DNA from: Albidovulum sediminicola
Lineage (GTDB): Bacteria > Pseudomonadota > Alphaproteobacteria > Rhodobacterales > Rhodobacteraceae
Direction: 5' to 3'
Assembly (NCBI RefSeq): GCF_025751575.1
Contig: NZ_JAOWLA010000004.1
Coordinates: 176,371 to 240,370 of the forward strand
Length of the DNA stretch: 64,000 nt
Both the position numbers and the translations under genes were made by a program. This document shows positions 1-64,000 of this stretch, piece after piece. Within the stretch, counting starts at the first letter, position 1. Each line of letters opens with the position of its first letter. The notes beneath the pieces were generated by a model. That model was not told the origin of the DNA, did not search any database, and saw nothing but the letters and a program-made list of their open reading frames with translations.

Positions 1-279
1 GTCGTCCGTGGTTTCGATAGGCTGCCAACCGACCGACAGCGCCTGCATTCCGCCGGCCGACCATTGCACCAGCGCGATCCGCGCGCGCGCCTGCACCAAA
101 GCCTCCGCCACCGCCGGCTCGGAGAGGGCGTCAGCCGTGCCCTCCATCTGGATGCGGTATTCGCCCGCGTCGATGGAGCCCGACACATCGATCGCCAGCA
201 GAAGTGCGACATCGCAGGCGCGCGCAGCGGGTGCGGTCAGGAAGCACAGCGAAAGGCAGAACGCGCGAAGGGCCGACAT
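1..279 (-). CDS. secreted von Willebrand factor A-like (DUF1194-type) protein, 5' part only
   Basis: This reading frame is open from the ATG at 279 to the window edge, giving 93 residues. It starts with a typical Sec signal peptide (hydrophobic stretch at residues 4-17, Ala-rich end near residue 21). This is followed directly by a DVSGSI motif at residues 31-36 after a run of hydrophobic residues, which is the metal-ion-dependent adhesion site of von Willebrand A domains. Rhodobacteraceae carry a family of secreted proteins of this kind (DUF1194) with the same N-terminal layout. An in-frame TGA lies three codons upstream of the ATG, so the start is well fixed. The gene runs out of the window, so its length and C-terminus are unknown. 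Its function is not established; protein binding in the periplasm is a family-level inference. Confidence 0.75.
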   Translation of the reverse strand, partial: MSALRAFCLSLCFLTAPAARACDVALLLAIDVSGSIDAGEYRIQMEGTADALSEPAVAEALVQARARIALVQWSAGGMQALSVGWQPIETTDD

Positions 280-319
280 GCCCGATCATCGCCCCGCCGC
301 TGGAATTCGGCAAGCGTGG

Positions 320-748
320 TCAGCCCATCCGTTCCCCCGAGAGGAGGAGGAGAAGCGCGTCCTGTGGCAAAAGTCCTGCCTGCGCGAAGAAGGTGAGAAA
401 ATCGAAGCAGTTATAGGCCTCGGTGATCTTGTCCCCCTCGATCCGCATCATCACCTGGCCCGCCGCGCAGATGGGCTGGGTTCCCCCCGCCGCCAGGGCA
501 TGGACCGAGATCTGGGCCCAGAGCCAGTCGCCCACCTCCATCGAGCGGTCGATGGTGATGTCGAGGTTGCGCACGAGGGTCAGCAGCGCGGGCACGAGCG
601 CCTTGAAATCCTCCGGCGTGACCTGGCCGTCCGGCATCAGCCCGTCGGCCCCGGTGCGCGGATCGAAATAGCGGTCGACCGCGTCGGGATCGGCCTCGAT
701 CCAGACCTGCCGGTACCAGTTCTGGAGGAATTCGACCTTGGTCATCAT
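320..748 (-). CDS. SnoaL-like / ester-cyclase-fold protein
   Basis: A 142-residue protein with the size and layout of the SnoaL/NTF2-like fold. It has an N-terminal helix with a YRQVWIEAD pattern, a 'DPRTGADGLMPDG' loop, and a C-terminal stretch (residues 95-125) with ITEAYNCFDF, which resembles the ITEGWNNFDF segment of SnoaL-like ester cyclase relatives. Members act as cyclases, isomerases or hydrolases on small organic substrates, and many have no known function. It has no signal peptide and is likely cytoplasmic. Two adjacent ATG codons open the frame (748 and 745), and either could be used. It lies 40 bases upstream of the von Willebrand-type gene on the same strand and downstream of ssrA. 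I infer no specific substrate. Confidence 0.7.
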   Translation of the reverse strand: MMTKVEFLQNWYRQVWIEADPDAVDRYFDPRTGADGLMPDGQVTPEDFKALVPALLTLVRNLDITIDRSMEVGDWLWAQISVHALAAGGTQPICAAGQVMMRIEGDKITEAYNCFDFLTFFAQAGLLPQDALLLLLSGERMG

Positions 749-799
749 CGTCTGGCCCTCACGCCGCGCCTGGCACGACCGTAAGACGAGAAGATTTAC

Positions 800-1110
800 A
801 GGAGGTGAAGTGCAGGCTTCTGTTGCCAGGTGCCTGCGGACCCCGCCTTACGCGGCTAAGCGCAAGGACTTAGTTTCGGCGACCCGAACTGCTTACGCAG
901 CCAGAGCCATTGCCGGAGCACGGTTGTTGTTGGCAACTGTACATTGTGGACCGATAACGGTGGTACCTCACCGAGACAAAGCAAACCCCTTTAGACGTTC
1001 GTCGATCCTATTTCGGCCCCTTCCTCCCCCAACAAGGGTATCTGGTGGAGCCGCCGGGTACCGCCCCCGGGTCCGATCCGCTTATTACGAGCGCGTTTAT
1101 GTCCATAGCC
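800..1110 (-). ncRNA. ssrA: transfer-messenger RNA, circularly permuted two-piece form
   Basis: Read on the minus strand, the acceptor piece comes first and ends in CCA at 1045-1043. A 22-base intervening segment (1042-1021) follows, then the coding piece starts at 1020. The 5' strand GGGGCCG (1020-1014) pairs with CGGCTCC (1053-1047) to form a seven-pair acceptor stem with one G-U pair and an A discriminator at 1046. A five-pair T-stem with a seven-base loop occupies 1070-1054. The sequence AGGATCGACGA just after the 5' strand matches the conserved D-loop-like region of tmRNA. The tag frame is at 934-893, and a helix between 812 and 837 probably belongs to the 3' pseudoknots. This layout is the known alphaproteobacterial arrangement. 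tmRNA rescues stalled ribosomes and marks the unfinished protein for proteolysis. Outer ends are approximate. Confidence 0.92.
893..934 (-). other. tmRNA tag reading frame
   Basis: From a GCC resume codon at 934-932 the frame encodes ANNNRAPAMALAA and stops with TAA at 895-893. The ALAA ending is the usual degradation signal recognised by ClpXP and ClpAP. A charged alanine from the RNA itself would precede the encoded residues. The Asn run and the Met inside the tag differ slightly from the tags I remember for this group. Confidence 0.9.
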
Positions 1111-1131
1111 CGGGCGAACCCGAACGCTGCG

Positions 1132-1160
1132 AATATAGGGCGCCCGCCCGCGCCCCGCAA
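1132..1160 (-). promoter_or_regulatory. sigma-70 type promoter of ssrA
   Basis: On the minus strand a TTGCGG box (1160-1155) is separated by exactly 17 bases from TATATT (1137-1132). Transcription would start around 1125, about 15 bases before the proposed 5' region of the acceptor piece. The match and spacing are good for a housekeeping promoter of a stable RNA. Confidence 0.75.
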
Positions 1161-1269
1161 GGCGCCGCACGCGCAACGAGGTATTTCGCAAAACGGCAAA
1201 TCATCTTCGCTATGCGCAAAATCATCGATCCCCGCGCGGGTATAGTTTTCGCAGATACGGAGGATTCCC

Positions 1270-2187
1270 ATGCCGCTTTCCATGAACCGCGAGGTTTTCA
1301 TCACCTGTGCCGTGACCGGCTCCGGTGCGACTCAGGACCGCAGCCCGCATGTCCCGCGCAGCCCCGAACAGATCGCCAACTCGGCCATCGACGCGGCGAA
1401 GGCCGGTGCCGCCATCGTCCATTGCCATGTGCGCGACCCCGAAACCGGCAAACCCTCGCGCCGGGTCGATCTCTACCGCGAGGTGACCGAACGCATCCGC
1501 GAGGCCGATGTGGACGTGGTCCTGAACCTGACGGCGGGGATGGGCGGCGACATCGTCTTCGGCCCGACCGAAAATCCGATGCAGCTGAACACGCAAGGAA
1601 CCGACATGATCGGCGCCTCAGAGCGGGTCGCGCATGTGGCCGAATGCCTGCCGGAAATCTGCACGCTCGACTGCGGCACGATGAACTTCGCCGAGGCCGA
1701 CTATGTCATGACCAACACGCCCGGCATGCTCCAGGCGATGGGCCGGATGATGACCCACCTGGGCGTCAAGCCCGAGATCGAGGCCTTCGACACCGGCCAC
1801 CTGTGGTACGCCAAGCAGCTTGTCGCGGACGGGATCCTCGACAGCCCCGCGCTGGTGCAGCTCTGCATGGGCGTGCCCTGGGGGGCGCCGAATGACCTCA
1901 ACACCTTCATGGCGATGGTCAACAACGTGCCGTCGGACTGGCAGTGGTCGGCCTTCTCCCTCGGGCGCGACCAGATGGCCTATGCCGCGGCGGCGGTGCT
2001 GGCTGGCGGCAACGTGCGGGTGGGGCTTGAGGACAACCTCTGGCTCGGCAAGGGGCAGCTTGCGACGAACGCGCAGCTCGTCGAGCGCGCGGCGACCATC
2101 GTCGAGAACATGGGCGCCCGCGTGATCGGTCCGGACGAGGTTCGTGCCAAGCTTGGCCTGACCAAGCGCGCGCCTCAGGCGAAGTAA
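1270..2187 (+). CDS. cdhC: beta-keto acid cleavage enzyme (BKACE), probably 3-dehydrocarnitine-cleaving
   Basis: A 305-residue member of the BKACE family (DUF849), the usual length. The zinc-binding HCHVRD motif lies at residues 51-56, and a GLEDNLW segment supplies a conserved Glu near residue 254. The N-terminal ITCAVTGSG stretch is the normal first strand. The family transfers an acyl part from a beta-keto acid to acetyl-CoA, giving acetoacetate and a new CoA ester. Because a carnitine dehydrogenase/thioesterase fusion lies two genes downstream, the substrate is most likely 3-dehydrocarnitine, giving betainyl-CoA and acetoacetate. This matches the known carnitine pathway of Pseudomonas and Sinorhizobium. 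It is the first gene of the operon, with AGGAT as ribosome site. A TATAGT at 1241-1246 may be part of its promoter, without a convincing -35 box. Confidence 0.88.
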   Translation: MPLSMNREVFITCAVTGSGATQDRSPHVPRSPEQIANSAIDAAKAGAAIVHCHVRDPETGKPSRRVDLYREVTERIREADVDVVLNLTAGMGGDIVFGPTENPMQLNTQGTDMIGASERVAHVAECLPEICTLDCGTMNFAEADYVMTNTPGMLQAMGRMMTHLGVKPEIEAFDTGHLWYAKQLVADGILDSPALVQLCMGVPWGAPNDLNTFMAMVNNVPSDWQWSAFSLGRDQMAYAAAAVLAGGNVRVGLEDNLWLGKGQLATNAQLVERAATIVENMGARVIGPDEVRAKLGLTKRAPQAK

Positions 2188-2192
2188 GCTTC

Positions 2193-2831
2193 GTGCCGAC
2201 TGTCCTTTGCTACGGCGACAGCAACACGTTCGGGACGCCCCCCATGGCGTCCCTGAACGAGGACCGCCGCTTTGACCGGGCCACGCGCTGGCCCGGTGTC
2301 TTGGCGGCGGCGCTGGGGCCCGACTGGGACGTAATCGCCGAGGGGTTGCCCGGCCGCACGACCGTGCATGACGACCCGATCGAGGGCGCCCACCGCAACG
2401 GCTTGACGGTCCTTCCCGCCATCGTGGAAAGCCATCGGCCCATCGACGTCGCGGTGCTGATGCTGGGGACCAACGACCTCAAGCAGCGCTTCAGCCTGAC
2501 GGGCTTCGACATCGCGCGTGGTGCGGGGCGGCTGGTCGAGGTCATGCTGGCCTCCGGCCACGTCCGGCAGGTCCTTTGGGTCTGCCCGTCGCCGGTGGTC
2601 GAAACGGGCTGCCTGGCGGAGATGTTCCAGGGCGCCGAGGCGCGGGGGCGGTCGGTCGCGGACTGGTCGCGGCAGTTTGCGGCCGAGCTGGGCGTCAGCT
2701 TCCTGGATGCCGGGACGCTCATCGCGGTCGATCCGCTGGACGGGGTTCACCTGAACGCCGCGGCGCATGGAATTCTGGGCGAGGCGATTGCGGCGCAGGT
2801 GCGCGCCTTGGCCAAGTCCGAAGGTAACTGA
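2193..2831 (+). CDS. SGNH/GDSL family hydrolase
   Basis: A 212-residue hydrolase with the GDS motif very near the N-terminus (Ser10), a GTNDL block (block III Asn) in the middle, and the C-terminal DGVH motif with Asp183 and His186 completing the triad. It has no signal peptide, so it should be cytoplasmic. Relatives are annotated as arylesterases or acyl hydrolases. The GTG start lies five bases after the stop of the BKACE gene, showing tight operon linkage. Inside a carnitine operon it could remove the acyl group of O-acylcarnitines so that free carnitine reaches the dehydrogenase. This is an inference from position. Another possibility is a less specific esterase. Confidence 0.85.
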   Translation: MPTVLCYGDSNTFGTPPMASLNEDRRFDRATRWPGVLAAALGPDWDVIAEGLPGRTTVHDDPIEGAHRNGLTVLPAIVESHRPIDVAVLMLGTNDLKQRFSLTGFDIARGAGRLVEVMLASGHVRQVLWVCPSPVVETGCLAEMFQGAEARGRSVADWSRQFAAELGVSFLDAGTLIAVDPLDGVHLNAAAHGILGEAIAAQVRALAKSEGN

Positions 2832-2913
2832 CCGGCGCTCCGGCCCGAAGGGCCCGCGCTGGTAACAATCAGACGCCCGGACATCGGGCCAACCAACGGA
2901 AAGGACAGCGCAA

Positions 2914-4374
2914 ATGGCGCGCAAGGCAGCGATTATCGGGGGCGGGGTCATCGGCGGCGGCTGGGCTGCCCGCTTCCTTCTGAACGGCTGGGACGTGGCG
3001 GTCTTTGACCCCGATCCCGAGGCCGAGCGCAAGATTGGCGAGGTCTTGGCGAACGCACGCAACGCGCTGCCCGCGCTTTCGGATGTGCCGATGCCGGCCG
3101 AGGGGCGGCTGAGCTTCGCCGACACCATCACGGAAGCCGTGGAAGGCGCTGAGTACATTCAGGAATCTGTCTCTGAACGGTTGGAGTTGAAGCACCGTGT
3201 CTTCGCGCAGATCCAGCAGGCGAGCCACGGGGCGCCCATCGGCTCCTCGACCTCGGGCTTCAAGCCGTCGGAGCTTCAGGAGAATGCGGCCGACCCCTCG
3301 GTCATCTTCGTTGCACACCCGTTCAACCCGGTCTACCTGCTGCCCCTGGCCGAGGTCGTGCCGAGCGCGAAGTCAGATGCAAAGGTGATTGAAAACGCAA
3401 AGGAAATCCTGCGTGAGATCGGGATGTTCCCGCTCCATGTCCGCAAGGAGATCGACGCCCATATCGCCGACCGCTTCCTGGAGGCCGTCTGGCGCGAGGC
3501 TCTGTGGCTCGTCAAGGACGGCATCGCCACGACCGAGGAAATCGACGAGGCGATCCGCATGGGCTTCGGTCTGCGCTGGGGGCAGATGGGTCTTTTCGAA
3601 ACCTATCGCATCGCGGGCGGCGAGGCCGGGATGAAGCACTTCCTGGCGCAGTTCGGTCCCTGCTTGACCTGGCCCTGGACCAAGCTCATGGATGTGCCGG
3701 AGTTCAACGACGAGCTCGTGGACCTGATCGCAGGGCAGTCGGACGCGCAGTCGGGTAAGCATTCCATCCGCGAACTGGAGCGCATCCGCGACCAGAACCT
3801 GATCGGCTTCATGCGTGCGCTGAAGGAGCGCAACTGGGGCGCGGGCAAGGTTCTGCTGGAACATGACGCGCGCCGTCAGGCAGCCTTCCATGCCGATGCG
3901 GCGACACCCGCTGGCGCCCCGCTGGCGCTGGTCAACACGCAGGTTCTGCCGGGATATATCGACTATAACGGTCACATGACCGAAAGCCGATATCTCTACA
4001 TCGCGTCAGATGTTTCGAACGCTTTCCTCGCGTTGATTGGGGCGGGAATGGACTATGTCTCGGCGGGCCACAGCTACTACACCGCTGAAACCCATATCAT
4101 GCATCTGGGCGAGGCGAAGCTGGGTGACCGGCTGACCGGGACGCTTCAGGTCCTGTCCATGGATGAGAAGCGCCTGCACGCCATGATCCGCGTCCTGCGC
4201 GGCGATGAGGTCGTCGCCTCGCTTGAGCAGATGTTCCTGCACGTCGACATGAAGGCGGGCAAGGCCTGCGCGGCCGCGCCTGAGGTTCTGGAGAAGCTGC
4301 GACCCATCGCCAAGGCGCATGAGGCGCTCCCGCGCCCCGAGGCCGCCGGACGCTACGTCGGCCAGCGGAAGTGA
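2914..4374 (+). CDS. cdhA: L-carnitine 3-dehydrogenase fused to betainyl-CoA thioesterase
   Basis: A 486-residue two-domain protein. Residues 1-315 form a 3-hydroxyacyl-CoA-dehydrogenase-type oxidoreductase with a dinucleotide motif IGGGVIGGGWAARF at 8-21 and a conserved HPFNPVYLLPL segment around 133-143, typical of carnitine dehydrogenase. Residues from about 335 form a hot-dog thioesterase with the DYNGHMTES motif, Asp350 being the likely catalytic residue. In Pseudomonas these are separate proteins; the fusion is known in other alphaproteobacteria. The first domain would oxidise carnitine to 3-dehydrocarnitine with NAD+. The second would hydrolyse betainyl-CoA made by the BKACE enzyme, releasing glycine betaine. 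The next gene overlaps its stop codon. Confidence 0.93.
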   Translation: MARKAAIIGGGVIGGGWAARFLLNGWDVAVFDPDPEAERKIGEVLANARNALPALSDVPMPAEGRLSFADTITEAVEGAEYIQESVSERLELKHRVFAQIQQASHGAPIGSSTSGFKPSELQENAADPSVIFVAHPFNPVYLLPLAEVVPSAKSDAKVIENAKEILREIGMFPLHVRKEIDAHIADRFLEAVWREALWLVKDGIATTEEIDEAIRMGFGLRWGQMGLFETYRIAGGEAGMKHFLAQFGPCLTWPWTKLMDVPEFNDELVDLIAGQSDAQSGKHSIRELERIRDQNLIGFMRALKERNWGAGKVLLEHDARRQAAFHADAATPAGAPLALVNTQVLPGYIDYNGHMTESRYLYIASDVSNAFLALIGAGMDYVSAGHSYYTAETHIMHLGEAKLGDRLTGTLQVLSMDEKRLHAMIRVLRGDEVVASLEQMFLHVDMKAGKACAAAPEVLEKLRPIAKAHEALPRPEAAGRYVGQRK

Positions 4375-5132
4375 GTGCGCGGGTCGTCATCACCGCCGGA
4401 GCCTCTGGCATCGGGCTGGCCATGGCGCGGGCGTTCCAGGCGCGGGGCGACCGCGTCTGGGTCACCGATGTCGATGAAGCGGCTTTGGCCGCGGTCCCGG
4501 ACGGGATTGTGGCGGCGCGCGTCGATGCCTCGGACGACGCGCAGATGGGAGGCTTCTTCAAGGAAGTCAGTGCCCTGTGGGGCGGTCTTGATGTTCTGTG
4601 CGCCAATGCCGGGATCAAGGGACCGACCGCGGCGATCGAGGACATGGACCTCGCCCAGTGGCGTGACTGCCTGGCGGTCAATCTTGACGGGGCGATGCTG
4701 GCGGCGAAACACGCCACACCCCTGATGAAGGCCCAGCGGTCCGGCGTGATGACCTTCACCTCCTCGACCGCCGGGCTTTACGGCTTTCCCTATCGCGCGC
4801 CCTATGCGGCAGCGAAATGGGCGGTGATCGGGCTGATGAAGACGGTGGCGATGGAGCTTGGCCCCTTCGGCATCCGCGCCAACGCGATCTGTCCGGGCTC
4901 CGTCAACGGCCCGCGCATCGACCGGGTGTTCGAGGCGGAGGCGGCGGCCAAGGACATGACGCCCGACGCGGTGCGCGCGGGTTATGCGGCTGGCACGGCG
5001 CTCGGATTGCTTTCGGACGCCGAGGACATTGCCAATATGGCGGTTTTCCTGGCCTCCGAGGGCGCGCGGATGGTGTCCGGGCAGGTGATGACGGTCGACG
5101 GCTTCACCATCAACCCGGACCCGAAAGTATGA
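4371..5132 (+). CDS. short-chain dehydrogenase/reductase of the carnitine operon
   Basis: A 253-residue classical SDR. The cofactor loop is written TAGASGIG (residues 8-15), a small variation of TGxxxGIG. The catalytic residues are Ser132, Tyr145 and Lys149, with the usual NAG motif (CANAG) near residue 80 and the C-terminal GQVMTVDGF. The GTG start overlaps the preceding stop as GTGA, so the gene is translationally coupled to the carnitine dehydrogenase. Two roles fit: reduction of the acetoacetate released by the BKACE reaction to 3-hydroxybutyrate, or oxidation of another hydroxylated quaternary amine. The sequence alone does not decide between these. Confidence 0.82.
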   Translation: MSARVVITAGASGIGLAMARAFQARGDRVWVTDVDEAALAAVPDGIVAARVDASDDAQMGGFFKEVSALWGGLDVLCANAGIKGPTAAIEDMDLAQWRDCLAVNLDGAMLAAKHATPLMKAQRSGVMTFTSSTAGLYGFPYRAPYAAAKWAVIGLMKTVAMELGPFGIRANAICPGSVNGPRIDRVFEAEAAAKDMTPDAVRAGYAAGTALGLLSDAEDIANMAVFLASEGARMVSGQVMTVDGFTINPDPKV

Positions 5133-5138
5133 ATGCAG

Positions 5139-5169
5139 CCCCCGCCAGACCATCCCGGCCCGGCGGGGG
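5139..5169. terminator. stem-loop between convergent genes
   Basis: CCCCCGCC (5139-5146) pairs with GGCGGGGG (5162-5169) across a 15-base loop. It fills the 44-base space between the converging SDR and betC genes and could end transcripts from both sides. There is no T-run, so efficiency is uncertain. Confidence 0.5.
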
Positions 5170-5176
5170 AGACGCC

Positions 5177-6688
5177 TTATTCCCCGCGGGGGAAGCGCTT
5201 GGAGTCCTCGAGGATGTTGAGGTCCATGTGGTTGCGCATATAGCGTTCGGAGGCTTTCTGAAGCGGCTGGTAATCCCAGGGGAAGTAGTTGCCGTTGCGC
5301 AGCGCCTCGTAGACGACCCAGCGGCGGGCCTGGCTTTGCCGCACCTCGGCATCGAAGCGGGCGAGGTCCCAACGTGCCTCGGACTTCGCCTTCAGCGCGG
5401 CCAGCGTGTCGGCATGGGCCGGGACATCGGCAAGGTTCGTCAACTCGTGCGGATCGGCCTCAAGGTCGAAGAGCTGGTCGGGGTCCAGCGCGCAGCGGTT
5501 GTACTTCCAGCGCCCGTCGCGCAGCGAGACGAGCGGCGCGTAGGAAGCCTCAGCCGCGTATTCGATCATCACCGGCGCGGTGCGCGCCTGACCGCCCATC
5601 AGCGGCAGAAGGCTTTCGCCGTCGGTCCAGGGCATGACTTCGTCCATGCTGACGCCGGCCAGGTCGCACAGCGTGGGGGTCACGTCGATGGTCGAAACCG
5701 GCGTGTCGATGCGGCGCGCCTCGGCCGAGCTTCCCGCGATCATCAGCGGCACGCGGGCGGAGCCTTCGAAGAAGTTCATCTTGAACCACAGCCCGCGTTC
5801 GCCCAGCATGTCGCCATGATCGGACACGAAGAGGATCACCGCCTCCTGCCGGGTGGTTTCCAGCGCCTCCAGAATCCCCGCAATCTTGTCGTCGAGGTAG
5901 GAGATGTTGGCGAAATAGGCGCGGCGCGACCGGCGGATGTCGTCCTCGGTGATGGTGAAGTTCTTCCAATCGTTGGCGTCGAAGATACGCTTGGAATGGG
6001 CGTCATGCGCCTCATAGGGCATCGCCGGAACCTCGGGCAGCAGGTGCTCGCAGTCCTCGTACAGGTCCCAGTACTTCTTGCGCGCGACGTAGGGGTCGTG
6101 CGGGTGGGTGAAGCTGACGGTCAGGCACCAGGGACGTTCGTCGCCGCCGCGCGCCAGGTCGTAAACCTTGCGGGTGGCGTTGTAGGCGACCTCATCGTCG
6201 TATTCCATCTGGTTGGTGATCTCGGCCACGCCCGCGCCGGTGACGGAGCCCATGTTGTGATACCACCAGTCGATGCGCTCACCCGGCTTGCGGTAATCGG
6301 GGGTCCAGCCGAAGTCGGCGGGGTAGATGTCGGTGGTCAGCCGCTCCTCGAAGCCGTGAAGCTGGTCGGGACCGACGAAATGCATCTTGCCCGACAGGCA
6401 GGTCTGGTAGCCCGCGCGGCGCAGGTGATGGGCGAAGGTCGGGATGTCAGAGGCGAATTCGGCCGCGTTGTCGTAAACCCGTGTGCGCGAGGGAAGCTGG
6501 CCCGACATGAAGGACGCGCGACCCGGTGCGCAAAGGGGCGAGCCGGTGTAGGTGTTGGCGAAGCGCACCGAGCGTGCCGCCAGCGCCTTCAGCGTCGGCG
6601 CGTGCAGCCAGTCCGCCGGGCCGTCGGGAAACAGGGTTCCGTTCAACTGGTCCACCATCAGGATCAGGATGTTCGGCTTCTGGGACAT
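5177..6688 (-). CDS. betC: choline-sulfatase
   Basis: A 503-residue arylsulfatase-family enzyme, close to the usual length of choline sulfatases. Asp13 in LILMVDQ is a metal ligand. Cys53 in SPLCAPGR is the residue converted to formylglycine, and VSDHGDMLGERG carries further metal ligands. The YDDEV segment and the C-terminal region rich in aromatic residues (residues 430-500) fit BetC rather than general sulfatases. It has no signal peptide, which agrees with cytoplasmic hydrolysis of imported choline-O-sulfate to choline and sulfate. The ATG is preceded by AAGGAGAG. Choline from this reaction and betaine from the carnitine operon enter the same osmoprotectant/one-carbon route. betA, betB and betI are not in the window. 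Confidence 0.9.
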   Translation of the reverse strand: MSQKPNILILMVDQLNGTLFPDGPADWLHAPTLKALAARSVRFANTYTGSPLCAPGRASFMSGQLPSRTRVYDNAAEFASDIPTFAHHLRRAGYQTCLSGKMHFVGPDQLHGFEERLTTDIYPADFGWTPDYRKPGERIDWWYHNMGSVTGAGVAEITNQMEYDDEVAYNATRKVYDLARGGDERPWCLTVSFTHPHDPYVARKKYWDLYEDCEHLLPEVPAMPYEAHDAHSKRIFDANDWKNFTITEDDIRRSRRAYFANISYLDDKIAGILEALETTRQEAVILFVSDHGDMLGERGLWFKMNFFEGSARVPLMIAGSSAEARRIDTPVSTIDVTPTLCDLAGVSMDEVMPWTDGESLLPLMGGQARTAPVMIEYAAEASYAPLVSLRDGRWKYNRCALDPDQLFDLEADPHELTNLADVPAHADTLAALKAKSEARWDLARFDAEVRQSQARRWVVYEALRNGNYFPWDYQPLQKASERYMRNHMDLNILEDSKRFPRGE

Positions 6689-6748
6689 CGGGGCTCTCCT
6701 TGTTCGTTTGCGGCACAGCAGACAGCGGGGCGGCGAAAATCACTCGCT

Positions 6749-6765
6749 CCAAAACGACGGTTTGG
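6749..6765. promoter_or_regulatory. near-perfect 17-bp palindrome between betC and the CocE hydrolase gene
   Basis: CCAAAACGACGGTTTGG forms seven of eight possible pairs about a central A. It sits in the 107-base space between two divergent genes, where a shared regulator would bind. The T-N11-A arrangement (TCCAAA...TTTGGCA) resembles LysR-type sites. No regulator gene is nearby to name. Confidence 0.5.
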
Positions 6766-6795
6766 CAACGATAACTTCCAGCGCGGAGGCGCAAG

Positions 6796-8802
6796 ATGGT
6801 GAGAACGGTGACGGATTTCCCGCGCGAGGTGGTCGAAACCCCGGATCTGGGGATCGTCCTGGCCGACGGGTGCCGGCTTTCGGCGCGGGTCTGGATGCCG
6901 GTGGATGCGCTGGAAAAGCCGGTGCCGGCGGTGATGGAATACATTCCCTACCGCAAGCGTGACATGACGCTGCCGCGCGATGAGCTGATGCATCCCTATT
7001 TCGCGGGGCACGGCTATGCCGCCGTGCGCGTTGACATGCGCGGCTGCGGCGACAGCGAAGGGCTGATGGAGGACGAATATACCGAGCAGGAACTGTCCGA
7101 CGCCTGCGAGGTGATCGCCTGGCTCGCGGCCCAGCCCTGGTGCAGCGGCACCGTGGGCATGATGGGGAAGAGCTGGGGCGGGTTCAACTGCCTGCAAACC
7201 GCGATGCGGCGTCCGCCCGCGCTGAAGGCCGTCGTCACGGTCTGTTCGACGGTGGACCGGTTCGCCGACGACATCCACTACAAGGGTGGTTGCCTGCTGG
7301 GGGAAAACTTCGGCTGGACGGCGCAGATGATGTCCTATGCTTCGCGCCCGCCCGATCCGATGCTGGCGGGCAATTCCTGGCGCGACATCTGGCTTCAGCG
7401 GCTAGAGGCGCAGCCCTTTCTTGCCGAGCGTTGGTTCAGCCATCAGGCCCGCGACGACTACTGGAAGCACGGCTCGCTTTGCGAGGACTACGGGTCCATC
7501 ACCGCGGCGGTCCTGTCCTTCGGGGGTTGGGCCGACAACTACATGAACACCGTCTCTCATCTGGTCGAGAACCTGACGGCGCCGGTGAAGGGGATCGTGG
7601 GGCCCTGGGTCCACCAGTATCCCCACACCGCGCTTCCCGGACCCGCGATCGGCTTCCTGCAGGAGGCGCTGCGCTGGTGGGACCGCTGGCTGAAGGACGT
7701 GCCGAACGGGGCGGAAGATGATCCCGCCTACCGGGCCTACATGCTTCACTCCGCGCCGCCCGATGCCAACTCCGCCTTCCGTCCCGGGCACTGGGTGGCC
7801 GAAAAGGACTGGCCCACGGCCCGTGTCTCGCGCAGGGAGATTGCGCTTTCGTCGGGCGGGGTCTTGGGCGGGCAGGGCGGTGCGCTGTCGGTCGCTGTCT
7901 CCACGCCGCAGCATTTGGGCCTTCACGCAGGCGAGTATTTCCCCATGGGCGGGAACGGAGAGATGCCGGGCGACCAGGCGCCAGAGGACGCGCTGTCGGT
8001 CTGCTTCGATACCGCGCCGCTGGGCGCGCCGCTCGATCTGCTGGGGGCTGCGACGCTGACGCTTAGGCTCCGGTCCGACAAGCCGCGCGCCTTCGTCGTC
8101 GCGCGGCTCTGCGACGTGGCGCCGGATGGCAGTTCTGTGCGCATCAGCCACGGGATGCTGAACCTTTGCCACCGTGACAGCCGGGAATGGCCGACCGACA
8201 TGCCCCTGGGGCAGGAGGTGGAGGTCACGCTGACCCTCGACCAGATGGGCTACCGTCTGGCCGAGGGACACCGGCTGCGGCTTGCGCTCTCGACCACCTA
8301 CTGGCCCTTCGTCTGGCCCAGCGCCGAGGCCGCGACTCTGACCCTAGCGGGCGGGACGCTTGATCTTCCGATCCATCAGGGCGGTACGGGCAACGAATGG
8401 ACTTTCCCCGAACCGGAGGCCGCGCGGGGCTGGAACCACCGCGTCATCCGCCCCGAAGCCTATGTGCGCCGCGTCGAACATGACATCATCACTGGCCGCC
8501 GCACCCTTGTGATGGAGGCCGACGCGGGCGACAGCGAAAACCTCGATCACGGCTGGACCTTCGGCGACACCGTGCGCGAACGCTGGGGAATCGATCCCGG
8601 AGATCCACTGTCAGCTTGCCTGGAGATCGAATGGGAACAACGTCTTGCACGGGATGACTGGTCCGCGCGCACTCAGGTAAGCGCCCGGATGACGGCCGGG
8701 CGCGACGTATTCCATCTGCGCGCGACCCTGCGCGCGCTGGAAGGATCCGAGGAGGTGTTTAGCCGCGAATTCGCGCGCGATATCCCCCGCGTCCATGTCT
8801 GA
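6796..8802 (+). CDS. CocE/NonD family (peptidase S15-like) serine hydrolase
   Basis: A 668-residue hydrolase. Residues 1-300 carry an alpha/beta-hydrolase core with the nucleophile in GKSWGG (Ser126) and an early VDMRGCGDSEG block, both typical of CocE/NonD and X-Pro dipeptidyl-peptidase relatives. The C-terminal half (from about residue 330) holds the jelly-roll domain, with the DLLGAATLTLRL and VTLTLDQMGYRLAEGHRLRLALS segments. Known members hydrolyse esters (cocaine esterase), glutaryl-cephalosporins or peptides. No signal peptide is visible, so it probably acts on imported substrate. A GGAGG site precedes the ATG. It leads a presumed transcription unit with two solute-binding proteins and a transporter, so the transported compound is probably the ester or amide it cleaves. 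The substrate is unknown. Confidence 0.88.
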   Translation: MVRTVTDFPREVVETPDLGIVLADGCRLSARVWMPVDALEKPVPAVMEYIPYRKRDMTLPRDELMHPYFAGHGYAAVRVDMRGCGDSEGLMEDEYTEQELSDACEVIAWLAAQPWCSGTVGMMGKSWGGFNCLQTAMRRPPALKAVVTVCSTVDRFADDIHYKGGCLLGENFGWTAQMMSYASRPPDPMLAGNSWRDIWLQRLEAQPFLAERWFSHQARDDYWKHGSLCEDYGSITAAVLSFGGWADNYMNTVSHLVENLTAPVKGIVGPWVHQYPHTALPGPAIGFLQEALRWWDRWLKDVPNGAEDDPAYRAYMLHSAPPDANSAFRPGHWVAEKDWPTARVSRREIALSSGGVLGGQGGALSVAVSTPQHLGLHAGEYFPMGGNGEMPGDQAPEDALSVCFDTAPLGAPLDLLGAATLTLRLRSDKPRAFVVARLCDVAPDGSSVRISHGMLNLCHRDSREWPTDMPLGQEVEVTLTLDQMGYRLAEGHRLRLALSTTYWPFVWPSAEAATLTLAGGTLDLPIHQGGTGNEWTFPEPEAARGWNHRVIRPEAYVRRVEHDIITGRRTLVMEADAGDSENLDHGWTFGDTVRERWGIDPGDPLSACLEIEWEQRLARDDWSARTQVSARMTAGRDVFHLRATLRALEGSEEVFSREFARDIPRVHV

Positions 8803-8901
8803 ACGCATGTCAAAGCGAAGGTGCCGCATTTTTTGTTTGACCCCAGCGCCTGAGCCGACATTATTGACTCAACAATCAACAAAACTTCTAGGGAGAAGAT
8901 A

Positions 8902-10488
8902 ATGAAAGACGAACTCGCCATCCTGCTCGACCGCCTGGACGCGATGGGGATCACCCGCCGCGGCTTCATGGGGCGGGCGGCTGCCTTCGGCGCGGCGACC
9001 GCACTGGGCACCACGGTGATGGGCAGCGCGGCGCGCGCGCAGGAACCCAAGCGCGGCGGCATCCTGAAGATGGGCCTTGGCGGCGGTGAGACCACCGACA
9101 CGCTCGATCCGGGTCTGGCCGACAGCCCGGTGCCGTTCTCCATCAACCGTCAGTGGGGTGACACGGTCGTGAACGTGACCGCCGACGGGCAGATCGAACC
9201 GTCGCTGGCCGAAAGCTACTCCGTCAGCGAGGACGGCAAGGTCTGGACCTTTGCGATCCGTCAGGGCGTCAAGTTCCACGACGGCTCCGACATGACGGCC
9301 GAGGATGTCGCGGCCACGTTCCGCCGTCACTCTGACGAGAACTCCAAATCCGGCGCGCTCGGCATCATGAAGGGCATCGTCAGCATCGAAGTCGATGGCC
9401 AGAACGTCGTTCTGACGATGGAGACGGGCAATGCCGACCTTCCTTACCTGCTTTCCGACTATCACCTGCTGATCCAGCCGGGCGGCGGCGTGGACAACCC
9501 GACCGCGGCCGTTGGCACGGGGGCCTACAAGCTGGTGTCGGCGGAACCGGGCGTGCGCTATGTGTTCGAAAAGAATGCCGACGACTGGAACCAGGATCGC
9601 GGCTACTACGACGGGGTCGAGGTCATCGTGATCAACGATGCGACCGCGCGGACCGCAGCATTGCAGTCCGGTCAGGTCCACATGATCAACCGGATCGACC
9701 CGAAGGTCGCGAAGCTTCTGGCACGGGCGCCGGGCGTCCAGGTCACGAACGTCTCGGGCCGCGGTCATTATGTGTTCATCATGCACACCAACACCGCGCC
9801 CTTCGACAACAAGGACCTGCGCAACGCGCTGAAATGGGCGATCAACCGTCAGGAGCTGGTCGACAAGATCCTCGACGGGTTCGGGGGGGTCGGCAATGAC
9901 GTCCCGATCAACGCCGCCTATCCGCTGTTCGACAACAGCCTTGAGCAGCGCGAGTACAACGCCGAGAAGGCGGCGGAGCTTTACAAGGCCTCGGGCCACG
10001 ACGGCAGCCCGATCGAGCTTCTGGTGGCCGATGGCGCCTTCCCGGGCGCGGTCGATGCGGCGCAGCTCTTCCAGCAGTCGGCGCAGGCGGCGGGCATCCC
10101 GCTTGAGGTCAAGCGCGTGCCCGACGATGGCTACTGGTCGGACGTGTGGAACGTGAAGCCCTTCTGCGCCTCCTACTGGGGCGGGCGGCCGGTGCAGGAC
10201 CAGATGTATTCGACGGCCTATCTGTCGACGGCGGACTGGAACGACACCAAGTTCAACAACCCGGAATTCGACGCGCTGCTGCTTGAGGCGCGCGCCGAGA
10301 CGGATACCGCCAAACGCAAGGAGATCTACTCCAAGATGGCGCATATCCTCTGGGAAGAGGGCGGTCTGATCTGCCCGATGTTCAACGACTTCATCGACGC
10401 GCACGGCGATGCGATTGCCGGTTGGTACGAGGACCCGAACTACGAGATGATGGGGGGCTGGGCCTCTCACAAGACCTGGTTCGCCTGA
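8902..10488 (+). CDS. ABC transporter solute-binding protein, family 5 (first of two paralogs)
   Basis: A 528-residue extracytoplasmic binding protein of the peptide/nickel/opine class. The N-terminus has a twin-arginine signal (TRRGFMGR at residues 18-25, then a small-residue hydrophobic stretch and an ARAQ cleavage site near residue 49). The body shows family landmarks: 'LDPGLADS', a VWTFAIRQGVKFHDG segment, and LRNALKWAINRQELVDKI. Export by Tat suggests folding before export. It lies 99 bases after the CocE gene and upstream of a second copy of identical length. A GGGAGAAG site precedes the ATG. The likely cargo is a hydrophobic or bulky small molecule linked to the hydrolases around it; family 5 proteins also bind non-peptides. 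Confidence 0.92.
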   Translation: MKDELAILLDRLDAMGITRRGFMGRAAAFGAATALGTTVMGSAARAQEPKRGGILKMGLGGGETTDTLDPGLADSPVPFSINRQWGDTVVNVTADGQIEPSLAESYSVSEDGKVWTFAIRQGVKFHDGSDMTAEDVAATFRRHSDENSKSGALGIMKGIVSIEVDGQNVVLTMETGNADLPYLLSDYHLLIQPGGGVDNPTAAVGTGAYKLVSAEPGVRYVFEKNADDWNQDRGYYDGVEVIVINDATARTAALQSGQVHMINRIDPKVAKLLARAPGVQVTNVSGRGHYVFIMHTNTAPFDNKDLRNALKWAINRQELVDKILDGFGGVGNDVPINAAYPLFDNSLEQREYNAEKAAELYKASGHDGSPIELLVADGAFPGAVDAAQLFQQSAQAAGIPLEVKRVPDDGYWSDVWNVKPFCASYWGGRPVQDQMYSTAYLSTADWNDTKFNNPEFDALLLEARAETDTAKRKEIYSKMAHILWEEGGLICPMFNDFIDAHGDAIAGWYEDPNYEMMGGWASHKTWFA

Positions 10489-10496
10489 TCCAAGGC

Positions 10497-10532
10497 GCCC
10501 GCCGCCCAGCCTTTCGGGGCCGGACGGCGGGC
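10497..10532 (+). other. intercistronic stem-loop between the paralogous binding-protein genes
   Basis: GCCCGCCG (10497-10504) and CGGCGGGC (10525-10532) form a perfect eight-pair stem with a 20-base loop starting nine bases after the stop codon. There is no T-run, so it is more likely an mRNA-stabilising or attenuating structure that raises the amount of binding protein relative to downstream genes. Confidence 0.55.
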
Positions 10533-10635
10533 GACCAGCGCGGTCCTGGCTCGCCTTGACGGGGAAACTGTCCGGACGCTTCCGGGCCGCGCTTCTTACA
10601 GTTCAACCCAATAAGAAAAACTAGGGGAGGTCCTC

Positions 10636-12222
10636 GTGAACGACGAACTGAAGTATCTTCTTGAGCGCACCGTCGCGGGTCGGCAGAGCCGCCGGGCATT
10701 CCTGGGCCGCGCGGGCGCCCTTGGCATGTCGGCCGCCATGGCCAACACCATGCTCGCTTCGGCGGCGCGTGCGCAGGAGCCGAAGAAGGGCGGGCTGATC
10801 CGCATGGGGATGCAGGGCGGCGAAAGCACCAACACGCTTGACCCGGCGCTCGCAGCCTCCGAGGTGCCGTTCGCGGTCAACATGACCTGGGGGGAGATGC
10901 TGACGGACGTGGACCCGAACGGCAATCTCGACATGCGGATCGCCGAGGAGGTGTCCTCCAGCCCCGACGCGAAGACCTGGAAATTCAAGATCCGCCAGGG
11001 CGTGGAGTTCCACAACGGCAAGACCGTGACGGCCGAGGACGTGCTGGCCACGATGCAGCGCCATTCCGACGAGAACTCCCAGTCGGGTGCCCTTGGCATC
11101 GTCCAGGGGATCGAGTCGATGTCGGCCGAGGGCGACATGTTCACGGTGACGCTCGCCTCGCCGAATGCCGACCTTCCCTATCTGATGGGGGACTATCACC
11201 TGATCATCCAGCCGGATGGCGGTCGCGATGACCCGGCGGCGGGAATCGGCGCGGGCCCCTACAAGGTCGTGGTGAACGAGCCGGGCGTGCGCCATGGCTT
11301 CGAGAAGCATGTGAACTACTGGGACGACCGTATCGGCCACGCCGACCAGACCGAGATCCTGGTCATCAACGACACCACCGCGCGTGTGGCAGCCCTTCAG
11401 GCGGGGCAGGTCCACATGATCAACCGCGTGGACCCCAAGGTCTACGGTTTGCTCAAGAAGGCGCCAGGCATCCTGGTCCACGCGACGCCGGGTCGGGGCC
11501 ATTATGTCTTCATCATGCACTGCACCGCGGCGCCCTTCGACAACAACGACCTGCGCATGGCGCTTAAGCTCGCCATCAACCGGCATGAGATGGTGGACAA
11601 GGTCCTGGGCGGGCTGGGCTCGGTCGGTAACGACTTCCCGATCAACTCTGCCTATCCGCTCTTTGACAACACGATCCCGCAGCGCGAATACGATCCGGAG
11701 CAGGCGGCCTTCTACTACAAGAAGTCCGGCCATGACGGCAGCCCGATCATCCTGCGCACCGCGTCGGGCGCCTTCCCCGGCGCGGTCGAGGCGGCGCAGC
11801 TTTACCAGCAGTCCGCCGCGGCTGCCGGCATTCCGCTGGAGATCAAGCGGGAGCCGGACGACGGCTACTGGTCGGACGTCTGGAACGTGCAGCCCTTCTG
11901 CGCCTCTTATTGGGGCGGGCGCCCGGTCCAGGACCAGATGTATTCGACGGCCTACCTGTCGAGCGCCGAGTGGAACGACACCAAGTTCTACAACGACAAG
12001 TTCGACAGCCTGCTGATCGCGGCGCGCGCCGAACTCGACAACGAAAAGCGCAAGGGCATGTATTCGGAGATGGCGCATATCCTGCGCGATGAAGGCGGGC
12101 TGATCTGTCCGATGTTCAACGATTTCGTCGAGGGTGTAAGCGACGCCATCGCGGGTTGGACATCCGATCCGAACGGCGAACTGATGAACGGCCGCGCGCA
12201 CGTCAAGTGCTGGCTGGCCTGA
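10636..12222 (+). CDS. ABC transporter solute-binding protein, family 5 (second paralog)
   Basis: A 528-residue binding protein that aligns along its whole length with the preceding gene product. Shared blocks include SDVWNV with PFCASYWGGRPVQDQMYSTAYLS, MINR-DPKV, GHYVFIMH and SPI near residue 380, so the pair arose by tandem duplication. It also has a twin-arginine signal (SRRAFLGR at residues 19-26). The GTG start at 10636 is preceded by CTAGGGGAGG, a strong ribosome site. The permease gene follows after 10 bases. Two receptors for one permease pair imply two related ligands or two affinities. Divergence is greatest in loops and in the last residues. Confidence 0.92.
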   Translation: MNDELKYLLERTVAGRQSRRAFLGRAGALGMSAAMANTMLASAARAQEPKKGGLIRMGMQGGESTNTLDPALAASEVPFAVNMTWGEMLTDVDPNGNLDMRIAEEVSSSPDAKTWKFKIRQGVEFHNGKTVTAEDVLATMQRHSDENSQSGALGIVQGIESMSAEGDMFTVTLASPNADLPYLMGDYHLIIQPDGGRDDPAAGIGAGPYKVVVNEPGVRHGFEKHVNYWDDRIGHADQTEILVINDTTARVAALQAGQVHMINRVDPKVYGLLKKAPGILVHATPGRGHYVFIMHCTAAPFDNNDLRMALKLAINRHEMVDKVLGGLGSVGNDFPINSAYPLFDNTIPQREYDPEQAAFYYKKSGHDGSPIILRTASGAFPGAVEAAQLYQQSAAAAGIPLEIKREPDDGYWSDVWNVQPFCASYWGGRPVQDQMYSTAYLSSAEWNDTKFYNDKFDSLLIAARAELDNEKRKGMYSEMAHILRDEGGLICPMFNDFVEGVSDAIAGWTSDPNGELMNGRAHVKCWLA

Positions 12223-12232
12223 GGCGGACGGT

Positions 12233-13189
12233 ATGCATCCCATTATAAAACTTCTGGCCCAGCGGTTGTCGCTGGGTCTGCTTCTGCTTCTGGCCGCGTC
12301 GGCGCTGATTTTCATCGGGGTGGAGCTGCTGCCCGGCGACGTGGCGCAATCGATCCTGGGGCAGTCGGCCACCGAAACCGCGCTGCGCAACCTGCGCGAG
12401 GAACTGGGGCTGAACGAGCCCGCGCTGACCCGCTATTTCAACTGGCTTTTCGCGGCGATACAAGGGGACCTGGGGACGGCGCTGACCAATGGGCAGAGCA
12501 TCTCAAAGGCCGTGGGCGAACGTCTGGGCAACACCCTGTTCCTTGCCTTCTGGGCCGCGATCATCTCGGTTCCGCTGGCGATCATCCTCGGCCTTATTGC
12601 GGTGCGCTACCGCAACCGCTGGCCGGACAAGCTGATCTCGGCGGTGACGCTGTCCACGATTTCTCTGCCGGAGTTCGTGGCGGGCTACCTGCTGATGTAC
12701 CTCTTCACAGTGCAGTTCCGCATCTTCTCGCCCATCTCCACCATCTATTCCGGGATGAGCCTGGGGGAAAAGCTGTCGGCAATCGCACTGCCGGTCATGG
12801 TGCTGGTGCTGGTGGTCCTGGCGCATATGATGCGGATGACCCGGGCCGCGATCCTGAACGTCATGCAGTCGGCCTACGTTGAGACAGCCGAACTCAAGGG
12901 CCTGCGCCCCTTCGTGATCATCGCGCGCCACGCCTTCCCCAACGCGATCGCGCCCGTCGTCAACGTGGTGATGCTGAACCTGGCCTATCTGGTCGTCGGC
13001 GTCGTCGTGGTGGAGGTCGTCTTCGTCTATCCCGGCATGGGGCAGTACCTGGTCGATCACGTCACCAAGCGCGACCTTCCGGTTGTGCAGGCCTGCGGGC
13101 TGATCTTCGCGGCGGTCTATATCGGCCTTAACATCATGGCCGATGTGATCTCCATCCTTGCCAACCCGCGACTGAGGCACCCGAAATGA
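12233..13189 (+). CDS. ABC transporter permease, DppB-like
   Basis: A 318-residue inner-membrane protein with six predicted membrane segments and the short N-terminal periplasmic region of DppB-type permeases. The cytoplasmic EAA loop reads VETAELKGLRPFVIIARHAFPNAIAP (residues about 219-244), the ATPase contact site. The LPGD motif and LRNLREELGLNEP segment near residues 34-58 are characteristic of the family. It follows the second binding protein and overlaps the next permease gene by four bases (ATGA), so the two form a heterodimer channel. Confidence 0.92.
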   Translation: MHPIIKLLAQRLSLGLLLLLAASALIFIGVELLPGDVAQSILGQSATETALRNLREELGLNEPALTRYFNWLFAAIQGDLGTALTNGQSISKAVGERLGNTLFLAFWAAIISVPLAIILGLIAVRYRNRWPDKLISAVTLSTISLPEFVAGYLLMYLFTVQFRIFSPISTIYSGMSLGEKLSAIALPVMVLVLVVLAHMMRMTRAAILNVMQSAYVETAELKGLRPFVIIARHAFPNAIAPVVNVVMLNLAYLVVGVVVVEVVFVYPGMGQYLVDHVTKRDLPVVQACGLIFAAVYIGLNIMADVISILANPRLRHPK

Positions 13190-14019
13190 GCCGCATTCCC
13201 GTTTCGGCCCTGATCGGTCTGATCCTGACCTCGGCCTTCTTCCTCACGGCGATCTTCGCCAATGTGCTTGCGCCCTACGGGCTGAACCAGACGGTGGGCG
13301 ATGTCTGGGAAAACCCGTTCTGGTCGGCGGAGCCCTCGCAGTACCTGCTCGGCACCGACAACATTGGGCGCGACCTGCTCAGCCGGATGATCTACGGCTG
13401 CCAGATCACCATCTTCCTGGCCACCGCCGCGACGATCGTCAGCTTTACCACCGGCTCAATCCTGGGCTTCACGGCGGCGGTGCTGGGCGGTTGGGTCGAT
13501 CAGGTGATGTCGCGCATCGTCGATCTGTTCATGTCGCTGCCCTCGCTGATCCTAGCGCTGGTGATCCTGTCGGTGATGCAGGTGACGCTGCCGGTCCTGG
13601 TGATCGTCATCGGGCTTCTGGATTCGACCCGCGTCTATCGCCTGGCCCGTGCCGTGGCGGTCGATATCGTGGTCATGGACTATGTGGAGGCCGCCCGCCT
13701 GCGCGGCGAAGGCACGCGCTGGATCGTCCTGCGGGAGATCCTGCCGAATGCGCTCTCGCCGCTGGTCGCGGAACTAGGCCTGCGCTTCATCTTCGCAGTG
13801 CTCTTCATCTCCACGCTGTCGTTCCTGGGGCTGGGGGTTCAGCCGCCGCTCGCCGACTGGGGCGGGATGGTGAAGGAGAACAAGGAAGGTCTGGTCTACG
13901 GAATCTCTGCCGCGCTTGTTCCGGCCATGGCGATCGCGGCGCTGGCGATCTCGGTCAACCTGGTGGCGGACTGGGTCCTGAACCGCACCACCTCGCTGAA
14001 AGGAGGCCGCGGTGCCTGA
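13186..14019 (+). CDS. ABC transporter permease, DppC-like
   Basis: A 277-residue permease with the family signature LLGTDNIGRDLLSRMIYG (residues 54-71) and the EAA-type loop AARLRGEGTRWIVLREILPNALSPL. Six membrane segments can be traced. It pairs with the DppB-like subunit. The start overlaps the previous stop, and the ATPase gene begins within its last codons, all signs of one co-translated transporter operon. Confidence 0.92.
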   Translation: MSRIPVSALIGLILTSAFFLTAIFANVLAPYGLNQTVGDVWENPFWSAEPSQYLLGTDNIGRDLLSRMIYGCQITIFLATAATIVSFTTGSILGFTAAVLGGWVDQVMSRIVDLFMSLPSLILALVILSVMQVTLPVLVIVIGLLDSTRVYRLARAVAVDIVVMDYVEAARLRGEGTRWIVLREILPNALSPLVAELGLRFIFAVLFISTLSFLGLGVQPPLADWGGMVKENKEGLVYGISAALVPAMAIAALAISVNLVADWVLNRTTSLKGGRGA

Positions 14020-15649
14020 CATTCTTCTGGACGTTCGCAATCTGAAGATCGGCGCCACGGTCTATCCGCCCGGCGAAGCGCCGCAGGATATCGAGATCGT
14101 GCATGGCGTGTCCTTCACGCTCGAAAAGGGCAAGGTGCTGGGCCTGATCGGGGAATCGGGCGCGGGCAAATCGACCATCGGCCTGTCCTCGATGGCCTAC
14201 GGGCGGGGCGGGGTCCGTATCACCGGGGGTGAGGTCTTCGTCAGCGGGCGTGATATCCTGAAGGAGCGGCCCGGCGGCCTTCGCGCGCTGCGCGGCCGGG
14301 AGGTGACATATGTCGCGCAATCGGCGGCGGCGGCCTTCAACCCGGCGAAGAAGATCATCGACCAGGTAATCGAAACCACGCTGATGCATGGCCTTGCCAC
14401 CCGGGCCGAGGCAGAGGCGCGCGCGGTCGGGCTGTTCCGCAAGCTCGGCCTGCCGAACCCGGATACGTTCGGCGAGCGCTATCCGCACCAGGTCTCCGGC
14501 GGGCAGTTGCAGCGGGCGATGACCGCGATGGCGCTCTGTCCGGAGCCCGATCTGGTTGTTTTCGACGAACCGACGACCGCGCTGGACGTGACGACGCAGA
14601 TCGACGTTCTGGCCGCGATCAAGGAGGCGATCCACGCGACCGGCGTCGCCGCACTTTACATCACCCACGACCTTGCCGTGGTGGCGCAGGTGTCGGACGA
14701 CATCATGGTTCTGCGCAACGGCAAGACCGTGGAATACGGCACGGTGAGCGAGATCATCGAGACCCCCAAGGAGGAGTATACCCGCGCGCTCGTCTCGGTC
14801 CATGCGATCGAGCATGAGGAAAAGAAGCCCACGGGCGAACCGGTGCTGAAGGTCGAAAACGTGACTGCCCGTTACAAGGGTACGAATTTCGACGTCCTCA
14901 AGAACGTGAGCGTGGAGCTTTATCCCGGCCAGACGCTGGCTGTCGTGGGGGAAAGCGGTTCGGGGAAATCTACGCTCGCGCGGGCGATCACGGGGTTGCT
15001 GCCGCCGACGAAGGGGCGGATCACCTTTGCGGGGCGCGAGCTGTCCAAGGAGCTCAAGGACCGCAAGCTGGACGACCTGCGCGAGTTGCAGATGATCTAC
15101 CAGATGGCCGACGTGGCCATGAACCCGCGCCACACGGTGGGCACGATCATCGGCCGCCCGCTGGAGTTCTACTTCGGCCTGAAGGGCGAGGCGAAGCGCA
15201 AGCGCGTGCAGGAGCTTCTGGACGAGATCGAGATGGGCACGGGCTTCATCGACCGTTACCCGGCCGAGCTTTCGGGCGGGCAGAAGCAGCGCGTCTGCAT
15301 CGCCCGCGCGCTGGCCGCGAAGCCCAAGCTGATCATCTGTGACGAGGTGACCTCGGCCCTCGACCCGCTGGTGGCGGCCGGCATCCTGCGGCTGCTCCTG
15401 AACCTTCAGCAGATCGAGGGCGTGGCCTATCTGTTCATCACGCATGACCTCGCGACGGTGAAGTCGATCGCGGATTCGATCGCGGTCATGTACCAGGGCG
15501 CCGTCCAGCGCTACGGCGGCAAGACCGACGTGCTGACACCGCCCTTTGACGATTACACCGACCTGCTGTTGTCGTCGGTACCGGAGATGAAGCTTGGTTG
15601 GCTGGAACATGTCCTTGCCCACCGCAAGATGGAGAGTGCCGGGAATTGA
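14012..15649 (+). CDS. ABC transporter ATP-binding protein, two fused nucleotide-binding domains (DppD/DppF type)
   Basis: A 545-residue protein with two complete ATPase modules. The first has Walker A GESGAGKST, signature VSGGQLQR and Walker B VVFDEPTTALD. The second has GESGSGKST, LSGGQKQR and LIICDEVTSALD. Each is followed by the H-loop (ITHDLA). This single chain would replace the DppD-DppF pair and energise the two permeases upstream. The C-terminal cysteine-containing extension seen in many oligopeptide ATPases is missing from both halves. The GTG start at 14012 has AAAGGAGG just upstream and overlaps the permease gene by eight bases. Confidence 0.92.
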   Translation: MPDILLDVRNLKIGATVYPPGEAPQDIEIVHGVSFTLEKGKVLGLIGESGAGKSTIGLSSMAYGRGGVRITGGEVFVSGRDILKERPGGLRALRGREVTYVAQSAAAAFNPAKKIIDQVIETTLMHGLATRAEAEARAVGLFRKLGLPNPDTFGERYPHQVSGGQLQRAMTAMALCPEPDLVVFDEPTTALDVTTQIDVLAAIKEAIHATGVAALYITHDLAVVAQVSDDIMVLRNGKTVEYGTVSEIIETPKEEYTRALVSVHAIEHEEKKPTGEPVLKVENVTARYKGTNFDVLKNVSVELYPGQTLAVVGESGSGKSTLARAITGLLPPTKGRITFAGRELSKELKDRKLDDLRELQMIYQMADVAMNPRHTVGTIIGRPLEFYFGLKGEAKRKRVQELLDEIEMGTGFIDRYPAELSGGQKQRVCIARALAAKPKLIICDEVTSALDPLVAAGILRLLLNLQQIEGVAYLFITHDLATVKSIADSIAVMYQGAVQRYGGKTDVLTPPFDDYTDLLLSSVPEMKLGWLEHVLAHRKMESAGN

Positions 15650-16482
15650 GCCACAACAAACTGCTCCTCATCATCCTGGATGGGGTTCCCTACGCCAACT
15701 GGCGACGGCTGTTCGGCAATCTTGAGGGCTGGGTGGAGGAAGGCGAGGCGCGCGTCTGGCGGATGCGTTCGGTCCTGCCGTCCACCTCGGCCTCCTGCTA
15801 TGCCTCGATCCACACCGGGGTGACACCGCAGGCTCACCGGATCTGGGACAACGCAGATACCCGCCGGCTTGAGTTTCCCGACATCTTTTCCGAGGCGTCG
15901 AAGGCGGGGCTCAAGACCGGGGCGGTGACCCACAGCTACTGGTCGGAGTTCTTCAACCGCGCCCCCTTCGATGTGGTGCGCGACATCGAGTATGACGAGC
16001 CCGATGGGCCGATCACCCACGGCCGCTTTCACACGATGCACGGCTACGGGCATATCAACCAGATGACGCCCGCCGATTACGACCTGTTCGGAACCCTCAC
16101 GCGGCTTTGCGAGGTCAAGGGGATCGACTACGGCATCCTGCACACCTGCACGCTAGACAGCATGGGGCACCGTTTCTACCACGATTGCGAGGAGATGGAT
16201 AATGCCTGCGCCAAGATGGACGCGACGCTGGCGCCATTCCTCCACCGCTGGCGCGCCGCAGGGTATGAGGTGATCGTGACCGCCGACCATGGCCAGGACG
16301 CGCGCGGTCATCATGGCGGCACGGGGCCTGATCAGCGTGACTTCGCGCTATACTACTTCGGTCCAGCCGAAGGTCCCGCGCCGGACGTGGTCCTGGATCA
16401 GCTCGCACTGGCGCCGACGATCTTGGGCCGCCTCGGTGTCCCGGTCCCCGAGACTATGAAGGCCGCGCCCTTCCTGCGCTAG
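15646..16482 (+). CDS. alkaline-phosphatase-superfamily hydrolase (nucleotide pyrophosphatase/phosphodiesterase type)
   Basis: A 278-residue protein with the metal-site pattern of type-I phosphodiesterases. These are ILDGVP with Asp8-9 region near the N-terminus, a Thr/Ser nucleophile region (STSASCYASIHTGVTP), DSMGHRFYHD, and VTADHGQDARGHHGG. I chose the TTG at 15646 because it overlaps the ATPase stop as TTGA and has GGAGAG at a proper distance; the open frame extends upstream without another good start. It has no signal peptide. As the last gene of the transport operon it may cleave a phosphodiester or phosphonate part of the imported compound, such as a phosphocholine-type headgroup. That role is inferred only from position. 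Confidence 0.82.
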   Translation: MSHNKLLLIILDGVPYANWRRLFGNLEGWVEEGEARVWRMRSVLPSTSASCYASIHTGVTPQAHRIWDNADTRRLEFPDIFSEASKAGLKTGAVTHSYWSEFFNRAPFDVVRDIEYDEPDGPITHGRFHTMHGYGHINQMTPADYDLFGTLTRLCEVKGIDYGILHTCTLDSMGHRFYHDCEEMDNACAKMDATLAPFLHRWRAAGYEVIVTADHGQDARGHHGGTGPDQRDFALYYFGPAEGPAPDVVLDQLALAPTILGRLGVPVPETMKAAPFLR

Positions 16483-17453
16483 CGCCAGCCGCGAAACCAG
16501 CTTCGCTTGCGCGGCGCCGGCGCGGCCAGCGTCGCGGTGACCGAGGGCAGGCGCCGGCGTGACGGCGTGATCAGGATCGCCGTCAGAACCAGCGCCCCGG
16601 CCAGGAATTCTCGTGGGCCGATCAACTCGCCGAAGGCGAACCAGCCGACGGCGAACATTGTGGGCAGTTCGATGCTGCCCAGCGCGGCGGCCTTGGCACC
16701 ACCGATCTTCGGCACGAAGACACTGTAAAGAAGCTGCGGGATCAGCGCGGAAAACGTACCGAGCGCCAGCGCCAGCGCCCATTGATCCGGGGTCGAGGGC
16801 ACGACGGCCGCGCGCGGGTAGGTCAGGATCAGCGGCACAAGCCCAGTGGCCGCGCCGATGGCAAAGATCCCCATCCGCGATACCGGCGGCAGCACATGCA
16901 GCTTGCGCGCCAGCACATTGATCGACAGGCCGAAGGCCACGGGCGCGGCGAGCGCGAAAAGAATCGCGACGGGCGCGATCGTCTGCCCCGCAGAGGCGCC
17001 AGCCTTGACGCCCCCCGCCGCGAGCGCCGCCGCCAGCAGGATCAGCCCGCCGCCGATCGCGGCCCGAAGGCTCGGCCGGTCAGCGAAGAGGAGCCAGCCC
17101 ACGACCAGCGTGAAAAGCGGATAGGTCATGTAAAGGACACCCGCCGCCGACACCGGCATCAGCGTCAGCGACTTCACGTAACCCACCCAGCCCAGCCCCA
17201 CCGTCAGGCCGGAGAAGTAGCCCCAAAGGCTCGCCCGTCCCTGCTCGCCGCGAACCTTGAGGAACGGCAGGAAGGCGATGGCCGGGAACAGGTAGCGGCA
17301 GAACGCGATGGCCGGCGGGGCGATCCCGGCCTCGGTCAGGCTGCGGGCGAAGAAGGGGACGCAGCCGAAGAAGATTGTCGAAAGCCCTACCGCCGCGATG
17401 CCGACCATCGGGATGTCGGTCCAATGCGTGCGCGGGGTGGGCGTGTCGCTCAT
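16479..17453 (-). CDS. EamA/DMT-superfamily transporter
   Basis: A 324-residue membrane protein with ten predicted membrane segments arranged as two EamA repeats (residues about 15-150 and 165-300). The N-terminal repeat contains FFGCVPFFARSL and the second ends with GPREFLAGALVLTAI, the usual placement. Such proteins export amino acids, nucleotides or drug-like metabolites. It ends in a basic tail (RKRSWFRGWR). The stop codon shares the palindrome CTAG with the stop of the converging phosphodiesterase gene, and its start overlaps the stop of the upstream esterase (ATGA), so it is co-translated with that gene. Confidence 0.85.
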   Translation of the reverse strand: MSDTPTPRTHWTDIPMVGIAAVGLSTIFFGCVPFFARSLTEAGIAPPAIAFCRYLFPAIAFLPFLKVRGEQGRASLWGYFSGLTVGLGWVGYVKSLTLMPVSAAGVLYMTYPLFTLVVGWLLFADRPSLRAAIGGGLILLAAALAAGGVKAGASAGQTIAPVAILFALAAPVAFGLSINVLARKLHVLPPVSRMGIFAIGAATGLVPLILTYPRAAVVPSTPDQWALALALGTFSALIPQLLYSVFVPKIGGAKAAALGSIELPTMFAVGWFAFGELIGPREFLAGALVLTAILITPSRRRLPSVTATLAAPAPRKRSWFRGWR

Positions 17454-18397
17454 CGGGTTTCAGGCCATGGAAATTCGCCACGACCGAGGGCGGCGATGGC
17501 ATCGGTGATCCGGGCAAAGGCCTCGGCGGCGCGGTGCGACATGTGCCGGGCGCGCAGGAAGCCGTGGACGAGGCCCGGGGCAACCTCCGAATGTGCGCGC
17601 CCGCCCGCCTCTGAGATACGGGCGGCGTAGATCGCGCTGTCATCGGCCAGCGGATCGCATTCGGCCGCGATCAGGAAGGTTGGCGGAAGGCCGCTGAAGT
17701 CTGTATCGGCCAGGGGCGCGGCGGTCGGGTCGTCGGCGGGGTCGTAGCCCTCGGCGTATCGGAAGACGCGGTAGACCAGAAGCTCGGACCGCTTGAGCAT
17801 TGGCGCCTCGGCATGCGTCGCGTAGCTGCCCTCACTTCCGATCTTGGTAGAAAAGGAGCCGTAGATCAGGACCTGACCGGACGGCATGACCGGGGTGCCG
17901 CGCAGCCGGTGCGCGACCGCGGCGCCCAGATTTGCGCCGGCGCTGTCGCCACAGAGCACCAGTCTGCCGCCATGGCGCGCAAAGGTCGCCTGGGTCGCGG
18001 CCAGGCAATCGTCAAAGGCGGCGGGATGGCGGTGTTCCGGCGCGAGCCGATAATCGACCGAGACGACGCGGTAGTCCGTCGATCCGCAGATCTCGGCGCA
18101 GATATGGTCGTGGCTTTCGAGCCCGCCCAGAATCCAGCCGCCGCCGTGGTAATACATTACCGTCACGTCGCTGGGGCCAGCTTCGTAGACACGACAGTGA
18201 ACGCCGCCCATCGCCTTGTCCGCGACCGTCACGCCGGGGGGATAGGGCGCCGAGAACGCATCGCACATTGCGTCGTAACAGCGCCGCATATCCTCGAAGG
18301 TCATTCCGTCCATGTCTTCGGGATAGGCCTCGCCCGTCTTGCGGATGAAGGCCCAGGTCTCCTCGTCGATCAGGGTGGTGTAATCGGTCTGTGTCAT
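17450..18397 (-). CDS. alpha/beta hydrolase of the hormone-sensitive-lipase type
   Basis: With the start at 18397 the protein has 315 residues. It carries the oxyanion motif HGGGW, the nucleophile motif GDSAGAN, and C-terminal Asp and His in ECDPLADD and LVHGF, the standard set of HSL-type esterases. The frame is open further upstream to 18505, but the extra residues are Arg-rich and do not look like family sequence; ATG at 18397 has GGGA eight bases before it. An internal alternative is ATG at 18409. It is probably cytoplasmic and acts on short-chain esters. It is coupled to the EamA exporter gene. Confidence 0.82.
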   Translation of the reverse strand: MTQTDYTTLIDEETWAFIRKTGEAYPEDMDGMTFEDMRRCYDAMCDAFSAPYPPGVTVADKAMGGVHCRVYEAGPSDVTVMYYHGGGWILGGLESHDHICAEICGSTDYRVVSVDYRLAPEHRHPAAFDDCLAATQATFARHGGRLVLCGDSAGANLGAAVAHRLRGTPVMPSGQVLIYGSFSTKIGSEGSYATHAEAPMLKRSELLVYRVFRYAEGYDPADDPTAAPLADTDFSGLPPTFLIAAECDPLADDSAIYAARISEAGGRAHSEVAPGLVHGFLRARHMSHRAAEAFARITDAIAALGRGEFPWPETR

Positions 18398-18443
18398 TCC
18401 AAGTCCCATCTTCAGCGAGTGTTGGCGCTCCCCGGGCCGGATT

Positions 18444-19076
18444 CTAGCGCGATTGCGACATGGTTCCGGCGGAAGGGTGCAGAACCGGCTGGTAGCCCGC
18501 CGCAAGCACCGCGACCAAGGGGGCCGGCGTCAGGACCAAGGCCATACCAGTGTCGGGCCGGGGCAGGGCGGGGCTGTAGCCACCCGGCGACCAGGGCAGC
18601 AGCTCCGCGCCCCGCACCAGCGCCGGGCCAGAGGGCAGCCGCACGAAGCTGCCGCCCGGCAGATCCGGCCAGGGGGCCATGAAGGTGATCTTTTCGCGCG
18701 TGCGCGGGCGAACGCGGCTGGCCTGAAGGCGGCTGTCGATCTCTGCGGCCCGGGGGGTGGCGCCTAGCCCCGCCGCAGCCCAGGCCGCGCGGAAACGGTT
18801 GTAGTCCGCCCTGCGGCACTCCGCGCAGGGCCGGTGGCCCGCCGCCAGCGCCGTCGCCTCGTCCAGGAAGAACAGTTCCGTGTAGTGGCCCGGAGACATC
18901 GGCGCGCGCCGACGCCCCTTGAAGGCGGTCAGGCGGCAGATCCAGGCGCGGTGCCGGAAGGGGGCGACAATCCGCCCGTCCTCGTCATGCAGGATGCCGC
19001 GGTTGCCCATGAAAAGGCCGCGCGCCGCCTCCGCGACGATCCGGCCTTCGGGGGTGACGCGGTTCTGTCGGGCCAT
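18444..19076 (-). CDS. conserved hypothetical protein with a CxxC motif
   Basis: A 210-residue soluble protein. I recall the pattern (MGNRGILHD near residue 23, ELFFLDEATALAAGHRPCAECRRADYNRF at about 67-95) from many alphaproteobacterial genomes, always without a function. The two cysteines in CAEC followed by a basic stretch resemble the metal-binding tip of Ada-like domains, which is only a local similarity. A basic, Arg-rich middle part suggests nucleic-acid contact. The start overlaps the stop of the SDR gene by one base (TGATG), so the two are co-translated. No function is assigned. Confidence 0.75.
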   Translation of the reverse strand: MARQNRVTPEGRIVAEAARGLFMGNRGILHDEDGRIVAPFRHRAWICRLTAFKGRRRAPMSPGHYTELFFLDEATALAAGHRPCAECRRADYNRFRAAWAAAGLGATPRAAEIDSRLQASRVRPRTREKITFMAPWPDLPGGSFVRLPSGPALVRGAELLPWSPGGYSPALPRPDTGMALVLTPAPLVAVLAAGYQPVLHPSAGTMSQSR

Positions 19077-19825
19077 CAGCGCATGCGCAGCGCGCCATCA
19101 AGGCGGATGACCTCGCCGTTCAGGTAACCGCATTCGACGATGAAGCGGGCGAGCGCGGCGTATTCGGCCGGGTCGCCCAGACGCTTGGGGAAGGTCACTT
19201 CGGCCGCGAGGCTGTCCTGTACCTCCTGCGGCAGGCCCTTCATCATCGGCGTCGCGAAGATGCCCGGGGCGATGGCGCAGACGCGGATGCCCAGCGTCGC
19301 AAGATCGCGCGCGGCGGGGAGCGTGAGGCCGACGATCCCACCCTTGGAGGCCGCATAGGCCGCCTGGCCCTTCTGCCCGTCGTAGGCCGCGATGGAGGCG
19401 GTGTTGACGATCACTCCGCGTTCTCCACCGCCATTGCTGGCCATCTCGGCGGCGGCCAGGCGCAGGGTGTTGAAGCTGCCCGTCAGGTTAATGTCGATGG
19501 TGCGGCGGAAGGCGGCCAGCGCGTGTGGCCCCTCGCGCCCGACGATCCGCTCGCCCGTGGCGATGCCCGCGCAGTTGACCAGCACATGAACCGCGCCGCC
19601 GCCGAACGCCTTCGCCGTGTTGATGCCGTCTGCGACAGAGGCCTCGTCGGTCACATCCACCCCCGCGAAGGCGCCGCCGATTTCGGCGGCCAGCGCCTCG
19701 CCGCGTTCGGCGTCGCGGTCGAAGAGGGTCACGCGGGCACCCGCCGCCGCGAAGGCCCGGGCGGTCGCGGCGCCAAGGCCGGATGCCCCGCCGGTCACGA
19801 TTGCCGATTTTCCGTCTAGCTGCAT
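19076..19825 (-). CDS. 3-hydroxyacyl-CoA dehydrogenase type-2-like SDR
   Basis: A 249-residue SDR with TGGASGLG at residues 11-18, the NCAG motif, and a Ser/YAASK catalytic set (Tyr around 149-155). The segment after NCAG, with GPHALAAFRRTIDINLTGSFN, and PFPKRLG-like 'TFPKRLGDPAEYA' near the C-terminus are characteristic of the HSD17B10/type-II 3-hydroxyacyl-CoA dehydrogenase group. That group oxidises 3-hydroxyacyl-CoA or 2-methyl-3-hydroxybutyryl-CoA with NAD+. A GGAGG site precedes the ATG, and a 14-bp inverted repeat lies just upstream. Fatty-acid or branched-chain amino-acid breakdown is therefore likely. Confidence 0.85.
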   Translation of the reverse strand: MQLDGKSAIVTGGASGLGAATARAFAAAGARVTLFDRDAERGEALAAEIGGAFAGVDVTDEASVADGINTAKAFGGGAVHVLVNCAGIATGERIVGREGPHALAAFRRTIDINLTGSFNTLRLAAAEMASNGGGERGVIVNTASIAAYDGQKGQAAYAASKGGIVGLTLPAARDLATLGIRVCAIAPGIFATPMMKGLPQEVQDSLAAEVTFPKRLGDPAEYAALARFIVECGYLNGEVIRLDGALRMR

Positions 19826-19841
19826 CCCTGCCTCCGCTAAA

Positions 19842-19855
19842 TGAACGAATGTTCA
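19842..19855. promoter_or_regulatory. TGAAC-N4-GTTCA inverted repeat, probable operator
   Basis: TGAACGAATGTTCA is a five-pair inverted repeat with a four-base spacer, 17 bases upstream of the acyl-CoA dehydrogenase-like SDR start codon on the minus strand. This spacing would block transcription or translation initiation. Its form suits TetR-type repressors that sense acyl-CoA. The regulator is not encoded nearby. Confidence 0.5.
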
Positions 19856-20085
19856 AATAGCGAGACTAGTCCCGCCGATGCGCCCTGTCCAGACAGGCCC
19901 GATCTCGCCGACACGAAATCTTGATCGGCGCGTTCCGGCTGATGCCGGGCGGTCGCCGGCCTGTGATCGGGCGTGACCGGGCCCACCCGTTGGCAATCGC
20001 GGGAGTGCGACTAACTGAAGGGGCATCGGACGCGGCGGGCGGGGACTGCCCGGCGCCGCGCCGCATGAGCAGACAGGAGACTCAC

Positions 20086-20673
20086 ATGAGAAAGCTCACC
20101 TACCTCGCCCTGATCGCCGCCATCGCAGGCGCGGCGCCCGCCTTCGCGGGCGGCCTGTCGGAGCTGGTCCCGGAGCCGGTCATCCAGCCTGTCGTTCCGC
20201 TCGCCACCGGCGCCGACTGGACCGGCGGCTATGTCACGGGGCGCCTCGGGTATGGCGATGTGACCGATCCCACCGGCGGCGACGGCCTGACCTATGGCAT
20301 CGGCGGCGGCTACGACTGGGACCTTGGTGACTGGGTCGTCGGTGTGGCCGGTAACTATGACGGGGCGAATATCGACCTCGACACTGCCGGAGACTCGCTC
20401 GATTCCATCGCGCGGCTGGGCGTTCGGGCGGGGCGTGACCTGGGCAGTACGCTCGTCTACGCGACCGCGGGCGCCGCGCGCGCCGACGCGACCATCGGCG
20501 GTGCCGATCTGAGCGACAGCGGCTGGTACGCAGGCATCGGCCTCGACTACGCGCTGACCGACCGGATGACGGTCGGGGGTGAGTTGCTGACCAACCGCTT
20601 TGACGATTTCGACGGGACCGGCTCGGACCTGCGCGCGACGACGGCCAGCGTGAACCTGGGTCTCAGGTTCTAA
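20086..20673 (+). CDS. outer-membrane beta-barrel protein (opacity/Omp25-like)
   Basis: With ATG at 20086 (ACAGGAGA seven bases before) the protein has 195 residues: a Sec signal peptide ending in AFA at residue 22, a short Pro/Val-rich lead, then alternating strands with Gly-rich turns. Each strand shows the in-out pattern, and the chain ends in NLGLRF with a terminal Phe, the assembly signal for BamA. This is the size and shape of eight-stranded OmpA-like or Omp25/RopB proteins of alphaproteobacteria. The frame is open further upstream, but those residues are not a signal sequence. The 260-base upstream region holds the SDR operator and little else recognisable. Confidence 0.85.
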   Translation: MRKLTYLALIAAIAGAAPAFAGGLSELVPEPVIQPVVPLATGADWTGGYVTGRLGYGDVTDPTGGDGLTYGIGGGYDWDLGDWVVGVAGNYDGANIDLDTAGDSLDSIARLGVRAGRDLGSTLVYATAGAARADATIGGADLSDSGWYAGIGLDYALTDRMTVGGELLTNRFDDFDGTGSDLRATTASVNLGLRF

Positions 20674-20687
20674 GGCATCGATCAAAC

Positions 20688-20712
20688 CGGGCGGGGGTTT
20701 TGTCCCCGCCCG
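20688..20712. terminator. GC-rich hairpin after the beta-barrel gene
   Basis: CGGGCGGGG (20688-20696) pairs with CCCCGCCCG (20704-20712) around a seven-base loop GTTTTGT. It lies between converging genes and ends 12 bases before the stop of the TPM-domain gene, so it could serve both. There is no long T-run outside the loop. Confidence 0.65.
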
Positions 20713-20723
20713 CCATGCACCTA

Positions 20724-21578
20724 CTACCACCGCCCGCTGGCGCCCCCGCCGGAAGACCGCCCGCCGCCGAAGGAGCCGCCCGAGCCCTTGCGGCCGCGCG
20801 ACAGCCGGGAAATCGACCTGTCGCGTTCATCGTGCCAGCCGCAATTCGGGCAATCGGTTTCCACGCGTTCCTTGCCCCGACTGTTGATCGTGGCGGGAAA
20901 GAGCGTGCGGCGCGCGCGTCTTAGGCCGCGGCGCCCGCAGCCCGGGCAGGTCCGCCAGCGCTGCGACCAGTCACCAAGACGGTTGCGGAACAACGCAAAG
21001 CCGAAGGCCGCGACCGCCGCGATCGGGATGAGAGCGGCAAAGTCAAAGGGTGCCGCCGGCAACGGCAACGGCGCGAGGCCGGCCGCCCGGCGCCGTGCGA
21101 TCCGCGTGTCGAGCTCGGCGACGCCCTGCTCGATCCCGGTCCCATAGTCGCCATCGCGGAAAGAGGGCAGGAAGGACCGTGTCACGATGTCCTGCGCGAT
21201 CGTGTCGAAATCCTGGCTGTAGGCGGCGCCAAGCTCCACCCGCATTTCCCGGTCGTCAGTGAGGACCATGACCAGGATCCCGTCGTTGCGCTCGGCTAGC
21301 CCGATCCCCCAGGCATTGAAGAGGCCCGTTGCGAAGTCCTCAAGCGTCGTGCCCGGTGCATAGGGTTCGCGCGAGGCGAGCGTCAGAACCGTCGCCTCGA
21401 CCCCCGTTTCCTCCTTCAGATGTGAAAGCGTGGTGCGCAGACGGTCCTCGGTATCTGGGGCCAGCACCTCGGCAAGGTCGTTTACGAAAAGGTCAGTATA
21501 TTCGGGATAGGTCTGGCTTGCGGACGGTCCGGCCGCGAAAGCGAGGCAAAGGGTCAGCAGGATAATGAGGCGGGACAT
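20724..21578 (-). CDS. TPM-domain (YgcG family) membrane-anchored protein
   Basis: With ATG at 21578 the protein has 284 residues: a signal peptide, a TPM domain (residues 20-150) with the VNDLAEVL, EATVLTL and GILVMVLTDDREMRVELG landmarks, one membrane segment around 180-200 (FAALIPIAAVAAFGFALF), and a cytoplasmic tail. The tail has two CxxC pairs (CPGCG and CPNCG) that may bind zinc and a Gly/Ser-rich end finishing in SGGGASGRW, a tail typical of YgcG proteins. The role of this family in bacteria is not settled; some members help envelope or photosystem maintenance. An upstream ATG at 21608 is possible, but the signal peptide fits the chosen start. Confidence 0.85.
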   Translation of the reverse strand: MSRLIILLTLCLAFAAGPSASQTYPEYTDLFVNDLAEVLAPDTEDRLRTTLSHLKEETGVEATVLTLASREPYAPGTTLEDFATGLFNAWGIGLAERNDGILVMVLTDDREMRVELGAAYSQDFDTIAQDIVTRSFLPSFRDGDYGTGIEQGVAELDTRIARRRAAGLAPLPLPAAPFDFAALIPIAAVAAFGFALFRNRLGDWSQRWRTCPGCGRRGLRRARRTLFPATINSRGKERVETDCPNCGWHDERDRSISRLSRGRKGSGGSFGGGRSSGGGASGRW

Positions 21579-21748
21579 GGGAAACTCCGCTGGGGGCAAC
21601 AGAAGCATCGCACGGCATCCGGTCGCGTCAAGGTGTCGCCGATTGTTGCATTCTGATCAAAGCCCAGGGTTTTTGTCCGCGCAGTCGAACTTTTGCCGAT
21701 GTTTTCATGTTAGCAATTCTGAGCGTTGGTTCAATTTTGGAGCGTAAA

Positions 21749-22369
21749 GTGAGCTTTAAGCGTAATATGATGCGTGGCGTGATGGTCGCTGCGGCCCTGT
21801 TTGTCGGCGGCTGCGCCTCTTCGTTCTACACCCGTTATGATGCTCCGGTCTCCGCGGATCTGGCGCAGTCCTGGCGCTTGGCCGATGTGCGGGTGAGCGT
21901 GCCCGACGAGCTGGTGGTGTCGGAGGCGAAGTCGCTTTTCCCCCACGCCGACATCGTCTGGCGCGAAGACCCCGAAGGCGACCGCAAGGCGCAGGTGGCC
22001 GCGATCATCCGCAACGCGGCGCAGGTCGCCGGGCGCGGGCTGAAGGGAGGCCAGCCGGTGATCCTCGACATCACGCTGGCGCGCTTCCACGCCCTGACCT
22101 TCGAGGCGGAGACGCGCCTGTCGAACGCCGGTGTTCACAACATCGAATTTACCGCCCAGGTCGTTGACGCACGCTCCGGCGCAGTCCTTTACGGTCCGAA
22201 GTTCATCGAGGCGGCGCTTCCCGCTTACGCCGGGGAAGAGATGAAGCAAGCCCGCGCGCGTGGAGAGACGCAGCGATCGCAGATCACGGCGCATCTGGTG
22301 GACACCTTCCGCGGCTGGTTCGGCATCGGCCCCGACCCGCGGGATGAGTTTCAGCGCCTGGGCGGCTGA
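21749..22369 (+). CDS. putative lipoprotein
   Basis: Starting at GTG 21749 (GGAG seven bases upstream), the 206-residue protein begins with a basic head and a hydrophobic stretch ending in a lipobox LFVGGC, the Cys being lipid-modified. Residues after it include a run of charged and aromatic residues and two conserved-looking stretches (QPVILDITLARFHALTFEAETRLSN; VVDARSGAVLYGPK), which suggest a folded beta-rich periplasmic domain. Similar lipoproteins occur across Rhodobacteraceae without known function. A longer frame from 21707 lacks a signal-like start. The gene is followed by a clear terminator. Confidence 0.78.
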   Translation: MSFKRNMMRGVMVAAALFVGGCASSFYTRYDAPVSADLAQSWRLADVRVSVPDELVVSEAKSLFPHADIVWREDPEGDRKAQVAAIIRNAAQVAGRGLKGGQPVILDITLARFHALTFEAETRLSNAGVHNIEFTAQVVDARSGAVLYGPKFIEAALPAYAGEEMKQARARGETQRSQITAHLVDTFRGWFGIGPDPRDEFQRLGG

Positions 22370-22386
22370 GCCGCAAGCACATGTTG

Positions 22387-22417
22387 AAAGGCCCAGCCTT
22401 TTGGCCGGGCCTTTTCG
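22387..22417. terminator. rho-independent terminator, usable from both sides
   Basis: AAAGGCCCAGCC (22387-22398) pairs with GGCCGGGCCTTT across a short T-rich loop, with one A/C-type mismatch, and is followed by a T-run on the plus strand and preceded by an A-run for the minus strand. It separates the lipoprotein gene from the converging aminotransferase gene. Confidence 0.85.
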
Positions 22418-22439
22418 TTGGGCGGTCTGCGTTTCGGGG

Positions 22440-23618
22440 TCACGCGGCGACGGTCTGGGCTTCGGCGAAGGCCAGAAGCCGCGCCAGCGCCTCCGCGAAG
22501 GCTTCATCGGCAACGGTCATTGCGATGCGGATATGACCGGCCGCAGCGGTCCCGAAGCTTTCGCCCGGCATGACGGCGATCCGTTCGGCCTCGATCAGCC
22601 TTTCGGCAAAGCCGATCCCGGACAGGCCCGTTGCCCGGACATCCAGCATCACGAACATCCCCCCGCCGGAGGGTACCAGTCGGAACTTGTTCGACCGCGC
22701 GAAGGTATCCAGCGCGATCTGGCGCCGGCGCCGGAAGGGCTGGCCGATATCAGCTTCGAACCCAGCACCCAGGGACAATGCGTTCAGGCCCGCATCCATG
22801 ATGAAACCTGGAATGCCGTATGTCGTGTTCGTTGCAAGGTCCGAGACGGCGGTCACGACCTCCTCCGGTGCGACGAGCCAGCCGATGCGGGAGCCGGTCA
22901 TCGCGTGGCTTTTCGACAGCGACCCCACGACCAGCGTGCGTTCCGCCATTCCCGGAAGTGCGCGCGGGGTGATGTGGTCTCCCGCCCAGATCTGCGTGTC
23001 ATAGACCTCGTCCGAGATCAGCCACAGGTCGCGGTCCCGCACCACTTCGGCAATCCCGTCGAGCGTGGCGCGCGAATAGACCGCCCCGGTCGGGTTGTTG
23101 GGCGTGTTGATAAGCAGGGTTCGTGCACCCTCGGCGCGCGCGTCGATGGCGGCGGGTTTGGGTTGGAACCCAACCTCGGGCCGGGTTGGCACGGCCACGT
23201 CGATTGCGCCGGTGGCGCGGATCGTGGCGGGGTAGGTGGCATAATATGGGTCGCAGTAAAGCCCGCGCGCGCCCGCGTCGAGCGTGACCATATGGGCCGC
23301 GAAAAGCGCCGCCTGCCCGCCGGGGGTGACGACCACGTTTTCGGGCCCGGTCGGAACGCCGGTGCGCGCCGCCACCCGCTCGGCGATGGCGCGGCGCAGT
23401 TCGGGCTTGCCCGCGCCGATCGTATAGCCCGTGTTGCCCGCCCGGGCGCTGGCATGCATCGCGTCCAGGATGGCGGGATCGGTGCGCACGTCATGTTCGC
23501 CGATCGTCAGGTTGACGACCGCCTCACCCTGCGCCCTGAGCGCGCGGGCGCGGTAATAGATCTCCCACCCGTCGGACCCGCCGCCGGACATATGCGAAAC
23601 ACGTTCTGCTAACTTCAT
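22440..23618 (-). CDS. PLP-dependent class I/II aminotransferase
   Basis: Starting at ATG 23618 (GGAGG six bases before) the enzyme has 392 residues. The fold-type I landmarks are in order: a Gly-rich phosphate loop (PGGQAALF), the NNPTG motif for substrate and cofactor, DEVYDTQI with the pyridine-nitrogen Asp, and the Schiff-base lysine in GSLSKSHAMTGSRIGW. A C-terminal Arg in GHIRIAMTV would bind the substrate carboxylate. The amino donor cannot be told from sequence; aspartate, aromatic or branched-chain substrates are possible. Five extra residues upstream (from 23633) lack a ribosome site. It stands alone on the minus strand. Confidence 0.88.
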   Translation of the reverse strand: MKLAERVSHMSGGGSDGWEIYYRARALRAQGEAVVNLTIGEHDVRTDPAILDAMHASARAGNTGYTIGAGKPELRRAIAERVAARTGVPTGPENVVVTPGGQAALFAAHMVTLDAGARGLYCDPYYATYPATIRATGAIDVAVPTRPEVGFQPKPAAIDARAEGARTLLINTPNNPTGAVYSRATLDGIAEVVRDRDLWLISDEVYDTQIWAGDHITPRALPGMAERTLVVGSLSKSHAMTGSRIGWLVAPEEVVTAVSDLATNTTYGIPGFIMDAGLNALSLGAGFEADIGQPFRRRRQIALDTFARSNKFRLVPSGGGMFVMLDVRATGLSGIGFAERLIEAERIAVMPGESFGTAAAGHIRIAMTVADEAFAEALARLLAFAEAQTVAA

Positions 23619-23859
23619 ACAGGCCTCCGTCAATCGGCGCGCAGCCGATCATGGAAGCTGGCCGAGCGCAAGGGCTGGCGGCAGATCGGCGCTTGGCAGG
23701 CCGGGCGGAATGCGATAGGCAGGGCGCATGAGACGGACCGCAACCTGCTGCACGATTTGCATTACCGGCTGACATCGTCAGGCGGGCGGTTCCCTGTTTT
23801 CAACTCAAAGAGAACACGTTATGCCCGCCGCGGGACGCCCTGCGCGTGAAGGAACTGGC

Positions 23860-25284
23860 ATGACGACCATCAGGCTCACCAATACGAAGACCCGCACCAA
23901 AGAGGACTTCGTCCCGATCGACCCGCGAGATGTGCGGATGTATGTCTGCGGGCCTACCGTCTATGACCGGGCGCACCTGGGCAATGCCCGTCCCGTGATC
24001 GTGTTCGACGTGCTCTTCCGGCTCTTGCGCCATGTCTACGGCGCCGACCAAGTGACCTATGTGCGCAACTTCACCGACGTGGACGACAAGATCAACGCCG
24101 AGGCGCAGCGGCGCAAGTCGCTGGGCGATCCCCGCACGCTGGAGGAACTGATCCGCGAGCGGACCGAGGAGACGATCCGCTGGTATCACGAGGACATGGA
24201 CGCGCTCGGCGCGATGCGCCCAACGATGGAGCCGCGCGCGACCGAGTGGATCGGCGCCATGATCGCGATGATCCAGGACCTGATCGCGAGCGGCCATGCC
24301 TATGAGAAGGAAGGGCATGTTCTCTTCCGCGTGCGATCCTACAAGGACTACGGCAAGCTCTCCGGCCGGTCGGTTGACGACATGATCGCGGGCGCGCGGG
24401 TCGAGGTCGCGCCCTTCAAGGAAGACCCGATGGACTTCGTGCTGTGGAAGCCCTCCACCGACGACCTGCCGGGCTGGGACAGCCCCTGGGGCCCCAACAA
24501 TGGCCGGGGGCGGCCGGGCTGGCACATCGAATGCTCGGCCATGAGCCACGAACTCTTGGGCGACAGCTTCGACATCCACGGCGGCGGCATCGACCTGCAA
24601 TTCCCCCACCACGAGAACGAGATCGCCCAATCCGCCTGCGCCCACCCCGAGGGGTCTTTCGCCCGCGTCTGGATGCATAACGAGATGCTCCAGGTCGAGG
24701 GCAAGAAGATGTCGAAATCCCTCGGCAACTTCTTCACCGTGCGGGACCTTCTGGACAAGGGCATCCCCGGCGAGGTGATCCGCTTCGTGTTCCTCTCCAC
24801 CCATTATTCGAAGCCGATGGATTGGACAGAGGAGAAGGCTCGGCAGGCGGAGACAGAGCTTGCGCAATGGCGGACTGTTACCGACACCGTCGACGCCTCA
24901 GAGGTTACCGTGGACACGCTCTTGGCTTTGAGCAACGACCTCAACACACATGGCGTACTCACGGAGTTGAGGCGGCTTTTCAGACAAGGGGATCATGGGG
25001 CGTTGAAAGCCTCGGCAGAACTCGTTGGATTGCTGACGCCTGAGGTTGCCTGGGACTACAAGAAACAACACGTCATGTTCGTGCCTCTTACAATTTACAA
25101 CAAGGTTCTGGACCCGATCGCCGCAAAGATCGTGCAGGCGCGGGAAGCGAAGGATTATGCAACCTCTGACCGTATTCGCGATGCAGTGATTGCTGCCGGA
25201 TACGAGGTGAAGATTAGTAAAGCCGGGGTAGAGATTACGCCCACGGAGCATGCAGACCCCGCCAAGCTAGAGGCGCTCAAATGA
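23860..25284 (+). CDS. cysS: cysteinyl-tRNA synthetase
   Basis: From ATG 23860 the enzyme has 474 residues, the normal length. Cys30 in [10 protein letters not shown] is the zinc and cysteine-binding residue, HLGN at 39-42 is the HIGH box, and KMSKS lies at 283-287. A Cys/His set ([10 protein letters not shown] and HHENE) completes the zinc site. The region from about residue 348 to 460 (24901-25200) has only about 54% G+C by my count and uses codons such as TTG, TTA, ATT and AAT, unlike the enzyme's first part and its neighbours (62-72% in the lines I counted). The protein sequence there still looks like the normal anticodon-binding domain, so it is probably functional. The next gene overlaps its stop codon. 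Confidence 0.95.
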
Positions 25285-26903
25285 CCCGTGAGCGCCTCTA
25301 CCTCTACGACACGACACTGCGGGACGGGCAGCAGACGCAGGGCGTGCAGTTCTCGGTCGCGGAGAAGCGGCAGATCGCGCAGGCGCTCGACGCCATGGGG
25401 GTCGATTACATTGAGGGCGGCTGGCCCGGCGCCAACCCCACCGACAGCGACTTCTTCGAGAGCCGCCCGCAGACCCGCGCGGCCTTCACGGCCTTCGGGA
25501 TGACCAAGCGCGCGGGGCGTTCGGCGGAAAACGACGACGTTCTGGCCGCGGTTCTGAACGCGGGCACCCCGGCGGTCTGCCTGGTCGGCAAGGCTCATGA
25601 CTTCCACGTCACCACCGCGCTTGGCATCACGCTTGAGGAGAACCTCGAAAGCATCGGCGCCTCGATCGCGCATTGTGTCGCGAGCGGCCGCGAGGCGCTT
25701 TTCGACGCCGAGCATTTCTTTGACGGCTACAAGGCCAACCCGGCCTATGCGCTCGACTGCCTGCGCGCGGCGGCGGAGGCCGGGGCGCGCTGGATCGTCC
25801 TGTGCGACACCAATGGCGGCACGCTGCCCGCCGAGGTCGGGCGCATCACCGGCGAGGTCATCGCGGCGGGCGTCCCCGGCGACCGGCTGGGCATCCATTG
25901 CCACGACGACACCGGGAACGCGGTGGCCGCGAGCCTCGCGGCGGTCGATGCGGGTGCGCGCCAGATCCAGGGCACGCTGAACGGCCTCGGCGAACGCTGC
26001 GGGAACGCGAACCTGACCACGTTGATTCCGACGCTTCTGCTCAAGGACCCTTACCGTAGCCGCTATGACATCGGCGTGGGCGAGGGCGCGCTGCGTGGGC
26101 TGACCAAGGCCTCCCGTCTTCTAGACGACATCCTGAACCGGGTGCCGCTGCGCTCCGCCCCCTATGTCGGGGCGTCGGCCTTCGCGCACAAGGCCGGTCT
26201 GCATGCGAGCGCGATCCTCAAGGACCCCTCGACCTATGAACATATCGACCCCGCCGCTGTGGGCAACGAGCGGGTGATCCCGATGTCGAACCAGGCCGGG
26301 CAGTCGAACCTGCGTGCGCGTCTTGCCGCGGCGGGGATCGAGGTCGGGCCGAAGGACCCGGCGCTCGCCCGGATCCTGGATGCCGTCAAGACGCGCGAGG
26401 ATCAGGGTTATTCCTACGACGGCGCGCAGGCCTCGTTCGAGCTTCTGGCGCGGCGGGAACTTGGCATCCTGCCCCGCTTCTTCGAGGTCAAGCGCTACCG
26501 CGTGACTGTCGAGCGCCGCAAGAACAAGTACGACCGCATGATCACCCTGTCCGAGGCCGTGGTGGTCGTGAAGATCGGCGGCGAAAAAATGCTTTCCGTC
26601 AGCGAAAGCATGGATGAGACGGGCAGCGATCGCGGCCCGGTCAACGCGCTCTCGAAGGCGCTGGCCAAGGACCTGGGACCCTATCAGGCCTGTATTGACG
26701 ACCTGCGGCTGGTCGATTTCAAGGTCCGCATCACCCAAGGCGGGACCGAGGCGGTCACCCGCGTCATCATCGACAGCGAGGACAGCGCCGGGCGGCGCTG
26801 GTCGACCGTCGGCGTCAGTCCGAACATCGTGGACGCGAGCTTCGAGGCGCTGCTGGACGCGATCACCTGGAAGCTGGTGCGCGACGGCGCGGCGGCGTCA
26901 TGA
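25281..26903 (+). CDS. cimA: (R)-citramalate synthase
   Basis: A 540-residue DRE-TIM enzyme. The N-terminal [14 protein letters not shown] holds the metal-binding Asp and catalytic Arg. [11 protein letters not shown] and [15 protein letters not shown] are the metal and substrate loops. The C-terminal LeuA-type regulatory domain (residues 390-530) is present, with [29 protein letters not shown]. It condenses pyruvate with acetyl-CoA into citramalate, an entry to isoleucine without threonine. The length and C-terminal sequence fit CimA better than LeuA. It overlaps cysS (ATGA) and the following methyltransferase, so it is the second gene of a tight operon. Confidence 0.92.
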
Positions 26904-27610
26904 CCGACGAGGCGTTCTTCGAACTGCACCGCGCCATTCCCCGTCAGGGGCCGGGCGATGCGTCGGACGTGCTTTGGGCCCTGTCTGTCGTAGGCGAACC
27001 CGCGCGCGTCATCGACGCGGGCTGCGGGCCGGGCGCCGACACCGAAACCCTGGCGGAGGCGCTGCCGCTTGCACAGATCGAGGCGGTGGACCTGACCACC
27101 CATTTCATCGAGGAGGCGCGCGCGCGCCTTGAGTGTTTCGGCCCGCGCGTGAACACGCGCGAAGGCGATATGCGCGATATCACGGGTCCGGCCGACCTGA
27201 TCTGGTGCGCGGGCTCGCTTTATTTCCTGGGGCTTGAGACCGCGCTGCCGCTTTGGCGGGGGGCGCTGGCCCCGGGCGGCGCCATTGTCTTCTCCGAGCC
27301 GGTTTTCCTCTCCTCGCCGCCCTCGGCGGAGGTCGCGGCCTTCTGGGCGGACTATCCTGGGGTGGGCACCGAAGCGGAACTGCGCCGCCGCATTGCGGGG
27401 GCCGGATTCGCGACCCGCGCGACACGGGTGATCACCGGTCGGGCCTGGCTGAACTACTATCTTCCGCTGATGGCGCGGGCGGCCCGACTCAGGATCGGCG
27501 CGGGCCCGGATCTGGCAGCGGTCCTGGACGCGGCGGAGGCCGAATTCGCCCGCTGGCGCGCCGCACCCGATCACATCGCCTATCTGCTGTGCGTGGTGGC
27601 GCCGGAATGA
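26900..27610 (+). CDS. class I SAM-dependent methyltransferase
   Basis: A 236-residue protein with the SAM motif VIDAGCGPGADTETLAE (residues about 36-52), an acidic end of strand 2 (EAVDLT), and motif II around GPADLIWCAGSLYFLG. The layout is that of trans-aconitate methyltransferase and related small-molecule methyltransferases, but the acceptor is unknown. Both ends overlap neighbours: ATGA with cimA, ATGA with the squalene/phytoene-synthase-like gene. The gene order suggests joint translation, not joint function. Confidence 0.85.
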   Translation: MTDEAFFELHRAIPRQGPGDASDVLWALSVVGEPARVIDAGCGPGADTETLAEALPLAQIEAVDLTTHFIEEARARLECFGPRVNTREGDMRDITGPADLIWCAGSLYFLGLETALPLWRGALAPGGAIVFSEPVFLSSPPSAEVAAFWADYPGVGTEAELRRRIAGAGFATRATRVITGRAWLNYYLPLMARAARLRIGAGPDLAAVLDAAEAEFARWRAAPDHIAYLLCVVAPE

Positions 27611-28368
27611 ACCTTGGGGCCCTTGCCGCCGCCGTGGAACAGGGCGACCCGGATCGCTTTGCGGCGACGATGGCCGCACCACCCGCCGCGCGCGCGCGCC
27701 TCTGGCCGCTTTACGCGCTGAACCTTGAGATCGCCCGCGCGCCCTGGGCCTCGGCCGAGCCGATGGTGGCAGAGATGCGGCTGCAATGGTGGATCGACGC
27801 GATCGAGGCGGGGAGCGAGGCTCTGCCCGCCCTGGCTGCGATCGCCCCCGTCCTGCGCGACGATCCCGCTCTGCGGTCCCTGATCCTGGGCGGCGCCGAA
27901 GCCCGGCGGCGCGACGCCTGGCCCGATCCCTTCGCTGGGCCGGAGGACCTCGCGGCCTATCTGGACGCGACCTCTGGCAACGTCATGTGGGCGGCCGCCC
28001 GGCTTCTGGGCGCCCCCGCATCGGCCGAGGCGGTGGTGCGCGATTTCGCCTGGGGCGCGGGGCTGGCCAACTGGCTGCGCGCCATCCCCGCGCTTGAGGC
28101 TGCCGGACGCCGGCCCTTGCCCGATGGGCGCGCCCGCGCCGTTGCCGATCTCGCGCAAATGGGGCGTGAGGGCATCGCGAAAGCGCGCGCCCGCCGCGCC
28201 CTGGTTCCGCCCCGGGCGGTCCCGGCGCTGCTGACGGGCTGGCAGGCCGATGCGCTTCTGGCGCGCGCGGCCCGCGATCCTGCTTCGGTGGGCGAAGGCC
28301 GCTTGGCCACGTCTGAAGCCCGCCGTCGCGCGACCCTGGCGCTCAGGGCCCTCAGCGGGCGCTGGTAA
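27607..28368 (+). CDS. squalene/phytoene synthase-like protein, NDUFAF6 type
   Basis: The ATG at 27607 overlaps the methyltransferase stop and gives 253 residues. The order of helices and the segments LWPLYALNLEIARAPW, LQWWIDAIE and YLDATSGNVMWAAARLLG match squalene/phytoene synthase folds. The two Asp-rich metal motifs of real synthases (DxxxD) are not visible: the first is replaced by the ALNLEIARAPW segment. This pattern fits the NDUFAF6-like group, which assists complex I assembly in mitochondria and is found in alphaproteobacteria. A carotenoid role is unlikely. Function here is an inference from family pattern. Confidence 0.78.
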   Translation: MNLGALAAAVEQGDPDRFAATMAAPPAARARLWPLYALNLEIARAPWASAEPMVAEMRLQWWIDAIEAGSEALPALAAIAPVLRDDPALRSLILGGAEARRRDAWPDPFAGPEDLAAYLDATSGNVMWAAARLLGAPASAEAVVRDFAWGAGLANWLRAIPALEAAGRRPLPDGRARAVADLAQMGREGIAKARARRALVPPRAVPALLTGWQADALLARAARDPASVGEGRLATSEARRRATLALRALSGRW

Positions 28369-28408
28369 TCTCCGCCTCTTCAGTCTGGCGGAAATACTCC
28401 ACGGGGGT

Positions 28409-28429
28409 CCGGGGGTGTGAAACCCCCGG
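28409..28429. repeat. CCGGGGGT-type hairpin, probable family-wide intergenic repeat and terminator
   Basis: CCGGGGGT (28409-28416) pairs with ACCCCCGG (28422-28429) over a five-base loop. The lead-in 'TCTGGCGGAAATACTCC' just before it is a sequence I recall next to the same hairpin in many Rhodobacteraceae intergenic regions. Here it lies between converging genes, so it probably ends transcription. Only one copy occurs in this window. Confidence 0.65.
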
Positions 28430-28438
28430 CCTTGGCCG

Positions 28439-29659
28439 TTACAGATCGCGGGGCCGCAGCGCGAGCCAGATCAGCGATCCCCCCGCCAGCACCAGGAACG
28501 GCACCATGGCGATGTTGACGGCCTGCCAGCCCGCCGCCACCCCCGAACCTGAACAGTTCATCAGCGCCCCCGATGAGAGCGACGCCATGGTGACGCCGCC
28601 GAATACCATCAGGTCGTTCAACCCCTGCAGGCGGCCCTTTTCCTGGGTCGAATGCGTGGTCGTCAGCAGCGTGGTCGCCCCGATGAAGCCGAAGTTCCAG
28701 CCGACCCCCAAGAGCACGAGCGCCAGGAAGAAGTGCGAAAGCTCAAGCCCCGAAAGCGCCACGGCACCTGCCATGGCCAGGATGAACAACCCGATGCCGA
28801 TGATCGGTTTCACACCGAAGCGCGCGATCAGGTGGCCGGTGAAGAACGCGGGGATATACATCGCCAGAACATGGGCGCTGACCACATCGGCGGCGCTGTT
28901 GGTTCCAAATCCGCACCCCACCACCGCGAGGGGGGTGGAGGTCATCACAAGGTTCATCAGGGCATAGCTGACCATCGCGCAGATGATGGCAACCAGGATC
29001 ACGGGGTCGCGCAGCATCTGCCGACGCGAACGCCCGACTTGCCCCTGGCCCCGGGGCTGTGGCGGTGTGGGGATATCGAGGGCGAGGAACAGCAGCATCC
29101 CGAAAAGGTTCAGGCCCACCACGGCGACATAGGTCCCAAGGTAGCCCACAACCAGCGCATCTGCTGTCAACTTGACCAGCTGCGGCCCGACGAGGGCAGA
29201 GGCGAGCCCGCCCGCCATCACCCAGGAAATGGCCTTGGGCCGAAAGTCCTCGCTCGCCGTGTCGGCGGCCGCGAAGCGGTAGAAGCCCTGCGCCGACATA
29301 TAGAGCCCGGTCAGAAGCGACCCGGCCAGGAACAGCAGGAACGAAGAGGTGTAAAGCCCCGCGCCGGCGACGATCGCCCCCGCCATTCCGCCCGCCGTGC
29401 CCAGCCAGAAGCCGGCGCGACGCCCGTGCCGTTGCATCAGCGCCGACACCGGCGTCGAGCTCAGCATCGAGCCCATCACGATCATCGTGATCGGAAGCGT
29501 CGCCCAGCAGGGGTTCGGGCTCAGCGACTGCCCCGCAAGGCCCGCGATGGTGAAGATCATCGGCATCTGGGCGCCAAGGATCGCCTGTGCCAGGATCAGA
29601 ACCAGCATATTCCGGCGGGTGCGGCCGTCCGGTGCCAGGGGGATGGTCATATCGGTCAT
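28439..29659 (-). CDS. MFS transporter
   Basis: With ATG at 29659 the protein has 406 residues and twelve predicted membrane segments. The first begins in NMLVLILAQAILGAQMPMIF and the loop between segments 2 and 3 has RHGRRAGFWLGT, a Major Facilitator motif A remnant. A long interdomain loop around residue 210 includes PQPRGQGQVGRSRRQML. A further 87 residues can be read upstream to 29920, but they overlap the divergent glycosylase gene and do not resemble MFS sequence. The substrate is unknown. Confidence 0.82.
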   Translation of the reverse strand: MTDMTIPLAPDGRTRRNMLVLILAQAILGAQMPMIFTIAGLAGQSLSPNPCWATLPITMIVMGSMLSSTPVSALMQRHGRRAGFWLGTAGGMAGAIVAGAGLYTSSFLLFLAGSLLTGLYMSAQGFYRFAAADTASEDFRPKAISWVMAGGLASALVGPQLVKLTADALVVGYLGTYVAVVGLNLFGMLLFLALDIPTPPQPRGQGQVGRSRRQMLRDPVILVAIICAMVSYALMNLVMTSTPLAVVGCGFGTNSAADVVSAHVLAMYIPAFFTGHLIARFGVKPIIGIGLFILAMAGAVALSGLELSHFFLALVLLGVGWNFGFIGATTLLTTTHSTQEKGRLQGLNDLMVFGGVTMASLSSGALMNCSGSGVAAGWQAVNIAMVPFLVLAGGSLIWLALRPRDL

Positions 29660-29732
29660 GGCGAATGCGTAGTGTGGGGCCTTGCGTCCCGCAAGCGGAT
29701 TCGCTTCCCTTGGCGGGCGAAAGGGGCTGTGC

Positions 29733-30362
29733 ATGAACGAACGGATCATCATCGGGCCGCAGTGTCTGGCCGAGGGCGCGGCCTGGCTGGCGGCGCGCGA
29801 GCCGGCTTTCGGACCGGCCCTTTCGGTCACGGGTCCGCTGCCGCTGAGGCTCAGGCCGGACGGTTTCGCCTCGCTCCTCGACGCGATCGTGTCGCAGCAG
29901 GTCTCGGTCGCCTCGGCCAATGCGATCTGGGCGCGGCTGGAAGCCGCGGGCCTGACCGAGGAAGCCGCGATGGCGAGGGCGGATGACGATGCCTTGCGCG
30001 CCTGTGGGTTGTCCCGGCAGAAGGTTCGCTATGCAGGGGTCCTGTCGCGGGCCGGGATCGACTACGACGCCCTGCGCGCGCTTCCGGCGGACGAGGTCAT
30101 CTCTGCCCTCGTGGCCTTGCCCGGTATCGGGCGCTGGACGGCGGAGATCTATGCGATGTTCTCGCTCGGGCGCGCAGATGTCTTCGCGCCCGGCGACCTG
30201 GCGCTTCAGGAAGCCGCGCGCCACCTGTTCAACCTGCCCGAGCGGCCAAGCGAAAAGGCGTTGCGGGCCATGGCCGAGGCCTGGTCGCCCTGGCGGGCGG
30301 TTGCAGCGCGCGCGCTCTGGGCCTACTACCGGCATGTCAAAAGCCGGGAGGGCACGAGGTGA
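29733..30362 (+). CDS. DNA-3-methyladenine glycosylase II-like enzyme (AlkA family)
   Basis: From ATG 29733 the protein has 209 residues, the size of single-domain AlkA relatives. The helix-hairpin-helix reads LPGIGRWTAE (residues about 132-141), followed by the catalytic Asp155 in VFAPGDLAL, the GPD part of the motif. An SQQVS stretch near residue 53 is also typical. It removes alkylated purines from DNA as the first step of base excision repair. The frame is open to 29682 upstream, but AAGGGG before 29733 sets the start. It is co-translated with the next esterase gene (GTGA overlap). Confidence 0.88.
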   Translation: MNERIIIGPQCLAEGAAWLAAREPAFGPALSVTGPLPLRLRPDGFASLLDAIVSQQVSVASANAIWARLEAAGLTEEAAMARADDDALRACGLSRQKVRYAGVLSRAGIDYDALRALPADEVISALVALPGIGRWTAEIYAMFSLGRADVFAPGDLALQEAARHLFNLPERPSEKALRAMAEAWSPWRAVAARALWAYYRHVKSREGTR

Positions 30363-31024
30363 CGCGCGAAATGAAGTTCGGTCGCAAGGGGGCGAAGTCG
30401 GGACAGCCGAGAGCGCTCGTGGTCTTCCTGCATGGCTACGGGGCGGATGGCAGCGACCTTCTGGGGCTGGCCGACCCGCTTGCGCCCCACATGCCCAACA
30501 CGGTCTTCATCGCGCCGGACGCGCCGGAGCCGTGCCGCAATAATCCCTTCGGGCGCCAATGGTTCCCGATCCCCTGGCTCGACGGTTCGTCCGAGGCCGA
30601 GGCGCTGGCCGGGCGCGCGCAGTCCATCGATGACCTCAACGCCTTCCTAGACGCGCGCCTCGCGGAGGAGGGGATGCGCCCCGACCAACTGGCGGTCGTC
30701 GGTTTTTCGCAAGGGACGATGATGGCGCTGCACGTCCTGCCGCGCCGGGCCGAACCCGTGGCCGGGATCGTCGCCTTCTCCGGCCGGCTTCTGGAGCCGG
30801 AGCGGATCGCGGCCGAGGCGCTCTCAAAGCCGCCGGTCCTTCTGGTTCATGGCGACCAGGACCCGATGGTCCCGTTCGAGGACATGGGCATCGCCGGACG
30901 TGCGCTGACCGATGCGGGTTTCGAAACCTACGGTCACGTCATGAAGGGCACGGGCCATGGCATCGCGCCTGACGGGTTGTCGGTCGCGCTCGCCTTTCTC
31001 AAGGATCGGTTGCCGGGGGCTTGA
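30359..31024 (+). CDS. phospholipase/carboxylesterase family hydrolase
   Basis: A 221-residue alpha/beta hydrolase with LHGYGADGSDL near the N-terminus, the nucleophile in GFSQG (Ser117), Asp in VHGDQDPMVP and His in GHGIAPDG. This pattern is that of the acyl-protein thioesterase/carboxylesterase group. It is cytoplasmic and probably cleaves short acyl esters. The GTG start overlaps the stop of the glycosylase gene as GTGA, so the two are linked in translation, though the activities look unrelated. Confidence 0.85.
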   Translation: MTREMKFGRKGAKSGQPRALVVFLHGYGADGSDLLGLADPLAPHMPNTVFIAPDAPEPCRNNPFGRQWFPIPWLDGSSEAEALAGRAQSIDDLNAFLDARLAEEGMRPDQLAVVGFSQGTMMALHVLPRRAEPVAGIVAFSGRLLEPERIAAEALSKPPVLLVHGDQDPMVPFEDMGIAGRALTDAGFETYGHVMKGTGHGIAPDGLSVALAFLKDRLPGA

Positions 31025-31063
31025 AGCCGCCGGTAGATCGCTTAACTTGATGGTAACGAAGTC

Positions 31064-31183
31064 ATGGGAGTTGCCTTGATGGCCCTTGTCGCGCTGATCG
31101 CCGCCACGCTTTTCCTCGCCGCGCTCGCGATCCCCGCAGGCCGTCCCGAGCCTGTCCGCGTGAAGGCCCGCGCCCGCCGCTGA
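31064..31183 (+). CDS. small single-span membrane protein candidate
   Basis: A 39-codon frame encodes one long hydrophobic run (ALVALIAATLFLAALAIPAG) followed by a basic tail ending in VKARARR, which would place the C-terminus in the cytoplasm. An in-frame ATG at 31079 has GGGAG eight bases before it and may be the true start, giving 34 residues. It follows the esterase gene by 39 bases. Such small proteins are easily missed; I cannot confirm that it is expressed. Confidence 0.4.
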   Translation: MGVALMALVALIAATLFLAALAIPAGRPEPVRVKARARR

Positions 31184-31187
31184 CGGA

Positions 31188-31604
31188 TCAGAACCAGAGA
31201 GACGCTGGCGCGAACTCGACCGAGTTTCCGGCCGGATCCCTGACATAGATCGACCGCGCACCATTGGGCCAGGCGAAATCCGCCTCGATCGCGATGTCAT
31301 GCGCCTCAAGGTGGTCGCGCCAACGGTCCAAGGCGGCCGCATCTACCTTGAAACAATAGTGGCCAGGGCCGCTTGCGCCGTGGCCCGGAACCGGAAGCCG
31401 TGCGCCCGGTGGTGCCCCTGCGGCGGTGGCGCGCGGGTCGAAGACGAGCAAGAGCGACTCACCCACGGCGAAGAAGACATGCCGATCCGGCTGCCGCGCG
31501 ATGACGCGCAAGCCCAGGATTTCGGCATAGAAGGTTTCGGCCGCGCCGAGATCTTCAGCATATAGCGCGGATTCGAGGGTTCCGATGGGGCTTGGCGCTG
31601 TCAT
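31188..31604 (-). CDS. VOC (glyoxalase/bleomycin-resistance fold) protein
   Basis: From ATG 31604 the protein has 138 residues. The two beta-alpha-beta-beta-beta units are visible, with LYAEDLGAAETFYAEILGLRV in the first and GHYCFKVDAAALDRWRDHL in the second. It ends with YVRDPAGNSVEFAPASLW, including the usual metal-binding Glu. Fosfomycin-resistance-like, glyoxalase and dioxygenase members share this pattern, so the reaction is open. The reading frame continues upstream to 31772 into the divergent HNH gene; that part is not VOC sequence. A weak AGAAGA serves as ribosome site. Confidence 0.82.
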   Translation of the reverse strand: MTAPSPIGTLESALYAEDLGAAETFYAEILGLRVIARQPDRHVFFAVGESLLLVFDPRATAAGAPPGARLPVPGHGASGPGHYCFKVDAAALDRWRDHLEAHDIAIEADFAWPNGARSIYVRDPAGNSVEFAPASLWF

Positions 31605-31661
31605 TGCGCTGTCATTCTTCTCCGATATGACTTTCCGTGCAAGCGACGCAGATGACGGGGC

Positions 31662-31689
31662 TTGCATGGCTTTTGACGCCATATATAGT
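31662..31689 (+). promoter_or_regulatory. possible promoter of the HNH endonuclease gene
   Basis: TTGCAT (31662-31667) and TATAGT (31684-31689) are 16 bases apart, with an AT-rich ATATATAG stretch in a GC-rich background. An overlapping TTGACG at 31673 could instead be the -35 box. The gene start is 73 bases downstream of the -10 box. Confidence 0.45.
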
Positions 31690-31761
31690 TGTGGATAAGC
31701 AGGGGCGGGCGCTCCCGCCCCGGTTGGCCGAACGGCAGGCAGGGCCGAGACGGAGTCCGGA

Positions 31762-32361
31762 ATGCTCGACAAGTCGCATCAGGAAGATTTCAGGACGAGC
31801 TTCGTCCGTGAGCCTGCGGTACTCAGGCACCACCCGGCGCTGGTCCTGAACGCGGATTACCGCCCCTTGTCTTACTACCCGCTGTCGCTCTGGCCCTGGC
31901 AGGAGGCGATCAAGGCGGTCTTCCTGGATCGCGTCATCATCCTCGCGGAATATGAGGAGGTCGTGCGCTCTCAGCGCGCGGCGTTCCGAATACCGTCGGT
32001 TGTGGTCCTGAAGGAATACGTCCGACCCCAGAAGCGCGTGGCCTTCACGCGCTTCAATCTTTTTCTCCGGGACGAGTTCTGTTGCCAGTACTGCGGCGCG
32101 AAGGGGGAGCTGACATTCGACCATGTCTTGCCCCGATCGCGCGGCGGCATCACCAGTTGGGAGAATGTCGTGGCGGCCTGTTCGCCCTGCAACCTGAGGA
32201 AAGCCAACAAGCTTTTGCGGCAATCGGGCCTGTCGCTGTGCCGCCCGCCGCGCCAGCCCACCGCCGAGGAGATGCAGCAGGTCGGCCGCCGCTTCCCGCC
32301 CAACCATCTCCACCAAAGCTGGATGGACTTCCTCTATTGGGACGCCGAGCTCGACGCCTGA
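31762..32361 (+). CDS. HNH endonuclease family protein
   Basis: A 199-residue protein. The HNH core is at residues 105-145: CCQYCG, then the DH pair in LTFDHVLPRSRGG, and CSPCNLRKANK. The two CxxC pairs hold the structural zinc and DH starts the catalytic motif. The first hundred residues (VLNADYRPLSYYPLSLWPWQEAIKAVFLDR) form an N-terminal domain found in a very widespread alphaproteobacterial set of single-copy HNH proteins. Such conservation points to a housekeeping DNA role rather than a homing or phage nuclease. The precise function is not known. Confidence 0.88.
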   Translation: MLDKSHQEDFRTSFVREPAVLRHHPALVLNADYRPLSYYPLSLWPWQEAIKAVFLDRVIILAEYEEVVRSQRAAFRIPSVVVLKEYVRPQKRVAFTRFNLFLRDEFCCQYCGAKGELTFDHVLPRSRGGITSWENVVAACSPCNLRKANKLLRQSGLSLCRPPRQPTAEEMQQVGRRFPPNHLHQSWMDFLYWDAELDA

Positions 32362-32420
32362 GCGTGGCTTTACCTTTCATCGTAACCGTCTAAGCTCCCA
32401 CCTCGATAAGGGAGTATCAG

Positions 32421-33377
32421 ATGTCCGACACGTTCTTCAGACCCGTTTCCGGTATGGACCTGCCGCGCTTTGCCGGCATACCGACCTTCATGCGGCTTCC
32501 CAATGTTCCGCTCGACCATCCGCGCGCGGGCGACGTGCAGATCGGGCTTGTTGGCCTGCCCTGGGACGGGAGCGTGTCCAACCGTCCGGGCGCGCGCCAC
32601 GGGCCCCGGGCGCTGCGCGATGCCTCGACCATGATTCGGGCGCAGAACGGCGCGACGGGGGTGCGGCCCTTCGAACTGGCGCGCTGCGCCGACCTGGGGG
32701 ATGTGGGTCCGAACCCGGTGGACGGGCCCGACACGCTCCAGCGGTTCGAGACGTTCTTTGCCGGGCTGAAGGCGCGGGGCATCCGGCCGCTGTCTGGCGG
32801 GGGCGATCACCTTTGCACGCTGCCGGTCCTGCGCGGCATCGCGCGCGACGCGCCGCTGGGCCTTCTGCATTTCGACAGCCATACCGACCTCTACCCTGCC
32901 TATTTCGGGGGCAAGACCCTGACCCACGGCAATCCGTTCCGCAACGGCGTGGAGGAGGGGCTTCTGGACCCCAAGCGGATGATCCAGATCGGCATCCGGG
33001 GCACGACCTATGACAATGTCGATACCGATTTCGCCAAGGCGAACGGCATCCGCATCGTCCGGATCGAGGAGTTCCACGCCCGTGGCGTCGCCGACGTGAT
33101 GGCAGAGGCGCGGGAGATCGTGGGGACTGAGCCCGCCTATCTGTCCTACGATATCGACTTCGTCGATCCTTCGATCGCGCCGGGCACCGGCACGCCCGAA
33201 TGGGGCGGGCCGAGCGCCTTCGAGGCGATCGAGGTCTTGCGCCAGGCGCGCGGGCTGAAGATCGTGGGGGCGGACCTGGTAGAGGTCTCGCCGCCCTTCG
33301 ATCCATCGGGCAACACGGCCTGGCTCGGCGCCTCGCTGATGTTCGAGATCCTCTGCCTGATGGCCGAGGCGCTCTGA
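32421..33377 (+). CDS. ureohydrolase (agmatinase/guanidino-acid hydrolase family)
   Basis: A 318-residue metal hydrolase of normal length. The manganese motifs are GGGDHLC (residues 126-132), LLHFDSHTD (about 150-158), and SYDIDFVDPSIAPGTGTPEWGG (about 238-259). The first is usually GGDHS and the third has DFVDPS instead of DGLDPA, which moves it away from classical agmatinase and toward the guanidinobutyrase/guanidinopropionase group. It would release urea from a guanidino compound. AAGGGAG precedes the ATG. It stands alone, converging on the RidA gene, so no pathway partner helps to set the substrate. Confidence 0.88.
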   Translation: MSDTFFRPVSGMDLPRFAGIPTFMRLPNVPLDHPRAGDVQIGLVGLPWDGSVSNRPGARHGPRALRDASTMIRAQNGATGVRPFELARCADLGDVGPNPVDGPDTLQRFETFFAGLKARGIRPLSGGGDHLCTLPVLRGIARDAPLGLLHFDSHTDLYPAYFGGKTLTHGNPFRNGVEEGLLDPKRMIQIGIRGTTYDNVDTDFAKANGIRIVRIEEFHARGVADVMAEAREIVGTEPAYLSYDIDFVDPSIAPGTGTPEWGGPSAFEAIEVLRQARGLKIVGADLVEVSPPFDPSGNTAWLGASLMFEILCLMAEAL

Positions 33378-33383
33378 GGCCTG

Positions 33384-33412
33384 CGCCGCGCGGGGATCAG
33401 CCCTGCGCGGCG
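33384..33412. terminator. hairpin between the ureohydrolase and RidA genes
   Basis: CGCCGCGC (33384-33391) pairs with GCGCGGCG (33405-33412), and the inner bases 392-395/401-404 extend the stem to twelve pairs with a five-base loop ATCAG. Its right arm lies inside the last codons of the converging RidA gene. Confidence 0.55.
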
Positions 33413-33750
33413 GTGATGATGATCTCGACCCCGTAGTCGGGCGTGGCGAGCTTCGATTCGCCGGTGGCGCGCGCCGGGGCATGACCGGGCGCGACCCAAG
33501 CGTCCCAGACCGCGTTCATGGCCGGGAAGTCGGCCATGTCGGCCATCCAGATCTGCGCACGCAGGATGCGGGTCTTGTCGGACCCTGCCAGCGCCAGAAG
33601 GCGCTCGACCTCGGCCAGCGCGTCCTTCGTCTGCTGGGTTACGTCGCCGCCGTTTTCGCCGACGACGCCTGCAAGATAAACGATGCCGTCGTGAACGACA
33701 GCGCTCGACATCCGCGTTTCGGTTTCAATCCGTTCGATGGTCCCGGCCAT
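33397..33750 (-). CDS. RidA family protein (YjgF/YER057c/UK114)
   Basis: A 117-residue protein, the standard size. It has HDGIVYLAGVVGENGGDVTQQTKDALAEVERLL and the C-terminal ARATGESKLATPDYGVEIIITA segment. The Arg of RATGE, which grips the carboxylate of 2-aminoacrylate in true RidA, is present. The ESKLATPDY continuation differs from the VARLPKGA pattern of archetypal RidA, so it may belong to a Rid subfamily with another imine substrate. AAAGGAG precedes the ATG. Confidence 0.85.
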   Translation of the reverse strand: MAGTIERIETETRMSSAVVHDGIVYLAGVVGENGGDVTQQTKDALAEVERLLALAGSDKTRILRAQIWMADMADFPAMNAVWDAWVAPGHAPARATGESKLATPDYGVEIIITAAQG

Positions 33751-33844
33751 GCCTTGCTCCTTTGCGTGGGATTCTCGGCATGACTAAGCACTCTCGTCGC
33801 GGAAGGAAAGCTCCCGCGGTGGGCAGGCGTCGTGGTGCGGGCGA

Positions 33845-34084
33845 TCAGAGCCCGAGCAGCGCTTTCGCTTCGGCCAGCGTCGCCTCCGAGGCGGCATGAT
33901 CGCCGCTCTCGTGCTCGGCCTTGCCCTTCTCGTAAAGCTCCATCACCTGGGCCTTGGTCGCGTCATCGGCCGTCGTCGTCGCCATCGCGGCGTCGATTTC
34001 AGCCATGAGCGCGGGGCATTGCGACGCAAACGCAGGCGCAGCCATCGCAGCCAGGAAGGTGGCGGTCAAAATGGTTTTCTTCAT
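33845..34084 (-). CDS. small secreted helical protein
   Basis: A 79-residue protein: Sec signal peptide (MKKTILTATFLAAMAAPAFA, cleavage after Ala20), then a mature part of about 59 residues made of charged helices with one Cys, ending in EATLAEAKALLGL. It resembles short TPR-like or Ala/Glu-rich periplasmic proteins. GGGGAGAG precedes the ATG. I recognise no family with certainty and no partner gene. Confidence 0.7.
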   Translation of the reverse strand: MKKTILTATFLAAMAAPAFASQCPALMAEIDAAMATTTADDATKAQVMELYEKGKAEHESGDHAASEATLAEAKALLGL

Positions 34085-34132
34085 GGTGGTCTCTCCCCGT
34101 GGTCGTTGCAGTTGAACTGGACTTCACAGGCG

Positions 34133-34206
34133 TGGAGCGGGTGAAGGGAATCGAACCCTCGTCGTAAGCTTGGGAAGCTTCTGCTCTACCATTGAGCTAC
34201 ACCCGC
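34133..34206 (-). tRNA. tRNA-Gly(CCC)
   Basis: On the minus strand the sequence folds into a full cloverleaf: acceptor GCGGGTG, D-arm GCTC/GAGC with AATGGTA loop, anticodon loop TTCCCAA (anticodon CCC at 34174-34172), and T-arm with GGTTCGATTC. The CCA end is encoded at 34135-34133. It reads GGG glycine codons. The anticodon stem has four good pairs and one G/A closing mismatch at its outer end. Confidence 0.95.
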
Positions 34207-34326
34207 AACGTGTTGACAGGTATGTCAGCCGCGCGGCTTCGTCAAGCGGGCAAAGCTTTGTCCTGCCGGCCGGCGGTCTTTGAATGCGCGCGCCGCGCAA
34301 CAGCGGAACCTTTCCGTCAGCGCTGT

Positions 34327-34354
34327 TTGCGACCGCCCAAGGGAATGCTAGACT
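34327..34354 (+). promoter_or_regulatory. probable zwf operon promoter
   Basis: TTGCGA (34327-34332) and TAGACT (34349-34354) are 16 bases apart. A transcript starting near 34361 would run through the 16-bp palindrome before reaching the zwf ribosome site. Confidence 0.5.
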
Positions 34355-34382
34355 TTGTACGGCGTTGCGGGTATTCAACCGG

Positions 34383-34398
34383 CCGTTAGCGCTAACGG
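34383..34398. promoter_or_regulatory. 16-bp perfect palindrome, probable sugar-responsive operator of zwf-pgl-pgi
   Basis: CCGTTAGCGCTAACGG is a perfect palindrome with a central CG, the shape bound by LacI-family regulators. It lies 17 bases before the zwf start and just downstream of the proposed promoter, a roadblock position. A LacI-type regulator of alpha-glucoside use would be a sensible partner, but none is encoded in the window. Confidence 0.7.
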
Positions 34399-34415
34399 TC
34401 GAGAGGAGGCAAGTC

Positions 34416-35876
34416 ATGGTCTCGCGCGTTATTCCGGTCGATTGCTTCGATCTCGTGGTGTTTGGCGGAACCGGCGATCTGGCGCGGCGCAAGATATTGC
34501 CGGGCCTGTTTCGCCGCTTCCTTGCGGGTCAGATCCCCGAGGACGCGCGCATTATCGGCGCCGCGCGGGCCGAGATCGACGATACGGGTTTTCGCGCCTT
34601 CGTGAAGGACGCGATCATGGAATTCGGCGGCAAGGCCGCCAAGCAGACGGAGGCGGTCGCGCAGTTCCTTGAGCGGCTGCACTATGTCGCGATCGACGCC
34701 AAGGGCGAGGTTGGCTGGGCTGCGCTGGCCGGGCTCATGCGGGACGATGTCGTGCGGGCCTTCTACTTCTCGGTTGCGCCCGCGCTTTTCGGCGCGCTTG
34801 CCGAACGGCTGCACCAGCATGGGATTGCCTCGCCAGAAAGCCGCATCGTGGTCGAGAAACCCTTCGGACGCGACCTTGAAAGCGCCCAGAAGCTCAACGC
34901 GACACTGGCGCTGCATTTCACAGAGCATCAGATCTACCGCATCGACCACTACCTGGGTAAGGAAACGGTGCAGAACCTGATGGCGGTACGCTTCGCCAAT
35001 ATCCTGTTCGAGCCGCTCTGGAATGCCCGTCACATCGACCACGTTCAGATCACCGTAGCCGAGACCGTGGGTGTGGGCGGGCGGGGCGCCTATTACGACA
35101 AGTCCGGCGCCATGCGGGACATGGTCCAGAACCACCTGATGCAGCTGCTCTGCCTGATCGCGATGGAGGCACCCTACCGCTTCGATCCCGACGCCGTGCG
35201 GGACGAGAAGCTGAAAGTCATTCACGCGCTTGAGCCCGTGCGCCCCGACGATATCGTGCGTGGCCAGTATCGGGGCACGGGCAAGGGTACGGCGGGGTCT
35301 TATTGCGAGGATGCGGAAAACCCGGACAGCCGGACCGAAAGCTACATCGCGCTGAAGGTGGACATCGCCAACTGGCGCTGGAAGGGGACACCCTTCTACC
35401 TGCGCACGGGCAAGAAGCTGCGCGCACGGGCCTCTGAGATCGCCATCGTCTTCAAGGAGGTGCCCCATTCGATCTTCGGCGAGGAGGAGGGCTGGCGCGA
35501 AAACGTGCTCTCGATCCGGTTGCAGCCGAATGAGGGCATGACGCTGTCGGTCATGATCAAGGAGCCGGGGCCGGGCGGGATGCGCCTGACCGAAGTGCCG
35601 CTCGACATGTCCTTCGCCGAGGCGCTTGGCGAGGACGGGACCGACATTCCGGATGCATACGAGCGGCTGATCATGGATGTGATCCGCGGCAATCAGACGC
35701 TCTTCATGCGGGGGGATGAGGTCGAGGCCGCCTGGGCCTGGACCGACCCGATCATTGCCGGATGGGAGGCGCGCGGTGACAAGCCCCGGGGCTACGATCC
35801 GGGTTCCTCGGGGCCGGAGGATGCGCTAATGCTTCTGCATCGCGACGGTCGAAGATGGCGGGAGATACGCGAATGA
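34416..35876 (+). CDS. zwf: glucose-6-phosphate 1-dehydrogenase
   Basis: From ATG 34416 (GAGGAGGC upstream) the enzyme has 486 residues. The NADP-binding loop is FGGTGDLARRK (residues about 14-24). RIDHYLGKETVQN holds the catalytic His and the substrate-binding Lys, and EKPFG is also present. It makes 6-phosphogluconolactone and NADPH, opening the Entner-Doudoroff route, the main glucose path of this bacterial group. pgl follows with an ATGA overlap. The long open frame upstream of the ATG would run through the operator and is not coding. Confidence 0.96.
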   Translation: MVSRVIPVDCFDLVVFGGTGDLARRKILPGLFRRFLAGQIPEDARIIGAARAEIDDTGFRAFVKDAIMEFGGKAAKQTEAVAQFLERLHYVAIDAKGEVGWAALAGLMRDDVVRAFYFSVAPALFGALAERLHQHGIASPESRIVVEKPFGRDLESAQKLNATLALHFTEHQIYRIDHYLGKETVQNLMAVRFANILFEPLWNARHIDHVQITVAETVGVGGRGAYYDKSGAMRDMVQNHLMQLLCLIAMEAPYRFDPDAVRDEKLKVIHALEPVRPDDIVRGQYRGTGKGTAGSYCEDAENPDSRTESYIALKVDIANWRWKGTPFYLRTGKKLRARASEIAIVFKEVPHSIFGEEEGWRENVLSIRLQPNEGMTLSVMIKEPGPGGMRLTEVPLDMSFAEALGEDGTDIPDAYERLIMDVIRGNQTLFMRGDEVEAAWAWTDPIIAGWEARGDKPRGYDPGSSGPEDALMLLHRDGRRWREIRE

Positions 35877-36544
35877 AGCTCGTCGAATATCCCGACAGCG
35901 AACTGATGATGTTCGATGTCGCCGACCTTCTGGCAAGCGAGCTTTCGGCGGCGCTGCGACAGAACGACTGGGCCTCCTTCTGCGCGGCTGGCGGCACGAC
36001 GCCGGGGCCCGTCTTCGATATTCTTTCCGCGGTGAAGCTCGATTGGGACCGGGTCACCGTCTTTCCCAGCGATGAACGCTGGGTTCCCGAAACAAGTGAG
36101 CGGTCAAACGCCCGGCTTCTGCGGCAGCGGCTGCTGACCGGCCGCGCCGCCGCGGCGCGTTTGCTGCCGCTCTATGCCGACGCGCCTTCGCCCGAGCATG
36201 TGGTCGAGACGCTGGCGGCCGAGATCGAGCCCAGCCTGCCGATCTCGGTCCTGCTTCTGGGCATGGGGGCGGACATGCACACGGCCTCGCTCTTCCCCGG
36301 TGCGGACCGGCTGGAGGACGCGCTGGCCGATGACGCGCCGATCCTCGTGCCGATGCGCGCGCCGGGCGCGGCGGAGCCTCGGGTGACGCTCTCGGCGCGT
36401 GTGCTGGCGGATGCGATGTGCACCCATATCCTGATCACCGGCGCCGAGAAGCGCGAGGCGCTCTTGCGCGCACAAAGCCTGCCGCCGGAAGAGGCGCCGG
36501 TACGCGCGGTCCTCGATGCCGCGACCGTCCATTGGGCCCCCTGA
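35873..36544 (+). CDS. pgl: 6-phosphogluconolactonase
   Basis: A 223-residue enzyme of the DevB/SOL type. [14 protein letters not shown] near residue 44, the FPSDERWVP motif near 66-74, and [18 protein letters not shown] near 124-141 make up the active site. In most relatives the last motif is GMGxDGHTASLFP; here [11 protein letters not shown] has Met in place of Gly. It hydrolyses the lactone made by Zwf. The start overlaps the zwf stop and pgi follows after eleven bases. Confidence 0.93.
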
Positions 36545-36555
36545 AAGGAACACTC

Positions 36556-38160
36556 ATGAATCGATGGGACACTCTGCGCCACCACCATGCCGAGGTTCGC
36601 GACCGCGCGATCCTGACCCTGTTCGACGATCCCGCCCGCGCAGGGGCGTTCTCGGTGGATGCGGATGGTCTCCTCTTCGATTACTCCAAGACGAACATTG
36701 ACGTGTCCGGGCGCGCGCTTCTGATCGCGTTGGCCGAAGGGGCCGACGTCGCCGCGCGGCGCGAGGCGATGTTTTCCGGTGCGCGGATCAACGAGACCGA
36801 GGGCCGGGCGGTTCTGCACACCGCGCTGCGCAATCTGGACGCCTCGGTCATCGTGGACGGGCAGGATGTCATGCCCCCCGTGCGGGAGACCTTGGGGCGG
36901 ATGGAGGCTTTCGCCCGCGACCTGCGCACGGGCCGCGCGCGTGGCCAGGGGGGGCGGATCACCGACGTCGTCAACATCGGCATCGGAGGATCGGACCTTG
37001 GCCCCGCGATGGCCTGTCTGGCGCTCGCGCCCTATTGCGACGGGCCCCGGCTTCACTTCGTGTCGAACGTGGACGGGGCGCATGTGCATGACGTGCTGGC
37101 GCCGCTCGACCCCGAAACGACGATGATCATCATCGCCTCCAAGACCTTCACGACGATCGAGACGATGACCAACGCGGAAGCCGCACGGCGCTGGATGGCC
37201 TCGAAGGTCAGCGACACGGGGCGGCAGTTCGCGGCGGTCTCCTCGGCGCTGGACCGTACCAGCGCCTTCGGTATCGACGGCGGTCGGGTCTTCGGGTTCG
37301 AGGACTGGGTCGGCGGGCGCTATTCGATGTGGGGGCCGGTGGGCCTTGCGCTGATGATCGCGATCGGGCCGGAACGGTTCAGGGAGTTCCTGAAGGGCGG
37401 AGCGGCGATGGACGCGCATTTCCGCAGCGCGCCTTTTGGGCAGAACATGCCGGTGATGCTGGCGCTGGTCGGGATCTGGCACAACCAGATCTGCGGGCAT
37501 GCGTCCCGCGCCGTCCTGCCCTACGAACAGCGCCTGTCGCGGCTGCCCGCCTATCTTCAGCAGTTGGAGATGGAGAGCAATGGCAAGCGGGTCGCGATGG
37601 ATGGCACGGATCTGGTCGAAAATTCCGGCCCCGTCGTCTGGGGCGAACCGGGGACGAACGGCCAGCATGCGTTCTACCAGCTGATCCACCAGGGCACGCG
37701 GGTAATCCCGTGTGAGTTCCTTCTGGGCGCCCAGGGACATGAACCGGATCTCGCCCATCAACACCGGCTTCTGGCCGCGAACTGCCTTGCCCAGGCCGAG
37801 GCGCTCTTGCGCGGGCGCTCGCTGGATCAGGCGCGCGCGATCATGGCGGCCAAGGGTCTGAGCGGCGATGAACTGGAACGTCAGGCGCGCCACCGCGTCT
37901 TCCCGGGCGACCGTCCCTCGACCATGCTGGTCTATCCGAAGCTGACGCCCTTCGTGCTGGGACAGATCATCGCGCTTTATGAACACCGGGTGTTCGTGGA
38001 GGGGGTGATCCTTGGCATCAATTCCTTCGACCAGTGGGGCGTGGAACTGGGCAAGGAGCTTGCTCTGGCGCTGGAGCCTGTGCTGAAGGGCGAAAGCGAC
38101 GGCGCGGGCAAGGACGGATCGACCCTGCGGCTCGTCCGCCGCCTGCGCGGAGAGGGCTAG
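36556..38160 (+). CDS. pgi: glucose-6-phosphate isomerase
   Basis: From ATG 36556 (AAAGGA upstream) the enzyme has 534 residues. The family blocks are [41 protein letters not shown], the catalytic Glu region MESNGKR, the His in [11 protein letters not shown], and the C-terminal Lys region [12 protein letters not shown]. It interconverts glucose-6-phosphate and fructose-6-phosphate, letting the ED bacterium recycle triose. Its TAG stop shares the CTAG with the converging glk gene inside a short hairpin (GAGGGC-TAG-GCCCTC, 38152-38166). Confidence 0.95.
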
Positions 38161-39122
38161 GCCCTCGTCCCCATCAGATGCGCCAGATGCTCGGCGCAGC
38201 CGGTCAGCGCGGCGTAGTCGTCCTCGACGACGCTGACCGGAAAACGGCTCATGAAGCCTGAGAACCGGCCCTTGTCGTGGAAGGCGGCTTCGAACCCGAA
38301 GGGGGCGAGGTAGGGGGCGAAGGCGCGCGCCACGCCGCCAATCAGGTAGATGCCGCCGAAAGGAAGGAAGGTCAGCGCGAGGTTTCCAGCGACCATCCCC
38401 AGCATGCGCACGAAGGCGCGCCCAGCGGCCTCGGTCAGCGGGTCGCCCGCCGCGATCCCGGCCATGATTTCGGACGCGCTGCGGGTCTGGGGGCTGCCCG
38501 CTTCCTCCGCCACCCAGGCGAAGGTCTGCTCCAGGCCGCGACCCGAAAGCACCTCCTCGATGCCCGCGAAGCCGTGCTTGCGCCCGACGTGGCCCGCCAG
38601 CCGCAGGTCGGCGGCCGTCGTCACAGGCAGGCCCACATGACCGCTTTCAGAGGCCGCGACCAGCCGTCCGATGGCTGTGTCATAGACAGGGGCCGCGTTG
38701 AAACCGGTGCCGACGCCGATGACCAGCTGCGTCTGCCCCGGTGCCTCTTCCCCCCGAAGCACGGATCGGAGCGCGCCGGGCGCGAGATGCCCCAGCGCAT
38801 GGCCCTGCGCCTGAAGGTCGTTCAGGATCGCGACCGTCCCGGCACCGGTTGCTGCGGCAACACCGGCGCCCTCGATGATCCAGGACAGGTTTGTCATCTC
38901 GGCGCGCCCGCCCTCGACCGGCCCCGCGGCCGCGACGCAGGCCCCGGCACAGTGCGCGACGCCCATCTCCGCCAGATATTCCTTCAGGATCGGCTCCAGC
39001 CCCGGGCGCCCGGCATTCGGATAGCGCCGGATCGAGCCGTGATCGACCTGCCCACCGTGGGCCAGCGCTACGCGCGTATTGGTGCCGCCGACATCGGCGA
39101 GGATCAAGGGGGCAATCGTCAT
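38157..39122 (-). CDS. glk: glucokinase
   Basis: From ATG 39122 the enzyme has 321 residues. [15 protein letters not shown] at the N-terminus is the phosphate-binding motif of Glk. [14 protein letters not shown] and SESGHVGLP follow, with the glucose-binding Glu-Ser-Gly-His, and [11 protein letters not shown] comes later. It phosphorylates glucose with ATP. The frame is open far upstream, to 40145, but this opposes aglE and is not coding. Placed between zwf-pgl-pgi and aglEFG, it would act on glucose released from imported alpha-glucosides. The divergent 216-base space to aglE holds no operator I can defend. Confidence 0.93.
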
Positions 39123-39338
39123 CGGGGGTCCCGGTCCAACGCATCTGCAAGCGTGATAGGACGCCTTCGGGGTGGGCCGCAAGCGCTCATGCCGCTCTGC
39201 CAGGACGCTGCGCGCCTTTCTTGACCCGATCCGCTGCCGGACCCCGGCCGCAGGGCGCAGGCCTGCGTGGTTAACGCTTTGTTCACCAATCGCGGCGCAA
39301 GTCTTGGCGCGGTGGCGACAAGGGGCCCGGGACCAAGC
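39123..39338. other. glk-aglE divergent intergenic region
   Basis: 216 bases with the likely promoters for both glk and aglE. A GTTAACGCTTTG stretch at about 39270-39281 is a partial likeness of the zwf palindrome half-site, too weak to call. No other structure is visible. Confidence 0.35.
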
Positions 39339-40694
39339 ATGATGACACGACTGACCTGCGCCGTGGCGCTTATGGCGGCCATGAGCGCGCCAGCAGTGGC
39401 GGAGAACCTGATTTTCGCGCCGGACGAGGACGCGCGCTTCGATTGGGCGGGATATGAGGCGTTCGCCGCAAGCCACAGGCTTGAGGGTGAACGCCTTTCC
39501 ATCTTCGGCCCGTGGCGGGGGCAGGACCGCGCGCTTTTCGAGAATGTTCTGGCCTACTTTCGCGCGGCGACCGGAGTGGAGGCAGTCTACGCCTCTTCCG
39601 AGAACTATGAGCAGCAGATCGTCATCGACACCCAGGCAGGATCGCCCCCCGATATCGCCATCCTGCCGCAGCCCGGTCTTATCCGGGAACTTGCCGCGCG
39701 GGGCTTCCTCTCGCCGCTTGGCGCGGAGACCGCGGGCTGGCTGCGCGAAAACTACGCGGCGGGCGAAAGCTGGGTCGGGCTTGGCTCTGCCACGGGGCCG
39801 GACGGGATCACGGCGCTTTACGCGCTCCCCTATCGCAGTGATCTGAAGTCGCTGGTCTGGTATGTGCCCGACAACTTCGCCGATGCGGGCTATGTGGTGC
39901 CCGAAACGATGGAGGACCTCAAGTCGCTCACCGAGCGCATCGCGGCAGAGGGCGCTTCCCCCTGGTGCATCGGCCTCGGATCGGGCGGCGCGACAGGCTG
40001 GCCCGCGACCGATTGGGTCGAGGAGATGGTGCTGCGCACGCAGCCGGTCGAGGTTTACGACCGCTGGGTCACCAACGCCCTGCGCTTCGACGATCCCGCG
40101 ATCGTTGCGGCGATTGAGGACTTCGGATGGTTTGCCCGTGACCACGCCTTCGTCGATGGCGGCGCCACCGCTGTGGCAACGACCGATTTCCGTGACAGTG
40201 CGGCGGGCCTATTTGCGGTGCCGCCCAAGTGTTACCTGATGCACCAAGCCTCCTTCATCGCCTCGTTCTTTCCGGAGGGGGTCGAACTGGGCCGGGACGC
40301 CGATTTCTTTTACTTTCCGCCCTATGCCGACACGGATCTTGGCAGGCCGGTTCTGGGTTCGGGGACACTGGCCACGATCACACGGGACGGGCGCGCCGCG
40401 CGCGCCTTCATCGACTGGTTAAAGACCCCGATCGCACATGAGCTCTGGATGGCGCAAACGGGGTTCCTGACGGGGTTCAAGGGCGCCAATCCCGGCGCCT
40501 ATGCCAATGAGACGCTCCGCCGGCAGGGCGAGATCCTGCTGAACGCCACCACCTTCCGCTTCGACGGTTCCGACCTGATGCCGGGGTGGATTGGGACCGG
40601 CGCCTTCTGGACCGGGATGATCGATTATGTCGGCGGCAAACCCGCGGCCGAGGTCGCCCGGGCCATACAGGCGGAATGGGACAATGGCGAATAG
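39339..40694 (+). CDS. aglE: alpha-glucoside ABC transporter substrate-binding protein
   Basis: From the first ATG at 39339 the protein has 451 residues with a Sec signal peptide ending in AVA near residue 20. It is a large family-1 binding protein: LSIFGPWRGQDRALFENVLAYFRAATGVEAVYA, SPPDIAILPQPGLI, and DLMPGWIGTGAFWTGMIDYV are features I know from AglE proteins. It binds alpha-glucosides such as trehalose, maltose or sucrose. A second ATG follows at 39342. No strong ribosome site is visible, so the exact start is uncertain. The permease gene overlaps its end by eleven bases. Confidence 0.85.
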   Translation: MMTRLTCAVALMAAMSAPAVAENLIFAPDEDARFDWAGYEAFAASHRLEGERLSIFGPWRGQDRALFENVLAYFRAATGVEAVYASSENYEQQIVIDTQAGSPPDIAILPQPGLIRELAARGFLSPLGAETAGWLRENYAAGESWVGLGSATGPDGITALYALPYRSDLKSLVWYVPDNFADAGYVVPETMEDLKSLTERIAAEGASPWCIGLGSGGATGWPATDWVEEMVLRTQPVEVYDRWVTNALRFDDPAIVAAIEDFGWFARDHAFVDGGATAVATTDFRDSAAGLFAVPPKCYLMHQASFIASFFPEGVELGRDADFFYFPPYADTDLGRPVLGSGTLATITRDGRAARAFIDWLKTPIAHELWMAQTGFLTGFKGANPGAYANETLRRQGEILLNATTFRFDGSDLMPGWIGTGAFWTGMIDYVGGKPAAEVARAIQAEWDNGE

Positions 40695-41634
40695 CCAAAG
40701 GGTCGGCCTGACGCAGGCCCGGGCGGCGCCAATCGCGGGCGGCACGCACCGTGTTGCGGTTGGCGTTCGCATGACGGCGCTATCGCCTTGGCTGTTTCTG
40801 GCGCCGGCGCTCGGTCTGCTCGCGCTTTATCTGGTCTATCCGGCCCTCGCCACGCTCTGGTTCGCGCTCCACGACCGCGCGGGCCAGGATTTCGTCGGCG
40901 CCGCGAATTTCGCGTGGGCCTTCCACGACCCCGGGGTTCGGCGGGCGCTTGCGAACAACCTGCTGTGGCTGCTCGTCGTGCCTGCGACCTCGACCGCGCT
41001 CGGGCTCCTGGCCGCCGCGCTGACGGAGCGCCTGCGCTGGGGCGGGGCGGCGCGAACCCTGATCCTGATGCCGGTTGCGATTTCCTTCGTCGGCGCCGCG
41101 GTGGTCTGGCGGTTCGTCTACGACTTCCGGCCCGAGGGTGCTGCGCAGACCGGTCTCCTGAACGCGCTGGTCGTCGCGTTCGGGGGCACACCGAGGGCCT
41201 GGATCGCCTTGCCGTTCTGGAACAGCTTCTTCCTGATGGCGATCGTGATCTGGGTCCAAACGGGTTTCGCCATGGTGATCCTCGCGGCGGCCCTGCGGGG
41301 GATCGGGAAGGACACGGTGGAGGCCGCCCGGCTCGACGGTGCGAATGGCCTCCAGATCTTCGCCTGGATCGTTGTGCCGCAGATCCGGGGGACGATCGCG
41401 GTTGTCTGGATCGCGATCACGCTCGCGGTGCTCAAGGTCTTCGACATCGTTCTGGCCATGACGAACGGCCAATGGAATACGGGGGTTCTGGCAAATTTGA
41501 TGTTCGACCGAATGTTCCGGGGCGGCGGGCACCTGGGGCAGGGTGCCGTGATAGCGCTGGTGCTCATCGGGCTGGTCGCGCCGGTCGTCTTCTGGACGCT
41601 CTGCCGGGCGCGAGGACAAGGCCAGGGGCGTTAG
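40684..41634 (+). CDS. aglF: alpha-glucoside ABC transporter permease, AglF
   Basis: From ATG 40684, inside the end of aglE, the permease has 316 residues. After a soluble N-terminal stretch of about 35 residues come six membrane segments and the EAA loop EAARLDGANGLQIFAWIVVPQIRGTI. Segment 2 begins LANNLLWLLVVPATSTALGL. It forms the sugar channel with AglG. The next gene starts on the very next base after the stop. The overlap and spacing show one operon. Confidence 0.85.
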   Translation: MANSQRVGLTQARAAPIAGGTHRVAVGVRMTALSPWLFLAPALGLLALYLVYPALATLWFALHDRAGQDFVGAANFAWAFHDPGVRRALANNLLWLLVVPATSTALGLLAAALTERLRWGGAARTLILMPVAISFVGAAVVWRFVYDFRPEGAAQTGLLNALVVAFGGTPRAWIALPFWNSFFLMAIVIWVQTGFAMVILAAALRGIGKDTVEAARLDGANGLQIFAWIVVPQIRGTIAVVWIAITLAVLKVFDIVLAMTNGQWNTGVLANLMFDRMFRGGGHLGQGAVIALVLIGLVAPVVFWTLCRARGQGQGR

Positions 41635-42744
41635 ATGCGCGGTCGGGCGGTAGATCTGGCCGTTGCCCTTTTCGTCCTGATCTGTACGCTGCCCGTCGTC
41701 GGCCTTTTCGTGACATCGTTCCGCGACAAGGACCAGATCGCGGCGTCGGGCTGGTGGACGGCATTTTCCCCCGTTGAGGAAACCCGCGCTTTCCGGCTGC
41801 CCGACAGGGGGGAGGAGACCGGCGTGCTGTTGGGCGCAACACTGACCGGTAGCGTCCTTGCGGGTGATGGGCGGGTGACCGGGTTCGGCATCACCCCCCG
41901 CGCCCCTGTCGCCTTCGCTCCGGGGGAGGTCGCCCGTTTCTCCGGCGGGGGGACAGTGACGGTGTCGGCGGATGGCGCATTCTCAGTTTCAGACAGAAGC
42001 GGGCACGCGGGTGGGCGGCGCATCTATTACGGCGCCCGCCTTAGCCCGCGCCTCACGCTTGGGAACTACGTCACCGTGCTTGGCGCCGAGGGGCTGGGCC
42101 GGTCGTTTCTGAACTCCGCCGCCGTCGCGATCCCCTCGACCGTCATCCCCGCTGTGATCGCCTGCTTCGCCGCCTATGCACTGGCGTGGATGCGCTTTCC
42201 GGGCCGCGCTCTGCTGGTCTCGGCGGTGGTGGTGCTGATGGCGGTGCCCCTGCAAATGGCACTCATCCCGCTGCTGACGCTTTACAACTCTGCGGGACAG
42301 GCATTTGGTTTTGAAGCAAAAAGCTACGTCGGCCTTTGGCTTGCACATACTGGCTTCGGCCTGCCACTGGCGATCTTCATCCTGCGCAACGCCATGAGTG
42401 CCCTGCCGGGGGCAATGATCGAGGCCGCCCGCATGGATGGCGCGGGCGATTTCGTGATCTTCAGCCGGGTCGTGCTTCCGCTTACGCTTCCGGCGCTCGC
42501 GGGGTTCGCGGTATTCCAGTTCATCTGGACCTGGAACGACCTTCTGGTGGCGCTGGTCTTTCTTGGTCCACAGGACGACACGCTGGTCCTGACCGGGCGG
42601 CTCCTCAACCTGCTGGGATCGCACGGCGGGGACTGGCAACTGTTGGCGGCCGGCGCCTTCGTGTCGATCGCCGCACCGCTTTGCGTGTTCTTTGCCCTGC
42701 AACGCTATCTGGTCCGTGGTCTGCTGGCGGGGGTGTCGCGCTGA
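41635..42744 (+). CDS. aglG: alpha-glucoside ABC transporter permease, AglG
   Basis: A 369-residue MalG-type permease. Beyond the usual six segments it has a large periplasmic insertion after the first (residues 35-130, rich in beta-strand and Gly turns), which is also present in known AglG proteins. The EAA loop is EAARMDGAGDFVIFSRVVLPLTLPALA. It follows aglF directly. After it one expects the glucosidase AglA and ATPase AglK; neither is present, and a terminator and the converging peptide transporter follow instead. Confidence 0.85.
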   Translation: MRGRAVDLAVALFVLICTLPVVGLFVTSFRDKDQIAASGWWTAFSPVEETRAFRLPDRGEETGVLLGATLTGSVLAGDGRVTGFGITPRAPVAFAPGEVARFSGGGTVTVSADGAFSVSDRSGHAGGRRIYYGARLSPRLTLGNYVTVLGAEGLGRSFLNSAAVAIPSTVIPAVIACFAAYALAWMRFPGRALLVSAVVVLMAVPLQMALIPLLTLYNSAGQAFGFEAKSYVGLWLAHTGFGLPLAIFILRNAMSALPGAMIEAARMDGAGDFVIFSRVVLPLTLPALAGFAVFQFIWTWNDLLVALVFLGPQDDTLVLTGRLLNLLGSHGGDWQLLAAGAFVSIAAPLCVFFALQRYLVRGLLAGVSR

Positions 42745-42756
42745 GCGGGGGACACT

Positions 42757-42780
42757 GCGGCGCCCACGTCGGGGCGCCGC
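42757..42780. terminator. hairpin between aglG and the converging ATPase gene
   Basis: GCGGCGCCC (42757-42765) and GGGCGCCGC (42772-42780) form a perfect nine-pair stem with a six-base loop, between stop codons of converging genes. It has no T-run. Confidence 0.6.
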
Positions 42781-42789
42781 CAGAGAGAC

Positions 42790-44874
42790 TTACTCGGCGG
42801 CGATCTTGATCACCGGCTCCATCGAGGCGAACTCTTCCGCAGACAGGTGGCACTTGATCTGGTGCCCGCCCGCAAGGACCTGAACCGGCGGCACCTCGCG
42901 ATCGCAAAGCCCGCCCGGGACCTTCGACTTCCAGCGGCAGCGCGTCTGGAACGGGCAGCCCGGCGGCGGGTTCACGGCCGATGGGATCTCCCCCTCCAGC
43001 ACGATGTGCTTCTTCTCCACATGGGTGTCGGCGATGGGAACCGCCGACAGAAGAGCCTCGGTATAGGGGTGGTAGGGCGGAGAGAAGACCTGGTCGGTGG
43101 AGCCGAGCTCCACCACATGGCCAAGATACATGACCATCACCCGGTCCGAGAGGTAGCGCACGATCGACAGGTCATGGCTGATGAACAGCAGTGTCGTGCG
43201 GTTTTCGCGCTGGATCTCCATCAGCAGATCCGTGACAGCCGCCTGGACCGACACGTCGAGCGCCGAAACGGGTTCGTCCGCCACGACGATCTTCGCACCG
43301 CCCGCAAAGGCCCGCGCGATCCCCACACGCTGCTTCTGCCCGCCCGACAACTGGCGGGGCATCCGCTCCGCGAAGGCCCGCGGCAGCTTCACGAGGTCCA
43401 GAAGCTCCAGCATGCGGTCGCGACGCGCCGCGTCGCTGTCGCCCACGCCAAAGATCTCCAGCGCGCGGATGATCTGCCGGCCCACGGTCATGGAGGGGTT
43501 GAGTGTGTCGAACGGGTTCTGGAACACCATCTGCACGCCCGACACCGTCTCGGTGGACCGGGTTTCGATCGGCTTGTCCTGAATCTCGTTGTCGTAAAGC
43601 ATGATCTTGCCGGAGGTGGCCGTTTCCAGCCCCATCAGCACCTTCGCGAAGGTCGATTTGCCGCAGCCGGATTCGCCGACGATGGCCAGCGTCTCACCCT
43701 CGCGGGCCTCGAAGCTCAGTGTTTCGTTGGCCTTCACCACGCGCTTGTCGCCGCCGCCGAACAGGCTGGAGGCGGAAATCTCGTAATACTTGCGCAGGTC
43801 TTCCATCTTGAGGACGACGCGGCCGGGCTCGGTCTTGTCATGCTGCTTGGCGGCGACGGGCTTGGCGTTCCAGTCGATCTCATCCACCCGGATGCAGCGC
43901 GTGTCGTGGCGATCGTGGCCCTCGACCGGGACCATGGAGATATCGCCCGCGTTGCAGCGGCCATCGGCGAAATAGTTGCAGCGCGGGCCGAAGTTGCAGC
44001 CCTTGGGCCGTTCATGGGGCAGGGGGAAGTTCCCCGGAATCGCGATCAGCGGGCGGGCGTTCTTGTCCGCGCCCGGAAGCGGGATCGACCGGAACAGCGC
44101 CTGCGTATAGGGATGTTGCATCTTGTTGAAGACATCCGCGATGGCGCCGGTTTCGACTGCCTCGCCGGAATACATCACGCAGAGCCGGTCGCAGACCTCA
44201 AGCACGAGGCCGAGGTTGTGGCTGATGAACAGCATCGAGGTGCCGTATTTCTTGCCCAGGTCCTTGACCAGGTCCACCACCGCGGCCTCCACCGTCACGT
44301 CGAGCGCGGTGGTCGGTTCATCGAGGATCAGGAGCGCCGGTTTCGACATCAACGCCATGGCGATGACGATGCGCTGCTGCTGGCCGCCCGAAAGCTGGTG
44401 CGGGAAGGACTTCAGGATGCGCTCCGGGTCGGGCAGGCGCACGTCGCTCACGACCTCGAGCGCGCGGGCATAGGCTTCTTCCTTGCTCACGCCCTCATGG
44501 ATCATCGGCACTTCCATCAACTGCTGGCCGATCCGCATGGCGGGGTTCAGCGAGGCCATCGGTTCCTGGTAGATCATGGCGATCTCGGAACCACGGATGT
44601 CGCGCAGTTCCTCCTCGGTCATGGTGGTCAGGTCGCGGCCCTTGAACTTGATCGAGCCACCGACGATGCGGCCGTTCTTGCCCAGGTCGCGCATGACCGC
44701 CAGCGCCACGGTGGACTTGCCGCAACCGGATTCGCCCACCAGGCCCATCGCCTCGCCGGGTTGCACCACGCAGGAAAAGTCCATCACCGCCGGGATTTCC
44801 CGCAGCCGGGTGAAGAAGCTGATCGAGAGGTTCTCGATCTCGAGGATCGGGCCGTCGTAATCCCACTTGGTCAT
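42790..44874 (-). CDS. peptide-type ABC transporter ATP-binding protein, two fused domains
   Basis: A 694-residue chain with two full ATPase modules. The first has GESGCGKST, LSGGQQQR and LLILDEPTTALD. The second has GESGCGKST, LSGGQKQR and IVVADEPVSALD. Each module ends with the oligopeptide-transporter extension carrying cysteines (GCNFGPRCNYFADGRC and GCPFQTRCRWKS), which in OppD/OppF-type proteins can hold an iron-sulfur cluster or metal. It powers the DppC- and DppB-like permeases upstream. Unlike the fused ATPase at 14012, it keeps both extensions. GGGGAA precedes the ATG. Confidence 0.92.
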   Translation of the reverse strand: MTKWDYDGPILEIENLSISFFTRLREIPAVMDFSCVVQPGEAMGLVGESGCGKSTVALAVMRDLGKNGRIVGGSIKFKGRDLTTMTEEELRDIRGSEIAMIYQEPMASLNPAMRIGQQLMEVPMIHEGVSKEEAYARALEVVSDVRLPDPERILKSFPHQLSGGQQQRIVIAMALMSKPALLILDEPTTALDVTVEAAVVDLVKDLGKKYGTSMLFISHNLGLVLEVCDRLCVMYSGEAVETGAIADVFNKMQHPYTQALFRSIPLPGADKNARPLIAIPGNFPLPHERPKGCNFGPRCNYFADGRCNAGDISMVPVEGHDRHDTRCIRVDEIDWNAKPVAAKQHDKTEPGRVVLKMEDLRKYYEISASSLFGGGDKRVVKANETLSFEAREGETLAIVGESGCGKSTFAKVLMGLETATSGKIMLYDNEIQDKPIETRSTETVSGVQMVFQNPFDTLNPSMTVGRQIIRALEIFGVGDSDAARRDRMLELLDLVKLPRAFAERMPRQLSGGQKQRVGIARAFAGGAKIVVADEPVSALDVSVQAAVTDLLMEIQRENRTTLLFISHDLSIVRYLSDRVMVMYLGHVVELGSTDQVFSPPYHPYTEALLSAVPIADTHVEKKHIVLEGEIPSAVNPPPGCPFQTRCRWKSKVPGGLCDREVPPVQVLAGGHQIKCHLSAEEFASMEPVIKIAAE

Positions 44875-44884
44875 GGCGTTCCCC

Positions 44885-46312
44885 TTAATCCTTCAGGCTT
44901 TCTTCCCGCAGACCGTCGGCCAGCAGGTTCAGACCCAGCACGAGGCTCATCAGCGCGAGTGCGGGCACGATCGCGGGATGCTGCGCGATGGTCATCAGCT
45001 TGCGGCCCGCGTTGATGGTCGATCCCCAGTCCGGGCTTTCGGGGCTCAGGCCAAGGCCGAAGAAGCCCAAGGTGCCAAGAAGGATCGTGGTGTAGCCGAT
45101 CCGAAGGCAGAAATCGACAATCAGCGGCCCGCGCGCGTTGGGCAGGATCTCCCAGATCATGATGTACCAGGGACGCTCGCCCCGGGTCTGACCGGCCGCG
45201 ACGTAATCGCGCGTCTTGATGTCGAGCACGATCCCGCGGACGATACGGAAGACGGTGGGCGAGTTCACGAAGACGACCGACACGAAGACGATCAGCATGT
45301 TGCCCGGCATGTGGATCAGGTCGAGCGACTGCGGAAGGACCGCGACGCGGGTTCCGGCCTCGCCCACGAAGGACAGGTAGAAGTAGCCGCCGACGACCGC
45401 GATCAGGCCCACCATCACGTTGCGACGCGTGGGCACCACGTAGAAGCGGGAATTCACGAGCACCATCAGGAAGACGATCGGGAACAGGAACAGCACCACG
45501 CCAAGGTACTGCGGCATCCCGGTCTGGACGATCTCCGGCGTGACCAACAGGTAGAAGAACAGGATGACCGGAAAGGCGAGGATCAGGTTCGCCAGAAACG
45601 ACAGCCCGGTGTCGAGCTTGCCGCCGTAGTAGCCCGCGGGCAGGCCCAGCGTGATCCCGACCATGAAGGCGAAGACGGTCGCGAAGGGCGCGATCACGAT
45701 CACGATGCGGCTGCCCGCGATCACGCGGGAAAACACGTCACGGCCCAGGTGGTCGCCGCCCAGCAGATACCAGCCCGCGCCATCCGGCGTGGGCGTGCCG
45801 GGGACCTTGTTCTTCATCCCGCTGATCTGGCTGAGCACGTCATGCGTCGCCACGATGTCCGAGAAGATCGCGGTGAAGACCCAGAACATGACGATGCCGA
45901 AGCCGATCATCCCGATCGAGGAGTCGAAAAGCTTGCCGTAAAGGCCAAGCCGCCGCTTGAAGCGGAACGACAGGACAAAGAGCACGATGATCGAGCCCCA
46001 GACGGGCGTCAGCTTCTTGCACACCGCGCCGATGATCCCTGCCGTCCCCATGGGCGTCAGGACACCCGCGACGACATAGGCCAGCCCCAGCAAGACAAGC
46101 GCCAGGAACAGCCATTTGACGGCCTTCTCCGATCCTCCGAAAAGGCCGCCGCGCGCCACCAGCGTGCCGTCGGGATTGGCCTTGACGGATTGTTCGGGGG
46201 CAAAGAGCGACAGCACCATTTGCGCGACCACGGCCAGCGCCAGAAGCGCCGCGACGCCTGTCACGACCGGGTTGAGGACGGACAGGGAGCCGGTCCAGCT
46301 CAAGGGTTCCAT
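44885..46312 (-). CDS. ABC transporter permease, enlarged DppC-like
   Basis: A 475-residue permease, far longer than the 280-310 of normal DppC. The core signature LLGGDHLGRDVFSRVIAGSR and the EAA-type loop AGQTRGERPWYIMIWEILPNARGPL are present. About 130 added residues at the N-terminus carry three extra hydrophobic segments. A second insertion between core segments (about 250-345) adds two or three more (VVLFLFPIVFLMVLV, NVMVGLIAVVGGYFYLSF). I recall long permeases of this kind in other alphaproteobacterial transporters, but the role of the added parts is unknown. AGGAGGA precedes the ATG; the ATPase gene follows after ten bases. Confidence 0.85.
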   Translation of the reverse strand: MEPLSWTGSLSVLNPVVTGVAALLALAVVAQMVLSLFAPEQSVKANPDGTLVARGGLFGGSEKAVKWLFLALVLLGLAYVVAGVLTPMGTAGIIGAVCKKLTPVWGSIIVLFVLSFRFKRRLGLYGKLFDSSIGMIGFGIVMFWVFTAIFSDIVATHDVLSQISGMKNKVPGTPTPDGAGWYLLGGDHLGRDVFSRVIAGSRIVIVIAPFATVFAFMVGITLGLPAGYYGGKLDTGLSFLANLILAFPVILFFYLLVTPEIVQTGMPQYLGVVLFLFPIVFLMVLVNSRFYVVPTRRNVMVGLIAVVGGYFYLSFVGEAGTRVAVLPQSLDLIHMPGNMLIVFVSVVFVNSPTVFRIVRGIVLDIKTRDYVAAGQTRGERPWYIMIWEILPNARGPLIVDFCLRIGYTTILLGTLGFFGLGLSPESPDWGSTINAGRKLMTIAQHPAIVPALALMSLVLGLNLLADGLREESLKD

Positions 46313-46324
46313 GCCTGTTCCTCC

Positions 46325-47365
46325 TTACGAAATGCGGATGCGCGGGTTGAGGAAGACATAGCCGATGTCAGAAATCAGCTGCGTCACCAGAACCACGAAC
46401 ACGGCGACGACAGAGCAGCCCAGAAGAAGCTGGATGTCGTTGTTTCCTGCGGCTGAGACGAGCGTCCAGCCAAAGCCCTTGTAGTTGAAGAGCGTCTCGG
46501 TGATCACGACCCCGTTCAGGAGCCAGGGAAACTGCAACATGATCACCGTGAAGGGGGCGATCAGCGCATTTCGGAGTGCGTGCTTCACGACGACGTTGCG
46601 GAAGGACACGCCTTTCAGCCGCGCGGTGCGGATATATTGTGCGGTCATCACCTCGGTCATCGATGCGCGGGTCATGCGGGCGATATAGCCGATGCCGTAA
46701 AGCGCGATGGTGATGACGGGCAGGAAGAAGTTCTCAAAGTTGATGCCGTCCATGGCGCTGGTCGCGGTGCCCTTGAAGACCTTCCAGCCCATGGAGGTCG
46801 CGAAGACCGCGATCAGGATGACGCCTGAAACATACTCCGGCGTCGCCGTCGAAGCGATTGAGAAGGTGGAAAGCGACCGGTCGAGCTTCGAGCCCTCGCG
46901 CATCCCGGCCAGCACGCCGATGATCAGCGATGTGGGCACCATGACGACCATGACCCAGAACATCAGCAAGCCCGTCAGACCCAGCCGCGTGGACAGGATC
47001 GAGGAGACGTTATCCTTGAAGACCGACGAAAAACCCCAGTCGCCCTGAAGGATGCCGCAGAAGGTCGGGGCCATGTCCGGATCGGTGCCGCGCGGGATGC
47101 AGCGGCCTTGAACGACGCCATCTGCCTCATGGGTCCAGCCGGGAACCACGCCCAGCCATTCCCCATAGCGGACCAGCAGCGGGCTCGCGTAGCCGTTCTT
47201 TTCCAGCCAGCTTGTGACCTCTGCATCCGTGATCCGGCTGCCGGCCTCGGATTTCGCAAGCTTTTCAAGGTTGGGGGGCAGGTTTGTCAGGTAGAAGACG
47301 ATCAGGGTCAGGCACAGGGCCGTTAGAACCATCGTCGCCAGTCGTCTGAGCAGAAATATCAGCAT
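46325..47365 (-). CDS. ABC transporter permease, DppB-like
   Basis: A 346-residue permease with six core membrane segments and the EAA loop TARLKGVSFRNVVVKHALRNALIAPF. The periplasmic part between the first and second segments is extended (residues about 30-115) and holds two cysteines (GRCIPRG and TFCGILQGDWGFS) that could form a disulfide. It joins the enlarged DppC-like subunit; the spacing of twelve bases and the shared strand show one operon. AAAGGGA precedes the ATG. Confidence 0.9.
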   Translation of the reverse strand: MLIFLLRRLATMVLTALCLTLIVFYLTNLPPNLEKLAKSEAGSRITDAEVTSWLEKNGYASPLLVRYGEWLGVVPGWTHEADGVVQGRCIPRGTDPDMAPTFCGILQGDWGFSSVFKDNVSSILSTRLGLTGLLMFWVMVVMVPTSLIIGVLAGMREGSKLDRSLSTFSIASTATPEYVSGVILIAVFATSMGWKVFKGTATSAMDGINFENFFLPVITIALYGIGYIARMTRASMTEVMTAQYIRTARLKGVSFRNVVVKHALRNALIAPFTVIMLQFPWLLNGVVITETLFNYKGFGWTLVSAAGNNDIQLLLGCSVVAVFVVLVTQLISDIGYVFLNPRIRIS

Positions 47366-47453
47366 GGCTGTCGGTCCCTTTCTCCCGCGAATTGGGAGCA
47401 GGCTGTCACGCCGTCATGACGGCGCGTTTCTTCGGGTTCGAACCGAACGAAAT

Positions 47454-47482
47454 GGCGCGCGGGGGCTTTCACCCCGCGCGCC
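47454..47482 (-). other. strong stem-loop between binding-protein and permease genes
   Basis: GGCGCGCGGGG (47454-47464) and CCCCGCGCGCC (47472-47482) form a perfect eleven-pair stem with a seven-base loop, thirteen bases after the binding-protein stop. This is the place where many ABC operons have a stabilising or partly terminating structure that lets the binding protein be made in excess. The minus-strand follow-up ATTTCG is only a weak T-run. Confidence 0.65.
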
Positions 47483-47495
47483 AGGTCTTCTCGGA

Positions 47496-49139
47496 TCAAG
47501 CTTCGATCGACCACTTGTAGTGGTGATGTTCGAAGGTCGGGTGCATGTCCGCGCCCATCACGTTCGCCTTGAAGTGCCGGTAGACGTTCCGCCAGTAGGG
47601 CTGGATCAGCACGCCCTCGTCCTGCATGATCTTCTCGATCTTGGCCATGACCTCGCGGCGCGCGTCCGCATCCGAGATCGCCATCGCTTCGGCCAGAAGC
47701 GCGTCGAACTCAGCGTTGGCGAAGGCGGTTTCGTTCCAGGCGACGCCGGACTTGTAGGCCAGCGCGAGGACCTGAACACCCAGAGGGCGCATGTTCCACT
47801 CGGTCGAGGAGAACGGATACTTCGTCCAGTCGTTCCAGAAGGTCGAACCCGGCAGGATCGTCCGCTTGATGTTGATGCCCGCATCGCGGATCTGCGCCGC
47901 AACCGCGTCGCAGGAGGCCGCCTGCCAGGCATCGTCGATCGAGATCAGTTCGAACTCGGTATCGGCATGGCCGGCCGCGGCGATCATCTCTTTCGCCTTG
48001 GCAGGATCGATGACCAGCGGCGGGAGTTCGGCATATTCCGGATGGATCGGGCAGACGTGGTGGTTCTCGGCCGGCGCGCCCAGGCCCGCATAGCCCAGTT
48101 CCAGCACGACGGCGTTATCGACGGCCATCTGGAGAGCGCGGCGCACGTTCACGTCCTGATACAGTTCGGACAGCTGGTTGAAGCGCACGGCCAGCGTCGC
48201 GGAGGTCACGGCCTCGGACTTGGACCAGCCGATGCCGTCGAAGATCTCCACGAAGTCACCGTCGGTGCGGTGCAGCATGTCGATTTCGTCGGCTTCCGCA
48301 GCCGCCACGAAGGACGACGGGTCGGTGCCGAGGTCGACATACTCGATCCGGTCAAGGTAGGGCCCGCCGTAGACTTCGGTGCCCCACCAGGTATGCTCGG
48401 TGTTGCGCACGAGCACCTGCTTGACGCCGACCTCGTTGGTTTCCGGCAGGTAGGCGCCGGTACCGATCGGGTTCGCCGAGGGGTCGCCATTGTCGTAGGC
48501 GGAGTGCACCACCGCGGCCGGGTAGTCGGCCATGCCGACGATGATGGTGATGTCCGGCGCGGGCAGCGTCAGCTTGACGGTATGGTCGTCAATGATGGTA
48601 ATGGCGCCGTCGCGGGCCATCTTGGTGTTTTCGTCGACAAGCGCGCCCATGCGGGCCGCCATCGAGTTGCCCTCGACATTGGCGTCACACCAGCGGGTGA
48701 TGTTGTTGGCGACGTCGGCGGCGGTGAAGTCGTCACCGTTGTTCCACTTCACGCCCTGGCGGACGTTCAGCGTGTATTCGGTCGCGTCTTCGTTGGCTTG
48801 CCAGCTTTCCAGCAGCATGCCGCGCAGCGTTCCGTCGCCGTTGTACTCGACGAGGTAGTCAAGCCAGCCGCGGCTGAAGTTGGCCAGTTCCGACCAGTCG
48901 TAGGTGCGCGGGTCTTTCTGAGCCTTGGTTTCGAGCTGGCAGCGGATCGTCCCGCCAGCGGTCTGGGCACGCGCCGCAGTCGGTGCGGTCATCCCCAGCA
49001 GACCGTAGGCTGCGGCGGCGCTCACGCCAAGCGCGGAGGTGCGGGTCAGGAACTCACGGCGGCTCAGCGTGCCGGCGCGGACTTCCTCAGCGTAGGATTT
49101 TGCCGCCGAATGGATATTCGGCGTGAAGTGTTCTGTCAT
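47496..49139 (-). CDS. ABC transporter solute-binding protein, family 5
   Basis: A 547-residue binding protein. The N-terminus has about 23 residues before a twin-arginine motif (SRREFLTR), then a small-residue hydrophobic stretch and ARAQT, so it is exported by Tat. The core shows [27 protein letters not shown] and [19 protein letters not shown], landmarks of the peptide/opine class. AGGGAGA precedes the ATG. The AraC-type regulator upstream and the inverted repeat between them suggest induced expression. The ligand is unknown; peptide, opine or sugar-acid compounds are all possible. Confidence 0.92.
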
Positions 49140-49272
49140 TATTTATTCTCCCTGTGTGACGTGTCTCGTGCGCAGAAATCAGGCCACAGAATCTGCGGCC
49201 ATCAGGTCCCACGACGGTACTCACACGCGCATTGCGCCCGGTTTTGCCCCGAACGTCAACGTCGGTTTGCGT

Positions 49273-49300
49273 CATGATGGCTAAAATTTACGACATCATG
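49273..49300. promoter_or_regulatory. CATGATG-N14-CATCATG inverted repeat, possible AraC-type operator
   Basis: Seven-base arms (49273-49279 and 49294-49300) are perfect and 21 bases apart centre to centre, two helical turns, so both face the same side of DNA. It lies 134 bases upstream of the binding-protein gene, right after the regulator gene, a place suited to activation by it. Confidence 0.5.
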
Positions 49301-49314
49301 TTGCGCGCCGCGCA

Positions 49315-50259
49315 TCATGCGCCCCGCCGGAAAGCAGAAGGCGTCTTGCCGGTGCGATGCTGGAAGGCGCGCGTGAAATAGGCTGGGGAGGTGAAGCCAA
49401 GCTGCTCTGACACCCTTGCCACGGGAAGCCGGGTTTCCAGCAGCATCCGCCGCGCTTCGAAGATCACGCGGTCGTGCAGCAGGTCTGAGGCGGAGCGTCC
49501 GCAGGTGTTCCTGCAAACCCGCGTCAGATGTGTCGGCGTCACGCCCAACGCGCGGGCGAAATCGGCAACGCCCTGGCCGCTTCGGAAACCGTCTTCAAGC
49601 AGGTCCGCGTAGCGCCGCGCAAGCCGATGGTAGGCCCCGGAACGCCCGGTCTCCGCCGCGCCCGCGTGGCGTTCGAGCCAGACCGACAGCAGGCCGAGGT
49701 AGTGGCGCGCGGCCCGTTCGTGACCCGGCTTGGCGGCCTCGACCTCGCGCTGGATCTGGTCGAGAATATTCGAAAGCTCCCCCTGCGGGATGGCGTCGCG
49801 CACCCGCAGGTGCATCGGCTCTTGAGGCAGGCCCAGATCCTCGGCATTTCCGAAGAAGAGAGCGATGCCAAAGCTTTGCGGACCGGCCTCGAACCCATGC
49901 ATCGCCCCGGCGGGCACGAAGATCGCGTTGTGGGCGCCATAACCGCGCGTCACGCCGCCAACGGTCACGCGCCCCTGGCCGCGGGTGAACCAGTAAAGCA
50001 CAGGACCGTTATAGGAGCGCATCGCCTCCACCCGCCAGCGGCCGCCCTGCGCAAGGCGCTGGATCGGAACCAGCCTGAGCCCGCCATCGTCCGCCGGCAG
50101 GGGCTGGGGTGCGCGTCGCGGCTCCGCCGGGCGTGCCGTGGCCTTTGGGGGCTGGGCGGGCCTTTCAGCAGGGGGCGCGGACACGGCCGCCGACTCCGCC
50201 TTCGGAATACGGTTGGCATAAAGGGACAGCGGCGTCGCGGAAAATATTTTGGCGGTCAT
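49315..50259 (-). CDS. AraC-family transcriptional regulator
   Basis: A 314-residue regulator. After a Pro/Ala-rich, probably disordered N-terminal tail (residues 20-60) comes a cupin sensing domain (YWFTRGQGRVTVGGVTRGYGAHNAIFVPAGAMHGFE). The two helix-turn-helix units occupy residues about 220-312, with VTPTHLTRVCRNTCGRSASDLLHDRVIFEARRML and SEQLGFTSPAYFTRAFQHRTGKTPSAFRR. It lies 175 bases upstream of the binding-protein gene on the same strand and probably controls that transport operon. The ligand for its cupin should be the transported compound. Confidence 0.9.
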   Translation of the reverse strand: MTAKIFSATPLSLYANRIPKAESAAVSAPPAERPAQPPKATARPAEPRRAPQPLPADDGGLRLVPIQRLAQGGRWRVEAMRSYNGPVLYWFTRGQGRVTVGGVTRGYGAHNAIFVPAGAMHGFEAGPQSFGIALFFGNAEDLGLPQEPMHLRVRDAIPQGELSNILDQIQREVEAAKPGHERAARHYLGLLSVWLERHAGAAETGRSGAYHRLARRYADLLEDGFRSGQGVADFARALGVTPTHLTRVCRNTCGRSASDLLHDRVIFEARRMLLETRLPVARVSEQLGFTSPAYFTRAFQHRTGKTPSAFRRGA

Positions 50260-50369
50260 TCTCGGATCATTCGGGACGGAGTATTCGAGCCGATTCTAGC
50301 GCGTTGCGAATCATGCGCCAAAGGGAATTTTCACCCGATTCGATCAATGCGCGGCGCGTGGCCGATCCG

Positions 50370-51248
50370 TCACGCCGAGGTAAGCGGCATCCAGCCCGCC
50401 ATGCGGCTTCGCAACCAGGTCCGCTGCCGCTTGGCATATTGGCGGCTTGCCGCCTGCGCGGCCTCGACGGCGGCGGGCAGCGCGGTTTCACCGCGCAGAT
50501 GCGCGATCAACTCCGGCGCCCCGATTGCCTTGGCCCAGGGTTGGGCGGGGTCCCAATGGGGCAGGGCGGCGCGCGCCTCGTCCAGGGCGCCCTGCGTCAA
50601 CATGTTCCGGAACCGGCGGTCGATGCGCTCGGCCAGCCAGTCGCGGTCACACTCCAACCGGATCGCCGTCGCGTCGACGAGCGGCAGCAGTGCCGGGCCG
50701 GTGTCGTCCTGCCAGGCGGCGATGCCGCGCCCGGTCGCGCGCTGCACCTCCCACGCGCGCTGGACGCGCGCGGGGTTTCGCAGGTCGATGCGGGCGGCCG
50801 TCGCCGGATCTAGATCGGCGATCATCGCCTCCATCCGCCCGGCGGCGGCCAGCGCGTCGGCCTCGGCGCGAACCTCTGCGGGAACGGGCGGGATTTCGGC
50901 CAGGCCCTCGGTCAGTGCGGAAAGATAAAGCCCGGTGCCGCCGACGACGATCAGCCGCTTGCCCTCGCCCAGAATCGCGGAAATCTCGCGCAGCCAGTGG
51001 CCGACGGAGTAATCGGCGCCGCGCGGCAGGTGGCCGTAAAGCCTGTGATCGGCCTGCGCCTCCTCCTCCGGGCTTGGTCGGGCGGACAGAATGCGCCAGC
51101 AATTCCATACCTGAAGCGCATCCGCGTTAACGATAACACCGCCTTGGGTCTCCGCGATGGCAAGCGCCAGTGCCGATTTTCCCGAAGCCGTCGGACCGGC
51201 GATAAGGACGTGCCTCTCGTTCGAGAGAGTTTTTATTTTTTCCAACAT
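50370..51248 (-). CDS. miaA: tRNA dimethylallyltransferase
   Basis: A 292-residue enzyme. The P-loop [11 protein letters not shown] is at residues 18-28, with NADALQVW next and [12 protein letters not shown] around 100-112; [12 protein letters not shown] is the family's Arg segment. It adds the dimethylallyl group to A37 of tRNAs that read UNN codons. The normal 'DSMQ(V/I)Y' after the P-loop appears here as NADALQVW, a small change. It lies divergent from pyrH, with 135 bases between them. The start ATG opens a short lead of 12 residues before the conserved part. Confidence 0.92.
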
Positions 51249-51383
51249 GTTGCGCGTCTTATTTCAAGTTCGTCTCTGCGACATTCCGACTTTGCCGACT
51301 TTCCCGCGTCCTGCCCTGTTGAACCCCAGAGCGATTTCCTTCATCTTGCGCCGTCAGAAAAGAAGCGGCAAGCGGAGCGCAAG

Positions 51384-52115
51384 ATGAACGGGGCGACAGA
51401 ACCCAAGGTGACCTACAAGCGCGTACTTCTGAAGATTTCGGGTGAGGCGCTGATGGGCGATCAGGGGTTCGGGCTGCACCCGCCAACCGTTGCCCGCATC
51501 GCCAACGAGGTGAAGTCGGTTCACGACCTTGGCGTCGAGATCTGCATGGTGATCGGCGGCGGCAACATCTTCCGCGGGCTTTCCGGCGCCGCGCAGGGGA
51601 TGGAGCGGACGACGGCGGACTACATGGGGATGCTCGCGACCGTCATGAACGCCCTTGCGATGCAGGCGGCGCTTGAGCAGTTGAACATCCATACCCGCGT
51701 GATCTCCGCCATTCCGATGGATCAGGTGTGCGAACCCTACATTCGCCGCCGCGCGGTTCGCCATCTGGAGAAGAAGCGCGTTTGCATCTTCGCCGCCGGG
51801 ACCGGGAACCCCTATTTCACCACCGACACCGCCGCGACCCTGCGGGCCAATGAAATGGGCTGCGAGGCGATCTTCAAGGGCACGAAGGTGGACGGCGTCT
51901 ACGACAAGGACCCCAAGAAGTTCGATGACGCCAAGCGCTATGATACCGTGACCTTTGACGAGGTGTTGCAAAAGCACCTGGGCGTCATGGACGCCTCCGC
52001 CATCGCGCTGGCCCGCGACAACAACCTGCCGATCATCGTCTTCTCGCTGGATGAACCCGGCGGGTTCCGCGGGATCCTCGCGGGTGAGGGGACCTATACC
52101 AAGGTTCAGGGCTAG
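51384..52115 (+). CDS. pyrH: UMP kinase
   Basis: From ATG 51384 the enzyme has 243 residues. It begins [15 protein letters not shown] with the phosphate loop, IGGGNIFRG, and [14 protein letters not shown], and carries [16 protein letters not shown] with [13 protein letters not shown], all standard for bacterial UMP kinase. It phosphorylates UMP for pyrimidine nucleotide supply. It opens the conserved pyrH-frr-uppS-cdsA-dxr-rseP-bamA block. The frame is open much further upstream, through the divergent miaA region, which is not coding. AGCGGAGCG precedes the ATG. Confidence 0.96.
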
Positions 52116-52269
52116 GGGCGGGCACGCCGATCCCTGTCCATCAAGAAAGGCGTAACCTTGCCTTGCGAGGATCGCGCGGTCGCCCGCTTGGGCCCAAGAT
52201 TGCTATACAACCCGTCACCAATGGCTTAAGAGCCTAGCCAAAGTTGCTGATTGACCGTGAGAGGGCAGA

Positions 52270-52827
52270 ATGTCTGACGATTTCGAACTGGACACCGACG
52301 ATCTGGAACGCCGGATGGACGGGGCGCTCGCGTCACTCAGACAGGAATTCGCGTCGCTGCGCACCGGGCGCGCCTCGGCTTCGATCGTCGAGCCGATCAT
52401 GGTCGATGCCTACGGCTCTTTGACGCCCGTCAACCAGGTCGGCACGATCAACGTGCCGGAGCCGCGCATGGTGACGATCAACGTCTGGGACAAGGCGCTG
52501 GTCGGCAAGGTGGAAAAGGCGATCCGCGAATCCGGTCTCGGCATCAACCCGCAGACCAACGGTACCATCATCATGCTGCCGATCCCCGAGTTGAACGAGG
52601 AGCGTCGGCGCGAACTGACCAAGGTCGCCGCGCAATATGCCGAACACGCCCGCGTCGCGATCCGCAACGTGCGCCGCGACGGCATGGACAAGCTGAAGAA
52701 GGCGCAGGGCGTCAGCGAGGACGACCAGAAATTCTGGCATGATGAGATCCAGGAACTGACCGACAAGCATATCGCGCTGGTCGACAAGGCGCTTGAGGGC
52801 AAGCAGGCGGAGATCATGCAGGTCTGA
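52270..52827 (+). CDS. frr: ribosome recycling factor
   Basis: A 185-residue protein of standard length. It has the [29 protein letters not shown] opening and the C-terminal helix pair with [11 protein letters not shown] and [19 protein letters not shown]. It splits the post-termination ribosome together with EF-G. A space of 154 bases separates it from pyrH. A TATACA at 52204-52209 may be the -10 box of an internal promoter, though no -35 box is convincing. GAGGGC precedes the ATG. Confidence 0.96.
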
Positions 52828-52861
52828 GCCGTCTTGCAGGCGCGGATGTGAGGGGCGGCCG

Positions 52862-53590
52862 ATGGGCGCTAGGGATCTGACCGGGGCAGGGGCCATGCAC
52901 GTCGCCATCATCATGGACGGGAACGGCCGCTGGGCGACCGAGCGTGGCTGGCCACGTCTGGTCGGGCACCGGCGGGGTGCCGAGCGCGTGCGCGCCATCG
53001 TCGAAGCCTCACCCGGTCTCGGCATCCGGCACCTGACGCTCTATGCGTTTTCGACCGAGAACTGGAAGCGCTCGACCGAAGAGGTCATCGGCCTGATGTC
53101 GATCTTCGCCCGGTATATCGAAAGCGAGGCGCAACGCCTGTCGGACGCGGGCGTCCGTCTGCGCTTCATCGGCGGGCGTGAGCGGCTGGACCGGAAGTTG
53201 CAGAAGCTGATGGCGGGGATCGAGGCGAAGACGGCGCCCAACACGGGGCTGAACCTCAACGTCGCGATCAACTACGGCGGTCGGGACGAGATCGCGCGCG
53301 CCGCGCGCAAGTTGGCGGAAGATGTCGCGACAGGCCGGATTTCCCCCGATGATGTCGGCGAGGACGCATTCGCCGCGCGGCTCGACACCGCAGGCCTGCC
53401 CGATCCGGACCTGGTGATCCGCACCTCGGGCGAGACGCGGATCTCGAACTTCCTGCTCTGGCAGTCGGCCTATGCGGAATATGAGTTCACCCCGACGCTG
53501 TGGCCGGATTTCACCCCGGCGGAACTTGAAACCATCCTGTCGCGTTTCCGGGTGCGGGATCGGCGCTATGGCGGGACGGTTTCGGCATGA
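52862..53590 (+). CDS. uppS: undecaprenyl diphosphate synthase (cis-prenyltransferase)
   Basis: From ATG 52862 (GAGGGG upstream) the enzyme has 242 residues. The IIMDGNGRWA motif holds the catalytic Asp19. YAFSTENWKRS follows, and the C-terminal RTSGETRISNFLLWQSAYAEYEF is the family signature. It makes the C55 lipid carrier for peptidoglycan. The open frame runs 23 residues further upstream, but those are Arg-rich and lie over the end of frr. It overlaps cdsA by four bases. Confidence 0.96.
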   Translation: MGARDLTGAGAMHVAIIMDGNGRWATERGWPRLVGHRRGAERVRAIVEASPGLGIRHLTLYAFSTENWKRSTEEVIGLMSIFARYIESEAQRLSDAGVRLRFIGGRERLDRKLQKLMAGIEAKTAPNTGLNLNVAINYGGRDEIARAARKLAEDVATGRISPDDVGEDAFAARLDTAGLPDPDLVIRTSGETRISNFLLWQSAYAEYEFTPTLWPDFTPAELETILSRFRVRDRRYGGTVSA

Positions 53591-54375
53591 GCAGTGCGAA
53601 ATGGGATGACCTGGCGCCGCGCGTCCTGGCCGGGATCGCCATGGCCGTTGTCGGGATCGCCGCCGTCGTTGCGGGCGGCGTCTGGATCACCGCGCTGTCG
53701 GTTCTTGTCACCGGGCTCATGCTCTGGGAACTGGCCACGATGACCGCGCCCGACCGGCGGGGCGAGGCGCGCGCGCTGGGGCTGATCGCGGCGCTCTGCC
53801 TGGGCGTCATTCTGTGGCGCCACGCCCCGTTCGCGATGGCGTTGGCGGTGGTGCCGCCGGTGCTGGGCGCGCTGCGCCCGCGCCGCGACCGCGTGGTCTT
53901 TCTCCTCTACGCGTTCGCGGTGATGATGACCGGCTACGGCTTCGTGGCCTTTCGCGAAGGGTTGGGGCTTGGCTTCCTCCTATGGGTCGTTTCGGTCGTC
54001 GTCGCCTCGGACGTTCTGGGCTATTTCGGCGGGCGCATCATCGGCGGGCCGAAGTTTTGGCCCAAGGTTTCGCCCAAGAAGACCTGGTCGGGTACGGTGT
54101 CGGGCTGGATCGGCGCGGCGCTGGTGGGCGTTGCGTTCACGGCCATTGCAGACGCGCCCGGCTGGCTGGCCTTGCTCTCGCCCGTCGTGGCCTTCGCCGC
54201 GCAGATGGGTGACATCGCCGAAAGCGCGATCAAGCGACGCACCGGGGTCAAGGACAGCTCTCACCTGATCCCGGGTCACGGCGGTGTGCTTGACCGGTTC
54301 GACGGTCTGATCGGGGCCGTGCTTTTCCTGCTGCTCTGGGGCTTCGCGCTGCCCTTGCCGCTGATCGGGGGCTGA
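53587..54375 (+). CDS. cdsA: phosphatidate cytidylyltransferase
   Basis: A 262-residue membrane enzyme with about seven hydrophobic segments. The family signature is SPKKTWSG (residues about 159-166) and the C-terminal SAIKRRTGVKDSSHLIPGHGGVLDRFDGL. It makes CDP-diacylglycerol from phosphatidate and CTP for all phospholipids. It overlaps uppS (ATGA), and dxr starts four bases after its stop. Confidence 0.95.
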   Translation: MSSAKWDDLAPRVLAGIAMAVVGIAAVVAGGVWITALSVLVTGLMLWELATMTAPDRRGEARALGLIAALCLGVILWRHAPFAMALAVVPPVLGALRPRRDRVVFLLYAFAVMMTGYGFVAFREGLGLGFLLWVVSVVVASDVLGYFGGRIIGGPKFWPKVSPKKTWSGTVSGWIGAALVGVAFTAIADAPGWLALLSPVVAFAAQMGDIAESAIKRRTGVKDSSHLIPGHGGVLDRFDGLIGAVLFLLLWGFALPLPLIGG

Positions 54376-54379
54376 GCGC

Positions 54380-55561
54380 ATGCGCAGGGTTTCGGTTTTC
54401 GGGGCCACCGGTTCCATTGGCGAAAACACCTTCGACCTGCTGATGTCGCAGGGTGGGCGCGAGGCCTATCGTACAGTCGCCCTGACCGGCGGGCGCAATG
54501 TCGCGCGTCTGGCTGAGATGGCGCGCGCTCTCGGGGCCGAGGTCGCCGTGACCGCCTATGACGACTGTCTCGCCGATCTGAAGGCGGCGCTTGCCGGAAG
54601 CGGGGTCGAGGCCGCCGCAGGCCCCGCCGCGATCGCCGCCGCGGCCGACCGACCGGCCGATTGGACGATGTCGGCCATCGTCGGGGCGGCCGGGCTTGTC
54701 CCGGGGTTCCGCGCGCTCGCGCATGGGGGCACGTTGGCGCTGGCCAACAAGGAAAGCCTTGTGACCGCCGGTCCCATGTTGATGGCTAAGGCCGCGGCGC
54801 ATGGCGCGCGCATCCTGCCGGTCGACAGCGAACATTCCGCCGTTTTCCAGGCACTCGTCGGTGAGGACATGGGCACGGTTGAGCACATCACCATCACCGC
54901 CTCAGGCGGGGCTTTTCGCGACTGGCCGATGGAACGCCTCGTGCAAGCGACGGTGGCTGAGGCCTCGACCCATCCCAACTGGGCCATGGGCCAGCGCATC
55001 ACGATCGACAGCGCCTCGATGTTCAACAAGGCGCTTGAGATGATCGAGGCGCGGGAATTCTTCGGCATCGCGCCCGAGCGGATCGAGGTGCTGGTGCATC
55101 CGGAATCCCTCGTCCATGCAATGGTGGGTTTCCGCGACGGCGGCATGATCGCCCATCTGGGTGCCCCCGACATGCGCCACGCCATCGGCTACGCGTTGAA
55201 CTGGCCAGAGCGTGCGCATCTGCCGGTCGCGCGGCTCGATCTGGCCCGCATCGGCGCGCTGACTTTCCGCGCGCCCGATCCCGCACGCTATCCGGCGTTG
55301 CGTCTTGCGCGTGAAGTGATGGCGGTGGGCGGTCTTTGTGGCGCGGCCTTCAACGCTGCGAAGGAAGCCGCGCTTGATGCTTTCATCGCCGGCAGGGTCG
55401 GGTTTACCGTGATGGCCGAGGTGGTCGAAGCCGTGCTTGAGGCGCTTTCGCAGGAGGGCGCCCTTGGAAACGGTCCGGGCGATCTCGATATGTTACTGGA
55501 GGCCGACGCCCTGGCGCGGCAAAGGGCGGCAGAGGTGATCGCCCGTCGGCAAGGGAGTTGA
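54380..55561 (+). CDS. dxr: 1-deoxy-D-xylulose 5-phosphate reductoisomerase
   Basis: A 393-residue enzyme. The NADPH loop FGATGSIGENT is at the N-terminus. ALANKESLVTAG and DSEHSAVFQAL carry the metal-binding Asp and Glu region, and SGGAFRDWP is the flexible active-site loop. It makes methylerythritol phosphate for isoprenoids, supplying the substrate of UppS in the same operon. It lies four bases after cdsA and nine before rseP. Confidence 0.96.
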   Translation: MRRVSVFGATGSIGENTFDLLMSQGGREAYRTVALTGGRNVARLAEMARALGAEVAVTAYDDCLADLKAALAGSGVEAAAGPAAIAAAADRPADWTMSAIVGAAGLVPGFRALAHGGTLALANKESLVTAGPMLMAKAAAHGARILPVDSEHSAVFQALVGEDMGTVEHITITASGGAFRDWPMERLVQATVAEASTHPNWAMGQRITIDSASMFNKALEMIEAREFFGIAPERIEVLVHPESLVHAMVGFRDGGMIAHLGAPDMRHAIGYALNWPERAHLPVARLDLARIGALTFRAPDPARYPALRLAREVMAVGGLCGAAFNAAKEAALDAFIAGRVGFTVMAEVVEAVLEALSQEGALGNGPGDLDMLLEADALARQRAAEVIARRQGS

Positions 55562-55570
55562 GTTGTTCCA

Positions 55571-56905
55571 ATGGTGGCCTTTGTTGAAGCCCTAGGCGGG
55601 CAGATCTTCTATCTTGCCGCCTTCCTCGGCGCGCTTTCGATCATCGTGACGGTGCATGAATACGGTCACTACATCGTTGGCCGCTGGTCGGGCATTCACG
55701 CGGAGGTCTTTTCGGTTGGCTTCGGGCCGGTCCTGGCCTCGCGCGTCGACCGCCACGGGACGCGCTGGCAGGTCGCGGCCTTCCCGCTGGGGGGCTACGT
55801 CAAATTCCTGGGCGACGCGAACGCCGCCTCCGCCGGGGCCGATGACGAAACCATGTCACGCCTGTCCGAGGCCGAGCGCCGCCGGACCATGCATGGCGCG
55901 CCCCTTTGGGCGCGCGCGGCGACGGTCTTTGCAGGACCTTTCTTCAACTTCATCCTCGCCACCGTGATCTTCGCGGGCTTCGTGCTGGCACGCGGCATTG
56001 CCGACGACAGTCCCACGATCACCGAGTTGAAGCCGCTCCCCGTTGAGGGCGTGACGCTGCAACCGGGCGATCGGATCGTCTCTGTCGCGGGAACCCCGGT
56101 CACGACCTTCGAGGACTTCATGCTGGCCGCCGACGCGTTGCCGTCCGTGCCGCTGGTTGATTACGGCGTGGTCCGCGACGGAGGAGAGATCGAGGCGAAG
56201 GGGCCGCAGGCCTTTCCGCCGCTGATCTCGGGCGTGGCCCCCAAGAGCGCGGCGATCGACGCCGGGCTTCGGGCGGGCGACGTGATCGTTACCGTGGACG
56301 GCACCGACATCTACCGGTTCGAGGATCTGCGCAGCCGTGCGGTGGGCAGCAACGGGGCGCCGCTTTCGCTGGTGGTCTGGCGCGACGGCGCGACCTTCGA
56401 TACCACGCTGGAACCGCGCGAGCGCCCGGTTCAGACCGAGGATGGCGGGTTCGAGATGACCTGGCAGATCGGCATCTACGGCGACATCGCCTTTGACCAG
56501 CATTCCCGCCCCGCAACCCTATGGGAGGCCGCCTCGATCGGTGTTCAGGCGACCTTCGCCTCGATCGCGGGCACGATCTCCAGCCTGGTTGCGATCGTGG
56601 CGGGCTCGATCTCAAGCTGCAGCATCTCGGGCGCGATCGGCATCGCCCAGGCCGCGGGGGCGGCGGCCAGCCAGGGCTGGTCCTATTTCATCGGCCTTGT
56701 CGCCTCGCTTTCGGTGGCCATCGGCTTCCTCAACCTGCTGCCGATTCCGGTGCTGGACGGCGGGCATCTGATTTTCCACGCCTACGAATGGGCGCGCGGA
56801 AAACCACCGTCGGACCGGATGATGAACTTCGCGATGACGCTGGGGCTTGTGCTGGTGCTGTCGCTGATGGCCTTCGGACTGTCGAACGATCTGCTTTGCA
56901 CCTGA
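55571..56905 (+). CDS. rseP: site-2 intramembrane metalloprotease RseP
   Basis: A 444-residue membrane protease. The zinc motif HEYGH is at residues 29-33 in the first membrane segment; the second zinc ligand is in LNLLPIPVLDGGHL near residue 390. Two PDZ-like regions lie between (residues about 130-205 and 215-285, the second with GLRAGDVIVTVDGTDI). It cuts membrane anti-sigma factors and leftover signal peptides. It is placed between dxr and bamA as in most Proteobacteria, here with an added small gene between. Confidence 0.95.
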   Translation: MVAFVEALGGQIFYLAAFLGALSIIVTVHEYGHYIVGRWSGIHAEVFSVGFGPVLASRVDRHGTRWQVAAFPLGGYVKFLGDANAASAGADDETMSRLSEAERRRTMHGAPLWARAATVFAGPFFNFILATVIFAGFVLARGIADDSPTITELKPLPVEGVTLQPGDRIVSVAGTPVTTFEDFMLAADALPSVPLVDYGVVRDGGEIEAKGPQAFPPLISGVAPKSAAIDAGLRAGDVIVTVDGTDIYRFEDLRSRAVGSNGAPLSLVVWRDGATFDTTLEPRERPVQTEDGGFEMTWQIGIYGDIAFDQHSRPATLWEAASIGVQATFASIAGTISSLVAIVAGSISSCSISGAIGIAQAAGAAASQGWSYFIGLVASLSVAIGFLNLLPIPVLDGGHLIFHAYEWARGKPPSDRMMNFAMTLGLVLVLSLMAFGLSNDLLCT

Positions 56906-56991
56906 AGCCACGCCGTTTCACGCCGCCGTATTGATGCCGTATTTCTGCGATTAACTTAGGCAGGACCCAACTTCGGCATTGGCGGCTTGCG

Positions 56992-57156
56992 ATGAAGACG
57001 ATTGAAAACGGCTATCGTGGTCTTTCCCTGATTTATGATCTTGGATTCGACCGGGTCATGGTTCCCCTGATTATCGCGGCAGGGCTCGGCCTTGCCGCGT
57101 TTCTCGCGACGGAAGTCTCGCTTCTGCGGGTGCCTGCGGACTATTTCCTGAACTGA
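56992..57156 (+). CDS. small single-span membrane protein between rseP and bamA
   Basis: A 54-residue frame starting MKTIENGYRGLSLIYDLGFDRVM, followed by one hydrophobic span (VPLIIAAGLGLAAFLATEVSLL) and a short end. The first part is hydrophilic with mixed charge, the last few residues end in DYFLN. It lies on the same strand as the envelope genes, 86 bases after rseP, and is followed by a clear terminator. Its G+C is lower than its neighbours. I recognise no family. Its location suggests a part in the envelope, but that is an inference. No strong ribosome site is visible. Confidence 0.6.
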   Translation: MKTIENGYRGLSLIYDLGFDRVMVPLIIAAGLGLAAFLATEVSLLRVPADYFLN

Positions 57157-57188
57157 TCGCGTTGGTCCCCAACCCAAGCGCGCGATCC

Positions 57189-57226
57189 GCGGCGCGGCTT
57201 TGAAGAAGGCCGCGCCGCTCCCTTTT
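57189..57226 (+). terminator. rho-independent terminator before bamA
   Basis: GCGGCGCGGC (57189-57198) and GCCGCGCCGC (57209-57218) form a perfect ten-pair stem with a ten-base loop, followed by TCCCTTTT. It ends the pyrH-rseP transcript unit, at least partly, so bamA probably has its own promoter in the 70 bases after it. Confidence 0.8.
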
Positions 57227-57295
57227 GACAAGGTGCGCCAAAGGGGCTAGTGACTCCTCCAGGCCTAGACTTAAAAACGGACAGGGGGACGGCGG

Positions 57296-59632
57296 ATGGA
57301 CCGGCGGCGCAATTTCGGCGGCAAGAGCGGTTTGGTTCGCTCGGGGCTCGCCCCTGCGGCAATCGCGATTTCCCTCGCGTTTACAGCGCTTCCCGCACCG
57401 AGTTTCGCGCAGGATTATGTTTTCAGCACCGTCAGGATCGAGGGCAACTCCCTGATCGAGGACGCGACGATTCTCAAGTTCGCGGGAATCGCCCGGGGCA
57501 CCTCGATGAGCGCGGCGGAGCTGAACGACGCCTACCAGCGCATCGCCGATTCCGGGCTTTTCGAGGCGGTGGAACTGGTTCCGTCGGGCGGCACGCTGGT
57601 GATCCGCGTCGTCGAGAATCCCACGATCAACGTCATCAACTTCGAAGGCAACCGGCGGATCGAAGACGAGGAGCTTGCCACCGTCATCAAGTCGCAGTCC
57701 CGGCGCGTCTTCTCCGCCGCGCAGGCAGAGGCCGACGCCGCGGCCATCGCACAGGCCTACGCCGATCAGGGCCGGCTTTCCGCGCGGGTCGAGCCGCGGA
57801 TCATCAAGCGTGACGGCAACCGCGTCGATCTGGCATTCGAGATTCGCGAAGGTCGCGTGACCGAGATCGAGCGGCTTTCCTTCACCGGAAACCAGGCCTA
57901 TTCGGACTGGCGCCTGCGCCGCGTGCTCGAGACCAAGCAGGCAGGCATCTTCCGCCGCCTGGTCCAGCGCGACAGCTTCATCGGCGACCGGACGGAGTTC
58001 GACAAGCAACTGCTGAAGGACTTCTACAACTCCCGCGGCTACGTCGACTTTCAGGTGCTCTCCGTCGCCTCGGAATACTCGCGTGAGCGTGACGCATTCT
58101 TCCTGACCTTCAACGTCCGCGAAGGTCAGCAGTTCCGCTTCGGCAAGATCACGACCGTGAGCGAATACGAAGGCGTCGATCCGGCGGAATATGCCGAGGT
58201 CATGAAGATCCGTGACGGCGCGTCCTATTCGCCGCTGGCAATCGACACGACCATCACCAAGATGGAAGCCGTTGCCCTCAAGAACGGCCTCGACTTCCTG
58301 CGAGTGGAACCGCGCGTGACCCGCAATGAGCGGGAGGGGACGCTCGACGTGGCCTTCGTCCTGACGAAGGGCCCGCGCGTCTTCGTTGAGCGGATCGACA
58401 TCGAGGGCAACGCGACGACGCTCGACCAGGTGGTGCGCCGCCAGTTCCGCACGGTCGAGGGCGACCCCTTCAACCCGCGTGAGATCCGCGACGCGGCGGA
58501 GCGCATCCGCGCGCTCGGATTCTTCGCCAACTCCGAGGTGAACCCGACCCAGGGGACCGGCGCCGACCAGGTCATCGTCGATGTCAACGTCGAGGAAAAG
58601 CCCACCGGATCTTTGACCTTCGGGGCCAGCTATTCGGTCGCGAACGGCGTCGGTTTCAACATCGGCCTGTCCGAGGCGAACTTCCTCGGACGCGGGCAGT
58701 ATGTCAGCGTCAACCTGAACGTGGGGGCCGACACGCAGAACAGCGGCATCACCTTCATCGAGCCTTCGGTGCTGGACCGCGACCTGAAGTTCCGCTTCAA
58801 CACCTATTACAACACCACCGACAAAGATAACGCAGCCTATAATACGACGCGGATCGGCGTTCAGCCGTCGTTCGAGTTCCCGCTGAGCGACTTCACCCGG
58901 ATGGAGTTGCGCTACAAGCTCGCAAGCGATGAGCTGTCCGAGGTCGGGGGCGACACCCCCGCCAATTCTTCGCCCATCTTGGTTGGCGAGGAGGGCAAGG
59001 AGGTTTCCAGCGCGATCGGCTATACGGTCAGCTACGATACCAGGGTCGGCGGCATGGACCCGACGCGGGGAACCTTGCTACGCTTCAGCCAGGACTTCGC
59101 GGGTCTGGGGGGCGATGTCGAGCAGTTGACGACAACGGCTCTGGCCTCGCATCAGCGCAAGATCATGCGTGAGGACGTGACCGTGCGTGCCGAGATTGAG
59201 GGCGGCGTCGTCCATCGCTTCAACGGCGATACGCGCATCCTTGACCGCTACACCGGCAACGGCAAGATCCGTGGCTTTGAGCCCAACGGGATCGGCCCGC
59301 GCGACCTGAACGCGGTGAACGAAGACGCGCTTGGCGGCAACTACTTCGCCGTGGCCCGCCTTGAGGCGGAATTCCCGCTGGGCCTGCCCACGGAATACGG
59401 CATTTCGGGCGGCGTGTTTGCCGATGTCGGCTCCGTCTGGGGGCTGGACAACACGACGGGCGCGGGCGGGGCTGCGGTCGATGACTCGCTCAATCTGCGC
59501 GCGGTCATCGGTTTCTCCGTCTTCTGGGAATCCGTGCTCGGCCCGCTGCGGTTCAACTTCTCGCATGCGCTCAAGAAGGAAGACTACGACCGCACGCAGA
59601 ACTTCGACCTGACCGTCTCCACGCAATTCTGA
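57296..59632 (+). CDS. bamA: outer-membrane protein assembly factor BamA
   Basis: A 778-residue protein: a signal peptide ending in SFAQ near residue 39, five POTRA domains (about 40-440), and a C-terminal 16-strand barrel. POTRA features include VRIEGN, FEGNRRIEDEEL, FTGNQAYSDWRLRRVL, and IDIEGNATTLDQVVRRQF. The barrel holds the conserved loop-6 VRGF-like motif as KIRGFEPNGIGPRD and ends in a terminal Phe (VSTQF). It inserts beta-barrel proteins into the outer membrane. GGGGGA precedes the ATG. Its stop overlaps the start of the ompH/skp gene by one base. Confidence 0.97.
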   Translation: MDRRRNFGGKSGLVRSGLAPAAIAISLAFTALPAPSFAQDYVFSTVRIEGNSLIEDATILKFAGIARGTSMSAAELNDAYQRIADSGLFEAVELVPSGGTLVIRVVENPTINVINFEGNRRIEDEELATVIKSQSRRVFSAAQAEADAAAIAQAYADQGRLSARVEPRIIKRDGNRVDLAFEIREGRVTEIERLSFTGNQAYSDWRLRRVLETKQAGIFRRLVQRDSFIGDRTEFDKQLLKDFYNSRGYVDFQVLSVASEYSRERDAFFLTFNVREGQQFRFGKITTVSEYEGVDPAEYAEVMKIRDGASYSPLAIDTTITKMEAVALKNGLDFLRVEPRVTRNEREGTLDVAFVLTKGPRVFVERIDIEGNATTLDQVVRRQFRTVEGDPFNPREIRDAAERIRALGFFANSEVNPTQGTGADQVIVDVNVEEKPTGSLTFGASYSVANGVGFNIGLSEANFLGRGQYVSVNLNVGADTQNSGITFIEPSVLDRDLKFRFNTYYNTTDKDNAAYNTTRIGVQPSFEFPLSDFTRMELRYKLASDELSEVGGDTPANSSPILVGEEGKEVSSAIGYTVSYDTRVGGMDPTRGTLLRFSQDFAGLGGDVEQLTTTALASHQRKIMREDVTVRAEIEGGVVHRFNGDTRILDRYTGNGKIRGFEPNGIGPRDLNAVNEDALGGNYFAVARLEAEFPLGLPTEYGISGGVFADVGSVWGLDNTTGAGGAAVDDSLNLRAVIGFSVFWESVLGPLRFNFSHALKKEDYDRTQNFDLTVSTQF

Positions 59633-60210
59633 TGCGCGGCCTGTTCGCCGTCCTGTCGCTGGCCGTGGCGCTTGCCGTGCCCGCGGCCGCGCAGGAGATG
59701 ACGGTGACCTCGGGGCCGAGGCCGCTCGTCGCCTCCATCCTTGTCCTGGATCAGGAGCGGCTCTTCGAGGGCTCGCTTTGGGGCAAGCGCGTCATCGCCG
59801 AGATCGAAGCGGAATCGAACGCGCTTGCGGCTGAGAACCGCAGGATCGAGGCCGATCTGCAGGCGGAGGAGCAGGACCTGACCGACAAGCGCCAGACGCT
59901 TCCGACGGCTGAGTTTCGCGCCCTTGCCGATGCGTTCGACGCCAAGGTCATCGATATTCGCCGAAACCAGGATACCAAGGCGCGCGATCTTGTCCGTCTG
60001 AACGACGCGGAGCGGCAAGCGTTCCTGGCGACGGCGGTGCCGGTGCTGCGCAAGCTGCTGGCGGAAACGCCCGGTGCGGTTGCCATCCTGGATCGCCGCA
60101 CGGTCCTGATCGCCGCCGACGTGATCGACATCACCGACGAGGCGGTCGCGCGCATCGACGCGACGCTGGGCGCGGGACAGCGCCCGCAGCTTCCGCCGGC
60201 CGAGAACTGA
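59632..60210 (+). CDS. OmpH/Skp family periplasmic chaperone
   Basis: A 192-residue protein with a signal peptide (residues 1-20, ending AAAQ). A small beta part ([14 protein letters not shown]) is followed by long charged helices (residues 50-130, [30 protein letters not shown]) that form the tentacle-like arms of Skp. The C-terminal strand ([29 protein letters not shown]) closes the body. It keeps unfolded outer-membrane proteins soluble on their way to BamA, whose gene overlaps its start (TGATG). Confidence 0.92.
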
Positions 60211-60284
60211 CCGGCGCTTGCGCCGCGAAGCCCGAATTGGTAGCTAGTTCGGACAACCTCAAGCCCCTCGCGCAAGGACGAAAG

Positions 60285-60743
60285 ATGACCGACGCACCCG
60301 TGACCGAGGCCGATATCCATCTGATCCAGCGGATCATTCCGCACCGCTACCCGTTCCTGCTGATCGACAAGGTCGTGGATATCCGCGTCAACGAAGGCTG
60401 CGTCGGCATCAAGAACGTGACCTTCAACGAGCCGCATTTCCAGGGCCATTTCCCGCAGGCTCCGATCATGCCCGGCGTCACCATCGTCGAGGCGATGGCG
60501 CAGGCCGCCGCGGTTCTGGTCGGGATTTCCATGGACGTGGTCGGGCGCGACCTGCTGACCTATTTCCTCTCGATCGATTCCTGCAAGTTCCGCCGCAAGG
60601 TGGTGCCGGGCGATGTGCTGGAACTACACATGACCGTCAAGCGCGGCGGCGGCAAGATCTGGAAGTTCCACGGCGAGGCGAAGGTCGCGGGCGAACTGGC
60701 CTGCGAGGCCGACATCGCGGCGATGATGGACCTCAGGGACTGA
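60285..60743 (+). CDS. fabZ: 3-hydroxyacyl-[ACP] dehydratase FabZ
   Basis: From ATG 60285 (AAGGACG upstream) the enzyme has 152 residues. The hot-dog fold has the catalytic His55 in [14 protein letters not shown] and Glu70 in [25 protein letters not shown] is the usual first strand. It dehydrates 3-hydroxyacyl-ACP in fatty-acid synthesis and competes with LpxA for the same substrate pool; the two genes are two bases apart. Confidence 0.96.
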
Positions 60744-60745
60744 CG

Positions 60746-61540
60746 ATGGCGATCGATCCCAGCGCAGTGGTCCACCCTTCGGCCTATGTGGAGCCGGGGG
60801 CGGAGATCGGGCCGGACTGCCGCATCGGTCCCTTCAGCCTGATCGGGGCGCAGGTGCGGCTTGCGCGCGGCGTGGTGGTGAAAAGCCACGCCGTCATCAC
60901 CGGCACGACCGAGATCGGCGAGGAGACGGTGATCTTCCCCTTCGCCACGATTGGAGAGATCCCGCAGGATCTGAAATTCCGTGGCGAACATACGCGGCTG
61001 AAAGTCGGTGCGCGCAACCGCATCCGCGAGCATGTGACCATCAACACCGGGACCGAGGGCGGCGGCGGCCTGACCGAGGTCGGCGACGATTGCCTGATTA
61101 TGGCGGGCGCCCATATCGCGCACGACTGCCGGATCGGCAACAACGTCATCCTCGTCAACAACGCCGCCCTTGCCGGACACTGCGTGATCGGCGACGAGGT
61201 CATCGTTGGCGGCCTGTCGGGCGTTCACCAGTTCGTCCGCATCGGGCGCGGGGCGATGATCGGCGCCGTGACGATGGTCACCGCCGATGTCATCCCCTAC
61301 GGGCTCGTGCAGGGGCCGCGCGGATCGCTCGACGGGCTGAACCTTGTGGGGCTGAAGCGGCGCGGGCTTGATCGCGGCGATATCGGTGCCTTGCGTGATC
61401 TCTTCAACGCGCTTGCGGGCGGGAACTTCCGCGAAAGCGCACGCCTGGCGGCGGAGGCGGACGACGCGACGGCACAGGTGCGCGAGGTTCTGGACTTCAT
61501 CCTCGGCCCCTCGGACCGTTCGTTCCTGACGCCGCGATGA
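60746..61540 (+). CDS. lpxA: UDP-N-acetylglucosamine acyltransferase
   Basis: A 264-residue left-handed beta-helix enzyme. Hexapeptide repeats run from IDPSAVVHPSAYVEPGAEIGPDCRIGP to about residue 190. The catalytic His lies in MAGAHIAHDCRIGNN, and HQFVRIGRGAMIG is the family's signature. A C-terminal helical part follows. It adds the first acyl chain to UDP-GlcNAc, the first step of lipid A. Confidence 0.96.
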   Translation: MAIDPSAVVHPSAYVEPGAEIGPDCRIGPFSLIGAQVRLARGVVVKSHAVITGTTEIGEETVIFPFATIGEIPQDLKFRGEHTRLKVGARNRIREHVTINTGTEGGGGLTEVGDDCLIMAGAHIAHDCRIGNNVILVNNAALAGHCVIGDEVIVGGLSGVHQFVRIGRGAMIGAVTMVTADVIPYGLVQGPRGSLDGLNLVGLKRRGLDRGDIGALRDLFNALAGGNFRESARLAAEADDATAQVREVLDFILGPSDRSFLTPR

Positions 61541-62346
61541 CCACCGCGCTGATCGCCGGGCAGGGCGCCCTGCCGTGCATCATTGTCGATGAACTCTCCG
61601 CTGCGGGGGAGCCGTTCGTGGTGGCCGCCCTGCAGGGGTTTGAGCCGGAGCTGCCGGGTCAACCCGTCGAGGTCTTCCGGATCGAGCGGTTGGTGCCGTT
61701 CCTCGATCGGCTGGCTGATCTGGGCGTGACGCGCGTCTGCCTGGCCGGTGCCGTCCGTCGCCCGAAGCTTGAGCCGGAGTTTTTCGATCCCCGGACCGCG
61801 ACCTTGGTGCCGCGCCTTCTGGCCGCCATGCAGCCCGGCGACGACGCGACGCTGCGCACCGTCATCGCGATTTTTGAGGAACACGGGTTCGCGGTCGTCG
61901 GCGCGCATGAGCTTGCGCCGGGCCTTCTGGCGCCGGCGGGGGTACCCACCCGGGCCACTCCACCCAAGGATGGGGCCGAAGCGAACCTGGGCGAGGCGAC
62001 GGTGGCCGACATGGGTCGCACCGACACGGGCCAGGCCTGCGTGATCTCGGGCGGCGTTGTTCTCGCGCGGGAGGGCGAGGCAGGCACGGACGCGATGCTG
62101 GCCGGGCTGGCGCCGCATGCGCCGCGCCGCGGGATCCTGTTCAAGGCCCCCAAACCCACGCAGGACCGGCGTGCCGACCTGCCGGTGATCGGTCCGGGCA
62201 CCGCGCGCAATGCGGCAGCTGCGGGCCTCGCGGGCATCGTGATCGAGGCGGGCGGCGTCATGGTCCTGGATCTGCCCGGCGTGATTGAAACCCTGGACGA
62301 TGCCGGCATGTTCCTTTGGGTACGTCCCCCCGGGGGCGGGGCATGA
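61537..62346 (+). CDS. lpxI: UDP-2,3-diacylglucosamine pyrophosphatase LpxI
   Basis: A 269-residue enzyme of the LpxI (DUF1009) type, which replaces LpxH in alphaproteobacteria. Its N-terminal domain starts with TTALIAGQGALPCIIVDEL, and the C-terminal domain carries RGILFKAPKPTQDRRADLPVIGPGTARNAAAAGLAGIVIEAGGVMVL, including the catalytic Asp region QDRRADLP. It cleaves UDP-diacylglucosamine to lipid X. It overlaps lpxA and lpxB by four bases on both sides, placing three successive lipid A steps in one coupled unit. Confidence 0.94.
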   Translation: MTTALIAGQGALPCIIVDELSAAGEPFVVAALQGFEPELPGQPVEVFRIERLVPFLDRLADLGVTRVCLAGAVRRPKLEPEFFDPRTATLVPRLLAAMQPGDDATLRTVIAIFEEHGFAVVGAHELAPGLLAPAGVPTRATPPKDGAEANLGEATVADMGRTDTGQACVISGGVVLAREGEAGTDAMLAGLAPHAPRRGILFKAPKPTQDRRADLPVIGPGTARNAAAAGLAGIVIEAGGVMVLDLPGVIETLDDAGMFLWVRPPGGGA

Positions 62347-63491
62347 AGCTTTTCCTCATCGCGGGCGAGGCGTCGGGCGACGCGCTTGGTGCCGCGCTGA
62401 TGGCGGGGCTGAAGGAACTGGTGCCAGACGTGACCTTCGAGGGGATCAGCGGCCCGTTGATGGAGGCCGAAGGCCTCCAGAGCCGCTTCCCCATGGAGGA
62501 GTTGTCGGTCATGGGCCTGATGGAGGTCCTGCCGAAATACCGGCACCTGAAGCGCCGGATCGCGGAGACGGCCCAGGGCGTCACCGCGACCCGTCCCGAC
62601 GCGCTGATCACCATCGACAGCCCCGACTTCTCCCTGCGCGTGGCGCGTCTCGCAAGGGTGGGCCTTCCGGCGCTGAAGGCGATTCATTACGTCGCACCCT
62701 CGGTCTGGGCCTGGCGTCCGGGGCGGGCGGCCAAGATGGCCGAGGTCATCGACCATGTGCTGGCGCTTCTGCCGTTCGAGCCGCCCTACATGGAAGCTGC
62801 GGGGATGACCTGCGACTTCGTGGGGCATCCGGTGGCGACCATGCCGGTTGCAACGCCCACCGAGGCGGCGGCTTTTCGCGCCCGCCACGGGATCGCCCCC
62901 GATGCGCCGTTGGCCCTTTGTCTGCCGGGCTCGCGGAGGGGTGAGGTCGGGCGGCTCGGTCCGAGGTTCGGGGCGGCCCTCGATCTGGTCGCGAAAGAGG
63001 CACCGGAACTGGCCGTCGCCATCCCGACGGTGCGGGGCGTCGCCGCGCTGGTGCGGGAGACGACGGCGCACTGGTCACCCCGCCCGGTCGTTGTGGAGGG
63101 CGCGGAGAAAGCGGCCGCCTTCGCCGCCGCCGATGTGGCGCTGGCGGCCTCCGGCACGGTCAGCCTGGAACTTGCGGCGAATGCGCTGCCCATGGTGATC
63201 GGCTACGACTTCAACCCGCTCACGCGCTTCATCCTGCGCCGGATCGTGCGCCACGATACGGTGACGCTGGTCAACCTCGTCTCGGAAACCCGGGCGGTGC
63301 CGGAGTTCCTGGGCGAGGCCTGCCAACCCGGGCAACTGGCTGGCGCCGTGACGCGGCTCTTGCGCGATCCGGGCGCGCGGGAAAACCAGCGGGCCGCCAT
63401 GGCGCTGACGATGGAGCGGCTCGGCCGGGGCGGCGAGCCGCCGGGCCTGCGCGCCGCGCGCTCGGTGCTCCGCGCGATCGGTCGAGCTTGA
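62343..63491 (+). CDS. lpxB: lipid A disaccharide synthase
   Basis: From ATG 62343, overlapping the lpxI stop, the enzyme has 382 residues. [18 protein letters not shown] is the N-terminal glycosyltransferase motif. SPDFSLRVARLAR, HYVAPSVWAWRPGRAAKM and LCLPGSRRGEVGRLGPRF are family blocks. It joins lipid X with UDP-diacylglucosamine to make the disaccharide of lipid A. It is the last intact gene in the window. Confidence 0.96.
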   Translation: MKLFLIAGEASGDALGAALMAGLKELVPDVTFEGISGPLMEAEGLQSRFPMEELSVMGLMEVLPKYRHLKRRIAETAQGVTATRPDALITIDSPDFSLRVARLARVGLPALKAIHYVAPSVWAWRPGRAAKMAEVIDHVLALLPFEPPYMEAAGMTCDFVGHPVATMPVATPTEAAAFRARHGIAPDAPLALCLPGSRRGEVGRLGPRFGAALDLVAKEAPELAVAIPTVRGVAALVRETTAHWSPRPVVVEGAEKAAAFAAADVALAASGTVSLELAANALPMVIGYDFNPLTRFILRRIVRHDTVTLVNLVSETRAVPEFLGEACQPGQLAGAVTRLLRDPGARENQRAAMALTMERLGRGGEPPGLRAARSVLRAIGRA

Positions 63492-63575
63492 GCGGTGCGG
63501 GAGGCGTCTAGCGCCCCGATGTCAGGGGGATGCGGCGGCAGGATTTTCTCGGCCGGATGAACGAGGAGGTTCCGA
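63492..63575. other. junction between lpxB and the IS remnant
   Basis: An 84-base stretch with no gene. It includes a short hairpin-like run (CGCCCCGATGTCAGGGGGATG), which may hold the degenerate left end of the insertion element. No terminator for lpxB is clear. Confidence 0.35.
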
Positions 63576-63837
63576 TGAAGACGCACGTTTCACCGAGGCC
63601 CAGATCATGGGCGTGCTGCGCTAGATGGAGGGCGGTGTATCTGCCGCCGAGCCGTGCCGAGCGCACGGGATGAGCGGTGCGACGCTGTACAAATGGCGGG
63701 CAAAGTATGGCGGCATGGACGCGAGTCTCATCAGCGAGATGAAAGCGATGGCCGGGGAGAACCGCGGGCTGAAGCGCCTGTACGCCGATGTCAGCATGCA
63801 GAACGACTTGCGCAAGGAAGCGCTCGGAAAAAATGAC
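63576..63837 (+). pseudogene. IS3-family transposase OrfA remnant
   Basis: In the frame that includes 63591-63837, the translation reads FTEAQIMGVLR, a stop, then MEGGVSAAEPCRAHGMSGATLYKWRAKYGGMD and a leucine-zipper-like ENRGLKRLYADVSMQNDLRKEALGK end. This is the helix-turn-helix OrfA of IS3-type elements. Two defects are visible: a TAG at 63622-63624 where a CAG codon is expected, and a one-base shift between the ATG at 63576 and the body. The protein cannot be made. The element's left end is not clearly marked; an imperfect TG...-type end may lie near 63520. Confidence 0.85.
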
Positions 63838-64000
63838 ACGGCTGGCTCAGCGCCGGAAGTTGGCTGTGAAAGCGCGATAGTACCCCGGCGCGTGGTTCAG
63901 GCGCGCCGCCCTTCGAAGATGTCCAGGTTATCAGGATGCCAGGGCGGGCAGCCTGACGGTGGGATTGTCGGTGACGCGGGCGGGGGGCAAGCGACATGTA
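63833..64000 (+). pseudogene. IS3-family OrfB start, decayed
   Basis: At the usual A-run overlap with OrfA an ATG at 63833 opens MTRLAQRRKLAVKAR and then meets TAG at 63878-63880. The opening resembles the OrfB start of IS3-type elements (a short lead rich in Arg and Lys), but the continuation does not match the transposase. The remaining sequence to the window end has no recognisable gene. The rest of the element, if present, lies beyond the window. Confidence 0.5.

What the first reader, a model, noticed from the sequence alone, without database searches (positions are those of the whole stretch)
6796..16482. Possible undescribed scavenging system: CocE hydrolase, two paralogous receptors, ABC transporter, phosphodiesterase
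An uninterrupted seven-gene unit joins an uptake system to two different cytoplasmic hydrolases (ester/amide and phosphodiester type). It is divergent from betC across a palindrome, next to carnitine degradation. The combination suggests import of a conjugate that carries both an ester or amide and a phosphate or phosphonate, perhaps a choline- or carnitine-bearing one. I know no described pathway with exactly this set.
Basis: inference. Interest (0 to 1): 0.7.

Follow-up and report, generated by a model that had tools for sequence, protein, structure and literature searches.

The report
Choline/carnitine ester importer with hydrolases
A peptide-type ABC importer with two receptor proteins and two hydrolases sits next to choline and carnitine degradation genes and carries a DNA site like those that the choline sensor BetI is known to bind, so it likely takes up and cuts esters of choline and carnitine under choline control.

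Summary
The seven genes are real, but the unit is better read as cocE plus a six-gene operon (two SBPs, two permeases, fused double ATPase, phosphodiesterase). A 16-nt palindrome (8864-8879) lies 38 nt before sbp1. In this genome its only other exact copy lies between betI and choXWV. Across the order the same motif recurs in front of betI(-betC) and of this SBP, and it resembles the footprinted R. pomeroyi BetI1 box. The importer is therefore predicted to belong to the choline (BetI) regulon. Independently, relatives of the importer sit in carnitine/gamma-butyrobetaine operons in Rhizobium, Agrobacterium, Paracoccus and other Rhodobacteraceae, some with CocE. betC is its divergent neighbour in several genera. 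CocE and the phosphodiesterase occur without each other, so they probably serve different substrates rather than one double conjugate. Most likely: uptake of choline/carnitine esters, then intracellular cleavage by CocE, the phosphodiesterase and BetC. No ligand or activity has been measured. The parts are known kinds; the combination with predicted BetI control is new to me. It offers candidates for an unidentified choline-O-sulfate importer and for unidentified long-chain acylcarnitine hydrolases.

The parts
6796..8802 (+). cocE: CocE/NonD (S15) alpha/beta hydrolase, 668 aa, no signal peptide seen
   Evidence: TIGR00976 over cut-off, PF02129 + PF08530; aligned to cocaine esterase over residues 20-504, with GKSWGG, GGWAD and GPWVH opposite its GKAYLG, AGWYD and GPWSH (that these hold the catalytic Ser/Asp/His, and that 7f65 is a Ser-to-Ala mutant, is recalled)
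8864..8879 (.). predicted BetI-type operator TTGACTCAACAATCAA, 38 nt before sbp1
   Evidence: one of two exact sites in the whole genome; shared with betI promoters; enrichment before SBPs
8902..10488 (+). sbp1: SBP_bac_5 receptor with twin-arginine N-terminus
   Evidence: PF00496 266 bits; AlphaFold model pLDDT 84.5 matches SBP_bac_5 receptors of the PDB
10496..10533 (+). hairpin between sbp1 and sbp2, no T-run seen
   Evidence: MFE -41.7 kcal/mol for 10488-10560, z -2.56
10636..12222 (+). sbp2: paralogous SBP_bac_5 receptor, 63% identical to sbp1, GTG start
   Evidence: PF00496 236.8 bits; groups with L126/L071 SBPs (0.994), not with sbp1
12233..13189 (+). permease B
   Evidence: PF00528, PF19300
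13186..14019 (+). permease C
   Evidence: PF00528
14012..15649 (+). fused double ABC ATPase (OppD-OppF type)
   Evidence: two PF00005 stretches
15646..16482 (+). pde: compact NPP-type phosphodiesterase of the alkaline phosphatase superfamily, 278 aa
5177..6688 (-). betC: choline-O-sulfatase, divergent from cocE
   Evidence: TIGR03417 902.5 bits
2914..4374 (+). carnitine 3-dehydrogenase fused to a thioesterase domain
   Evidence: PRK07531 777.7 bits; PF13279 4HBT_2
1270..2187 (+). BKACE (3-dehydrocarnitine cleavage candidate)
   Evidence: PF05853 343.7 bits; no NCBIfam BKACE equivalog cut-off reached
4371..5132 (+). SDR dehydrogenase that travels with carnitine dehydrogenase in relatives
   Evidence: PF13561; beside carnitine dehydrogenase in L290-L293, L295, L297
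17450..18505 (-). hormone-sensitive-lipase-like alpha/beta hydrolase, frequent convergent neighbour; start uncertain
   Evidence: PF07859 188 bits; in 30 of the first 60 loci by ORF clustering

Best explanation
The genes encode an Opp-type ABC importer with two receptors plus two hydrolases without visible export signals, which together likely import esters of choline and carnitine and cut them inside the cell, and the importer operon carries a site predicted to bind the choline-sensing repressor BetI. Inferred working: the two receptors, which have twin-arginine N-termini, would present different quaternary-ammonium esters to one shared permease and ATPase; inside, BetC would split choline-O-sulfate, CocE carboxylic esters such as O-acylcarnitine or acylcholine, and the phosphodiesterase a choline phosphodiester; choline would go to BetA/BetB and carnitine to carnitine dehydrogenase and BKACE, both routes giving glycine betaine. 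Choline released would bind BetI and lift repression of sbp1-sbp2-permeases-ATPase-pde. Shown: gene families, gene order, conservation, operator sequence. Inferred: ligands, reactions, regulation.
Against: No ligand, enzyme or expression data. 48 of 56 clade-I genomes with carnitine dehydrogenase do not have it within 15 kb. 40 of 63 clade-I SBPs lack the operator at 1 mismatch (a few starts were misplaced), and it was not found in the ten plasmid loci. Across the order the backwards control pattern also occurs, 54 times against 197, so some sites are chance. Some relatives sit elsewhere: Mesorhizobium pMLa beside peptidase and amino-acid genes, SBPs without permeases in Sinorhizobium and Shinella. 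The genome has other quaternary-amine importers: choXWV, 2 BCCT and 4 further OpuAC proteins. PDE fold similarity is as high to nucleotide-cleaving NPPs, so choline specificity is not shown. ATPase halves pass the NikD/NikE cut-offs. Nearest solved receptors bind peptides, glutathione and opines.
Confidence: 0.5

Rival explanations
1. The importer takes up free carnitine or gamma-butyrobetaine (not esters); CocE and pde serve unrelated or occasional substrates.
For: Carnitine/gamma-butyrobetaine genes with the importer but without CocE in the A. fabrum, P. denitrificans, L129 and L131 loci; R. pomeroyi cntTUVW is a four-gene carnitine transporter by mutant growth (PMC10130141, passages), though its protein family was not stated in the text seen and I could not locate it.
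Against: CocE lies within 4 kb of the SBP in 38 of 57 clade-I genomes, and a bare SBP-permease-permease-ATPase-CocE unit occurs on a Serratia plasmid; the betI and betC links point to choline too.
Confidence: 0.22
2. The importer is mainly the missing choline-O-sulfate importer of these bacteria, with BetC as its enzyme.
For: betC-betI divergent from the SBP with the operator between (5 of the 6 g26 loci L150-L155); R. [quoted passage not shown]
Against: In many genomes betC is not adjacent (for example 38-58 kb away in those compared by eye); does not explain CocE, pde or the carnitine operons.
Confidence: 0.15
3. Uptake of glycerophosphocholine or lysophosphatidylcholine: CocE/HSL remove the acyl chain, pde splits the phosphodiester, an acyl-CoA synthetase uses the fatty acid.
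For: PDE has the ENPP6/ENPP7 core fold; an acyl-CoA synthetase is present in 27 of the first 60 loci, in 22 within two genes of HSL; BetI control fits choline release.
Against: cocE without pde in 11 and pde without cocE in 12 of 57 genomes; synteny among close genera may explain the synthetase, and none was seen in the window.
Confidence: 0.08
4. An ordinary peptide (or nickel-chelate) importer with a dipeptidyl-peptidase-like S15 enzyme.
For: Opp/Nik family membership; ATPase passes NikD/NikE cut-offs; Mesorhizobium pMLa context.
Against: Both SBPs score far below the cut-off of every receptor model listed (for example DppA 76 of 1005, Opp5A 156 of 600 for sbp1).
Confidence: 0.05

Closest known systems
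P. aeruginosa caiX-cdhCAB-hocS carnitine operon with CbcWV (PMC5806209, passages read; that several receptors share CbcWV is from a cited title)
   Same: Receptor, 3-dehydrocarnitine cleavage, carnitine dehydrogenase, thioesterase and an acylcarnitine hydrolase in one unit
   Different: Here the importer is of the Opp/SBP_bac_5 type with its own double ATPase, the hydrolase is CocE/S15, an NPP-type phosphodiesterase is added, and the control site is BetI-like rather than CdhR-like
BetI regulon with choXWV/betABC (R. pomeroyi, PMC12442346, passages read)
   Same: Operator-like palindrome, choline sulfatase next door, betI-choXWV in the same genome
   Different: The predicted regulon is extended to a peptide-type importer and a phosphodiesterase; arm spacing of the box differs
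R. pomeroyi cntTUVW carnitine transporter (PMC10130141, passages read)
   Same: Four-component carnitine importer in the same order of bacteria
   Different: Its protein family and position were not verified here; homology to this importer is untested
Agrocinopine/opine importers AccA, AgaA (PDB 4ra1, 6hlx)
   Same: SBP_bac_5 receptors for a non-peptide ligand; the acc operon also pairs import with a phosphodiesterase (recalled)
   Different: 22-25% identity, sugar-phosphate or amino-acid opines
Cocaine esterase and CocE/NonD family (PDB 7f65)
   Same: Same two-domain alpha/beta hydrolase family
   Different: Distant (about 100 bits), longer C-terminus, unknown substrate
Xac NPP, ENPP6 and ENPP7 (PDB 2gsn, 5egh, 5tcd)
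   Same: Catalytic core fold and conserved metal/nucleophile positions
   Different: 278 aa against about 380-390; Ser where NPPs have a Thr nucleophile (Thr recalled); 16-19% identity

Membership tests
Opp/Dpp-type ABC importer (SBP_bac_5) | PF00496 receptor, two BPD_transp_1 permeases, two ATPase domains in one locus | tested here: met
Dipeptide, oligopeptide or nickel transporter (NCBIfam equivalogs) | Receptor scores over the equivalog cut-off | tested here: not met
   best 156.3 of 600 (Opp5A), DppA 76.1 of 1005 for sbp1; note that the ATPase passes NikD and NikE cut-offs
BetI regulon | BetI box in the promoter | tested here: inconclusive
   same palindrome as betI promoters of the order, but arms TTGA..TCAA are 8 apart here and 4 apart in the published BetI1 box: a related, not identical, site
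BetI regulon | betI in the genome | tested here: met
   (TIGR03384 223 bits, cut-off 201.3)
BetI regulon | BetI binds the site and choline induces the operon | not testable with these tools
   needs EMSA and expression data
Carnitine catabolic operon (cdh type) | BKACE, carnitine dehydrogenase and thioesterase together | tested here: met
   window 1270-2187 and 2914-4374 (4HBT_2 fused); near, not shown to be co-transcribed with, the cluster
Carnitine importer CaiX/CbcWV | Receptor of the OpuAC type (recalled) | tested here: not met
   receptors match PF00496 only; OpuAC proteins lie elsewhere in the genome
CocE/NonD hydrolases | TIGR00976 over cut-off, S15 and PepX_C domains | tested here: met
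CocE/NonD hydrolases | Esterase activity on choline or carnitine esters | not testable with these tools
   no assay
NPP/type I phosphodiesterases | PF01663 over cut-off, NPP core fold, metal ligands kept | tested here: met
ENPP6/ENPP7 choline phosphodiesterases | Choline-specific pocket | not tested
   coordinates of the model were not available for a pocket comparison (one search found no model file)

The most novel reading that the evidence does not exclude
A BetI-controlled 'quaternary-ammonium ester' island: one peptide-type importer with exchangeable receptors is the missing choline-O-sulfate importer and an acylcarnitine/acylcholine importer, CocE is a medium/long-chain acylcarnitine (and acylcholine) hydrolase, and the compact NPP enzyme is an intracellular choline phosphodiesterase, so that choline freed by any of the hydrolases induces uptake of all the conjugates.
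Probability: 0.25. Interest if true: 0.75.

Novelty: new variant of a known kind. Interest (0 to 1): 0.6.

Why it matters
Choline, carnitine and their esters are abundant leftovers of algae, plants and animals. Two published gaps become directly testable: R. pomeroyi has unidentified choline-O-sulfate transporter(s) (PMC12442346), and the enzymes that cut medium- and long-chain acylcarnitines in P. aeruginosa were reported as not identified in 2018 (PMC5806209). If right, many proteins now named 'peptide ABC transporter' and 'CocE/NonD family hydrolase' in Alphaproteobacteria, and some in Gammaproteobacteria, would get a concrete function, and the choline regulon would include them.

Tried and rejected
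Single conjugate with ester and phosphate: weakened by independent presence of cocE and pde. The betC-cocE palindrome as shared operator: not conserved. CdhR-like GCGAC direct repeats upstream of cocE: 3 of 47 against 6 of 470 random windows, not convincing. PDE neighbours outside the cluster (ten proteins from L073, L091, L100, L104, L106, L119) gave mostly unrelated genes, one BKACE-like protein in L073. Structure of sbp1: ordinary receptor fold; among the 50 rows shown the nearest bind peptides, glutathione, opines, nickel complexes and sialic acid, none a quaternary amine that I recognise. Profile search of the SBP alignment against solved chains returned nothing, with the limit I set at 1e-60. 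Paper searches for prior links: CocE + carnitine gave one irrelevant case report; CocE + carnitine + Rhodobacter + ABC transporter none; BetI/ABC transporter/peptide/choline-O-sulfate/Rhodobacter (four of five) gave 11 papers, of which I saw the listing and passages of three. PMC5503199 and PMC3648032 are not held.
Full report
What is there. The window lies in a 4.13-Mb genome, contig C44; the closest pde relative (93% identity) is named Albidovulum sp., so the family is Rhodobacteraceae (Paracoccaceae in NCBI's naming). On the + strand: cocE 6796-8802, sbp1 8902-10488, sbp2 10636-12222, permease B 12233-13189, permease C 13186-14019, double ATPase 14012-15649, pde about 15646-16482. Upstream: BKACE 1270-2187, carnitine 3-dehydrogenase with a fused thioesterase domain 2914-4374, an SDR 4371-5132, betC on the minus strand 5177-6688. 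Downstream on the minus strand: an EamA protein and an HSL-type hydrolase. Both SBPs begin with a twin-arginine stretch (RRGF, RRAF); cocE and pde show no signal peptide, so cleavage is expected inside the cell (read from the sequence; no signal-peptide program was run).

Conservation. Of 149 genomes of the order, 47 have the pde. SBP hits fall into a window-like clade I (61 copies in 57 genomes) and more distant relatives, here called clade II (37-48% identity in the list). Of the 57 clade-I genomes, 27 have cocE within 4 kb and pde within 15 kb, 11 only cocE, 12 only pde, 7 neither; 39 of 47 pde genomes have a clade-I SBP within 15 kb. One same-genus genome, G106, has betC, then cocE directly followed by pde, with no transporter between (L072). 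The two SBPs are not a recent local duplicate: sbp1 groups with the single SBP of L085 (support 1.0) and sbp2 with those of L126 and L071 (0.994). R. etli p42c also has two SBPs of this family in its carnitine cluster.

Link to carnitine. In G062, G073 and G046 the whole island is contiguous: BKACE, carnitine dehydrogenase, SDR (not detected in G046), acyl-CoA dehydrogenase, CoA ligase, crotonobetainyl-CoA-hydratase-like protein (296 bits, cut-off 500), choline-dehydrogenase-like GMC protein, betC, then cocE, SBP, permeases, ATPase, and pde in G062 and G073 (families). The window is a shortened form. In G064 and G014 BKACE and carnitine dehydrogenase lie just upstream of cocE-SBP in the same direction; in G055 just upstream of the SBP; in G087 they are divergent from it. 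In clade II, BKACE-SBP-carnitine dehydrogenase-permeases-ATPase-hydrolase is one run of genes in Paracoccus and Agrobacterium fabrum C58. In Rhizobium leguminosarum and R. etli the complete gamma-butyrobetaine/carnitine set is followed by SBP, permeases and ATPase, and CocE with the alpha/beta hydrolase follows. Counting positions, clade-I SBPs lie within 15 kb of carnitine dehydrogenase in 8 of 56 genomes that have both (8 genera; 0.45 expected at random) and the other listed SBPs in 6 of 56 (4 genera; 0.6 expected) (the SBP list was cut at weak matches, and G073 at 15.4 kb just misses the limit). In the 80 named clade-II loci kept, 11 hold BKACE or carnitine dehydrogenase, 6 hold cocE, 2 a betC above 40% identity; several of these loci are short contigs. 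Of ten plasmid loci that I chose to open out of 299 records, 5 hold carnitine genes, 5 CocE, 3 neither.

Link to choline. betC is divergent from cocE in six genomes of four genera, from pde in G098, and from an SBP in eight loci (L137, L150-L156; in L156 the betC is only 47% identical). The decisive new observation is the operator. TTGACTCAACAATCAA (8864-8879) lies 38 nt before sbp1. The pattern TTGAYTNNNNARTCAA is exact at two places in the genome: here, and between divergent betI and choXWV; a weaker neighbour there, ATTGACGCGCCAAT, matches the published R. pomeroyi BetI1 box ATTGACGCGTCAAT at 13 of 14 positions. Over the order, 125 of 149 genomes have a site, 197 sites in all, against 54 sites in 43 genomes for the pattern read backwards, so roughly a quarter may be chance. 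Of 31 site loci opened, 19 are directly before betI, 6 before this SBP, 6 neither. Within 350 nt upstream and at most one mismatch the motif is found for 23 of 63 clade-I SBPs and 4 of 29 others against 2 of 1555 random windows. The pattern was first drawn from SBP promoters, so its reappearance at betI promoters is an independent check. The spacing of the arms differs from the published box (8 against 4 between TTGA and TCAA), so BetI binding is predicted, not shown.

How it most likely works. Esters of choline and carnitine bind SBP1 or SBP2 and enter through one permease pair driven by the double ATPase. Inside, BetC, CocE and pde each free a quaternary amine from a different kind of ester; choline and carnitine both end as glycine betaine through the bet genes and through carnitine dehydrogenase plus BKACE. 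Free choline would relieve BetI at sbp1, a positive loop; cocE lies before the operator and must have another promoter. The parallel is P. aeruginosa caiX-cdhCAB-hocS, where HocS cuts short-chain acylcarnitines while the enzymes for longer chains were not identified (PMC5806209, passages). All of this paragraph is inference.

What does not fit. Carnitine genes are not near the cluster in 48 of 56 clade-I genomes; the operator is absent from many SBP promoters and from the ten plasmid loci; some relatives sit in amino-acid contexts or lack permeases nearby; and the genome has other choline and betaine importers. The pde is the loosest member: in 8 of 47 genomes it is not near the SBP. Clade-I presence and carnitine dehydrogenase presence are associated (56 of 57 against 67 of 92; Fisher 3e-5), but phylogeny is not corrected for.

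Verdict. The components are known kinds in a new arrangement with predicted BetI control: a new variant of a known kind.

Noticed in passing
window 802-1135, minus strand: tmRNA gene, marked tmRNA* by ARAGORN (permuted type, as I recall the notation), tag ANNNRAPAMALAA, just upstream of the BKACE gene.
   Followed up: no
window 43009-49115, minus strand: A second, only distantly related Opp-type ABC system (SBP about 27% identical to sbp1/sbp2).
   Followed up: no
L304:9146-9334 (G000:C70): The betI-choXWV intergenic region has two BetI-like boxes, TTGACTCGTCAATCAA near betI and ATTGACGCGCCAATCAA near choX.
   Followed up: partly
many G genomes: In a number of relatives compared by eye betC lies about 38-58 kb from the SBP cluster on the same contig, so betC and the importer may share a conserved chromosomal region even when not adjacent.
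   Followed up: no
L343 (Serratia proteamaculans plasmid, 8770-15786): A bare SBP-permease-permease-ATPase-CocE unit on a plasmid typed as conjugative: the importer and CocE travel alone.
   Followed up: no
window 10496-10533: Stable hairpin between sbp1 and sbp2 without a T-run; could set receptor-to-permease mRNA ratio.
   Followed up: partly
G074:C2, G130:C34, G072:C3: cocE homologues with a single in-frame stop, probable pseudogenes.
   Followed up: no
L229, L231, L254, L264, L266 (Pseudomonas species): Clade-II importer next to acyl-CoA dehydrogenase and CoA-ligase genes like those of the carnitine islands.
   Followed up: no
L071 and L100, betC intergenic regions: TTGCGAC direct repeats with 22-nt period before cocE or pde; a GCGAC-repeat test over 47 cocE upstream regions found little.
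   Followed up: partly
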